NCBI GenBank assembly: GCA_021292105.1
Contig: CM037861.1
Span: 72,770,252 to 72,834,251, forward strand
Source: Anadara kagoshimensis
Taxonomy: Eukaryota; Mollusca; Bivalvia; Arcoida; Arcidae
Direction: 5' to 3'
Length of the DNA stretch: 64,000 nt
The notes beneath the pieces are model-generated. The model had not been told where the DNA came from, did not search any database, and saw only the letters and a list, made by a program, of their open reading frames with translations. The position numbers were made by a program, and so were the translations under genes. Positions 1-64,000 of this stretch are shown here, piece after piece (within the stretch, counting starts at the first letter, position 1; every line of letters begins with the position of its first letter).

Positions 1-3000
1 CTGTACCATCTCCAACATTACCAATGTCTGTCTGTACTATCTCGAACATTACCTCTGTCTGTACCATCTCCAACATTACCAATGTCTGTCTGTACCATCT
101 CCAACATTACCAATGTCTGTCTGTACTATCTCGAACATTACCTCTGTCTGTACCATCTCCAACATTACCAATGTCTATCTGTACCATCTCCAACATTACC
201 AATGTCTGTCTGTACTATCTCGAACATTACCTCTGTCTGTACCATCTCCAACATTACCAATGTCTGTCTGTACCATCTCCAACATTACCAATGTCTGTCT
301 GTACTATCTTCAACATTACCAATGTCTGTCTGTACCATCTCCAACATTACCTCTGTCTGTACCATCTCCAACATTACCAATGTCTGTCTGTACTATCTCC
401 AACATTACCAATGTCTGTCTGTACTATTTCCAACATTACCAATGTCTGTCTGTACCATCTCCAACATTACCAATGTCTGTCTGTACCATCTCCAACATTA
501 CCAATGTCTGTCTGTACTATCTCCAACATTACCTCTGTCTGCCTGTACCATCTCCAACATTACCTCTGTCTGTACCATCTCCAACATTACCTCTGTCTGT
601 ACTATCTCCAACATTACCAATGTCTGTCTGTACTACCTCCAACATTACCTCTGTCTGTCTGTACCATCTCCAACATTACCTCTGTCTGTACTATCTCCAA
701 CATTACCAATGTCTGTCTGTACCATCTCCAACATTACCTCTGTCTGTACTATCTCCAACATTACCAATGTCTGTCTGTACCATCTCCAACATTACCTCTG
801 TCTGTACTATCTCCAACATTACCTCTGTCTGTACCATCTCCAACATTACCAATGTCTGTCTGTACCATCTCCAACATTACCAATGTCTGTCTGTACTATC
901 TCCAACATTACCAATGTCTGTCTGTACCATCTCCAACATTACCAATGTCTGTCTGTACTATCTCCAACATTACCAATGTCTGTCTGTACTATCTCCAACA
1001 TTACCAATGTCTGTCTGTACCATCTCCAACATTACCAATGTCTGTCTGTACCATCTCCAACATTACCAATGTCTGTCTGTACTATCTCCAACATTACCAA
1101 TGTCTGTCTGTACCATCTCCAACATTACCAATGTCTGTCTGTACCATCTCCAACATTACCAATGTCTGTCTGTACCATCTCCAACATTACCTCTGTCTGT
1201 CTGTACCATCTCCAACATTACCAATGTCTGTCTGTACCATCTCCAACATTACCTCTGTCTGTCTGTACCATCTCCAACATTACCAATGTCTGTCTGTACT
1301 ATCTCCAACATTACCAATGTCTGTCTGTACCATCTCCAACAATACCAATGTCTGTCTACCATCTCCAACAATACCAATGTCTGTCTGTACTATCTCCAAC
1401 ATTACCAATGTCTATCTGTACTATCTCCAACATTACCAATGTCTGTCTGTACCATCTCCAACATTACCTCTGTCTGTCTGTACCATCTCCAACATTACCA
1501 ATGTCTGTCTGTACCATCTCCAACATTACCAATGTCTGTCTGTACCATCTCCACATTACCAATGTCTGTCTGTACCATCTCCAACATTACCAATGTCTGT
1601 CTGTATCATCTCCAACATTACCAATACCAATGTCTGTCTGTACTATCTCGAACATTACCTCTGTCTGTACCATCTCCAACATTACCAATGTCTGTCTGTA
1701 CCATCTCCAACATTACCAATGTCTGTCTGTACCATCTCCAACATTACCAATGTCTGTCTGTACTATCTCCAACATTACCAATGTCTGTCTGTACCATCTC
1801 CAACATTACCAATGTCTGTCTGTACCATCTCCAACATTACCAATGTCTATCTGTACTATCTCGAACATTACCTCTCTCTGTACCATCTCCAACATTACCA
1901 ATGTCTGTCTGTACCATCTCCAACATTACCAATGTCTGTCTGTACTATCTCGAACATTACCTCTGTCTGTACCATCTCCAACATTACCAATGTCTGTCTG
2001 TACCATGTCCAACATTACCAATGTCTGTCTGTACTATCTCCAACATTACCAATGTCTGTCTGTACTATCTCCAACATTACCAATGTCTGTCTGTACTATC
2101 TCCAACATTACCAATACCAATGTCTGTCTGTACCATCTCCAACATTACCAATGTCTGTCTGTACCATCTCCAACATTACCAATACCAATGTCTGTCTGTA
2201 CCATCTCCAACATTACCAATGTTTGTCTGTACTATCTCCAACATTACCAATACCAATGTCTGTCTGTACTATCTCCAACATTACCTCTGTCTGTACCATC
2301 TCCAACATTACCTCTGTCTGTCTGTACCATCTCCAACAATACCAATGTCTGTCTGTACTATCTGCAACATTACCAATGTCTGTCTGTACCATCTCCAACA
2401 TTACCTCTGTCTGTCTGTACCATCTCCAACATTACCAATGTCTGTCTGTACTATCTCCAACATTACCAATGTCTGTCTGTACCATCTCCAACATTACCTC
2501 TGTCTGCCTGTACCATCTCCAACAATACCAATGTCTGTCTGTACTATCTCCAACATTACCAATGTCTGTCTGTACCATCTCCAACATTACCAATGTCTGT
2601 CTGTACCATCTCCAACATTACCTCTGTCTGTACTATCTCCAACATTACCAATGTCTGTCTGTACCATCTCCAACATTACCTCTGTCTGTACTATCTCCAA
2701 CATTACCTCTGTCTGTACTATCTCCAACATTACCAATGTCTGTCTGTACCATCTCCAACATTACCTCTGTCTGTCTGTACCATCTCCAACATTACCAATG
2801 TCTGTCTGTACCATCTCCAACATTACCAATGTCTGTCTGTACCATCTCCAACATTACCAATGTCTGTCTTACTATCTCCAACATTACCAATGTCTGTCTG
2901 TACCATCTCCAACATTACCAATGTCTGTCTGTACTTCTCCAACATTACCAATGTCTGTCTGTACTATCTCCAACATTACCAATGTCTGTCTGTACCATCT

Positions 3001-6000
3001 CCAACATTACCAATGTCTGTCTGTACCATCTCCAACATTACCAATGTCTGTCTGTACTATCTCCAACATTACCAATGTCTGTCTGTACCATCTCCAACAT
3101 TACCAATGTCTGTCTGTACCATCTCCAACATTACCAATGTCTGTCTGTACCATCTCCAACATTACCTCTGTCTGTCTGTACCATCTCCAACATTACCTCT
3201 GTCTGTCTGTACCATCTCCAACATTACCTCTGTCTGTCTGTACCATCTCCAACATTACCAATGTCTGTCTGTACTATCTCCAACATTACCAATGTCTGTC
3301 TGTACCATCTCCAACAATACCAATGTCTGTCTACCATCTCCAACAATACCAATGTCTGTCTGTACTATCTCCAACATTACCAATGTCTATCTGTACTATC
3401 TCCAACATTACCAATGTCTGTCTGTACCATCTCCAACATTACCTCTGTCTGTCTGTACCATCTCCAACATTACCATGTCTGTCTGTACATCTCCAACATT
3501 ACCAATGTCTGTCGTACCATCTCCAACATTACCAATGTCTGTCTGTACCATCTCCAACATTACCAATGTCTGTCTGTACTCTCCAACATTACCAATACCA
3601 ATGTCTGTCTGTACTATCTCGAACATTACCTCTGTCTGTACCATCTCCAACATTACCAATGTCTGTCTGTACCATCTCCAACATTACCAATGTCTGTCTG
3701 TACTATCTCGAACATTACCTCTGTCTGTACCATCTCCAACATTACCAATGTCTGTCTGTACCATCTCCAACATTACCAATGTCTGTCTGTACTATCTCCA
3801 ACATTACCAATGTCTGTCTGTACCATCTCCAACATTACCAATGTCTGTCTGTACCATCTCCACATTACCAATGTCTATCTGTACTATCTCGAACATTACC
3901 TCTCTCTTACCATCTCCAACATTACCAATGTCTGTCTGTACCATCTCCAACATTACCAATGTCTGTCTGTACTATCTCGAACATTACCTCTGTCTGTACC
4001 ATCTCCAACATTACCAATGTCTGTCTGTACCATCTCCAACATTACCAATGTCTGTCTGTACTATCTCGAACATTACCTCTGTCTGTACCATCGCCAACAT
4101 TACCAATGTCTGTCTGTACCATCTCCAACATTACCAATGTCTGTCTGTACTATCTCGAACATTACCTCTGTCTGTACCATCTCCAACATTACCAATCTGT
4201 CTGTACCATCTCCAACATTACCAATGTCTGTCTGTACTATCTTCAACATTACCAATGTCTGTCTGTACCATCTCCAACATTACCTCTGTCTGTACCATCT
4301 CCAACATTACCAATGTCTGTCTGTACCATCTCCAACAATACCAATGTCTGTCTACCATCTCCAACATTACCAATGTCTGTCTGTACCATCTCCAACATTA
4401 CCTCTGTCTGTACCATCTCCAACAATACCAATGTCTGTCTGTACCATCTCCAACATTACCAATGTCTGTCTACCATCTCCAACATTACCAATGTCTGTCT
4501 GTACCATCTCCAACATTACCTCTGTCTGTACTATCTCCAACATTACCTCTGTCTGTACTATCTCCAACATTACCAATGTCTGTCTGTACCATCTCCAACA
4601 TTACCTCTGTCTGTCGTACCATCTCCAACATTACCAATGTCTGTCTGTACCATCTCCAACATTACCAATGTCTGTCTGTACCATCTCCAACATTACCAAT
4701 GTCTGTCTGTACTATCTCCAACATTACCAATGTCTGTCTGTACCATCTCCAACATTACCAATGTCTGTCTGTACTATCTCCAACATACCAATGTCTGTCT
4801 GTACTATCTCCAACATTACCAATGTCTGTCTGTACCATCTCCAACATTACCAATGTCTGTCTGTACCATCTCCAACATTACCAATGTCTGTCTGTACTAT
4901 CTCCAAATTACCAATGTCTGTCTGTACCATCTCCAACATTACCATGTCTGTCTGTACCATCTCCAACATTACCAATGTCTGTCTGTACCATCTCCAACAT
5001 TACCTCTGTCTGTCTGTACCATCTCCAACATTACCTCTGTCTGTCTGTACCATCTCCAACATTACCTCTGTCTGTCTGTACCATCTCCAACATTACCAAT
5101 GTCTGTCTGTACTATCTCCAACATTACCAATGTCTGTCTGTACCATCTCCAACATACCAATGTCTGTCTGTACCATCTCCAACATTACCAATGTCTGTCT
5201 GTACTATCTCCAACATTACCAATGTCTGTCTGTACTATCTCCAACATTACCAATGTCTGTCTGTACCATCTCCAACATTACCTCTGTCTGTCTGTACCAT
5301 CTCCAACATTACCAATGTCTGTCTGTACCATCTCCAACATTACCAATGTCTGTCTGTACCATCTCCAACATTACCAATGTCTGTCTGTACCATCTCCAAC
5401 ATTACCAATGTCTGTCTGTACATCTCCACATTACCACCAATGTCTGTCTGTACTATCTCGAACATTACCTCTGTCTGTACCATCTCCAACATTACCAATG
5501 TCTGTCTGTACCATCTCCAACATTACCAATGTCTGTCTGTACTATCTCGAACATTACCTCTGTCTGTACCATCTCCAACATTACCAATGTCTGTCTGTAC
5601 CATCTCCAACATTACCAATGTCTGTCTGTACTATCTCCAACATTACCTCTCTGTCTGTACCATCTCCAACATTACCATGTCTGTCTGTACCATCTCCAAC
5701 ATTACCAATGTCTATCTGTACTATCTCGAACATTACCTCTCTCTGTACCATCTCCAACATTACCAATGTCTGTCTGTACCATCTCCAACATTACCAATGT
5801 CTGTCTGTACTATCTCGAACATTACCTCTGTCTGTACCATCTCCAACATTACCAATGTCTGTCTGTACCATCTCCAACATTACCAATGTCTGTCTGTACT
5901 ATCTCGAACATTACCTCTGTCTGTACCATCGCCAACATTACCAATGTCTGTCTGTACCATCTCCAACATTACCAATGTCTGTCTGTACTATCTCGAACAT

Positions 6001-9000
6001 TACCTCTGTCTGTACCATCTCCAACATTACCATGTCTGTCTGTACCATCTCCAACATTACCAATGTCTGTCTGTACTATCTCAACATTACCAATGTCTGT
6101 CTGTACCATCTCCAACATTACTCTGTCTGTACCATCTCCAACATTACCAATGTCTGTCTGTACCATCTCCAACAATACCAATGTCTGTCTACATCTCCAA
6201 CATTACCAATGTCTGTCTGTACCATCTCCAACATTACCTCTGTCTGTACCATCTCCAACAATACCTCTGTCTCCTGTACCATCTCCAACATTACCAATGT
6301 CTGTCTACCATCTCCAACATTACCAATGTCTGTCTGTACCATCTCCAACATTACCTCTGTCTGTACCATCTCCAACATTACCAATGTCTGTCTGTACTAT
6401 CTCGAACATTACCAATACCAATGTCTGTCTGTACTATCTCGAACATACCAATGTCTGTCTGTACCATCTCCAACATTACCAATACCAATGTCTGTCTGTA
6501 CTATCTCGAACATTACCAATACCAATGTCTGTCTGTACTATCTCGAACATTACCAATGTCTGTCTGTACCATCTCCAACATTACCAATACGTCTGTCTGT
6601 ACTATCTCGAACATTACCAATCAATGTCTGTCTGTACATCTCCAACATTACCAATGTCTGTCTGTACCATCTCCAACATTACCAATGTCTGTCTGTACAT
6701 CTCCAACATTACCAATGTCTGTCTGTACTATCTCCAACATTACCAATGTCTGTCTGTACCATCTCCAACATTACCTCTGTCTGTACTATCTCCAACATTA
6801 CCAATGTCTGTCTGTACCATCTCCAACATTACCAATGTCTGTCTGTACCATCTCCAACATTACCTCTGTCTCTACTATCTCCAACATTACCAATGTCTGT
6901 CTGTACCATCTCCAACATTACCAATGTCTGTCTGTACCATCTCCAACATTACCAATGTCTGTCTGTACTATCTCCAACATTACCTCTGTCTGTACTATCT
7001 CCAACATTACCAATGTCTGTCTGTACCATCTCCAACATTACCTCTGTCTGTACTGTCTCCAACATTACCAATGTCTGTCTGTACCATCTCCAACGTTACC
7101 AATGTCTGTCTGTACTATCTCCAACATTACCAATGTCTGTCTGTACTATCTCCAACATTACTAACGTCTGTCTGTACTATCTCCAACATTACCAATACCA
7201 ATGTCTGTCTGTACCATCTCCAACATTACCAATGTCTGTCTGTACCATCTCCAACATTACCATACTGTCTGTCTGTACCATCTCCAACATTACCAATGTT
7301 GTCTGTACTATCTCAACATTACCAATACCAATGTCTGTCTGTACTATCTGCAACATTACCTCTGTCTGTACCATCTCCAACATTACCTCTGTCTGTCTGT
7401 ACCATCTCCAACATTACCAATGTCTGTCTGTACTATCTCAACATTACCAATGTCTGTCTGTACCATCTCCAACATTACCTCTGTCTGTCTGTACCATCTC
7501 CAACAATACCAATGTCTGTCTGTACTATCTCCAACATTACCAATGTCTGTCTGTACCATCTCCAACATTACCTCTGTCTGCTGTACCATCTCCAACATTA
7601 CCTGTCTGTCTGTACTATCTCCAACATTACCAATGTCTGTCTGTACCATCTCCAACATTACCTCTGTCTGTACTATCTCCAACATTACCTCTGTCTGTAC
7701 TATCTCCAACATTACCAATGTCTGTCTGTACCATCTCCAACATTACCTCTGTCTGTACTATCTCCAACATTACCGCTGTCTGTACTATCTCCAACATTAC
7801 CAATGTCTGTCTGTACCATCTCCAACATTACCTCTGTCTGTCTGTACATCTCCAACATTACCTCTGTCTGTACCATCTCCAACATTACCAATGTCTGTCT
7901 GTACCATCTCCAACATTACCAATGTCTGTCTGTACTATCTCCAACATTACCTCTGTCTGTACCATCTCCAACATTACCAATGTCTGTCTGTACCATCTCC
8001 AACATTACCAATGTCTGTCTGTACTATCTCCAACATTACCTCTGTCTGTACCATCTCCAACATTACCAATGTCTGTCTGTACCATCTCCAACATTACCAA
8101 TGTCTCTGTACTATCTCCAACATTACCTCTGTCTGTACCATCTCCAACTTACCAATGTCTGTCTGTACCATCTCCAACATTACCAATGTCTGTCTGTACT
8201 ATCTCAACATTACCTCTGTCTGTACCATCTCCACATTACCTGTCTGTCTGTACCATCTCCAACATTACCAATGTCTGTCTGTACTATCTCACATACCAAT
8301 GTCTGTCTGTACCATCTCCAACATTACCTCTGTCTGTACTATCTCCAACTTACCAATGTCTGTCTGTACCATCCTCCAACATACCAATGTCTGTCTACCA
8401 TCTCCAACATTACCAATTGCTGTCTGTACTATCTCGAACATTACCAATACCAATGTCTGTCTGTACCATCTCCAACATTACCAATGTCTGTCTGTACTAT
8501 CTCCAACATTACCAATGTCTGTCTGTACCATCTCCAACATTACCTGTCTGTCTGTACTATCTCCAACATTACCAATGTCTGTCTGTACCATCTCCAACAT
8601 TACCAATGTCTGTCTGTACCATCTCCAACATTACCTCTGTCTGTACTATCTCCAACATTACCAATGTTGTGTGTACCATCTCCAACATTACCAATGTCTG
8701 TCTGTACCATCTCCAACATTACCTCTGTCTGTACTATCTCCAACATTACCAATGTCTGTCTGTACCATCTCCAACATTACCAATGTCTGTCTGTACTATC
8801 TCCAACATTACCTCTGTCTGTACCATCTCCAACATTACCAATGTCTGTCTGTACCATCTCCAACATTACCAATGTCTGTCTGTACCATCTCCAACATTAC
8901 CTGTCTGTCTGTACTATCTCCACATTACCTCTGTCTGTACCATCTCCAACATTACCAATGTCTGTCTGTACTATCTCCAACATTACCTCTGTCTGTACTG

Positions 9001-12000
9001 TCTCCAACATTACCAATGTCTGTCTGTACCATCTCCAACATTACTAATGTCTGTCTGTACTATCTCCAACATTACCAATGTTTGTCTGTACATCTCCAAC
9101 ATTACCAATGTCTGTCTGTACCATCTCCAACATTACTAATGTCTGTCTGTACCATCTCCAACATTACCAATGTTTGTCTGTACATCTCCAACTTACCTGT
9201 CTGTCTGTACCATCTCCACATTACTAATGTCTGTCTGTACCATCTCCAACATTACCAATGTCTGTCTGTACCATCTCCAACATTACCAAGTCTGTCTGTA
9301 CCATCTCCAACATTACCTCTGTCTGTCTGTACCATCTCCAACATTACCAATGTCTGTCTGTACCATCTCCAACATTACCAAGTCTGTGTCTGTACCATCT
9401 CCAACATTACCTCTGTCTGTCTGTACTATCTCCAACAATACCAATGTCTGTCTGTACTATCTCCAACATTACCAGTGTGTCTGTACCATCTCCAACATTA
9501 CCTGTCTGTCTGTCATCTCCAACATTACCAATGTCTGTCTGTACTATCTCCAACATTACAAATCTGTCTGTACCATCTCCAACATTACCAATGTCTGTCT
9601 GTATCATCTCCAACATTACCAATGTCTGTCTGTACCATCTCCAACATTACCTCTGTCTGTACTATCTCCAACAATACCAATGTCTGTCTGTACCATCTCC
9701 AACATTACCTGTCTGTCTGTACTATCTCCAACATTACCTCTGTCTGTACTATCTCCAACAATACCAATGTCTGTCTGTACCATCTCCAACATTACCTCTG
9801 TCTGTCTGTACCATCTCCAACATTACCAATGTCTGTCTGTAATATCTCCAAATTACCAATGTCTGTCTGTACCATCTCCAACATTACCAATGTCTGTCTG
9901 TACCATCTCCAACATTACCAATGTCTGTCTGTACCATCTCCAACATTACCAATGTCTGTCTGTACCATCTCCAACATTACCAATGTCTGTCTGTACCATC
10001 TCCAACATTACCAATGTCTGTCTGTACCATCTCCAACATTACCAATGTCTGTCTGTACTATCTCCAACATTACCAATGTCTGTCTGTACCCTCTCCAACA
10101 TTACCAATGTCTGTCTGTACCATCTCCAACATTACCAATGTCTGTCTGTATCATCTCCAACATTACCAATGTCTGTCTGTACCATCTCCAACATTACCAA
10201 TGTCTGTCTGTACTATCTCGAACATTACCTCTGTCTGTACCATCTCCAACAATACCAATGTCTGTCTGTACCATTTCCAACATTACCAATGTCTGTCTGT
10301 ACCATCTCCAACATTACCTCTGTCTGTACTATCTCCAACAATACCAATGTCTGTCTGTACCATCTCCAACATTACCTCTGTCTGTCTGTACATCTCCAAC
10401 ATTACCAATGTCTGTCTGTACTATCTCCAACATACCCTGTCTGTCTGTACATCTCCAACATTACCAATGTCTGTCTGTACCATCTCCAACATTACCAATG
10501 TCTGTCTGTACTATCTCCAACATTACCAAAGTCTGTCTGTACTCTCCAACATTACCTCTGTCTGTCTGTACTATCTCCAACATTACCAATGTCTGTCTGT
10601 ACTCTCCAACATTACCAATGTCTGTCTGTACTATCTCCAACATTACCTCTGTCTGTCTGTATCATCTCCAACATTACCAATGTCTGTCTGTACCATCTCC
10701 AACATTACCAATGTCTGTCTGTATCATCTCCAACATTACCAATACCAATGTCTGTCTGTACCATCTCCAACATTACCAATGTCTGTCTGTACTATCTCGA
10801 ACATTACCTCTGTCTGTACCATCTCCAACAATACCAATGTCTGTCTGTACCATCTCCAACATTACCAATGTCTGTCTGTACCATCTCCAACATTACCTCT
10901 GTCTGTACTATCTCCAACAATACCAATGTCTGTCTGTACCATCTCCAACATTACCTCTGTCTGTCTGTACTATCTCCAACATTACCAATGTCTGTCTGTA
11001 CTATCTCCAACATTACCTCTGTCTGTCTGTACATCTCCAACATTACCAATGTCTGTCTGTATCATCTCCAACATTACCAATGTCTGTCTGTACCATCTCC
11101 AACATTACTGTCTGTCTGTATCATCTCCAACATTACAATACCAATGTCTGTCTGTACCATCTCCAACATTACCAATGTCTGTCTGTACCATCTCCAACAT
11201 TACCTTCTGTCTGTACATCTCCAACAATACCAATGTCTGTCTGTACCATCTCCAACATTACCTGTCTGTCTGTACTATCTCCAACATTACCAATGTCTGT
11301 CTGTACTATCTCCAACATACCAATGTCTGTCTGTACCATCTCCAACATTACCAATGTCTGTCTGTACTATCTCCAACATTACCAATGTCTGTCTGTACAT
11401 CTCCAACATACCTCTGTCTGTCTGTATCATCTCCAACATTACCTGTCTGTCTGTACCATCTCCAACATTACCAATGTCTGTCTGTATCATCTCCAACATA
11501 CCAATGTCTGTCTGTATCATCTCCAACATTACCTCTGTCTGTCTGTACTATCTCCAACTTACCAATCTGTCTGTATCATCTCCAACATTACCAATGTCTG
11601 TCTGTACTATCTCCAACATTACCTGTCTGTCTGTACTATCTCCAACATTACCTCTGTCTGTACCATCTCCAATATTACCAATGTCTGTCTGTACCATCTC
11701 CAACATTACCAATGTCTGTCTGTACCATCTCCATCATTACCAATGTCTGTCTGTACCATCTCCAACATTACCAATGTCTGTCTGTACCATCTCCAACATT
11801 ACCAATGTCTGTCTGTACCATCTCCAACATTACCAATGTCTGTCTGTACATCTCCAACATTACCTCTGTCTGTCTGTACCATCTCCAACATTACCAATGT
11901 CTGTCTGTACTATCTCCAACATTACCTCTGTCTGTCTGTACCATCTCAACATTACCAATGTCTGTCTGTACATCTCAACATTACCTGTCTGTCTGTACTA

Positions 12001-12156
12001 TCTCCAACAATACCAATGTCTGTCTGTACCATCTCCAATTACCAATGTCTGTCTGTACCATCTCCAACATTACCAATGTCTGTCTGTACCATCTCCAACA
12101 TTACCAATACCAATGTCTGTCTGTACCATCCCTAACATTACCAATGTTTGTCTGCA
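1..12156. repeat. Satellite array A, 31-bp/27-bp units, ~410 copies
   Basis: Near-continuous tandem array, cut by the left window edge. The long unit is CTGTCTGTACCATCTCCAAC followed by ATTACCAATGT (31 bp). A short form ends ATTACCT (27 bp) and a longer form carries an extra ACCAAT. Common variants are CTATCTC, CTATCTCG and ACAATACC. The unit has no stop codon in any + frame, and 31 is 1 modulo 3, so all three + frames stay open for many kilobases and read one 31-residue periodic peptide. This is a satellite, not a coding region. Single-base losses become more frequent after about 3.4 kb. Blocks carrying rare variants recur, for example ACCATCGCCAAC near 4090 and near 5928. Confidence 0.97.
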
Positions 12157-13393
12157 GAATTTTCCACCCACCCATCCAATTGCGACAGGCCAGTTATACT
12201 CAAACTAGCCATGAGCTATACTGGTCAAATTACTATTATCATCAGCTCAATAGACAGAAACCATATTGTTGTTTAAGTCATACTCACATAGGCCCAATAT
12301 TGAGGAAATCTGGTTTTTATCAGTGATTTTAAAAATGTGGTTGACATAAAACTATTATGGAAGAAAACTTAAATTGTCCATGTTTTCTAATCAGAGGATT
12401 TCTAGACAAAGATGTTGTAGTGTTATTGTATTTATAAATGAATACTGATGGGTTGACAAGTAATTTAAATAAGAGTAGCTTGTTATCTTGGACTTAATTT
12501 GAGTCTTGCTGTATGCATTATGAAAATTACAGGTTGTGTCTACATGCTTTTAGTGGACCATCGTCTCCACTTAAATATTCTGATCTATACTACATAAGAT
12601 CTGTACAAAAATGGAGATAATAATTGTAATTTTTATTTATAACACCAATAATAAATTATGTTTTAAAAGGAATTGTTATATAGCATAAGTCAATATTTTT
12701 GGTATAAAAATAGATTTGAGTTTAGTTTACATGTGAAAAAGTGAAATTATTTGAGCTTTATTTAAAAGAAGTTTTAAATATTTGTTATATGACTAGGTAG
12801 GTCTCCCTCACATTTCATATATTGGGATTAAATCAATGGTTCTTTTATTTAAATTTTATGGATTGGAAAATTAATTATGTGAAAAATCAAAAGATTTAAT
12901 CATTTATACTCATTGTTTTCTATTTCTTTTATGCTTTAACCTATCAACATCAATCAACTGGAACTGTAAAAATAATAAATATTAAAACTATATCATTTTA
13001 CTACATTAAGAATTACCCTACACTCAGCTGACTTACTGAACCATTGATTTATTATGGGGAAGTGATTTTATATAATTAAAATCAAGTAAGTTTCAGTAAC
13101 AATGAAGTCAACAAACTTGGTGTAAACTTTAGATGTTGTGTTAAAATTTGGTAAGTGATAAAAAAACACTTTTATTTACAATATATGATGTTTACACATA
13201 TTAGAGCTTTTATTCCCCATTCTTATTACTCTATATTTTAATTTAATGCTTTTATACTGGGTATAAATATACTTAGATTTTTTTCTACATGTGTGTCTTG
13301 GTGATATGTTATGTAATGGAGGTTGTAGATTTGCACTTTGTGATACCAGTCAGGTATTTTGTACCCCTATCTTCCTCTTGGTATAGTAAAGAC

Positions 13394-13394
<1 letters not shown>
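12157..13394. other. Unique AT-rich non-coding DNA
   Basis: No tandem repeat, no convincing ORF and no RNA gene seen. It lies upstream of the cadherin gene's first recognisable exon and may be intergenic or part of a 5' intron. Confidence 0.5.
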
Positions 13395-13430
<36 letters not shown>

Positions 13431-13457
13431 TATATATATATTATATATAGATATATA

Positions 13458-13500
<43 letters not shown>

Positions 13501-13502
13501 TA
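13395..13502. repeat. (CA)n followed by (TA)n microsatellite
   Basis: About 34 bp of alternating A and C is followed by about 70 bp of TA-rich alternating sequence. It directly abuts the long hairpin on its right. Confidence 0.95.
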
Positions 13503-13699
13503 TTAAAATAAGTTAAAATGTTTTCTAAAACATAACTGAATTTATTATTTGTAAAACATGTTTCATCGTTGTGTACGGTTCTTCTTGTTACATATAAATG
13601 AATGTATATGTAACAAGAAGAATAGTACACAACGATGAAACATGTTTTACAAATAATAAATTCAGTTATGTTTTAGAAAACATTTTAATTTATTTTTAA
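13503..13699. mobile_element. Long near-perfect hairpin (MITE/fold-back-like)
   Basis: Arms of about 94 bp (13503-13596 and 13605-13699) are reverse complements with only about 3 differences, around an 8-base loop. One visible difference is GTACGGTTC in the left arm against GAATAGTAC in the right. The element is AT-rich, has no coding capacity and lies in TA-rich DNA. This fits a young non-autonomous fold-back or MITE-type element, but the family is not recognised. A recent inverted duplication is the alternative. Confidence 0.75.
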
Positions 13700-16034
13700 G
13701 TTTTTAATTTATAAATTTACTTCACACAAAGGATAAACTCTATTGATATATTTGGAATTATATATATGAATTATATATATACAATACAACTTGGAAAACT
13801 TTGGGTCATTACTTTGTCCCAACTTTATAATTCACAATCCTGGAAAACTCAAAATTGAAGCCCGGGCACTTTATTACATGGCAAGTTATCAAATTTTCAA
13901 TGTACATGTATTTAATAAACACATGAAACTGTAGAGGAGCCCGTATTGATTATTGAGAAAAAGTTCAGATAATCATACAATAACTAGACCTTTGATATTT
14001 TAGATGTAATATCCTTCAGAACAAGTAGTATTTAATCTGCACAAACTGTGACTGTTTGATCCAAAATGTAGTAAATATATTGAGGATCATGGGGCTCATA
14101 TAAATTGTTCAAAATTCATCTCTAACAAATGTACAATAGTTAGACCTTGGATATTTTAGATGGACATCCTTAGGACTAATGATTAATTTGTACAAATCTT
14201 GGTTGTGGGGTTTCAAAAGTGCAAACTTCAGAGATGCCCTTCGAGTTATGAAAATTGTAATGATTTTTTTTATTACAAGAAACATTGGACATGGCTTCAG
14301 GTGAGCAATAAGGCCCATTTTTCAGAAACATTTTATATTTGGAGTTTTATTAAAATGTCCCGTTTTATGTCTTAATTAGGTACAGAGTAACATGTAGAGA
14401 CTATAATTACAGGCGTGTTTCCTTCTTGATAATTATCCTACAGTTCTATCATCACAGTTTTATACCTCGACATGGAAGTTGTCATTAAATCATTGAGAGG
14501 TTTTCCTGAGATGTATTGTTTCTGGATCTGTAGCATGTTAATTAATCTGAATGTCAGACTGATTCTATTGTAATTCTACTGTAACTTGATAGAAAATTGA
14601 TTCTACAAAAACCTGATTCATCTAATATTATCACACATGCCTGTATGATTTACAAATAGTAATACAAAAATATGTATGAAAAATGTGATATGTGTAAAAG
14701 GTTGATATTAATCTTCTCTCTAAGTTAACGAAGATTTCTATGAAAACTTTGATTAATCTAGAATATTGTCATACTGGTCATCAGTGTGAGATATGGCTCA
14801 TCTAGTAAATAAATGGCCATCAACATCCAATAGCAATACAAATATTCTCATTTACTGGTCACAAATATCCAATGATTTGACTACCAGAAAACAATACACT
14901 CACACCCAGATTTTGTCTTCTTCCACAAGAGACTAGGTACTGCAGATTACTTTAATATCGCGAGTATCAAATTTTGTGTACTTACATCTGAGCTTCATTT
15001 TGTGAATACTTGTAATTGTGTCAGTAATCTAGGTGTATATTTAATTCTGCGCCTTCTTCATGGCAGCTATTGGTCTCAACTTACAGACTAAGCAATCCCC
15101 TACTTCCACAGTCATTGTAAATGATTGAAAACAAACTTTAATTGGGCCTCGCAAGTCAGTGTTTAATGGGAAACTTGAATGGAACCTTGTAAAATATGGT
15201 GAAGTTTCAAGATTTAATTTTTTGTAAACGGTTGAAAGGAAACTTTAATTAAGCCTGTTTAATGGGAAATTTCAATGGAACATTGCAAGTTACACAAAGT
15301 TTAAGAGTTAACTTATTGCATTTAATATGGCATGCTAAATCTAACTTTTATGGTGATAGTCAATTGCCATCATGTTTTAAATTTGGCTTATTAATTTTTG
15401 CGAATATTTGATGGGAATATTCGTGTGATATTTGAATTTGCAACTGAGAGTCCTCGCGAAATTACGTGTTAATAAATTGTTTGCAATAAAAAAGTCATCT
15501 ACATTAATCCTAGAGTTGTCTAGTTATCTCCCTTTACATAAGGCACATTATTTAAAAAATGAAGAAAAATATAATATATATATTGATTGTTATATTGTCA
15601 TATTGTTGTCTTCAATGCTCTTAAATAAATTATATTATAACTAAAACAAATATCAGAAAAAGATAACATCTAGAAACTTAAAGTATATTATATGTTATAC
15701 AAGTCTAGGAACTTAAGATGATAAAAATGATTTTGTATTATACAGAGGTGAACATCAGATGTGTTAAATGGTAAATTAATTTGTTATATGTCTGATATCA
15801 TTGTCATCAATATAAATAGGTGTTGATACAGTTCAATATAATGCCAATATTTATTGTTGTTATGTAACCTGACCCTATCACTACTGCTATCTACTGTTAA
15901 TGTTGATGTGTTTATACTCTGGCTATTTTGTTCAGTTTTTATTCAGTTCTATATCCCATCTGACCAACACTGACATCAATATTGATATATAAAATACTCA
16001 CAAGTTATATATCTAAATGTATTGCTATTTTCAG
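13700..16034. other. AT-rich DNA with degenerate dispersed repeats
   Basis: No gene seen. Two diverged copies of one dispersed repeat occur at about 13985-14060 and 14140-14275, sharing GATATTTTAGATG and a later CTTAGGACTAA-type segment. A further diverged copy lies at about 57630-57800. A degenerate direct duplication (AACTTTAATT... TTTAATGGGAAA) occurs near 15128-15195 and 15236-15300. The short ORFs here show no protein-like features. Confidence 0.5.
15986..15994 (+). promoter_or_regulatory. Possible TATA box
   Basis: TATATAAAA lies about 100 bases upstream of the candidate start codon at 16088. If it is used, transcription would start near 16015 and exon 1 would be the true first exon. 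The competing reading is that the strong acceptor-like GCTATTTTCAG ending at 16034 means an untranslated exon lies further upstream. TATA-like strings are common in DNA this AT-rich, so support is weak. Confidence 0.2.
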
Positions 16035-16181
16035 ATATAAATTTACATGAAGTTTACCCACAAAGACCTGCACAGTAGAAGCCCACAATGATTACTACAG
16101 CATTATTTACACCTAGCCACCACCAGCTGAGTACTGTTGTTCTATGTTTGTGTGTTTTAGTTGGATTTTACACACCTTTCG
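16035..16181 (+). CDS. Cadherin exon 1: 5' UTR, start codon and signal peptide (coding 16088-16181)
   Basis: The ATG at 16088 opens 31 codons plus one base, read as M-I-T-T-A-L-F-T-P-S-H-H-Q-L-S-T and then a hydrophobic core VVLCLCVLVGFY. This looks like a classical N-terminal signal peptide for a type I membrane protein. The donor is TTTCG|GTAAGTG at 16182. The split codon G|TC joins exon 2 to give ...TPFVFA|NNPPRL, where V-F-A is a plausible signal-peptidase site (-3 V, -1 A). The 5' edge is set by the acceptor-like TATTTTCAG ending at 16034, but transcription could instead begin nearby. The start was chosen because it is the ATG in frame with the downstream cadherin exons and it precedes the hydrophobic stretch. 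The next exon is 16.6 kb away. Confidence 0.72.
16047..16091 (+). other. Upstream ORF overlapping the cadherin start
   Basis: A 14-codon ORF (ATG at 16047, TGA at 16089-16091) lies in the candidate 5' UTR. It is out of frame with the cadherin, and its stop overlaps the cadherin start codon as ATGA. If the mRNA includes this segment, the uORF could reduce initiation at 16088 or feed it by reinitiation. No expression evidence. Confidence 0.35.
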
Positions 16182-16632
16182 GTAAGTGTTATATTACAAT
16201 ACATAAAGCATGTAGTAGGGTAAATCAAACACTTGGTATTTGTGCATGTTTGTAGTAACTACCATATATTGGGAATTTTTTCACATAGGCTTTTATTTTT
16301 GTGATTTCTAAGACAAAATAGCAGGTTAAAATTTCTTTGTGTTATATGAATCAATCAGCACAAAAATTGTCTTGAATTAACAAAACTGAGCTAATATCAG
16401 AAATAAATGAAGACTACAAGTTTTCAACTTTGATAACCTCAAGATATAAAAACTGATGAAAACTTCTTCACTGACAAAATTAAGTTCAAATTGACACAAT
16501 TACAATGAACAAGAGAAATACAGACTTTGGTGTCTGTTTCATTGCTGCATTATAAATTTATATTATCTGTTGTAGTTTGACAGCATTGGTCAAATAAAAT
16601 ATCAGAATTCTATAATTCTTAAATGGGTAAAT
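16182..16632. other. Start of intron 1, unique sequence
   Basis: AT-rich unique sequence following the GTAAGT donor. Nothing else recognised. Confidence 0.6.
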
Positions 16633-18347
16633 GACAAAAACATCATGCATCACCCATGTTGTACTGATATTCTGTAAAACTAGACAAAAACATCATGCAT
16701 CACCCATGTTATACTGATATTCTGTAAAACTAGACAAAAACATCATGCATCACCCATGTTGTACTGATATTCTGTAAAACTAGACAAAAACATCATACAT
16801 CACCCATGTTGTACTGATATTCTGTAAAACTAGACAAAAACATCATGCATCACCCATGTTATACTGATATTCTGTAAAACTAGACAAAAACATCATGCAT
16901 CACCCATGTTATACTGATATTCTGTAAAACTAGACAAAAACATCATGCATCACCCATGTTGTACTGATATTCTGTAAAACTAGACAAAAACATCATGCAT
17001 CACCCATGTTATACTGATATTCTGTAAAACTAGACAAAAACATCATGCATCACCCATGTTATACTGATATTCTGTAAATAGACAAAAACATCATGCATCA
17101 CCCATGTTATACTGATATTCTGTAAAACTAGACAAAACATCATGCATCACCCATGTTGTACTGATATTCTGTAAAACTAGACAAAAATCATGCATCACCC
17201 ATGTTGTACTGATATTCTGTAAAACTAGACAAAAACATCATGCATCACCCATGTTGTACTGATATTCTGTAAAACTAGACAAAAACATCATGCATCACCC
17301 ATGTTATACTGATATTCTGTAAAACTAGACAAAAACATCATGCATCACCCATGTTGTACTGATATTCTGTAAAACTAGACAAAAACATCATGCATCACTC
17401 ATGTTGTACTGATATTCTGTAAAACTAGACAAAAACATCATGCATCACCCATGTTATACTGATATTCTGTAAAACTAGACAAAAACATCATGCATCACCC
17501 ATGTTATACTGATATTCTGTAAAACTAGACAAAAACAGCATGCATCACCCATGTTATACTGATATTCTGTAAAACTAGACAAAAACATCATGCATTACCC
17601 ATGTTATACTGATATTCTGTAAAACTAGACAAAAACATCATGCATCACCCATGTTATACTGATATTCTGTAAAACTAGACAAAAACATCATGCATCACCC
17701 ATGTTGTAGTGATATTCTGTAAAACTAGACAAAAACATCATGCATCACCCATGTTATACTGATATTCTGTAAAACTAGACAAAAACATCATGCATCACCG
17801 ATGTTGTACTGATATTCTGTAAAACTAGACAAAAACATCATGCATCACCCATGTTATACTGATATTCTGTAAAACTAGACAAAACATCATGCATCACCCA
17901 TGTTATACTGATATTCTGTAAAACTAGACAAAAACAGCATGCATCACCCATGTTATACTGATATTCTGTAAAACTAGACAAAAACATCATGCATTACCCA
18001 TGTTATACTGATATTCTGTAAAACTAGACAAAACATCATGCATCACCCATGTTTATGATATTCTGTAAAACTAGACAAAAACATCATGCATCACCCATGT
18101 TGTAGTGATATTCTGTAAAACTAGACAAAAACATCATGCATCACCCATGTTATACTGATATTCTGTAAAACTAGACAAAAACATCATGCATCACCGATGT
18201 TGTACTGATATTCTGTAAAACTAGACAAAAACATCATGCATCACCCATGTTATACTGATATTCTGTAAAACTAGACAAAAACATCATGCATCACCCATGT
18301 TATACTGATATTCTGTAAAACTAGACAAAAACATCATGCATCACCCA
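16633..18347. repeat. Tandem array D, 50-bp unit, ~34 copies (intron 1)
   Basis: The unit contains AACATCATGCATCACCCATG followed by TTATACTGATATTCTGTAAA and ACTAGACAAA. Copies are over 95% alike, with a frequent TTATACTG/TTGTACTG alternation. A block of rare variants (CAGCATGCATC, GCATTACCC, TTGTAGTG, CACCGATG) starting at 17531 recurs from 17930. The offset is 399 bases, about eight units, showing block duplication within the array. Confidence 0.97.
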
Positions 18348-18586
18348 CCTGATTTATATATAATACAAAACTTTTACATACCAGTAATGCATTATAGTTT
18401 ATTTATAGCATATTACTCTTCAATTTATAGATTTATAGATACTAACAATTTTCGGACTAATACTTTTTTGTGATATGTAAGGTCAGTTAATTTAAATCTT
18501 GTATTGAATTATTATTAATATTGACTATTATACCAAAAACACTAGTCACATTTTACTTCCTGTAGTCAAATACTGGTAACATAGTT
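18348..18586. other. Intron 1 spacer
   Basis: Unique AT-rich spacer between two arrays. Nothing recognised. Confidence 0.6.
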
Positions 18587-20597
18587 GACATGCTAAAGTC
18601 AGGTATGGAATCTTATCATGTCAGACATGCTAAAGTCAGGCATGGAATCTTATCATGTCAGGCATGCTAAAGTCAGGCATGGAATCTTATCATGTCAGAC
18701 ATGCTAAAGTCAGGTATGGAATCTTATCATGTCAGACATGCTAAAGTCAGGCATGGAATCTTATCATGTCAGACATGCTAAAGTCAGGCATGGAATCTTA
18801 TCATGTCAGACATGCTAAAGTCAGGTATGGAATCTTATCATGTCAGACATGCTAAAGTCAGGCATGGAATCTTATCATGTCAGACATGCTAAAGTCAGGC
18901 ATGGAATCTTATCATGTCAGGCATGCTAAAGTCAGGCATGGAATCTTATCATGTCAGGCATGCTAAAGTCAGGCATGGAATCTTATCATGTCAGACATGC
19001 TAAAGTCAGGCATGGAATCTTATCATGTCAGACATGCTAAAGTCAGGTATGGAATCTTATCATGTCAGACATGCTAAAGTCGGCATGGAATCTTATCATG
19101 TCAGACATGCTAAAGTCAGGCATGGAATCCTATCATGTCAGACATGCTAAAGTCAGGCATGGAATCTTATCATGTCAGACATGCTAAAGTCAGGCATGGA
19201 ATCTTATCATGCCAGACATGCTAAAGTCAGGCATGGAATCTTATCATGTCAGACATGCTAAAGTCAGGCATGGAATCTTATCATGTCAGGCATACTAAAT
19301 GCTAAAGTCAGGCATGGAATCGTATCATGTCAGACATGCTAAAGTCAGGTATGGAATCTTATCATGTCAGGCATGCTAAAGTCAGGCATGGAATCTTATC
19401 ATGTCAGACATGCTAAAGTCAGGCATGGAATCTTATCATGTCAGACATGCTAAAGTCAGGCATGGAATCTTATCATGTCAGACATGCTAAAGTCAGGTAT
19501 GGAATCTTATCATGTCAGGCATGCTAAAGTCAGGCATGGAATCTTATCATGCCAGGCATGCTAAAGTCAGGTATGGAATCTTATCATGTCAGGCATGCTA
19601 AAGTCAGGCATGGAATCTTATCATGTCAGACATGCTAAAGTCGGGCATGGAATCTTATCATGTCAGGCATGCTAAAGTCAGGCATGGAATCTTATCTTAT
19701 CATGCCAGGCATGCTTAAGTCAGGCATGGAATCTTATCTTATCATGCCAGGCATGCTAAAGTCAGGCATGGAATCTTATCATGTCAGGCATGCTAAAGTC
19801 AGGCATGGAATCTTATCTTATCATGCCAGGCATGCTAAAGTCAGGCATGGAATCTTATCATGTCAGACATGCTAAAGTCAGGCATGGAATCTTATCATGT
19901 CAGACATGCTAAAGTCAGGCATGGAATCTTATCATGTCAGACATGCTAAAGTCAGGCATGGAATCTTATCATGTCAGACATGCTAAAGTCAGGCATGGAA
20001 TCTTATCATGTCAGACACGCTAAAGTCAGGCATGGAATCTTATCATGTCAGGCATGCTAAAGTCAGGCATGGAATCTTATCATGTCAGGCATGCTAAAGT
20101 CAGGCATGGAATCTTATCTTATCATGCCAGGCATGCTAAAGTCAGGCATGGAATCTTATCATGTCAGACATGCTAAAGTCAGGCATGGAATCTTATCATG
20201 TCAGTCATGCTAAAGTCAGCATGGGAATCTTATTATGTCAGACATGCTAAAGTCAGGCATGGAATCTTATCATGTCAGGCATGCTAAAGTCAGGCATGGA
20301 ATCTTATCATGTCAGACATGCTAAAGTCAGGCATGGAATCTTATCATGTCAGACATGCTAAAGTCAGGCATGGAATCTTATCATGTCAGGCATGCTAAAG
20401 TCAGGCATGGAATCTTATCATGTCAGGCATGCTAAAGTCAGGCATGGAATCTTATCATGTCAGACATGCTAAAGTCAGGCATGGAATCTTATCATGTCAG
20501 ACATGCTAAAGTCAGGCATGGAATCTTATCATGTCAGGCATGCTAAAGTCAGGCATGGAATCTTATCATGTCAGGCATACTAAAATCGGGCATGGAA
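18587..20597. repeat. Tandem array E, 37-bp unit, ~54 copies (intron 1)
   Basis: The unit is ATGCTAAAGTCAGGCATGGA followed by ATCTTATCATGTCAGRC. A 42-bp form with a doubled ATCTT occurs near 19690, 19730, 19815 and 20110. Because 42 is a multiple of 3, a short repetitive ORF appears there and should not be read as a gene. Confidence 0.97.
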
Positions 20598-21328
20598 ATT
20601 CAAACCACCAAGAAGGTATGATCAAGCTCTAAATTGATAATCCTAAACCTGTCAATACTGGAGTATGTTAGATATGAATGTACATATATATATATAAGGG
20701 TTTTTGTCAGTATGTCAGCTCTTTTCTGTATGCAGCTCAAAATGTTTTAAATGTTTTAGCCATGAACTGACAAGTTGGTGTTAAGAAAAGAATGTATGAT
20801 CCATTATGGTTGACAAGGCTGCAGAAGTTCTCTAGAGCAGCTTAGCTGTTACTATTTAAAAACATCCCCTGTTCAGAATTAGGACCATTTATCTTCAGAA
20901 TCATTGTTCGAATTAGAGACAGTTACACATCTTCTTACAATGACCATAACTTCCTTTAAATACAACATTTTAGTTTGGCACAAGGAAAGAATTATAGCTG
21001 AAAACACCTTTTGTTAGGGGTTGTCTCTCTTTGACTTAAACTGCTCAGAATTCAAAACAGTATAGAAAGTGGTAACAGGTACACTGCCTCTACTCACTTC
21101 TACAAGAAATGATTATAAGTGGTTGGACTTAGTCGGACATTACTGACTGAGAAACAAGTCATTTATATATGTGTGTTTGTTTGCATGTTACATCGTATGT
21201 GTTATATGTATGTCTTTGTATGTGTAATTTTGTATGTACAGGTAGTGGTGAAGGTATGTAATTATGATTTTACTAACACTATCATGCTTCCTTATCAATA
21301 CCAAATTACCAGTCTTGTTTCTGTCCAA
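20598..21328. other. Intron 1 spacer
   Basis: Unique AT-rich sequence with a TATATATA run near 20684 and a TG-rich stretch near 21160-21240. No gene supported. Confidence 0.6.
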
Positions 21329-22400
21329 AGTCCCGAATAAACCGCTCCATGAATCCTGAATGTTTCTTTACAAAACCCTGAGTAAATCTCCATGAATCCT
21401 GAATAAACCTATGAAATCTGAATAAACCTATCCATGGATCCTGAATAAATATCCATGAAACCTGAATAAACCTCTCCATGAAAAATGAGTCATCCTAAAG
21501 AAAATCTTGAATAAACCTCCATGAAACCTGAATAAGTCTGTCCACAACTATGAATAAACCTCCATGAAACCTGAATAAGTCTGTCCAAAACCATGAAAAA
21601 CTGTCCATGGATCCTGAATAAATTTGTCCAAAATCATGAATAAACCTGTCCATGAATCCTGAATAAATTTGTCCAAAATCATGAATAAACCTGTCCATGA
21701 ATCCTGAATAAATTTGTCCAAAACCATGAATAAAAACTGTCCATGAATCCTGAATAAATTTGTCCAAAACCATGAATAAACCTGTCCATGAATCCTGAAT
21801 AAATTTGTCCAAAATCATGAATAAACCTCCATGGATCCTGAATAAATTTGTCCAAAATCATGAATAAACCTGTCCATGAATCCTGAATAAATTTGTCCAA
21901 AATCATGAATAAACCTGTCCATGAATCCTGAATAAATTTGTCCAAACCATGAAAAACCTGTCCATGAATCCTGAATAAATTTGTCCAAAATCATGAATAA
22001 ACCTCCATGGATCCTGAATAAATTTGTCCAAATCATGAATAAACCTGTCCATGAATCCTGAATAAATTTGTCCAAAATCATGAATAAACCTGTCCATGAA
22101 TCCTGAATAAGTTTGTCCAAAACCATGAATAAACCTGTCCATGAATCCTGAATAAGTTTGTCCAAAATCCTGAATAAACCAATAGAAACCTGAATAAGTC
22201 TATCCAAAACCCTAAAAACTTCCCTGAAACATAAATGTACCTATCCAAAACTGTATAAACCTGTCCAAATTCTTAAATAAATCTGTCCAAAATGCTTAAT
22301 GAGCTTGTTCAAAATTGAGTAGACCAGACTAAAACCCTGAGTTAACTTTACCAAAAGATTAATAAACCTGTCCATGAATCCTGAATAAAACTTTTCAAAA
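21329..22400. repeat. Tandem array F, ~45-bp unit, ~20-24 copies, degenerate at both ends (intron 1)
   Basis: The unit contains CATGAATAAACCTGTCCATG followed by AATCCTGAATAAATTTGTCC. The core (about 21600-22170) is homogeneous and both flanks decay into diverged partial copies. The unit is exactly 15 codons, so the minus strand shows short repetitive ORFs that are not genes. Confidence 0.95.
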
Positions 22401-22925
22401 CCTGGACAAATATGTGTATATTGTATAATCTCAAGTTGGCTGGGTTTGGGGTTGGTTTAGAGATAGTCAGCTGTTCTGTACCAGTTTACAGGATATGGTA
22501 GGTGACACCAGTATGTTCATGACATATAGCAACATGCAATATATTTTGTAAACATGTTCTGTTGATATTGTAAATTTCATTTGTTTAGATTGACGATATT
22601 AGTTTCTATGGCAACATAAAACATTTAAACACAAGAATCTAGGTAAATAAGTGATTTTGTAAATGATTATTATCTACTTTGTCAAGGTGACAGCCATGAT
22701 TTTAACGTCAATGTCAAATATGAATTATATGTAAGATTTATATAGTTTGTACAATATTTGAGTCATAAATTGGAATTGATTAGGTCTCTTACTTAAATTG
22801 CTAAATTTGTTTGTGAAAAATTGATTAAATTAAATTGCAATAAATTGAAAGTCTACAGAGAATTACAACATGCCATCAAATGTTCCTAACACATTGAGTG
22901 GCATATTAAGGTACAGGTTAGGGTT
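22401..22925. other. Intron 1 spacer
   Basis: Unique AT-rich sequence. Nothing recognised. Confidence 0.6.
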
Positions 22926-23137
22926 AATGATGATGACAAAGATGATGATATTGATGATGATGATGATGATGACAATGGTAACAATGATGATGACGATGAT
23001 GACAAAGATGATAATATTGATGACGATGATGACAAAGATGATAATATTAATGATCATGATGATGATGACAAAGATGATGATGATGACAATGGTAACAATG
23101 ATGATGATGATGACGGTGATGACAAAGATGATAATAT

Positions 23138-23173
<36 letters not shown>

Positions 23174-23321
23174 CAAAGATGATAATATTGATGATGATGA
23201 TGATGATGATGACAATGGTAACAATGATGATGATGATAACAAAGATGATAATATTGATGATGATGATGATAACAAAGATGATAATATTGATGATGATGAT
23301 GACAATGGTAACAATGATGAT
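22926..23321. repeat. (GAT)n-rich microsatellite, left part
   Basis: GATGAT runs are interspersed with GACAAAGATGATAATATT and GACAATGGTAACAATGATG modules. It appears as poly-Met (+) and poly-Ser (-) ORFs, which are artefacts of composition. It is interrupted on the right by a LINE fragment. Confidence 0.95.
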
Positions 23322-23798
23322 TTTTTGTTGTGATTTAATTTTTTATTTCCAGAATTGTAATGTACAATTTCATATTAGACATATCAACATGACATTCATT
23401 CTTCATTACATATTGAATCTAAATATTAAGTCTGGGTTTTTGTCTGGGACAAATACAAATTTTTGTGAAAATTCTCCAAAACACATAATGCTACAATCCT
23501 CATTTAAAATGTCTTTAATGAAAAATGTATTATTATCTGCCCAGGATTTATAATAAACCGGTTTGTTATTGATACATATTTCTTTATTATACCATAAATT
23601 TACGTCTTTTATTTCATTCATATTTTTTGGTATTTGTTTGGAACACAAGTTATTCCAAGATTCAAACACATCATTCCAAAAATTGTTACTATATTTTTTC
23701 TTTAGTTCAAGAGTATATAGGTTTCCATTATTAATGATCTTATCGAGTTTTGCATACACAATTTCGAATAGCCTTTTGTATTTTGATTGATTTCGAAC
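23322..23798 (-). mobile_element. 5'-truncated LINE insertion (L1/Tx1-like ORF2 C-terminus) with target-site duplication
   Basis: On the minus strand, an open frame runs from about 23798 to a stop at 23406. It encodes about 130 residues containing FWNDVFESWNNLC, LWYNKEI, NKPVYYKSW, FIKDILNED and FGEFSQKF. This resembles the region after the reverse transcriptase in L1/Tx1-type ORF2 proteins, where a W-Y-N..I, K..W, G/F-I.D-L.. pattern is common. About 80 non-coding bases follow and end in a short A-run on the minus strand (TTTTTT at 23321-23327). Both sides carry TGGTAACAATGATGAT (23306-23321 and 23799-23814), as expected for target-primed insertion into the GAT microsatellite. It is a dead-on-arrival fragment lacking the endonuclease and RT core. 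Family assignment is from memory of motifs only. Confidence 0.65.
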
Positions 23799-23806
23799 TG
23801 GTAACA

Positions 23807-23866
<60 letters not shown>

Positions 23867-23935
23867 GTAGTGGCAATGAGGATGATCATCATGGTGGTGG
23901 TGGTGACAGTGATGATGATGATATTGATGAGCTTA
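23799..23935. repeat. (GAT)n microsatellite, right part
   Basis: Continuation of the GAT microsatellite on the other side of the LINE fragment, beginning with the duplicated GGTAACAATGATGAT and followed by a pure GAT run. Confidence 0.95.
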
Positions 23936-24968
23936 TTTTTCTCAACTCTTTGTGAGTGATTGATCTATTTTGAAGTATCAGATATCAGATTTGTAGATAG
24001 TGATTAATTTCAATAAAGTATCGTTATTGGTGTTGTAGATAAATGTAATGACTTCACTTTGAGGATTATGAATTTAGATTGATGGAGTCTTTTTCATCGC
24101 TACTAGCAGTTTATGTTTTTACATTAATACATTTTTTGTGAAGCAAGTGGCTGGTAAATTAAAACAATTAATTATTCTTATATTTTGGCAGACAACAAAT
24201 CAGATTTGAGTAAAATGATTTTCTAGATAAATAAAAAATTGCCATCTAAATAAGTCGTAAGGGTGGTACATATAAGATTATGTTATAAGATAACTTGTAA
24301 ATCCATTAACTAATTAAATAGGAGAACTTTGATATCTATAAATGTTATATACTAAAGTGATGTAATCTGTATATACTACCATTATATAGGGGAGATAACC
24401 TTTAAGAGAAGAGTAAGGGAGGTACTTGGTATTTTGTTGAGTTTTAACTCATTGACTCCATATACTAAAATTTATTCATTGCTATACATATTTTCAGTTT
24501 GATATGTTTAAGAAACAAGACTGGTATTTCAAAAACCCCAAATACTTTGCATTTTATGATTTTATCCCAGCAATATTACCTGTCTCCTTTAGACAGTAAC
24601 TACTAACAATGCATTACTAATACATTATTGTCTGGTTTGTTTTACAGGTTTTGTCTTTATTTTAGTGTTTCTACATGACTTAACACTAATGATCTCCAAA
24701 ATATAGTATACCTCATAATTATTGAGAATTTCATATTATGCAAAAAAACATTTAAAATAATTTAACAATATATTTCCATTAACAGTGGTTATTTAATGAA
24801 ATATCAAATATTTTATACTTTGCCAGCCCCTTAGTTTTAGAAATAGGGGCCTCAATCTGATAGAGGGTCAGTGTCTTAAAAATTTCCTTTCAAATTTGTA
24901 CTTTAATCACATTAACAGTCTTAGAAATTCTTAATGGGGTTTAGTTCTAGACTATAGCTCGATAGGTT
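23936..24968. other. Intron 1 spacer
   Basis: Unique AT-rich intronic sequence. No gene or RNA recognised. Confidence 0.6.
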
Positions 24969-26140
24969 CAAAATATCCCCATTTTGGGCTCAACCCCCAA
25001 AAGTAACTGTTGTACATGCCAAAATATTCCCATTTTGGGCTCAACCCCCAAAAGTTACTGTTATACATGCCAAAATATCCCCATTTTGGGCTCAACCCCC
25101 AAAAGTAACTGTTGTACATGTCAAAATATCCCCATTTTGGGCTCAACCCCCAAAAGTTACTGTTATACATGCCAAAATATCCCCATTTTGGGCTCAAACC
25201 CCAAAAGTAACTGTTGTACATGCCAAAATATCCCCATTTTGGGCTCATCCCCCAAAAGTAACTGTTGTACATGCCAAAATATCCCCATTTTGGGCTTAAC
25301 CCCCAAAGTAACTGTTATACATGCCAAAATATCCCCATTTTGGGCTCAACCCCCCAAAAGTTACTGTTATACATGCCAAAATATCCCCATTTTGGGCTCA
25401 ACCCCCAAAAGTTACTGTATACATGCCAAAATATCCCCATTTTGGGCTCAAACCCCAAAAGTAACTGTTATACATGCCAAAATATCCCCATTTTGGGCTC
25501 GACCCCCCAAAAGTTACTGTTGTTACATGCCAAAATATCCCCATTTTGGGCTCAACCCCCAAAATAACTGTTGTACATGCCAAAATATCCCCATTTTGGG
25601 CTCAACCCCCAAAAGTAACTGTTGTACATGTCAAAATATCCCCATTTTGGGCTCAACCCCCAAAAGTTACTGTTATACATGCCAAAATATCCCCATTTTG
25701 GGCTTAACCCCCAAAAGTAACTGTTGTACATGCCAAAATATCCCCATTTTGGGCTCATCCCCCAAAAGTAACTGTTGTACATGCCAAAATATCCCCATTT
25801 TGGGCTCAACCCCCAAAAGTTACTGTTATACATGCCAAAATATCCCCATTTTGGGCTCAACCCCCCAAAAGTTACTGTTATACATGCCAAAATATACCCA
25901 TTTTGGGCTCAACCCCCAAAAGTTACTGTTATACATGTCAAAATATCCCCATTTTGGGCTCAAACCCCAAAAGTAACTGTTATACATGCCAAAATATCCC
26001 CATTTTGGGCTCGACCCCCAAAAGTTACTGTTGTACATGCCAAAATATCCCATTTTGGGCTCAACCCCAAAAATAACTGTTGTACATGCCAAAATATCCC
26101 ATTTTGGGCTCAACCCCAAAAGTTACTGTTGTACATGCCA
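24969..26140. repeat. Tandem array H, 51-bp unit, ~23 copies (intron 1)
   Basis: The unit contains AAAATATCCCCATTTTGGGC followed by TCAACCCCCAAAAGTWACTG and TTRTACATGCC. CCCATTTTGGG is a near-palindrome in each unit. The length is 17 codons, so repetitive ORFs up to 330 residues appear on both strands. They contain no domain and are shadows of the array. Confidence 0.96.
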
Positions 26141-26633
26141 ATTTGGATCATTATCCCTCTGTAAAATCTAGGAATTTGGGTGTTGAACACACAAATTAAC
26201 TCTACATCTTGATTTCATCAAGTTTAGATTTTCTACATGCAGTTTTAACTTTTGTTGATCAGATAACCAAGCCTCCTCATTTTCAGCAAGATCGTTTTTG
26301 TTAGTTAGTTTTTTTTGTCCCCCCCCCCCCCAGCTCCTTCTTCAATATTCCGGGCAACCAAGTATACATTTGATAGAATTATATCACATAACTCCTGCAG
26401 TTTATTGATGGAATAAAACGGTGTAATATTGTTCGTATTACACAGGTACCCATGTCATATCACTTGATTGTGACGTAATCAGTTATCACGCTTCTGATTT
26501 ACGTAGTGGTCGTGCCTAATGACGTCATATTAAATTGGAGGTGATTTGTCTGACCTAGATAGAAATCGTCTGTTTCTATATGGCATCAAATAATATGTAC
26601 ATGTCATTATGCCTCGGTATTTTGAGTTATGTG
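26141..26633. other. Intron 1 spacer with poly-C tract
   Basis: Includes a T-run followed by 13 C (26319-26331). ATATCACATAACTC at about 26379 and GAGTTATGTGATATAT at about 26621 form a short inverted pair, possibly the ends of a degraded element of about 260 bp lying next to the hairpin that follows. CGTCA motifs are frequent. Confidence 0.45.
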
Positions 26634-26797
26634 ATATATAGAATCTTAGGACTCGTGAGGGTTTAATATGAAATTTATTAAACTCGTTCAATAATTAAAT
26701 ATGCCACTCGCCAAGGCTCGTGGCATATTTAATTATTAAACGAGTTTAATAAATTTCATATTAAACCCCCACTCGTCTAAGATCCTCTATATATTCA
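26634..26797. mobile_element. Fold-back element, ~75-bp arms (MITE-like)
   Basis: The left arm (to about 26707) and right arm (from about 26719) are reverse complements over roughly 75 bases. The core GTTTAATATGAAATTTATTA and AATAATTAAATATGCCAC are mirrored almost exactly, with a few mismatches near the outer ends (TCTTAGGACTCG against CGTCTAAGAT). The loop is about 12 bases. No coding capacity. Confidence 0.75.
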
Positions 26798-27289
26798 TTT
26801 GTTAAGCTATGTCATACAGTTTAGGGATTTCTTTATTATATACTCCAAAAATGGGATTTGTTTGATCAAAACCACTAAATTTGCTACCTAGCAGACGACT
26901 GGAAGTGCTTTAACAAAGGGAAATGTAACTCACATTATAAAAAAATGATCATTTAGGATCAATCCCCCTTTGATTGTTGCCCAAGATTTAAGTTGACACC
27001 ATTTAATTATTGAATAATTACAGTAGTATCATTTTGTGAAAATTCTCAACAATAATAAGGAATATTGTAAGTCTTATCTGAAGGAGAACATTAAATGACA
27101 GTTCACACTTACTTATATCAATAAATGACATCAATCCATTATATGTTCCAAAGCTTCATTCCAGTCTTAGATATATCATTTATTACTGGTTTTATATTGA
27201 CATTAACTTACACCCCTGAAATTTTGAAACTTAAAGATATACAGAGAATCGTCCATACACATATTTACATAAAGTAGCAGTATAATTAA
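26798..27289. other. Intron 1 spacer
   Basis: Unique AT-rich sequence. Nothing recognised. Confidence 0.6.
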
Positions 27290-27461
27290 GAAATGATCAA
27301 CATTTACCCGTGGTATATCGTGCAATAATACACGGGCCGGAGTTTACATGCGGAAGAATATATCAAGAGGTGGCTTTGCCATGGAGTGATGTATTCACTG
27401 CATGTTAACGATGACCCATGTATTATTCGATGATATACCATGGGTAAATGTTGATCATTTC
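27290..27461. mobile_element. Fold-back element, ~80-bp arms, more diverged
   Basis: AAATGATCAACATTTACCC at 27291 is mirrored by GGGTAAATGTTGATCATTT ending at 27460. Complementarity continues inward, with mismatches, to a centre at TGGCTTTGCCA (about 27371). It is older-looking than the 13503 hairpin because its arms carry more differences. No ORF. Confidence 0.75.
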
Positions 27462-28490
27462 AATTCTAACATGACTTAGATAAAAAGGATTGCAATAAAC
27501 ATTGCAAACTCTTTCTTAGGAAGTACATATTACTATTTTTTGCAAAAAGGTCCATTGATACAGTTCGGCTGTTGAGATTACCTCCATTGAAATAAATTTT
27601 TATGAATGAAAATTACGTCACAACAATTATTTGCGACACATAGCATCACGTCATAAGATAAGCAAGAGGGTACGTCATCAAAACGAAACAGCGATGGGTA
27701 TATCATTTGTTATACCACGGCTGGCTCAATTCATGTTTCATATGAAGGAAAACGCAGGTCATGGTAGAATTGTAGTTACTGCTCCCTTGTTTGTAATCCA
27801 ATGTGCTAAGACAAATAAAGTACTTACCTAGGGGAACTTACACCATATACAAGAGTGGTTTGCAGGCAACATTAGAATAGTTTGGTTATTACAGAAATCT
27901 TATTTAGTCATTTTCTGAATTGACATAATTGATTTTGAAATTCTGAGATTCACTTTGTGTATTCATCAGAATTCACATTGTTTGTGAAATTCAAGTATTT
28001 ACATATTTTGTGAAATTCTCGGGAAATTGTGAATTCAGAAATTGTTTCAGACTTAGTGTTCCAGTACTTTAAGTGCATTGTAAGGTTTCAACAGAAAAAA
28101 GCATAACAGAGCCAAACATGTTCTCAGTCAATAAGAAAGGGACAAAATTATTTGTCATATAATAAAATATATTTGTTTTTGGATTTCCACCTCGACCATC
28201 ACTCATATCCATGAAGTATCTAATACATAACATAGCTATATAAAATGTATACCATCTATACAGCATATAAATGTATAATATTTATCATTTTGCATTTTAA
28301 TTATTTAAAGTTTCAGAGTTTGTAAGAATTTAAATAATGTAAAAATGACAAATATATAGGTTTTAGTTTTAATTTTACTCATGCAGCTTATAGAAAACAG
28401 AAAAAATTGTTTTATAAATGTATAAGTTGTATATAATTACATAGGGACTAATTACAAGTTACTGAAAATAAATGACACAGAGTCTATCAG
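27462..28490. other. Intron 1 spacer
   Basis: Unique sequence with several TACGTCA/ACGTCAT motifs at 27613-27680. A 66-codon ORF at 27631-27831 has no recognisable domain and is not called. Confidence 0.5.
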
Positions 28491-31400
28491 GACTTGTTAG
28501 AGTAATCTAATGCTTTCCCATGCTTACTGCAATTTTACCATCACTTGTCAAGGATAAATTCTCCCTCAATGCATGTTCAGGATTAGCTCTTCCTCACAAA
28601 TGCTTGTTTAGGGTACCTCACTTTCTCCATGGTATGTAGAGGGTAACCACACCTCACTAGTCTTATTTAGAGTAATCTCTCCTCACCAAAGCTTGTTAAG
28701 ATTCAGTTCTCTCACCAGTGTTTGTCTAGTGTAAGCTCTCTCTCACCAGTTTTTGTCAATGGGTAAGCTCTTCCTCACCAGTGTTTGTCTAGGGTAAGCT
28801 CTCCCTCACCAGTGTTTCTCTAGGGTAAGCTCTCCCTCTCACCAGTGTTTGTCTAGGGTAAGCTCTTTCTCACCAGTTTTTGTCAATGGGTAAGCTCTTC
28901 CTCACCAGTGTTTGTCTAGGGTAAGCTCTCCCTCACCAGTGTTTCTCTAGGGTAAGCTCTCCCTCTCACCAGTGTGTTTCTAGGGTAAGCTCTTTCTCAC
29001 CAGTTTTTGTCAATGGGTAAGCTCGCCCTCACCAGTGTTTGTCAAGGGTAAGCTCCCTCTCACCAGTGCTTGTCTAGGGTAAGCTCCCTCTCACCAGTGT
29101 TTGTCCAGGGTACTCTCTCACAGTGTTTGTCTAGGGTAAGCTCCCTCTCACCAGTGTTTGTCTAGGGTAAGCTCCCTCTCACCAGTGTTTGTCCAGGGTA
29201 AGCTCTCTCACCATTGCTTGTCTAGGGTTAGCTCCCTCTCACCAGTGTTTGTCTAGGGTAAACTCCCTCTCACCAGTGTTTGTCTAGGGTAAGTTCCCTC
29301 TCACCAGTGTTTGTCTAGGGTAAGCTCCCTCTCACCAGTGTTTGTCCAGGGTAAGCTCCTCTCACCAGTGCTTGTCTAGGGTAAGCTCCCTCTCACCAGT
29401 GTTTGTCTAGGGTAAACTCTCTCACCAGTGTTTGTCTAGGGTAAGCTCTCCCTCACCAGTGTTTGCCTAGGGTAAGCTCCCTCTCACCAGTGTTTGTCCA
29501 GGGTAAGCTCTCTCACCAGTGCTTGTGTAGAGTAAGCTCCCTCTCACCAGTGTTTGTCTAGGGTAAACTCCCTCTCACCAGTGTTTGTCTAGGGTAAGCT
29601 CTCTCTCACCAGTGTTTGTCCAGGGTAAACTCCCTCACCAGTGTTTGTCCAGAGTAAACTCTCTCTCACCAGTGTTTGTCTAGGGTAAGCTCTCTCTCAC
29701 CGGTGTTTGTCTAGGGTAAGCTCTGCCTCACCAGTGTTTGTCCAGGATAAACTCCCTCACCAGTGTTTGTCTAGGGTAAGCTCTCCCTCACCAGTGTTTG
29801 TCTAGGGTAGGCTCCCTCTCACCAGTGTTTGTTTAGGGTAAGCTTCCTCTCACCAGTGTTTGTCTAGGGTAAGCTCTTCCTCACCAGTTTTTGTCCAGGG
29901 TAAACTCTCTCACCAGTGTTTGTCTAGGGTAAGCTCTCTCATCAGTGTTTGTCTAGGGTAAGCTCCCCCTCACCAATGCTTGTCTAGGGTAAACTCTCCC
30001 TCTCACCAGTGTTTGTCTAGGGTAAACCCTCTCACCAGTGCTTGTCTAGGGTAATCTCCCTCTCACCAGTGTTTGTCTAGGGTAAACTCTCACCAGTGTT
30101 TGTCTAGGGTAATCTCCCTCTCACCAGTGCTTGTCTAGGGTAAACTCTCTCACCAGTGATGTCGAGGGTAAGCTCCCTCTCACCAGTGTTGTCTAGGGTA
30201 AGCTCCCTCTCACCAGTGCTTGTCTAGGGTAAGCTCCCTCTCACCAGTGTTTGTCCAGGGTACTCTCTCACCAGTGTTTGTCTAGGGTAAGCTCCCTCTC
30301 ACCAGTGTTTGTCTAGGGTAAGTTCCCTCTCACCAGTGTTTGTCTAGGGTAAGCTCCCTCTCACCAGTGTTTGTCCAGGGTAAGCTCCCTCTCACCAGTG
30401 TTTGTCTAGGGTAACTCTCTCTCACCAGTGTTTGTCTAGGGTAAGCTCTCCTCACCAGGTTTGTCTAGGGTAAACTCTCTCTCACCAGTGTTTGTCCAGG
30501 GTAAACTCTCTCACCAGTGTTTGTCTAGGGTAAGCTCTCCCTCACCAGTGTTTGTCTAGGGTAAACTCTCTCTCACCAGTGTTTGTCTAGGGTAAGCTCC
30601 CTCTCACCAGTGTTTGTCTAGGGTAAGCTCTCTCACCAGTTTTTGTCAATGGGTAAGCTCTCCCTCACCAGTGTTTGTCTAGGGTAAACTCTCTCACCAG
30701 TGTTTGTCTAGGGTAAGCTCCCTCTCACCAGTGTTTGTCCAGGGTAAGCTCCCTCTCACCAGTGCTTGTCTAGGGTAAGCTCCCTCTCACAGTGTTTGTC
30801 CAGGGTACTCTCTCACCAGTGTTTGTCTAGGGTAAGCTCCCTCTCACCAGTGTTTGTCTAGGGTAAGCTCCCTCTCACCAGTGTTTGTCCAGGGTAAAGC
30901 TCTCTCACCATTGCTTGTCTAGGGTTAGCTCCCTCTCACCAGTGTTTGTCTAGGGTAAACTCCTCTCACCAGTGTTTGTCTAGGGTAAGTTCCCTCTCAC
31001 CAGTGTTTGTCTAGGGTAAGCTCCCTCTCACCAGTGTTTGTCCAGGGTAAGCTCCCTCTCACCAGTGCTTGTCTAGGGTAAGCTCCCTCTCACCAGTGTT
31101 TGTCTAGGGTAAACTCTCTCACAGTGTTTGTCTAGGGTAAGCTCTCCCTCACAGTGTTTGCCTAGGGTAAGCTCCCTCTCACCAGTGTTTGTCCAGGGTA
31201 AGCTCTCTCACCAGTGCTTGTGTAGAGTAAGCTCCCTCTCACCAGTGTTTGTCTAGGGTAAACTCCTCTCACCAGTGTTTGTCTAGGGTAAGCTCTCTCT
31301 CACCAGTGTTTGTCCAGGGTAAACTCCCTCACCAGTGTTTGTCCAGAGTAAACTCTCTCTCACCAGTGTTTGTCTAGGGTAAGCTCTCTCTCACCGTGTT

Positions 31401-32671
31401 TGTCTAGGGTAAGCTCTGCCTCACCAGTGTTTGTCCAGGATAAACTCCCTCACCAGTGTTTGTCTAGGGTAAGCTCTCCCTCACCAGTGTTTGTCTAGGG
31501 TAGGCTCCCTCTCACCAGTGTTTGTTTAGGGTAAGCTTCCTCTCACCAGTGTTTGTCTAGGGTAAGCTCTTCCTCACCAGTTTTTGTCCAGGGTAAACTC
31601 TCTCACCAGTGTTTGTCTAGGGTAAGCTCTCTCATCAGTGTTTGTCTAGGGTAAGCTCCCCCTCACCAATGCTTGTCTAGGGTAAACTCCCTCTCACCAG
31701 TGTTGTCTAGGGTAAACCCTCTCACAGTGCTTGTCTAGGGTAATCTCCCTCTCACCAGTGTTTGTCTAGGGTAAACTCTCACCAGTGTTTGTCTAGGGTA
31801 ATCTCCCTCTCACCAGTGCTTGTCTAGGGTAAACTCTCTCACCAGTGCTTGTCGAGGGTAAGCTCCCTCTCACCAGTGTTTGTCTAGGGTAAGCTCCCTC
31901 TCACCAGTGCTTGTCTAGGGTAAGCTCCCTCTCACCAGTGTTTGTCCAGGGTACTCTCTCACCAGTGTTTGTCTAGGGTAAGCTCCCTCTCACCAGTGTT
32001 TGTCTAGGGTAAGTTCCCTCTCACCAGTGTTTGTCTAGGGTAAGCTCCCTCTCACCAGTGTTTGTCCAGGGTAAGCTCCCTCTCACCAGTGTTTGTCTAG
32101 GGTAAGCTCTCTCTCACCAGTGTTTGTCTAGGGTAAGCTCTCCCTCACCAGTGTTTGTCTAGGGTAAACTCTCTCTCACCAGTGTTTGTCCAGGGTAAAC
32201 TCTCTCACCAGTGTTTGTCTAGGGTAAGCTCTCCCTCACCAGTGTTTGTCTAGGGTAAACTCTCTCTCACCAGTGTTTGTCTAGGGTAAGCTCCCTCTCA
32301 CCAGTGTTTGTCTAGGGTAAGCTCTCTCACCAGTTTTTGTCAATGGGTAAGCTCTCCCTCACCAGTGTTTGTCTAGGGTAAACTCTCTCTCACCAGTGTT
32401 TGTCCAGGGTAAACTCTCTCACCAGTGTGTGTCTAGGGTAAGCTCTCCCTCACCAGTGTTTGTCTAGGGTAATTTCTGTCACCAGCGCTTGTCTAGCGTA
32501 AGCTCTCACTCACCAGCACTTGTTTAGGTTAAGCTTTCTCTATTACCACTACTTGTTTAGGTTATGCTCACTCCCTCTCCCTATCTCTCTCTCCAGCACT
32601 TATTTAGGGTAAGCTCTCCCTCCTCTGTGATTGTTTAGGGTAAGCTCTCCTCACCCAGTGCCTGTTTAGGG
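28491..32671. repeat. Tandem array J, ~31-bp unit with acceptor-like and donor-like motifs, ~130 copies (intron 1)
   Basis: The unit is GTGTTTGTCTAGGGTAAGCT followed by CCCTCTCACCA. The first copies (28491-28730) and last copies (32480-32671) are degenerate. Each typical unit has a pyrimidine tract ending CACCAG, an acceptor-like signal, and then about a dozen bases later CTAGGGTAAGC or CCAGGGTAAGC, a donor-like signal. The motifs face the transcribed strand of the cadherin gene. Rare-variant blocks recur about 1.69 kb apart, for example GCTTGTCTAGGGTTAGC at about 29214 and 30911, and TTTAGGGTAAGCTTCC at about 29830 and 31525. Confidence 0.96.
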
Positions 32672-32827
32672 TATTTCTGTGTTGTATATTTAAAGTTTTA
32701 CATAGCCATTTATTTATTATGGTGGTGATGTACCATGTCAGTAAATAATGATAGTAGTTAATTATTTCATGTATAGATGATATGTTGTATTCCAATAAAG
32801 CTGACTTAATGTATTTCTATTTTTCAG

Positions 32828-32905
32828 TCTTTGCAAATAATCCCCCACGTCTCCAGGATTTTGGTGCTTCTAGAGCGATAGTGAAATCAGAATCTACACC
32901 AGTCA
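32828..32905 (+). CDS. Cadherin exon 2: mature N-terminus and start of EC1
   Basis: The acceptor TATTTTTCAG ends at 32827 and the donor is GTCA|GTAAGTA at 32906. The exon is 78 bases and enters and leaves in phase 1. It reads V-F-A-NNPPRLQDFGASRAIVKS-E-STPV. The N-x-P-P-R/F start, followed by the SES strand carrying the conserved Ca2+-binding Glu (XEX motif) and TPV, is typical of the first EC repeat in CDHR1/Cad87A- and CDH23-like cadherins. The protein would act outside the cell as a Ca2+-dependent adhesion or tip-link-type molecule. The exon lies 157 bases after the end of the 31-bp splice-motif array. Confidence 0.82.
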
Positions 32906-33105
32906 GTAAGTATAAATTATTAACAATTGTTTGGTTTTATTGGAGCATAACATGTCAGATGATGGATCACAACTGGTATAAAACAGCATCATACTTAAAT
33001 ATCTAAAGATTTATTACAAACATCAAGTCTGTACTTGTTTAACTTATTTTCTCAGTAAATCTCTCTCTTTTGTTTATATAATTCCATCTCCCTTTTCCAT
33101 CATCT
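32906..33105. other. Start of intron 2, unique
   Basis: Unique AT-rich sequence after the exon 2 donor. Nothing recognised. Confidence 0.5.
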
Positions 33106-33238
33106 GTGTCAACACTACATATACTATAAATAACTACATATACTATAAATAACTATAAATAACTACATATACTATAAATAACTACATATACTATAAATAA
33201 CTACATATACTATAAATAACTACATATACTATAAATAG
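33106..33238. repeat. Tandem array K, 19-bp unit, ~7 copies (intron 2)
   Basis: The unit is AACTACATATACTATAAAT, with one copy shortened to AACTATAAAT. Confidence 0.95.
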
Positions 33239-33256
33239 CCAAGATTGACATGTTGC

Positions 33257-34604
33257 TTTACTTTTGTTTCAAAAGGTATAATACACACATACTTTTGTTT
33301 CTAAAGGTATAATAACAAATACTTTTGTTTCAAAAGGTATAATACACACATACTTTTGTTTCAAAAGATAATACACAAATACTTTTGTTTCTAAAGTATA
33401 ATACACACATACTTTTGTTTCAAAAGGTATAATACACACATACTTTTGTTTCAAAAGGTATAATACACACATACTTTTGTTTCTAAAGGTATAATACACA
33501 ATACTTTTGTTTCAAAAGGTATAATACACACATACTTTTGTTTCAAAAGGTATAATACACACATACTTTTGTTTCAAAAGGTATAATACACAAATACTTT
33601 TGTTTCTAAAGGTATAATACACACATACTTTTGTTTCAAAAGGTATAATACACACATACTTTTGTTTCAAAAGGTATAATACACACATACGGTATAATAC
33701 ACACATACTTTTGTTTCTAAAGGTATAATACACACATACTTTTGTTTCTAAAGGTATAATACACACACACTTTTGTTTCTAAAGGTATAATACACACATA
33801 CTTTTGTTTCTAAAGGTATAATACACACATACTTTTGTTTCTAAAGGTATAATACACACATACTTTTGTTTCAAAAGGTATAATACACACATACTTTTGT
33901 TTCTAAAGATATAATACACACATACTTTTGTTTCAAAAGGTATAATACACACATACTTTTGTTTCTAAAGGTATAATACACACATACTTTTGTTTCTAAA
34001 GGTATAATACACACATACTTTTGTTTCAAAAGGTATAATACACACATACTTTTGTTTCTAAAGGTATAACACACATACTTATGTTTCAAAAGGTATAATA
34101 CACACATACTTTTGTTTCTAAAGATATAATACACACATACTTTTGTTTCAAAAGGTATAATACACACATACTTTTGTTTCAAAAGGTATAATACACACAT
34201 ACTTTTGTTTCTAAAGGTATAATACACACATACTTTTGTTTCTAAAGGTATGATACACACATACTTTTGTTTCTAAAGGTATAATACACACATACTTTTG
34301 TTTCTAAAGGTATAATACACATATACTTTTGTTTCTAAAGGTATAATACACACATACTTTTGTTTCAAAAGGTATAATACACACATACTTTTGTTTCTAA
34401 AGGTATAATACACATATACTTTTGTTTCTAAAGGTATAATACACACATACTTTTGTTTCTAAAGGTATAATACACACATACTTTTGTTTCTAAAGGTATA
34501 ATACACACATACTTTTGTTTCTAAAGGTATAATACACACATACTTTTGTTTCTAAAGGTATAATACACACATACTTTTGTTTCTAAAGGTGTAATACACA
34601 CATT
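33257..34604. repeat. Tandem array L, 31-bp unit, ~43 copies (intron 2)
   Basis: The unit is ACTTTTGTTTCTAAAGGTAT followed by AATACACACAT. A CTAAAGG/CAAAAGG alternation dominates. Homogeneity increases towards the right end. Minus-strand repetitive ORFs (period 31 residues) are shadows. Each copy contains AAAGGTATAA, only a weak donor resemblance. Confidence 0.97.
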
Positions 34605-35289
34605 TTTAAATTTAGTTTCGAAGATAAGTTTGATTTAATTGCCACTTGTGACAAAGTGATCCGACATTGCCAGAAGTAAGTCACAAGTGACCAAGTAATT
34701 CCAATATATAAATAGAATTATCATCTTTAAAGTGTATGATTCAATGTAAGAAAATGTCTAAAACTTAATCTTGAGATGACATGAAGTTATGATTAAAATG
34801 TCAGATTTATACATACAACTTAGATATATTTGTTTACTAAGTCAGTCTATAGGCCATTTTTAATTAGATTTTTAAGTGTGTTATTCATTTTTATTTGTCC
34901 TTTACACAAAGTAATAGTATTCCTGTGCGTGATGATGTTATTAGATGTTGTGTAATCTTGATCTCCTTCAGAATATATGTCTTTTAATACAAGATTTAAA
35001 CTTCACCAAACTACCAGACATGTACATATCACTACAGAATTATATATATATATGGCCTATATATACACAGTAGAACTTCATTGTTTTTAGATAAATGGAC
35101 AGAAACTAATCACCATTCTGCCACTGTTGTCAGTCTTTGTTGTAATAAAAGTTTACCATGTGGGAGCTGAATGTTATCTTTTTATTAGAACTATATTGGC
35201 TGTTGAGGTTAAGTTAATATTGAAGTATAGAAACATTAGAGACTTAGGACTGTTGGGTTTTACAGTCATGAATACCCAAGTCTAGTAAT
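34605..35289. other. Intron 2 spacer with a small inverted repeat
   Basis: CACTTGTGAC (about 34642) and GTCACAAGTG (about 34680) form a 10-bp perfect inverted repeat about 28 bases apart. Otherwise unique AT-rich sequence. Confidence 0.5.
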
Positions 35290-35890
35290 GTAAAACACAC
35301 ATCCACCACACAAATTTAACACCCATGATGTCATTACATCCACCCCATAAATACCTACAATATCATACATCCACCCATAAATACCCACAATGTCCTTACA
35401 GCCACCCCATAAACACCCACAATGTCATTACATCACCACACAAATACCCACAATGTCCTTACATCCACCCCATAAACACCCACAATGTCATTACATCACC
35501 ACACAAACACCCGATAATGACATTACATCCACCCCACAAACACCAACAATGTCATTACATCCACCCCATAAATAGCCACAATGTCATTACATCAACCACA
35601 CAAAAAACTATAATGTCAATACATCCACTGCACAAACACCTACAATGGCATTACACCAACCACAAAACACCTACAATATCTTAACACCCACCACACAAAC
35701 ACCCTCAATGTCATTACATCGACCACACAAAAACCCATAATGTCAATACATCCACTGCACAAACACCTACAATGGCATTACACCAACCACAAAACACCTA
35801 CAATTTCTTAACACCCACCACACAAACACCCTCAATGTCATTACATCCACCACACAAACACCCACAATGTCATTACATCCACCACACAGT
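35290..35890. repeat. Tandem array M, ~32-bp unit, ~19 copies, diverged (intron 2)
   Basis: The unit resembles CCACCCCATAAACACCCACA followed by ATGTCATTACAT, with many substitutions (CACACAAACACC, ATGGCATTACACCAACC). Noticeably older than the neighbouring arrays. Confidence 0.93.
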
Positions 35891-36176
35891 TTTCTGCAGT
35901 TTTGATAACACAGTGCTTACATTGTAATACTACATAAATTTTACACAATCAGAAGTTCACATAATCTATCAAATGTCCACTATACAAAATTTCCAAGAAA
36001 ATCCATTTAATATACAGTACACAGAAAACATTTGCTGGTAACATTAAATAAAAGATCCTAAAAACTTGGGTCAATTACAAAAACTTAAAATGATGTTTTT
36101 GTATAGTTTTTATGGTAAATGTTACAGTGTATTTAACAAGTAGTAGTATAATAGATATGTTTTTTTATTTTAATAG
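35891..36176. other. End of intron 2
   Basis: Unique AT-rich DNA ending in the acceptor TTTTTATTTTAATAG at 36176. Confidence 0.6.
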
Positions 36177-36310
36177 ATACAGTGATAGGGAGCTTAAAAG
36201 CCACAGATAGTGATGGTCCAATGCCCATTATATTCTCTATAACAGATCAGTCTACACAGGAGCTAGTAAGACTTAGTGCAGCCACTGGGATAGTGCTAAC
36301 AAAACACTAG
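36177..36310 (+). CDS. Cadherin exon 3: EC1 middle, frame-broken at its 3' end
   Basis: The acceptor is TTTTAATAG|AT. The split codon A|AT gives N. The frame reads TVIGSLKATDSDGPMP, then IIFSITDQSTQELVRLSAATGIVL and TKH, and stops at TAG 36308-36310. A-T-D-S-D (DXD Ca2+ motif) and T-G-I are textbook EC residues. The expected next element is LDRE. It is present as K-T-L-D-R-D-R, but one base out of frame. The array copies that follow read L-D-R-D-R and then a strong donor AGA|GTGAGT in phase 0, matching the phase 0 entry of exon 4. In this first copy the donor is missing: 18 G (36314-36331) replace about 65 bases of the unit. This may be an assembly or polishing error, an allele or real decay. 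A GTAAGA donor at 36266, also phase 0, would give a shortened EC1 lacking T-G-x and LDRE. Confidence 0.78.
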
Positions 36311-39050
36311 ACAGGGGGGGGGGGGGGGGGGACGTAGTGTTAATATAATACTTAACAAAACACTAGACAGAGATAGAGTGAGTATAACACTGGATAGGTC
36401 AGACTTGCAGACACTGGGGATAGGCCACAGGCGTAGTGTTAATATAATGCTTAACAAAACACTAGACAGAGATAGAGTGAGTATAACACTGGATAGGTCA
36501 GACTTGGTACAGACACTGGGGACAGTGCCACAGGACTTAGTGTTAATATAATACTTAACAAAACACTAGACAGAGATAGAGTGAGTATAACACTGGATAG
36601 GTCAGACTTGGTACAGACACTGGGGACAGTGCCACAGGACGTAGTGTTAATATATATTAACAAAACACTAGACAGAGATAGAGTGAGTATATAACACTGG
36701 ATAGGTCAGACTTGGTACAGACACTGGGACAGGCCACAGGACGTAGTGTTAATATAATACTTAACAAAACACTAGACAGAGATAGAGTCAGTATAACACT
36801 GGATAGGTCAGACTTGGTACAGACACTGGGGACAGTGCCACAGGACGTAGTGTTAATATAATACTTACAAAACACTAGACAGAGATAGAGTCAGTATAAC
36901 ACTGGATAGGTCAGACTTGGTACAGACACTGGGGACAGTGCCACAGGACGTAGTGTTAATATAATACTTAACAAAACACTAGACAGAGATAGAGTCAGTA
37001 TAACACTGGATAGGTCAGACTTAGTACAGACACTGGGGACAGTGCCACAGGGCGTAGTGTTAATATAATACTTAACAAAACACTAGACAGAGATAGAGTC
37101 AGAGTATAACACTGGATAGGTCAGACTTGGTACAGACACTGGGGACAGTGCCACAGGCTTAGTGAATATAATACTTAACAAAACACTAGACAGAGATAGA
37201 GTCAGTATAACACTGGATAGGTCAGACTTAGTACAGACACTGGGGACAGTGCACAGGCTTAGTGTTAATATAATACTTAACAAAACACTAGACAGAGATA
37301 GAGTGTATAACATGGATAGGTCAGACTTGTACAGACACTGGGGACAGTGCTACAGGACTTAGTGTTAATATAATACTTAACAAAACACTAGACAGAGATA
37401 GAGTGAGTATAACACTGGATAGGTCAGACTTGGTACAGACACTGGACAGTGTACAGGACTAGGTTAATAAATACTTAACAAAACACTAGACAGAGATAGA
37501 GAGTATAACACTGGATAGGTCAGACTTAGTACAGACACAGGACAGTGCCACAGGCATAGTGTTATATAATACTTAACAAAACACTAGACAGAGATAGAGT
37601 GAGTATAACACTGGATAGGTCAGACTTAGTACAGACACTGGGGACAGTGCCACAGGATAGTGTTAATATAATACTTAACAAAACACTAGACAGAGATAGA
37701 GTCAGTATAACACTGGATAGGTCAGACTTAGTACAGACACTGGGGACAGTGCCACAGGCTTAGTGTTATATAATACTTAACAAAACACTAGACAGAGATA
37801 GAGTGAGTATAACACTGGATAGGTCAGATAGTACAGACACTGGGGACAGTGCACAGGACTTAGTGTTAATATAATACTTACAAAACACTAGACAGAGATA
37901 GAGTGAGTATAACACTGGATAGGTCAGACTTGGTACAGACACTGGGGACAGTGCCACAGGACTTAGTGTTAATATAATATTAACAAAACACTAGACAGAG
38001 ATAGAGTGAGTATAACACTGGTAGGTCAGACTTGGTACAGACACTGGGACAGTGCCACAGGACGTAGTGTTAAATAATACTTAACAAAACACTAGACAGA
38101 GATAGAGTCAGTATAACACTGGATAGGTCAGACTTAGTACAGACACGGACAGTGCCACAGGACATAGTGTTATATAATACTTAACAAAACACTAGACAGA
38201 GATAGAGTCAGTATAACACTGGATAGGTCAGACTTAGTACAGACACTGGGGACAGTGCCACAGGGCATAGTGTTAATATAATACTTAACAAAACACTAGA
38301 CAGAGATAGAGTGAGTAAACACTGGATAGGTCAGACTTGGTACAGACACCTGGGGACAGTGCTACAGGACTTAGTGTTAATATAATACTTAACAAAACAC
38401 TAGACAGAGATAGAGTGAGTATAACACTGGATAGGTCAGACTTAGTATAGACACTGGGGACAGTGCCACAGGACGTAGTGTTAATATAATACTTAACAAA
38501 ACACTAGACAGAGATAGAGTGGTATAACACTGGATAGGTCACAGACTTGGTACAGACACTGGGGACAGTGCCACATGGCGTAGTGTTAATATAATACTTA
38601 ACAAAACACTAGACAGAGATAGAGTGAGTATAACACTGGATAGGTCAGACTTGGTACAGACACTGGGGACAGTGCCACAGGGCGTAGTGTTAATATAATA
38701 CTTAACAAAACACTAGACAGAGATAGAGTGAGTATAACACTGGATAGGTCAGACTTAGTACAGACACTGGGGACAGTGCCACAGGACGTAGTGTTACTAT
38801 AATACTTAACAAAACACTAGACAGAGAAAGAGTCAGTATAACACTGGATAGGTCAGACTTAGTATAGACACTGGGGACAGTGCCACAGGACGTAGTGTTA
38901 ATATAATACTTAACAAAACACTAGACAGAGATAGAGTGAGTATAACACTGGATAGGTCAGACTTAGTACAGACACTGGGGACAGTGCCACAGGGCGTAGT
39001 GTTAATATAATACTTAACAAAACTCTAGACAGTGATAGCATGAGTATAAT
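36299..39050. repeat. Tandem array N, ~104-bp unit, ~26 copies, derived from the exon 3/intron 3 junction
   Basis: The unit runs AACAAAACACTAGACAGAGA, TAGAGTGAGTATAACACTGG, ATAGGTCAGACTTGGTACAG, ACACTGGGGACAGTGCCACA, then GGACGTAGTGTTAATATAAT. The first part, AACAAAACACTAGACAG, is shared with the 3' end of exon 3 (36299-36315), so the array begins inside the exon. Many copies carry AGA|GTGAGT and others AGA|GTCAGT. ACACTGGGGACAGTG contains a short inverted pair (CACTG/CAGTG). Copies differ mostly by small deletions. The last, diverged copy ends at about 39050. Confidence 0.95.
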
Positions 39051-39216
39051 ATATAAAAAGTGTCTAAATAAATAAAAACACAAAAAATTTTGCCATGTTT
39101 ATGGAAAGGAAGGGTTTAGGGTGTTCATCAAATCTCGTATAAACAATAATAAAAGTAGTTAAAGTATATGGCCATAATTATAGATACAAAGTATGAAAAT
39201 ATTTTGAACATTTCAG

Positions 39217-39282
39217 GAACCTTCAGAAAGAAAATTATACTTCAGTGTTGCTGATGGTGACAGTACAGTAGAACATAACACA
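39217..39282 (+). CDS. Cadherin exon 4: EC1 late strands
   Basis: The acceptor AACATTTCAG ends at 39216 and the donor is AACACA|GTAAGTACC at 39283. The exon is 66 bases, 22 codons, phase 0 to 0: EPSERKLYFSVADGDSTVEHNT. The pattern E..+.L.F.V.DG is the strand F region of an EC repeat, normally placed right after LDRE. Only phase 0 is free of stop codons. The last 8 exon bases (ATAACACA) and the donor are the first copy of the 28-bp array that fills intron 4. Confidence 0.85.
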
Positions 39283-42200
39283 GTAAGTACCATACTTACT
39301 TTATAACACAGTAAGTTCAATACTTACTTTATAACACAGTAAGTACCATACTTACTTTATAACACAGTAAGTACCATACTTACTTTATAACATAGTAACT
39401 ACCATACTTACTTTATAACACAGTAAGTTCCATACTTACTTTATAACACAGTAACTACCATACTTACTTTATAACACAGTAAGTACCATACTTTTATAAC
39501 ACAGTAAGTACCATACTTATTTTATAACACAGTAAGTACCATACTTTTATAACACAGTAACTACCATACTTACTTTATAACACAGTAACTACCATACTTA
39601 CTTTATAACACAGTAAGTACCATACTTACTTTATAACACAGTAAGTACCATACTTACTTTATAACATAGTAAGTACCATACTTACTTTATAACACAGTAA
39701 CTACCATACTTACTTTATAACACAGTAAGTACCATACTTACTTTATAACACAGTAAGTACCATACTTACTTTATAACATAGTAAGTACCATACTTACTTT
39801 ATAACACAGTAAGTACCATACTTACTTTATAACACAGTAAGTACCATACTTACTTTATAACACAGTAACTACCATACTTACTTTATAACACAGTAACTAC
39901 CATACTTACTTTATAACACAGTAAGTACCATACTTACTTTATAACATAGTAAGTTCCATACTTACTTTATAACACAGTAACTACCATACTTACTTTATAA
40001 CACAGTAAGTACCATACTTACTTATAACACAGTAAGTACCATACTTACTTTATAACACAGTAAGTACCATACTTACTTTATAACACAGTAAGTACCATAC
40101 TTACTTTATAACACAGTAAGTACCATACTTACTTTATAACACAGTAAGTACCATACTTACTTTATAACATAGTAACTACCATACTTACTTTATAACACAG
40201 TAAGTACCATACTTACTTTATAACATAGTAAGTACCATACTTACTTTATAACACAGTAAGTACCATACTTACTTTATAACATAGTAACTACCATACTTAC
40301 TTTATAACACAGTAAGTTTAATACTTACTTAATAACACAGTAAGTACCATACTTACTTTATAACACAGTAACTACCATACTTACTTTATAACACAGTAAC
40401 TACCATACTTACTTTATAACACAGTAAGTACCATACTTACTTTATAACATAGTAAGTACCATACTTACTTTATAACACAGTAAGTACCATACTTACTTTA
40501 TAACACAGTAACTACCATACTTACTTTATAACACAGTAAGTACCATACTTACTTTATAACACAGTAAGTACCATACTTACTTTATAACACAGTAAGTACC
40601 ATACTTACTTTATAACACAGTAAGTACCATATTACTTTATAACACAGTAACTACCATACTTACTTTATAACACAGTAAGTTAATACTTACTTTATAACAC
40701 AGTAAGTACCATACTTACTTTATAACACAGTAAGTTTAATACTTACTTTATAACACAGTAAGTTTAATACTTACTTTATAACACAGTAAGTTCCATACTT
40801 ACTTTATAACATAGTAACTACCATACTTACTTTATAACACAGTAAGTACCATATTTACTTTATAACACAGTAAGTACCATACTTACTTTATAACACAGTA
40901 AGTACCATACTTACTTTATAACACAGTAACTACCATACTTGCTTTATAACACAGTAAGTACCATACTTACTTTATAACACAGTAAGTACCATACTTACTT
41001 TATAACACAGTAAGTACCATACTTACTTTATAACATAGTAAGTACCATACTTACTTTATAACACAGTAAGTACCATATTTACTTTATAACACAGGAAGTA
41101 CCATACTTACTTTATAACACAGTAAGTACCATACTTACTTTATAACATAGTAACTACCATACTTACTTTATAACACAGTAAGTTTAATACTTACTTTATA
41201 ACACAGTAAGTACCATACTTACTTTATAACACAGTAAGTACCATACTTACTTTATAACACAGTAAGTACCATACTTACTTTATAACACAGTAAGTACCAT
41301 ACTTACTTTATAACACAGTAAGTACCATACTTACTTTATAACACAGTAAGTTCCATACTTACTTTATAACACAGTAAGTTCAATACTTACTTTATAACAC
41401 AGTAAGTACCATACTTACTTTATAACACAGTAAGTACCATACTTACTTTATAACACAGTAAGTATCATACTTTTATAACACAGTAAGTACCATACTTACT
41501 TTATAACACAGTAAGTACCATACTTACTTTATAACATAGTAACTACCATACTTACTTTATAACATAGTAAGTACCATACTTTATAACATAGTAAGTACCA
41601 TACTTACTTTATAACACAGTAAGTACCATACTTACTTTATAACAGTAAGTACTACATACTTACTTTATAACACAGTAAGTACCATACTTACTTTATAACA
41701 TAGTAACTACCATACTTACTTTATAACACAGTAAGTTTAATACTTACTTAATAACACAGTAAGTACCATACTTACTTTATAACACAGTAACTACCATACT
41801 TACTTTATAACACAGTAACTACCATACTTACTTTATAACACAGTAAGTACCATACTTACTTATAACAGTAAGTACCATACTTACTTTATAACACAGTAAG
41901 TACCATACTTACTTTATAACACAGTAACTACCATACTTACTTTATAACACAGTAAGTACCATACTTACTTTATAACACAGTAAGTACCATACTTACTTTA
42001 TAACACAGTAAGTACCATACTTACTTTATAACACAGTAAGTACCATATTACTTTATAACACAGTAACTACCATACTTACTTTATAACACAGTAAGTTTAA
42101 TACTTACTTTATAACACAGTAAGTACCATACTTACTTTATAACACAGTAAGTTTAATACTTACTTTATAACACAGTAAGTTTAATACTTACTTTATAACA

Positions 42201-45200
42201 CAGTAAGTTCCATACTTACTTTATAACATAGTAACTACCATACTTACTTTATAACACAGTAAGTACCATACTTACTTTATAACACAGTAACTACCATATT
42301 TACTTTATAACACAGTAAGTACCATACTTACTTTATAACACAGTAAGTACCATACTTACTTTATAACACAGTAACTACCATACTTGCTTTATAACACAGT
42401 AAGTACCATACTTACTTTATAACACAGTAAGTACCATACTTACTTTATAACACAGTAAGTACCATACTTACTTTATAACATAGTAAGTACCATACTTACT
42501 TTATAACACAGTAAGTACCATATTACTTTATAACACAGGAAGTACCATACTTACTTTATAACACAGTAAGTACCATACTTACTTTATAACATAGTAACTA
42601 CCATACTTACTTTATAACACAGTAAGTTTAATACTTACTTTATAACACAGTAAGTACCATACTTACTTTATAACACAGTAAGTACCATACTTACTTTATA
42701 ACACAGTAAGTACCATACTTACTTTATAACACAGTAAGTACCATACTTACTTTATAACACAGTAAGTACCATACTTACTTTATAACACAGTAAGTTCCAT
42801 ACTTACTTTATAACACAGTAAGTTCAATACTTACTTTATAACACAGTAAGTACCATACTTACTTTATAACACAGTAAGTACCATACTTACTTTATAACAC
42901 AGTAAGTACCATACTTTTATAACACAGTAAGTACCATACTTACTTTATAACACAGTAAGTACCATACTTACTTTATAACATAGTAACTACCATACTTACT
43001 TTATAACATAGTAAGTACCATACTTTATAACATAGTAAGTACCATACTTACTTTATAACACAGTAAGTACCATACTTACTTTATAACATAGTAACTACCA
43101 TACTTACTTTATAACACAGTAAGTACCATACTTACTTTACATAGTAAGTACCATACTTACTTTATAACACAGTAACTACCATACTTACTTTATAACACAG
43201 TAAGTACCATACTTACTTTATAACACAGTAAGTACCATACTTACTTTATAACACAGTAAGTACCATACTTACTTTATAACACAGTAAGTACCATACTTAC
43301 TTTATAACACAGTAAGTACCATACTTACTTTATAACATAGTAAGTACCATACTTACTTTATAACACAGTAAGTACCATACTTACTTTATAACATAGTAAC
43401 TACCATACTTACTTTATAACACAGTAAGTTTAATACTTACTTAATAACACAGTAAGTACCATACTTACTTTATAACACAGTAAGTTTAATACTTACTTTA
43501 TAACACAGTAACTACCATACTTACTTTATAACACAGTAAGTACCATACTTACTTTATAACACAGTAAGTACCATACTTACTTTATAACATAGTAACTACC
43601 ATACTTACTTTATAACACAGTAAGTTTAATACTTACTTTATAACACAGTAAGTACCATACTTACTTTATAACACAGTAAGTACCATACTTACTTTATAAC
43701 ACAGTAACTACCATACTTACTTTATAACACAGTAAGTACCATACTTACTTTATAACACAGTAAGTTTAATACTTACTTAATAACACAGTAAGTACCATAC
43801 TTACTTTATAACACAGTAAGTTTAATACTTACTTAATAACACAGTAAGTACCATACTTACTTTATAACACAGTAAGTAATACTTACTTTATAACACAGTA
43901 AGTACCATACTTACTTTATAACACAGTAAGTACCATACTTACTTTATAACACAGTAACTACCATACTTACTTTATAACACAGTAAGTACCATACTTACTT
44001 TATAACACAGTAAGTACCATATTTACTTTATAACACAGTAAGGACCATACTTACTTTATAACACAGTAAGTACCATACTTTTATAACACAGTAACTACCA
44101 TACTTACTTTATAACACTGTAACTACCATACTTACTTTATAACACAGTAACTACCATACTTACTTTATAACACAGTAACTACCATACTTACTTTATAACA
44201 CAGTAAGTTCAATACTTACTTTATAACACAGTAACTACCATACTTACTTTATAACACAGTAAGTACCATACTTACTTTATAACACAGTAAGTACCATACT
44301 TACTTTATAACACAGTAAGTACCATACTTACTTTATAACATAGTAAGTACCATACTTACTTTATAACACAGTAAGTACCATACTTACTTTATAACATAGT
44401 AACTACCATACTTACTTTATAACACAGTAAGTTTAATACTTACTTAATAACACAGTAAGTACCATACTTACTTTATAACACAGTAAGTTTAATACTTACT
44501 TTATAACACAGTAACTACCATACTTACTTTATAACACAGTAAGTACCATACTTACTTTATAACACAGTAAGTACCATACTTACTTTATAACATAGTAACT
44601 ACCATACTTACTTTATAACACAGTAAGTTTAATACTTACTTTATAACACAGTAAGTACCATACTTACTTTATAACACAGTAAGTACCATACTTACTTTAT
44701 AACACAGTAACTACCATACTTACTTTATAACACAGTAAGTACCATACTTACTTTATAACACAGTAAGTTTAATACTTACTTAATAACACAGTAAGTACCA
44801 TACTTACTTTATAACACAGTAAGTTTAATACTTACTTAATAACACAGTAAGTACCATACTTACTTTATAACACAGTAAGTTTAATACTTACTTTATAACA
44901 CAGTAAGTACCATACTTACTTTATAACACAGTAAGTACCATACTTACTTTATAACACAGTAACTACCATACTTACTTTATAACACAGTAAGTACCATACT
45001 TACTTTATAACACAGTAAGTACCATATTTACTTTATAACACAGTAAGGACCATACTTACTTTATAACACAGTAAGTACCATACTTTTATAACACAGTAAC
45101 TACCATACTTACTTTATAACACTGTAACTACCATACTTACTTTATAACACAGTAACTACCATACTTACTTTATAACACAGTAACTACCATACTTACTTTA

Positions 45201-48200
45201 TAACACAGTAAGTTCAATACTTACTTTATAACACAGTAACTACCATACTTACTTTATAACACAGTAAGTACCATACTTACTTTATAACACAGTAAGTACC
45301 ATATTTACTTTATAACACAGTAAGTACCATACTTTTATAACACAGTAAGTACCATACTTACTTTATAACACAGTAAGTACCATACTTACTTTATAACACA
45401 GTAAGTACCATACTTACTTTTAATAACACAGTAAGTACCATATTTACTTTTATAACACAGTAAGTACCATACTTACTTTATAACACAGTAAGTACCATAC
45501 TTACTTTATAACACCAGTAAGTACCATATTACTTTATAACACAGTAAGTACCATACTTACTTTATAACACAGTAAGTACCATACTTTTATAACACAGTAA
45601 GTACCATACTTACTTTATAACACAGTAAGTACCATACTTACTTTATAACACAGTAAGTACCATACTTACTTTATAACACAGTAAGTACCATACTTACTTT
45701 ATAACACAGTAAGTACCATACTTACTTTATAACACAGTAACTACCATACTTACTTTATAACATAGTAAGTACCATACTTACTTTATAACACAGTAAGTAC
45801 CATACTTACTTTATAACACAGTAAGTTTAATACTTACTTTATAACATAGTAAGTACCATACTTACTTTATAACACAGTACCATACTTACTTTATAACACA
45901 GTAAGTACCATATTTACTTTATAACACAGTAAGTACCATACTTACTTTATAACACAGTAAGTACCATACTTACTTTATAACACAGTAACTACCATACTTA
46001 CTTTATAACACAGTAACTACCATACTTACTTATAACACAGTAAGTACCATACTTACTTTATAACACAGTAAGTACCATACTTACTTTATAACACAGTAAG
46101 TACCATACTTACTTATAACACAGTAACTACCATACTTACTTTATAACACAGTAACTACCATACTTACTTTATAACACAGTAAGTACCATACTTACTTTAT
46201 AACACAGTAAGTACCATATTTACTTATAACACAGTAAGTACCATACTTACTTTATAACACAGTAAGTTTAATACTTACTTTATAACACAGTAAGTTTAAT
46301 ACTTACTTTATAACACAGTAAGTTCCATACTTACTTTATAACACAGTAAGTTTAATACTTACTTTATAACACAGTAAGTTCCATACTTACTTTATAACAT
46401 AGTAACTACCATACTTACTTTATAACACAGTAAGTACCATACTTACTTTATAACACAGTAACTACCATATTTACTTGATAACACAGTAAGTACCATATTT
46501 ACTTTATACACAGGAAGTACCATACTTACTTTATAACACAGTAAGTACCATACTTACTTTATAACATAGTAACTACCATACTTACTTTATAACACAGTAA
46601 GTTTAATACTTACTTTATAACACAGTAAGTACCATACTTACTTTATAACACAGTAAGTACCATACTTACTTTATAACACAGTAAGTACCATACTTACTTT
46701 ATAACACAGTAAGTACCATACTTACTTTATAACACAGTAAGTACCATACTTACTTTATAACACAGTAAGTACCATACTTACTTTAACACAGTAAGTACCA
46801 TACTTACTTTATAACACAGTAAGTACCATACTTACTTTATAACATAGTAAGTACCATACTTACTTTATAACACAGTAAGTACCATATTTACTTTATAACA
46901 CAGGAAGTACCATACTTACTTTATAACACAGTAAGTACCATACTTCTTTATAACATAGTAACTACCATACTTACTTTATAACACAGTAAGTTTAATACTT
47001 ACTTTATAACACAGTAAGTACCATACTTACTTTATAACACAGTAAGTACCATACTTACTTTATAACACAGTAAGTACCATACTTACTTTATAACACAGTA
47101 AGTACCATACTTACTTTATAACACAGTAAGTACCATACTTACTTTATAACACAGTAAGTTCCATACTTACTTTATAACACAGTAAGTTCAATACTTACTT
47201 ATAACACAGTAAGTACCATACTTACTTTATAACACAGTAAGTACCATACTTACTTTATAACACAGTAAGTACCATACTTTTATAACACAGTAAGTACCAT
47301 ACTTACTTTATAACACAGTAAGTACCATACTTTATAACACAGTAAGTACCATACTTACTTTATAACACAGTAAGTACCATACTTACTTTATAACATAGTA
47401 ACTACCATACTTACTTTATCACAGTAAGTACCATACTTACTTTATAACACAGTAACTACCATACTTACTTTATAACATAGTAAGTACCATACTTACTTTA
47501 TAACATAGTAAGTACCATACTTACTTTATAACACAGTAAGTACCATACTTACTTTATAACATAGTAACTACCATACTTACTTTATAACACAGTAAGTACC
47601 ATACTTACTTTATAACATAGTAAGTACCATACTTACTTTATAACACAGTAACTACCATACTTACTTTATAACACAGTAAGTACCATACTTACTTTATAAC
47701 ATAGTAACTACCATACTTACTTTATAACACAGTAAGTACCATACTTACTTTATAACACAGTAAGTACCATACTTACTTTATAACACAGTAAGTACCATAC
47801 TTACTTTATAACACAGTAAGTACCATACTTACTTTATAACACAGTAAGTACCATACTTACTTTATAACATAGTAAGTACCATACTTACTTTATAACACAG
47901 TAAGTACCATACTTACTTTATAACATAGTAACTACCATACTTACTTTATAACACAGTAAGTTTAATACTTACTTAATAACACAGTAAGTACCATACTTAC
48001 TTTATAACACAGTAACTACTATACTTACTTTATAACACAGTAACTACCATACTTACTTTATAACACAGTAAGTACCATACTTACTTTATAACACAGTAAG
48101 TTCCATACTTACTTTATAACACAGTAAGTTCAATACTTACTTTATAACACAGTAAGTACCATACTTACTTTATAACACAGTAAGTACATACTTACTTATA

Positions 48201-51200
48201 ACACAGTAAGTACCATACTTTTATAACACAGTAAGTACCATACTTACTTTATAACACAGTAAGTACCATACTTACTTTATAACATAGTAACTACCATACT
48301 TACTTTATAACATAGTAAGTACCATACTTTATAACATAGTAAGTACCATACTTACTTTATAACACAGTAAGTACCATACTTACTTTATAACATAGTAACT
48401 ACCATACTTACTTTATAACACAGTAAGTTTAATACTTACTTAATAACACAGTAAGTACCATACTTTACTTTATAACACAGTAAGTTTAATACTTACTTTA
48501 TAACACAGTAACTACCATACTTACTTTATAACACAGTAAGTACCATACTACTTTATAACACAGTAAGTACCATACTTACTTTATACATAGTAACTACCAT
48601 ACTTACTTTATAACACAGTAAGTTTAATACTTACTTTATAACACAGTAAGTACATACTTACTTTATAACACAGTAAGTACCATACTTACTTTATAACACA
48701 GTAACTACCATACTTACTTTATAACACAGTAAGTACCATACTTACTTTATAACACAGTAAGTTAATACTTACTTATAACACAGTAAGTACCATACTTACT
48801 TTATAACACAGTAAGTTTAATACTTACTTAATAACACAGTAAGTACCATACTTACTTTATAAACACAGTAAGTTTAATACTTACTTTATAACACAGTAAG
48901 TACCATACTTACTTTATAACACGTAAGTACCATACTTACTTTATAACACAGTAACTACCATACTTACTTTATAACACGTAAGTACCATACTTACTTTATA
49001 ACACAGTAAGTACCATATTTACTTTATAACACAGTAAGGCCATACTTACTTTATAACACAGTAAGTACCATACTTTTATAACACAGTAACTACCATACTT
49101 ACTTTATAACACTTAACTACCATACTTACTTTATAACACAGTAACTACCATACTTACTTTATAACACAGTAACTACATACTTACTTTATAACACAGTAAG
49201 TTCAATACTTACTTTATAACACAGTAACTACCATACTTACTTTATAACACAGTAAGTACCATACTTACTTTATAACACAGTAAGTACCATACTTACTTTA
49301 TAACACAGTAAGTACCATACTTACTTTATAACATAGTAAGTACCATACTTACTTTATAACACAGTAGTACCATTCTTACTTTATAACATAGTAACTACCA
49401 TACTTACTTTATAACACAGTAAGTTTAATACTTACTTAATAAACACAGTAAGTACCATACTTACTTTATAACACAGTAAGTTATACTTACTTTATAACAC
49501 AGTAACTACCATACTTACTTTATAACACAGTAAGTACATACTTACTTTATAACAAGTAAGTACCATACTTACTTTATAACATAAGTAACTACCATACTTA
49601 CTTTATAACACAGTAAGTTTAATACTTACTTTATAACACAGTAAGTACCATACTTACTTTATAACACAGTAAGTACCCATACTTACTTTATAACACAGTA
49701 ACTACCATACTTACTTTATACACAGTAAGTACCATACTTACTTTATAACACAGTAAGTTTAATACTTACTTAATAACACAGTAAGTACCATACTTACTTT
49801 ATACACAGTAAGTTTAATACTTACTTAATAACACAGTAAGTACCATACTTACTTTAAACAGTAAGTACCATACTTACTTTATAACACAGTAAGTACCATA
49901 TTTACTTTATAAACACAGGAAGTACCATACTTACTTTATAACACAGTAAGTAACCATACTTACTTTATAACATAGTAACTACCATACTTACTTTATAACA
50001 CAGTAAGTTTAATACTTACTTTATAACACAGTAAGTACCATACTTACTTTATAACACAGTAAGTACCATACTTACTTTATAACACAGTAATACCATACTT
50101 ACTTTATAACACAGTAATACCATACTTACTTTATAACACAGTAAGTACCATACTTACTTTAACACAGTAAGTTCCATACTTACTTTATAACACAGTAAGT
50201 TCATACTTACTTTATAACACAGTAAGTACCATACTTACTTTATAACACAGTAAGTACCATACTTACTTTATAACACAGTAAGTACCATACTTTTATAACA
50301 CAGTAAGTACCATACTTACTTATAACACAGTAAGTACCATACTTTTATAACACAGTAAGTACCATACTTACTTTATAACACAGTAAGTACCATACTTACT
50401 TTATAACATAGTAACTACCATACTTACTTTATAACACAGTAAGTACCATACTTACTTTATAACACAGTAACTACCATACTTACTTTATAACATAGTAAGT
50501 ACCATACTTACTTTATAACATAGTAAGTACCATACTTACTTTATCACAGTAATACCATACTTACTTTATAACATAGTAACTACCATACTTACTTATAACA
50601 CAGTAAGTACCATACTTACTTTATAAATAGTAAGTACCATACTTACTTTATAACACAGTAACTACCATACTTACTTTATAACACAGTAAGTACCATACTT
50701 ACTTTATAACATAGTAACTACCATACTTACTTTATAACACAGTAAGTACCATACTTACTTTATAACACAGTAAGTACCATACTTACTTTATAACATAGTA
50801 AGTACCATACTTACTTTATAACACAGTAACTACCATACTTACTTTATAACACAGTAAGTACCATACTTACTTTATAACATAGTAACTACCATACTTACTT
50901 TATAACACAGTAAGTACCATACTTACTTTATAACACAGTAAGTACCATACTTACTTTATAACACAGTAAGTACCATACTTACTTTAAACACAAGTAGTAC
51001 CATACTTACTTTTATAACACAGTAGTCCATACTTACTTTATAACATAGTAAGTACCATACTTACTTTATAACACAGTAAGTACCATACTTACTTATAACA
51101 TAGTAAACTACCATACTTACTTATAACACAGTAAGTTTAATACTTACTTAATAACACAGTAAGTACCATACTTACTTATAACCAGTAACTACTATACTTA

Positions 51201-54200
51201 CTTTATAACACAGTAACTACCATACTTACTTTATAACACAGTAAGTACCATACTTACTTTATACACAGTAAGTTCCATACTTACTTTATAACACCGTAAG
51301 TTCAATACTTACTTTATAACACAGTAAGTACCATACTTACTTTATAACACAGTAAGTACCATACTTACTTTATAACACAGTAAGTACCATACTTTTATAA
51401 CACAGTAAGTACCATACTTACTTTATAACACAGTAATACCATACTTACTTTATAACATAGTAATACCATACTTACTTTATAACAGTAAGTACCATACTTA
51501 TAACATAGTAAGTACCATACTTACTTTATAACACAGTAAGTACCATACTTACTTTATACATAGTAACTACCATACTTACTTTATAACACAGTAAGTTTAA
51601 TACTTACTTAATAACACAGTAATACCATACTTACTTTATAACACAGTAAGTTTAATACTACTTTATAACACAGTAACTACCATACTTACTTTATAACACA
51701 GTAAGTACCATACTTACTTTATAACACAGTAAGTACCATACTTACTTTATAACATAGTAACACCATACTTACTTTATAACACAGTAAGTTTAATACTTAC
51801 TTTATAACCAGTAAGTACCATACTTACTTTTAACACAGTAAGTACCATACTTACTTTATAACACAGTAACTACCATACTTACTTTATAACACAGTAAGTA
51901 CCATACTTACTTTATAACACAGTAAGTTTAATACTTACTTAATAACACAGTAAGTACCATACTTACTTTATAACACAGTAAGTTTATACTTACTTAATAA
52001 CACAGTAAGTACCATACTTACTTTAAAACACAGTAAGTTTAATACTTACTTTATAACACAGTAAGTACCATACTTACTTTATAACACAGTAAGTACCATA
52101 CTTACTTTATAACACAGTAACTACCATACTTACTTTATAACACAGTAATACCATACTTACTTTATAACACAGTAAGTACCATATTTACTTTATAACACAG
52201 TAAGGACCATACTTACTTTATAACACAGTAAGTACCATCTTTTATAACACAGTAACTACCATACTTACTTTATAACACTGTAACTACCATACTTACTTTA
52301 TAACACAGTAACTACCATACTTACTTTAACACAGTAACTACCATACTTACTTTATAACACAGTAAGTTCAATACTTACTTTTTATAACACAGTAACTACC
52401 ATACTTACTTTATAACACAGTAAGTACCATACTTACTTTATAACACAGTAAGTACCATACTTACTTTATAACACAGTAAGTACCATACTTACTTTATAAC
52501 ATAGTAAGTACCATACTTACTTTATAACACAGTAAGTACCATACTTACTTTATAACATAGTAACTACCATACTTACTTTATAACACAGTAAGTTTAATAT
52601 TACTTAATAACACAGTAATACCCATACTTACTTTATAACACAGTAAGTTTAATACTTACTTTATAACACAGTACTACCATACTTACTTTATAACACAGTA
52701 AGTACCATACTTACTTTTAACACAGTAAGTACCATACTTACTTTATAACATAGTAACTACCATACTTACTTTATAACACAGTAAGTTTAATACTTACTTT
52801 ATAACACAGTAAGTACCATACTTACTTTATAACACAGTAAGTACCATACTTACTTTATAACACAGTAACTACCATACTTACTTTATAACACAGTAAGTAC
52901 CATACTTACTTTATAACACAGTAAGTTTAATACTTACTTAATAACACAGTAAGTACCATACTTACTTTATAACACAGTAAGTTTTACTTACTTAATAACA
53001 CAGTAAGTACCATACTTACTTTTTATAATAGTAAGTACCATACTTACTTTATACACAGTAAGTACCATATTTTACTTTATAACACAGGAAGTACCATACT
53101 TACTTTATAACACAGTAAGTACCATACTACTTATAACATAGTAACTACCATACTTACTTATAACACAGTAAGTTTAATACTTACTTTATAACACAGTAAC
53201 TACATACTTACTTTATAACACAGTAAGTACCATACTTACTTTATAACATAGTAAGTACCATACTTACTTTATAACACAGTAAGTACCATACTTACTTTAT
53301 AACATAGTAACTACCATACTTACTTTATAACACAGTAAGTACCATACTTACTTATACATAGTAGTACATACTTACTTTATAACACAGTAAACTACCATAC
53401 TTACTTTATAACACAGTAAGTACCATACTTACTTTATAACATAGTAACTACCATACTTACTTTATAACACAGTAAGTACCATACTTACTTTATACACAGT
53501 AAGTACCATACTTACTTTATAACACAGTAAGTACCATACTTACTTATAACACAGTAAGTACCATACTTACTTTATAACACAGTAAGTACCATACTTACTT
53601 TATAACATAGTAAGTACCATACTTACTTTATAACAACAGTAAGTACCATACTTACTTTCATAACATAGTAACTACCATACTTACTTTATAACACAGTAAG
53701 TTTAATACTTACTTAATAACACAGTAAGTACCATACTTACTTTATACACAGTAACTACTATACTTACTTTATAACACAGTAACTACCATACTTACTTTAT
53801 AAACAGTAAGTACCATACTTACTTATAACACAGTAAGTTTCCATACTTACTTTATAACACGTAAGTTCAATACTTACTTTATAACACAGTAAGTACATAC
53901 TTACTTTATAACACAGTAAGTACCATACTTACTTTATAACACAGTAAGTACCATACTTTTATAACACAGTAAGTACCATACTTACTTTATAACACAGTAA
54001 GTACCATACTTACTTTATAACATAGTAAACTACATACTTACTTTATAACATAGTAAGTACCATACTTTATAACATAGTAGTACCATACTTACTTTAACAC
54101 AGTAAGTACCATACTTACTTTATAACATAGTAACTACCATACTTACTTTATAACACAGTAAGTTTAATACTTACTTAATAACACAGTAAGTACCATACTT

Positions 54201-57200
54201 ACTTTATAACACAGTAATTTAATACTTACTTTATAACACAGTAACTACATACTTACTTTTATAACACAGTAAGGACCATACTTACTTATAACAGTAAGTA
54301 CCATACTTACTTTATAACATAGTAACTACCATACTTACTTTATAACACAGTAAGTTTAATACTTACTTTATAACACAGTAAGTACCATACTTACTTTATA
54401 ACACAGTAAGTACCATACTACTTTATAACAGTAACTACCATACTTACTTTATAACACAGTAAGTACCATACTTACTTTATAACACAGTAAGTTAATACTT
54501 ACTTAATAACACAGTAAGTACCATACTTACTTTATAACACAGTAAGTTTAATACTACTTAATAAACAGTAAGTACCATACTTACTTTATAACACAGTAAG
54601 TTTAATACTTACTTTATAACCCAGTAAGTACCATACTTACTTTATAACACAGTAGTACCATACTTACTTTATAACACAGTACTACCATACTTACTTTATA
54701 ACACAGTAAGTACCACTTACTTTATAACACAGTAAGTACCATAATTTACTTTATAACACAGTAAGGACCATACGTACTTTATAACACAGTAAGTACCATA
54801 CTTTTATAACACAGTAACTACCATACTTACTTTATAACACTGTAACTACCATACTTACTTATAACACAGTAACTACCATACTTACTTTATAACACAGTAA
54901 CTACCATACTTACTTTATAACACAGTAAGTTCAATACTACTTTATAACACAGTAACTACCATACTTACTTATAACACAGTAAGTACCATACTTACTTTAT
55001 AACACAGTAAGTACCATCTTTACTTATAACACAGTAAGTACCATACTTACTTTATAAACATAGTAAGTACCATACTTACTTTATAACACAGTAAGTACGC
55101 ATACTTACTTTATAACACAGTAACTACCATACTTACTTTATAACATAGTAAGTACCATACTTACTTTATAACATAGTAAGTACCATACTTACTTTATAAC
55201 ACAGTAAGTACCATACTTACTTATAACATAGTAACTACCATACTTACTTTATAACACAGTAAGTACCGAACTACTTTTATAACATAGTAAGTACCATACT
55301 TACTTTATACACACAGTAACTACCATACTTACTTATAACACAGTAAGTACCATACTTACTTTTAACATATAACTACCATACTTACTTTATAACACAGTAA
55401 GTACCATACTTACTTTATAACACAGTAAGTACCATACTTACTTTATAACACAGTAAGTACCATACTTACTTTATAACACAGTAAGTACATACTTACTTTA
55501 TAACACAGTAAGTTACCAACTTACTTTATAACATAGTAATACCATACTTACTTTATAACACAGTAAGTACCATACTTACTTTATAACATAGTAACTACCA
55601 TACTTACTTTTATAACACAGTAAGTTTATACTTACTTAATAACACAGTAAGTACCATACTTACTTTATAACACAGTAACTACTATACTTACTTTATAACA
55701 CAGTAATACCATACTACTTATAACACAGTAAGTACCATACTTACTTTATAACACAGTAAGTACCCATACTTACTTTATAACATAGTAACTACCATACTTA
55801 CTTTATAACACAGTAAGTACATACTTACTTTATAACACAGTAGTACCATACTTACTTTATAACACAGTAACTAACTACCTACTTTTTATAACACAGTAAG
55901 TACCATACTTACTTTATACACACCGTAGTTTAATACTTACTAATAACACAGTAAGTACCATACTTACTTTATAACACAGTAAGTTTAATACTTACTTAAT
56001 AACACAGTAAGTACCATACTTACTTTATAACACAGTAACTACCATACTTACTTATACACAGTAACTACCATACTTACTTTATAACACAGTAAGTACCATA
56101 CTTACTTTATAACACAGTAAGTACCATACTTACTTTATAACATAGTAACACTACCATACTTACTTTATAACACAGTAAGTTTAAATACTTACTTTATAAC
56201 ACAGTAAGTACCATACTTACTTTATAACACAGTAAGTACCATACTTACTTTATAACACAGTAACTACTACCATACTTACTTTATAACACAGTAAGTACCA
56301 TACTTACTTTATAACACAGTAAGTACATATTTACTTTATAACACAGTAAGTACCATACTTACTTATAACACAGTAAGTACCATACTTTATAACACAGTAA
56401 CTACCATACTTACTTTAAACACAGTAACTACCATACTTACTTTATAACACAGTAACTACCATACTTACTTTATAACACAGTAACTACCATACTTACTTTA
56501 TAACACAGTAAGTTCAATACTTACTTTATAACACAGTAACTACCATACTTACTTTATAACACAGTAAGTACCATACTTACTTTATAACACAGTAAGTACA
56601 TACTTACTTTATAACATAGTAAGTACCATACTTACTTTATAACACAGTAAGTACCATACTTACTTTATAACATAGTAACTACCATACTTACTTTATAACA
56701 CAGTAAGTTTAATACTTACTTAATAACACAGTAAGTACCATACTTACTTTATAACACAGTAACTACTATACTACTTTATAACACAGTAAAACTACCATAC
56801 TTACTTTATAACACAGTAAGTACCATACTTACTTTATAACACAGTAAGTACCATACTTACTTTATAACATAGTAACTACCATACTTACTTTATACACACA
56901 GTAAGTACCATACTTACTTTATAACACAGTAAGTACATACTTACTTTATAACACAGAACTACCATACTTACTTTATAACACAGTAAGTACCATATTACTT
57001 TATAACACAGTAAGTTTAATACTTACTTAATAACACAGTAAGTACCATACTTACTTTATAACACAGTAAGTTTAATACTTACTTAATAACACAGTAAGTA
57101 CCATACTTACTTTATAACACAGTAACTACCATACTTACTTTATAACACAGTAACTACCATACTTACTTTATAAACACAGTAAGTACCATACTTACTTTAT

Positions 57201-57500
57201 AACACAGTAAGTACCATACTTACTTTATAACATAGTAACTACCATACTTACTTTATAACACAGTAAGTTTAATACTACTTTATAACACGTAAGTACCATA
57301 CTTACTTTATAACACAGTAAGTACCATACTTACTTATAACACAGTAACTACCATACTACTTTATAACACAGTAAGTACCATACTTACTTTATAACACAGT
57401 AAGTACCATACTTACTTTATAACATAGTAAGTACCATACTTACTTTATAACACAGTAAGTTACTTACTTTATAACACGGTAAGTTCAATACTTACTTCAA
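39275..57500. repeat. Tandem array O, 28-bp unit, ~650 copies, built on the exon 4 donor (intron 4)
   Basis: The unit is ATAACACAGTAAGTACCATA followed by CTTACTTT. It begins in exon 4 and fills 95% of intron 4. Frequent variants are GTAACTACC, GTAAGTTTAAT, GTAAGTTCAAT, CATAGTAAG and TACTTTTATAAC (a 24-bp unit lacking ACTT). Within a unit, GTAAGTA and TACTTAC are perfect reverse complements around CCA, so RNA from either strand can form a 7-bp hairpin. Blocks of rare variants recur. CAGTAAGGACC occurs near 44036 and 45041, about 1.0 kb apart, and again near 52200 and 54762, with a related CAGTAAGGCC near 49033. Single-base losses are markedly denser after about 48.1 kb. Confidence 0.98.
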
Positions 57501-57814
57501 AGAATTTTAATTTAGTTGATTGCTAACAAGTTTCTAATTTATATTGTAATTTTATATATTATTATACCAACTTTGAACAAAGTTCAACATTAGTAATCTG
57601 TTTTTACAACAACCATACCATAGATAGGCCTTAGATGTAATATCTGTAGGACTAAGATAGAAGTGTAGAACAAAATCTTAAAATTTATAAGAATGAGACC
57701 TTTGATATGTGTTGTATAGTATTCAATTTGCTTATTCTTGGTTGATAATTCTAAAAAAAAAAGAAAACTTAAGAAGAGCCCTTTAATTTATGAAAATATA
57801 GTTCTATTTTGTTG
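57501..57814. other. Intron 4 spacer with diverged dispersed repeat
   Basis: About 57630-57800 resembles 13985-14275: AGATGTAATATCTGTAGGAC, TTCTTGGTTGATAATTCT and AGCCCTTTAATTTATGAAAA align with diverged counterparts there. It is a non-coding dispersed element of unknown family. Confidence 0.45.
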
Positions 57815-58457
57815 CTGTCAGATGTTATATAACATATGTTATAATATGGTTACTGTCAGATGTTATATATGACATATGTTATAATATTGTAACTGTCAAA
57901 TGTTATATATAACATATGTTATAATATTGTTGCTGTCAGATGTTATATATAACATATGTTATAATATGGTTACTGTCAGATGTTATATATGACATATGTT
58001 ATAATATTGTAACTGTCAGATGTTATATATAACATATGTTATAATATGGTTACTGTCAGATGTTATATATAACATGATATAATATTGTAACTGTCAGATG
58101 TTATATATAGCATATGTTGTAATATGGTTACTGTCAGATGTTACATATAACATATGTTATAATATGGTTACTGTCAGATGTTACATATAACATATGTTAT
58201 AATATGGTTACTGTCAGATGTTACATATAACATATGTTATAATATGGTTACTGTCAGATGTTATATATAACATATGTTATAATATTGTTACTGTCAAATG
58301 TTATATATAACATATGTTATAATATTGTGACTGCCAGATGTTATATATAACATATGTTATAATATTGTAACTGCCAGATGTTATATATAACATATGTTAT
58401 AATAATTTTACTGTCTGATGTTATATATAACATATGTTATAATATTGTTACTTTCAG
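57815..58457. repeat. Tandem array P, 40-bp unit, ~16 copies, ending in the exon 5 acceptor
   Basis: The unit is TGTTATATATAACATATGTT followed by ATAATATTGTTACTGTCAGA. It contains two overlapping palindromes, GTTATATATAAC and ATAACATATGTTAT. The final, diverged unit is AATATTGTTACTTTCAG|ATATC, the acceptor of exon 5. The first exon bases (TTATATATAACAGATGTT) also align with the unit (TTATATATAACATATGTT). Acceptor-like TTACTGTCAG therefore recurs in most copies. Confidence 0.93.
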
Positions 58458-58547
58458 ATATCATTTGTTGTTATATTATATATAACAGATGTTAATGATG
58501 AAAGACCAGAGTTTACATTTTATCAGTATATGGAATCAGTATATGAG
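58458..58547 (+). CDS. Cadherin exon 5: end of EC1, EC1-EC2 linker, start of EC2
   Basis: The acceptor GTTACTTTCAG ends at 58457 and the donor is TATGAG|GTATCT at 58548. The exon is 90 bases, phase 0 to 0. It reads ISFVVILYITDVNDERPEF and then TFYQYMESVYE. D-V-N-D-E-x-P-x-F is the DXNDN Ca2+-linker motif that closes an EC repeat, and Y-x-x-S-V-x-E opens EC2 with its XEX glutamate. A second AG at 58487, just before ATGTTAATG, would put the motif out of frame, so the upstream acceptor is preferred. It is the one that matches the phase 0 exit of exon 4. Confidence 0.82.
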
Positions 58548-58576
58548 GTATCTATCCTTCATTATATATAAACAGA

Positions 58577-61178
58577 ATGTGTGACAAAGATGTGTTAGGT
58601 TACAGGAAGGACTATGTGTGATGTGATATGTGATTAAGATGTTTTAGAGTACATAAAGAACTATGTGTTTGTTGTGATATGTGACTAAGATGTTATAGGG
58701 TACAGAAAGGATAAGTGTCTGTTGTGATGTGTGACTAAGATGTTATAGGGTACAGGAAGGACTATGTGTGATGTGATATGTGATTAAGATGTTTTAGGGT
58801 TCATGAAGAACAATGTGTTTGTTGTGATATGTGACTAAGATGTTATAGGGTACAGAAAGGATAAGTGTCTGTTGTGATGTGTGACTAAGATATTATAGGG
58901 TACAGGAAGGACAGTGTGTGATGTGATATGTGATTAAGATGTTTTAGGGTACATGAAGAACAATGTGTTTGTTGTGATATGTGACTAAGATGTTATAGGG
59001 TATAGAAAGGATAATGTGTTTGTTGTGATGTGTGACTAAGATGATTTAGAGTACAGGAAGGACAGTGTGTTTGTTGTGATATGTGACTAAGATGATTTAG
59101 GCTACAGGAAGGACAATGAGTTTGTTGTAATGTGTGACTAAAATGTTTTAGGGTACAGAAAGGACAATATGTTTGTTGTGATATGTGACTAAGATGATTT
59201 AGGGTACAGGAAGGACAATGTTTGTTGTGATATGTGACTAAGATGCTTTTGGATACAGGAAGGACAATGTGTTTGTTGTGATGTGTGACTAAGATGTTTT
59301 AGGGTACAGGAAGGACAATGTGTTTGTTGTGATATGTGACTTAGATGTTTTAGAGTACAGGAAGGACAATGTGTTTGTTGTGATGTGTGACTAAGATGTT
59401 ATAGTGTACAGGAAGGACAATGTGTTTGTTGTGATATGTGACTAAGATGATTTTGGATACAGGAAGGACAATCTGTTTGTTGTGATGTGTGACTAAGATG
59501 TTATAGGGTACAGGAAGGACAATGTGTTTGTTGTGATGTGTGACTAAGATGTTATAGGGTACAGGAAGGACAATGTGTTTGTTGTGATGTGTGACTAAGA
59601 TGTATTAGGGTACAGGAAGGACAATGTGTTTGCTGTGATGTGTGACTAAGATGTTATAGGGTACAGGAAGGACAATGTGTTTGTTGTGATGTGTGACTAA
59701 GATGATTTAGGGTACAGGAAGGACAATGTGTTTGTTGTGATGTGTGACTAAGATGTTTTAGGATACAGGAAGGACAATGTGTTTGTTGTGATGTGTGACT
59801 AAGATGTTATAGGGTAAAGGAAGGGCAATGTGTTTGTTATGATGTGTGACTAAGATGTTATAGGTTACAGGAAGGACAATGTGTTTGTAATGATGTGTGA
59901 CTAAGATGTTATAGGGTACAGGAAGGACAATGTGTTTGTTATGATGTGTGACTAAGATGTTATAGGGCACAGAAAGGACAATGTGTTTGTTATGATATGT
60001 GACTAAGATGGTATAGGGTACAGGAAGACAATGTGTTTGTTGTGATGTGTGACTAAAATGTTTTAGGGTACAGAAAGGACAATATGTTTGTTGTGATATG
60101 TGACTAAGATGTTTTAGGGTACAGAAAGGACAATATGTTTGTTGTGATATGTGACTAAGATGATTTAGGGTACAGGAAGGACAATGTTTGTTGTGATATG
60201 TGACTAAGATGCTTTAGAATACAGGAAGGACAATGTGTTTGTTATGATATGTGACTAAGATGTTATAGGGTACAGGAAGGACAATGTGTTTGTTGTGATG
60301 TGTGAATAAGATGATTTAGGGTACAGGAAGGACAATATGTTTGTTGTGATATGTGACTAAGATGCTTTAGGATACAGGAAGGACAACTTGTTTGTTGTGA
60401 TGTGTGACTAAGATGTTATAGGGTACAGGAAGGACAATGTGTTTGTTATGATGTGTGACTAAGATGTTATAGGGTACAGGAAGGACAATGTGTTTGTTAT
60501 GATATGTGACTAAGATGGTATAGGGTACAGGAAGGACAATGTGTTTGTTGTGATGTGTGACTAAAATGTTTAGGGTACAGAAAGGACAATATGTTTGTTG
60601 TGATATGTGACTAAGATGATTTAGAGTACAGGAAGGACAGTGTGTTTGTTGAGATATGTGACTAAGATGATTTAGGCTACAGGAAGGACAATGTGTTTGT
60701 TGTAATGTGTGACTAAAATGTTTTAGGGTACAGAAAGGACAATATGTTTGTTGTGATATGTGACTAAGATGATTTAGGGTACAGGAAGGACAATGTTTGT
60801 TGTGATATGTGACTAAGATGCTTTAGGATACAGGAAGAACAATGTGTTTGTTGTGATATGTGACTAAGATGTTATAGGGTACAGGAAGGACAATGTGTTT
60901 GTTGTGATGTGTGACTAAGATGATTTAGGGTACAGGAAGGACAATATGTTTGTTGTGATATGTGACTAAGATGTTATAGTGTACAGGAAGGACAATGTTG
61001 TTGTGATGTGTGACTAAGATGATTTAGGGTACAGGAAGGACAATATGTTTGTTGTGATGTGTGACTAAGATGTTATAGGGTACAGGAAGGACAATGTGTT
61101 TGTTGTGATGTGTGACTAAGATGTTATAGGGTACAAGAAGGACAATGTGTTGTTGTGATGTGTGACTGAAATGTTTAT
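58577..61178. repeat. Tandem array Q, ~51-bp unit, ~50 copies (intron 5)
   Basis: The unit is TGTGTTTGTTGTGATGTGTG followed by ACTAAGATGTTATAGGGTAC and AGGAAGGACAA. The left part is more diverged. Variants ATGATTTAGG, ATGCTTTAGG and TTATGATATG recur in blocks. A 70-codon minus-strand ORF at 59758-59970 is a shadow of the 17-codon period. Confidence 0.96.
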
Positions 61179-61266
61179 GTCTTTGAGCAAGACACATAAT
61201 ATATGTCTTCTATGTTGATCTAGTCCACTCAGCTGATAAATAAATAGGTACTGTAAAGTCCTGATG

Positions 61267-62474
61267 TAAACTGGCACCCTTGGTTAACCTAATTATAAAC
61301 TGGCAACTTGGTAAACTTTATTAAAACTGGCACCCTGTTTAACCTTATTGTTATAACTGGCACCCTGGTTAACTTTATTGTAAACTGGCACCCTGGTTAA
61401 CCTTGTAGTAAACTGGCACCCTGGTTAACCTTATTGTTATAAACTGGCACCCTGGTTAACCTTATTGTAAAATGGTACCCTGGTTAACCTTGATATAAAT
61501 GCACCCTGGTTAACCTTGTTGTGAACTGGCACCCTGGTTGACCTTGTTGTGAACTGGCACCCTGGTTGACCTTGTTATAAATCCACCTTGGCTTACCTTA
61601 TTGTAAACTGGCACCCTGGTTAACCTTATTGTAAAACTGCACCCTGGTTAACCTTATTGTAAAATGGCACCCTGGTTAACCTTGTTATAAATGCACCCTG
61701 GTTAACCTTATTGTAAACTGGCACCCTGGTTAACTTAATTGTAAACTGGCACCCTGGTTAACCTTTTTGTAAACTGGCACCCTGGTTAACTTAATTGTAA
61801 ACTGGCACCCTGGTTAACTTAATTGTAAACTGGCATCCTGGTTAACTTTATTGTAAACTGGCACCCTGGTTAACCTTATTGTAAAATGGTACCCTGGTTA
61901 ACCTTGTTATAAATGTACCCTGGTTAACCTTGTGAACTGGCACCCTGGTTGACCTTGTTGTGAACTGGCACCCTGGTTGACCTTGTTATAAATCCACCTT
62001 GGCTAACCTTATTGTAAACTGGCACCCTGGTTAGCCTTATTGTAAAACTGCACCCTGGTTAACCTTATTGTAAAATGGCACCCTGGTTAACCTTGTTATA
62101 AATGCACCCTGGTTAACCTAATTGTAAACTGGCACCCTGGTTAACTTAATTGTAAACTGGCACCCTGGTTAACTTAATTGTAAACTGGCACCCTGGTTAA
62201 CTTTATTGTAAACTGGCACCCTGGTTAACTTAATTGTAAACTTGCACCCTGGTTAACCTTGTTGTAAACTGGCATGCTGGTGAACCTTATTGTCAACTGG
62301 CATCCTGGTTAATGTTGTTATAAACTGGCACCCTGGTTTACCGTGTTATAAATTGATACCAGAGTTAACCTTATTGTAAATTGGCACCATGGTCAACACC
62401 GTTATAAACTTGCACCCTGGTTAATGTTGTTATAAACTGGCACCCTGGTTTACCGTAATATAAATTGGCACCCC
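61267..62474. repeat. Tandem array R, 28-bp unit, ~43 copies (intron 5)
   Basis: The unit is CTGGCACCCTGGTTAACCTT followed by ATTGTAAA. GGTTAACC is an 8-bp perfect palindrome in most copies. A block including AAATCCACCTTGGCT appears near 61579 and again near 61989, an internal duplication of about 410 bases. The right end is diverged. Confidence 0.96.
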
Positions 62475-62632
62475 ATTTTTAGGATGAACCTCAAAAATTT
62501 GCACATATTACATGGAGGTTATTGAAGAAAACCCTATTGTTAGTTGAGATTCACTTTATTTGTTAAATACATATTTGTCATGCAGCTTTTATAAGTTAAA
62601 CTGTTAACTAGATAAATGTAAAATTATTTCAG
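62475..62632. other. End of intron 5
   Basis: Unique AT-rich DNA ending in the acceptor AAATTATTTCAG at 62632. Confidence 0.6.
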
Positions 62633-62719
62633 AATGCAACAATAGGAACAACAGTAACCACGGTTACAGCTGAAGATCCTGATAATGGACTAGGTGGCTC
62701 AGTTACCTACTCTATGGAG
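62633..62719 (+). CDS. Cadherin exon 6: EC2 first half
   Basis: The acceptor AAAATTATTTCAG ends at 62632 and the donor is ATGGAG|GTGAGT at 62720. The exon is 87 bases, 29 codons, phase 0 to 0: NATIGTTVTTVTAEDPDNGL followed by GGSVTYSME. Joined to exon 5 it gives S-V-Y-E-N-A-x-x-G-T-x-V, then A-E-D-P-D (DXD) and G-x-x-G-S-V-x-Y-S, a standard EC2 pattern. The protein must continue beyond the window with the rest of EC2, further repeats, a transmembrane segment and a tail. Confidence 0.9.
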
Positions 62720-62791
62720 GTGAGTTGGAGGAGTTACTTGCTGCTGACAATATTGTTTCAGTAGATGGGATTACAAATAACTATTGAAAAA
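62720..62791. other. Start of intron 6
   Basis: Short unique stretch after the GTGAGT donor. Confidence 0.6.
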
Positions 62792-64000
62792 ATGTTCCCA
62801 CATCATACTCATATTAAGTGATACATGATATAAAGATGTTCCCACATCATACTCATATAAAGTGATACATCATATAAAGATGTTCCCACATCATACTCAT
62901 ATTAAGTGATACATGATATAAAGATTTTCCCACATCATACTCATATAAAGTGATACATGATATAAAGATGTTCCCACATCATACTCATATAAAGTGATAC
63001 AGGATATAAAGATGTTCCCACATCATACTCATATAAAGTGATACATGATATATAGATGTTCCCACATCATACTCATATAAAGTGATACATGATATATAGA
63101 TGTTCCCACATCATACTCATATTAAGTGATACATGATATATAGATGTTCCCACATCATACTCATACAAGGTGATACATGATATAAAGATGTTCCAACATC
63201 ATACTCATATAAAGTGATACATGATATAAAGATGTTCCCACATCATACTCATATAAAGTGATACATGATATAAAGATGTTCCCACATCATACTCATATAA
63301 AGTGATACATGATATAAAGATGTTCCCACATCATACTCATATAAAGTGATACATGATATAAAGATGTTCCCACATCATACTCATATTAAGTGATACATGA
63401 TATAAAGATTTTCCCACATCATACTCATATAAAGTGATACATGATATAAAGATGTTCCCACATCATACTCATATAAAGTGATACAGGATATAAAGATGTT
63501 CCCACATCATACTCATATAAAGTGATACATGATATATAGATGTTCCCACATCATACTCATATAAAGTGATACATGATATATAGATGTTCCCACATCATAC
63601 TCATATTAAGTGATACATGATATATAGATGTTCCCACATCATACTCATACAAGGTGATACATGATATAAAGATGTTCCAACATCATACTCATAAAGTGAT
63701 ACATGATATAAAGATGTTCCCACATCATACTCATATAAAGTGATACATGATATAAAGATGTTCCCACATCATACTCATATAAAGTGATACATGATATAAA
63801 GATGTTCCTACATCATACTCATACAAGGTGATACATGATATAAAGATGTTCCAACATCATACTCATATAAAGTGATACATGATATATAGATGTTCCCACA
63901 TCATACTCATATAAAGTGATACTTGATATATAGATGTTCCCACATCATACTCATATAAAGTGATACATGATATAAAGATGTTCCAACATCATACTCATAT
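62792..64000. repeat. Tandem array S, 44-bp unit, >27 copies, runs off the right edge (intron 6)
   Basis: The unit is ATGTTCCCACATCATACTCA followed by TATAAAGTGATACATGATAT and AAAG. Rare variants (GATTTTCCC, ACAGGATAT, CATACAAGGTG, TTCCAAC) recur about 484 bases apart, for example GATTTTCCC at about 62923 and 63407, which equals 11 units. Confidence 0.97.

Follow-up and report, generated by a model that had tools for sequence, protein, structure and literature searches.

A 28-bp minisatellite of splice-donor copies at the exon 4/intron 4 junction of a cadherin gene in Anadara kagoshimensis

The window, by which we mean the whole stretch of 64,000 nucleotides analysed here, carries on its forward strand six exons of a gene that, once joined, match cadherins over EC1-EC2 among PDB sequences (Table 1). 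The name cadherin rests on these PDB matches because Pfam gives none above its cut-off: the exon 4-6 piece scores 26.2 against a required 28.8, and the exon 1-3 piece is without a match. Cadherin-23 (5w4t_C) aligns over query positions 2-143 with E 1.9e-21 and comes first when EC1 is taken alone (E 1.4e-14), but the best single match is CELSR1 (8vy2_A, E 5.2e-41, a value summed over many repeats), so a closer naming is tentative, with cadherin-23 tentatively counted among the nearest solved relatives. A search for the cadherin in viral contigs returned nothing. Within exon 3, the in-frame TAG that precedes the visible end suggests either a break in the frame or a donor placed earlier. Much of the sequence around these exons is repetitive: TRF arrays make up 79.7% of the window and 80.8% of its gene part, and array birth is common here given the former figure.

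Table 1. Exons, tandem arrays and related features in the window (positions counted from its first base; a slash marks an exon/intron boundary)
Feature	Position	Strand	Remarks
Exon 1, coding part	16088..16181	+	Donor GTAAGT at 16182; encodes the start codon and a hydrophobic peptide of signal-like character; from sequence and translation
Exon 2 (EC1 start)	32828..32905	+	Donor GTAAGT at 32906; from sequence, translation and PDB match to cadherin-23
Exon 3, visible part	36177..36316	+	G run at end; in-frame TAG precedes
104-bp array, 26.6 copies	36330..39049	+	Exon 3-like coding end repeated with candidate donor GATAGA/GTGAGT
Exon 4 (EPSERKLYFSVADGDSTVEHNT)	39217..39282	+	Phase 0 at end; cadherin-23 alignment spans exon
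28-bp array	39275..57497	+	658 units, unit ATAACACAGTAAGTACCATACTTACTTT; GTAAGT intact in sense in 474 units, in antisense in 591
Copy 1 of 28-bp array	39275..39302	+	Last 8 exon 4 coding bases and predicted authentic donor
In-frame TAA	39304..39306	+	Reached by any transcript using a donor beyond copy 1
3' part of 28-bp array	48443..57497	+	Units with a single-base indel six-fold commoner; probable drop in consensus quality
40-bp array, 16.4 copies	57809..58459	+	Unit with acceptor-like CAG/ATGTTA (13 times); runs into predicted exon 5 acceptor
Exon 5 (ISFVVILYITDVNDERPEFTFYQYMESVYE)	58458..58547	+	Predicted acceptor 58458
Exon 6 (EC2 start)	62633..62719	+	In frame with exons 4 and 5

TRF reports a single array at 39275-57497, with period 28, 658.0 copies and 91% matches, and our own wrap-around alignment divides it into 658 units, 236 of them perfect copies of the consensus without insertion, in agreement with a preliminary description of some 650 tandem copies of a donor. 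The same description had equated intron 4 with this array, which holds up to 57497 only: 57498-57808 belongs to no TRF array, and a second array, of 40-bp units, occupies 57809-58459. With head-to-tail copies of a 28-bp unit, the first array is a minisatellite in the usual sense (unit about 10-100 bp). With indels disallowed and as many as 5 substitutions tolerated, the unit has 579 matches on the + strand of the window, every one inside the array, none elsewhere, and 0 on the - strand; exact copies were sought in viral and prokaryote contigs and none was found, and an Rfam search at gathering scores gave 0 matches. The alignment yields 112 distinct unit types in mixed order, unit identity peaks at lag 36, and an exact repeat of 645 bp recurs 1003 bp (about 36 units) apart, a picture of ordinary satellite growth. 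Because unit variants spread by duplication, counts of units are not counts of independent events.

The copy number is best read as an assembly estimate, because the consensus seems poorer in the 3' half of the array. The share of units carrying a single-base indel is 5.2% before unit 330 (48443) and 33.5% from there on, a step with a log-likelihood gain of 46.6 (the largest in 300 permutations was 7.5), while substitutions rise only from about 28 per kb in the first half to about 35 in the second; consensus quality looks to drop past 48443. It is also possible that a real but short array was inflated by the assembler, and the sharpness of the indel step, the exact 645-bp repeat, and exon 3 with its poly-G run and broken frame would all fit such an artefact. 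We consider it rather unlikely, however, as the many unit types stand in mixed order, the indel rate is low across the first 9 kb, the same window holds many other arrays, and the junction with copy 1 is clean.

Copy 1 matches the consensus in 28/28 bases. Its first 8, ATAACACA, are the last 8 of exon 4 and are followed by the donor GTAAGTACC, which bears out the earlier claim that the donor of exon 4, coding bases included, is the first copy of the array. The unit includes a donor, and the end of the exon, as placed from sequence and frame, falls within copy 1; the exact 9-mer of the predicted authentic donor, ACAGTAAGT, occurs 423 times. From base composition, 8 matching coding bases would arise by chance with p about 4e-5, and these 8 bases are all that the unit shares with exon 4. 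A pre-existing or mobile repeat could conceivably have landed at the exon edge and taken over the donor, by chance or by selection, in a gene whose introns are mostly occupied by minisatellites, but the inclusion of coding bases in copy 1 and the lack of any other unit match in the window (at up to 5 substitutions) make this highly improbable.

Exons 4, 5 and 6 are in frame when copy 1 joins the acceptor at 58458. Translation from any donor after copy 1 instead gives VSTILTL and then the TAA at 39304, and the later donors are dead ends rather than sources of alternative proteins because all of them read into this stop. The preliminary expectation that internal donors would change the protein holds insofar as the product is altered, although there is one outcome only.

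We favor, with good confidence, a model in which the minisatellite was founded on the exon 4/intron 4 junction and expanded neutrally, leaving copy 1 as the only donor likely to be productive. The founding 28 bp, in which GTAAGT stands between 8 coding bases and a further 14 intronic ones, would have been duplicated in tandem, after which slippage and segmental duplication would have raised the number of copies to about 650, a process consistent with the units, copy 1 and the long internal repeats that we observe. Growth would have been possible only into the intron, since any copies added to the exon would disrupt the protein. As judged from sequence, copy 1 alone preserves the reading frame and would remain the working donor; the other donors, hundreds of them, would be passengers whose persistence reflects a young, homogenised array rather than any need for U1 to bind them. 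Computed folding predicts that these donors are largely buried in RNA hairpins, which would weaken their competition with copy 1 in cells, and leaky use of later copies would give transcripts with premature stops.

A rival reading starts from the density of donors. Sense GTAAGT is intact in 474 of the 658 units, which supplies a count for the earlier observation that most units keep it; these 474 lie within 18.2 kb and are never more than 137 bp apart, compared with about 22 in dinucleotide shuffles of the array (mean of 20 shuffles) and only 8 in introns 1-2, which together span 20 kb. Such a field could act as a platform on which the donors load U1 onto the nascent transcript, guarding a long AT-rich intron against premature polyadenylation (telescripting) or holding the transcript on chromatin. 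If telescripting were at work, one might expect the donor to be kept by selection, but of the 22 other hexamers in the unit 17 are kept better than that of the donor, 1 equally well and 4 worse, its G at +5 is kept in 75.2% of units, the lowest of the 28 positions, and the longest donor-free run is 4 units against a shuffled mean of 4.7, so that runs are no shorter than chance; this is a sign and no proof, since units are non-independent. Even the useless antisense hexamer (ACTTAC) is better kept, being intact in 591 units (590 string matches), an excess that follows from the palindromic unit. Nearby cryptic poly(A) signals might also be expected, but intron 4 has only 2 sense AATAAA/ATTAAA, the two hexamers counted, both in its indel-rich part, against 60 in introns 1-2, leaving little for U1 to suppress. 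With the array donors also predicted to be buried, we regard a U1 platform as quite improbable, and both U1 roles proposed in the preliminary description, limiting premature polyadenylation and serving as a U1 sink, are set back by donor conservation, hexamer counts and folding. U1 may still bind the array in cells, with no sign left that such binding maintains it.

Burial of the donors follows from the unit itself, a near-palindrome (GTAAGTA-CCA-TACTTAC) in which the donor is followed by three bases and then by its own reverse complement, so that each donor bears its own masking arm. The unit hairpin has a predicted energy of -6.3 kcal/mol, which 0 of 200 shuffles equalled. In direct folds of 160 nt, the probability that the donor hexamer is open has a median of 7e-7 over the 474 array donors and is 1.5e-5 for copy 1, whereas five further donors in the gene, of which one is a candidate, range from 3e-4 to 5e-2; only 2 of 300 permuted units were as buried as the real one. 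Copy 1 is thus predicted to be more buried than the gene's other donors, and masking alone fails to single it out, because it is buried too and 57 of the 474 array donors are more open. In sliding-window folds the contrast between copy 1 and the array donors depends on window size: under five settings, between 2 and 123 of the 474 donors are more open than copy 1. Nor is a perfect tandem array any different there from permuted units (53 of 100 as low), so that the clear difference from permuted units belongs to the direct fold only. As its rank shifts with the fold window (2-123/474; 57/474 in the direct fold), we rejected the idea that edge masking clearly explains why copy 1 would be chosen. 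Selection on the hairpin was likewise rejected, both arms being intact in 417 of 658 units against about 426 expected from their separate frequencies. Self-complementarity also fails as a general rule for the arrays here: among 15 tested units (triplet arrays and a few short TRF rows set aside), 13 were unremarkable (z -1.4 to +1.4), and the 28-bp and 40-bp units stood out, with z of -3.1 and -2.0 and 2/200 and 9/200 shuffles as good, respectively.

The locus amounts to a natural experiment, with one probably productive donor and several hundred near-identical ones, in which choosing the wrong donor always leads to the same stop; it makes it possible to test what selects a donor when sequence cannot: exon definition, position or RNA folding. 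One might go further and propose that competition among the donors is a switch, with use of later copies a regulated lowering of cadherin output through premature stops. The stop at 39304 is common to all later donors, and in the 40-bp array all 14 of the AG sites upstream of 58458, when joined to copy 1, also meet a stop (14/14). Two downstream repeat units of the human gene IFI6 are reported, in the part of PMC4526556 that concerns them, to act as alternative donors. Against such a switch, the array donors show no sign of selection, and the 28 nt added with each copy would soon make an unusually long exon; we judge it unlikely.

For the neutrally expanded junction minisatellite that we favor, we found no described case in the open-licence literature, where the IFI6/G1P3 minisatellite appears, by analogy, to be the closest precedent. 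In 1995, Turri, Cuin and Porter reportedly found that this minisatellite of IFI6 (G1P3, 6-16) provides multiple splice donors. The likeness is one of kind, minisatellite units carrying splice donors, in a gene other than a cadherin. Units in IFI6 are 12 bp long, divisible by 3, and number about 26 at the edge of an exon; the unit here is, in contrast, 28 bp, not a multiple of 3, stop-bearing and palindromic, and there are 658 copies in 18 kb with a second array on the acceptor. Coding-gene introns filled by tandem repeats are also known from the Drosophila Y genes kl-3 and kl-5, whose gigantic introns are transcribed through, but those repeats are simple satellites totalling megabases, and splice-site content is unmentioned in the relevant part of PMC6508621. 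Similarly, the first intron of earthworm metallothionein genes has a repetitive region of 10-19 kb classed as a minisatellite, inside which the pertinent passages of PMC12783039 describe no splice site. Splice signals are copied by tandem duplication in or at an exon when introns are gained from AGGT-containing segments (PMC4974935, in a passage citing Rogers 1989 and Hellsten 2011 and fission-yeast cases with 24-bp copies), but the cadherin case lengthens an existing intron with copies of its own donor and creates no new one. Recursive splicing (AG/GT) was considered and rejected: the sense array contains not one AGGT, and the AG and GT of ACAGTAAGT share a G.

The junction of exon 4 is not alone in lying within an array, as 3 of 10 junctions do (one being a candidate), compared with a simulated mean of 0.05. 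The donor of exon 3 is probably inside the 104-bp array, in which the candidate donor GATAGA/GTGAGT first appears at 36378 and GTGAGT occurs 14 times, and the acceptor of intron 4 lies within the 40-bp array. This clustering suggests that junctions can seed minisatellites, which is checkable over repeat-rich genomes. A more sweeping model is that junctions of this gene are birthplaces of minisatellites, intron 4 having an array of its donor at one end and of its acceptor at the other, with the candidate donor of exon 3 in a third, that the self-complementary donor array pairs with itself as a self-masking field of decoys in which the edge copy remains the best donor on offer, and that array length tunes splicing and cadherin output; we offer it as speculation and lean well away from it. 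The 104-bp unit resembles exon 3 better than any of 500 shuffles (0/500 as good). The 40-bp unit agrees with exon 5 in 20 of 22 bases, with 0/200 and then 4/500 shuffles as good, although as one of 66 unit-exon pairs tried this relation is suggestive only. An unrelated pair, the 51-bp unit of intron 5 and exon 4, also cleared the loose screen (4/200).

Most of intron 4 of the predicted cadherin gene is a tandem array of a 28-bp unit, and copy 1 of this array (39275-39302) overlaps the end of exon 4. The copy opens with the final 8 coding bases of the exon (CAT AAC ACA minus the first C) and also contains the predicted exon 4 donor, GTAAGT at 39283. The preliminary description of an array of exon 4 donor copies was right, and the feature is a striking one. 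Because copy 1 overlaps exon 4, the exon upstream of 39275 loses its resemblance to the unit, and the rest of the window is free of matches allowing up to 5 substitutions, we infer from copy 1 that the founder was the exon 4/intron 4 junction itself. As had been said, most units keep a GTAAGT-type donor, intact in 474/658; the commonest loss is GTAACT (146 units), and the authentic donor 9-mer ACAGTAAGT and the 17-mer ATAACACAGTAAGTACC occur 423 and 299 times in the array.

Repeat arrays and other features in and around the gene
Feature	Position	Strand	Description
31-bp array	1-12154		12 kb, upstream of exon 1, open at window edge
Inverted repeat	13520-13680		ATAACTGAATTTATTATTTGTAAAACATGTTTCATCGTTGTGTAC and near complement, identified by eye
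Open frame	23406-23790	-	
TAG and G run of exon 3 as assembled	36295-36331	+	in-frame TAG (TKH*TG) directly ahead of long G run
104-bp array	36330-39049	+	exon 3-like coding stretch repeated with donor-like GTGAGT
28-bp array	39275-57497	+	658 units of ATAACACAGTAAGTACCATACTTACTTT
40-bp array	57809-58459		CAG|ATGTTA x13, running into predicted exon 5 acceptor

The earlier figure of about 650 copies agrees with the count in the assembly, but the total is not secure. At unit 330 (48443) the share of units with a one-base indel jumps from 5.2% to 33.5%, a step with a gain of 46.6 where 300 permutations reach 7.5 at most; substitutions across the array rise only from ~28 to ~35 per kb. Among seven other arrays compared, the 31-bp array also shows a rising indel rate along its length and a 44-bp array shows no rise; the rate is high along much of the 104-bp array. 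The step probably reflects a regional fall in consensus quality of a long-read assembly. The finding stands when only the first 9 kb of the array are taken, where GTAAGT is kept in 254/330 units.

Donors within the array had been expected to add exon sequence. They would indeed alter the product, but would bring no protein variety: exon 4 ends in phase 0, and in translation all donors beyond copy 1 read VSTILTL and then a stop at 39304. ACAG occurs in the array as ACAG|TAA in 529 of 543 cases, at the AG sites of the unit, and use of these as acceptors would fuse ACA to TAA, an immediate stop. When the 14 AG sites of the 40-bp array upstream of the predicted exon 5 acceptor (58458) are joined to copy 1, a stop is met in 14/14. 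Because later donors and upstream AG joins all meet stops, only one pairing of a donor (out of hundreds) with an AG site (out of the 15 examined in the 40-bp array) is predicted by translation to be productive.

Does the array serve U1? If U1 binding were keeping the array, one would expect the sense donor to outlast the antisense one, yet GTAAGT occurs 590 times on the opposite strand, since the unit contains GTAAGTA, three bases and the exact reverse complement TACTTAC. Donor G+5 is the least conserved of the 28 positions (kept in 75.2% of units), and of 22 other unit hexamers 17 are better kept than GTAAGT, 1 equally and 4 worse (all overlapping the variable A15-C17), figures that measure tolerance and not mutation count because unit variants spread by duplication. 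The proposed U1 function is thus without support. As for suppression of premature polyadenylation, intron 4 (19,175 bp) offers just 2 sense AATAAA/ATTAAA, located within the indel-rich part of the array (49438 and 54560), against 60 in introns 1 and 2 together, where there are only 8 GTAAGT. Telescripting would therefore find little to suppress inside intron 4 itself; sequence further downstream could still be protected by U1 bound to the array. Most likely, the array is a minisatellite that arose at a splice junction and grew neutrally, and copy 1 would still be in charge as donor.

Folding might contribute to that choice. The predicted fold of a single unit places the donor in an 8-bp stem and has an energy of -6.3 kcal/mol (0/200 shuffles as good); that of the GTAACT variant reaches only -0.4 kcal/mol. 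In direct 160-nt folds the chance of an open donor hexamer has a median of 7e-7 for array donors and is 1.5e-5 for copy 1, compared with 3e-4 to 5e-2 for five further donors in this gene (the exon 3 candidate included) and a median of 0.014 for 300 sampled hexamers of unique sequence; 2/300 permuted units match the real one in burial. In sliding-window folds open values are larger, the rank of copy 1 shifts with window size, and a perfect array does not differ from permuted units (53/100 as low). We take the models as good evidence that array RNA would be strongly self-paired, and as weak evidence that copy 1 is chosen through pairing. Proteins bound to the nascent RNA will shift every one of these values.

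A second intron of the gene may also start inside an array. The 104-bp unit matches exon 3 with a local score of 40 (at most 28 in 500 shuffles) and carries GTGAGT x14, first at 36378. Splicing from LDRDR|GTGAGT would carry the frame into exon 4, but exon 3 loses its frame before that point, so this GTGAGT is a candidate donor only. The TAG of exon 3 stems either from an error in the consensus or from a genuine break in the frame; a different frame, in the array after the G run, reads through the cadherin motif LDRDR. The 40-bp unit has a palindromic core, TGTTATATATAACA, and carries the predicted exon 5 acceptor. Three of 10 junctions lie inside arrays, against a mean of 0.05 when arrays are placed at random within introns 1-5 (0/20,000 runs reach 3; P 0.009 with a 10-bp margin), in a post hoc test of one gene that counts the exon 3 candidate donor in.

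Related systems have been described. The human IFI6/G1P3 minisatellite has a repeat unit bearing a splice donor (cited in PMC2572611, PMC4526556), with two downstream units reported to act as donors (PMC4526556); Drosophila Y genes have introns filled with satellites (PMC6508621); and splice sites are known to arise by tandem duplication within exons (PMC4974935). The cadherin array stands apart in its scale, its palindromic unit, its frame-breaking period and the second array on the acceptor. Searches of open-licence papers turned up no description of a comparable case.

The window covers the 5' part of the + strand gene, whose exons, on translation, yield a signal-like peptide along with cadherin repeats. 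The joined exons matched cadherins in the PDB, with 137 distinct sequences at the threshold of E 0.001; CELSR1 8vy2_A is first among the 60 listed (E 5.2e-41, summed over many repeats), and cadherin-23 5w4t_C matches query 2-143 (E 1.9e-21). With the cadherin repeat EC1 alone as query, 5w4t_C ranks first (E 1.4e-14; best single stretch 9.5e-10). Pfam was weaker than the PDB, with the exon 4-6 piece under the cut-off and the exon 1-3 piece without a match. Arrays detected by TRF make up 79.7% of the window and 80.8% of the part occupied by the gene. In general appearance the sequence would suit a mollusc or another lophotrochozoan. The inverted repeat adjoins AT-rich simple repeats and is possibly a small inverted-repeat transposon. 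The minus-strand open frame is presumably similar to a portion of a LINE reverse-transcriptase protein.
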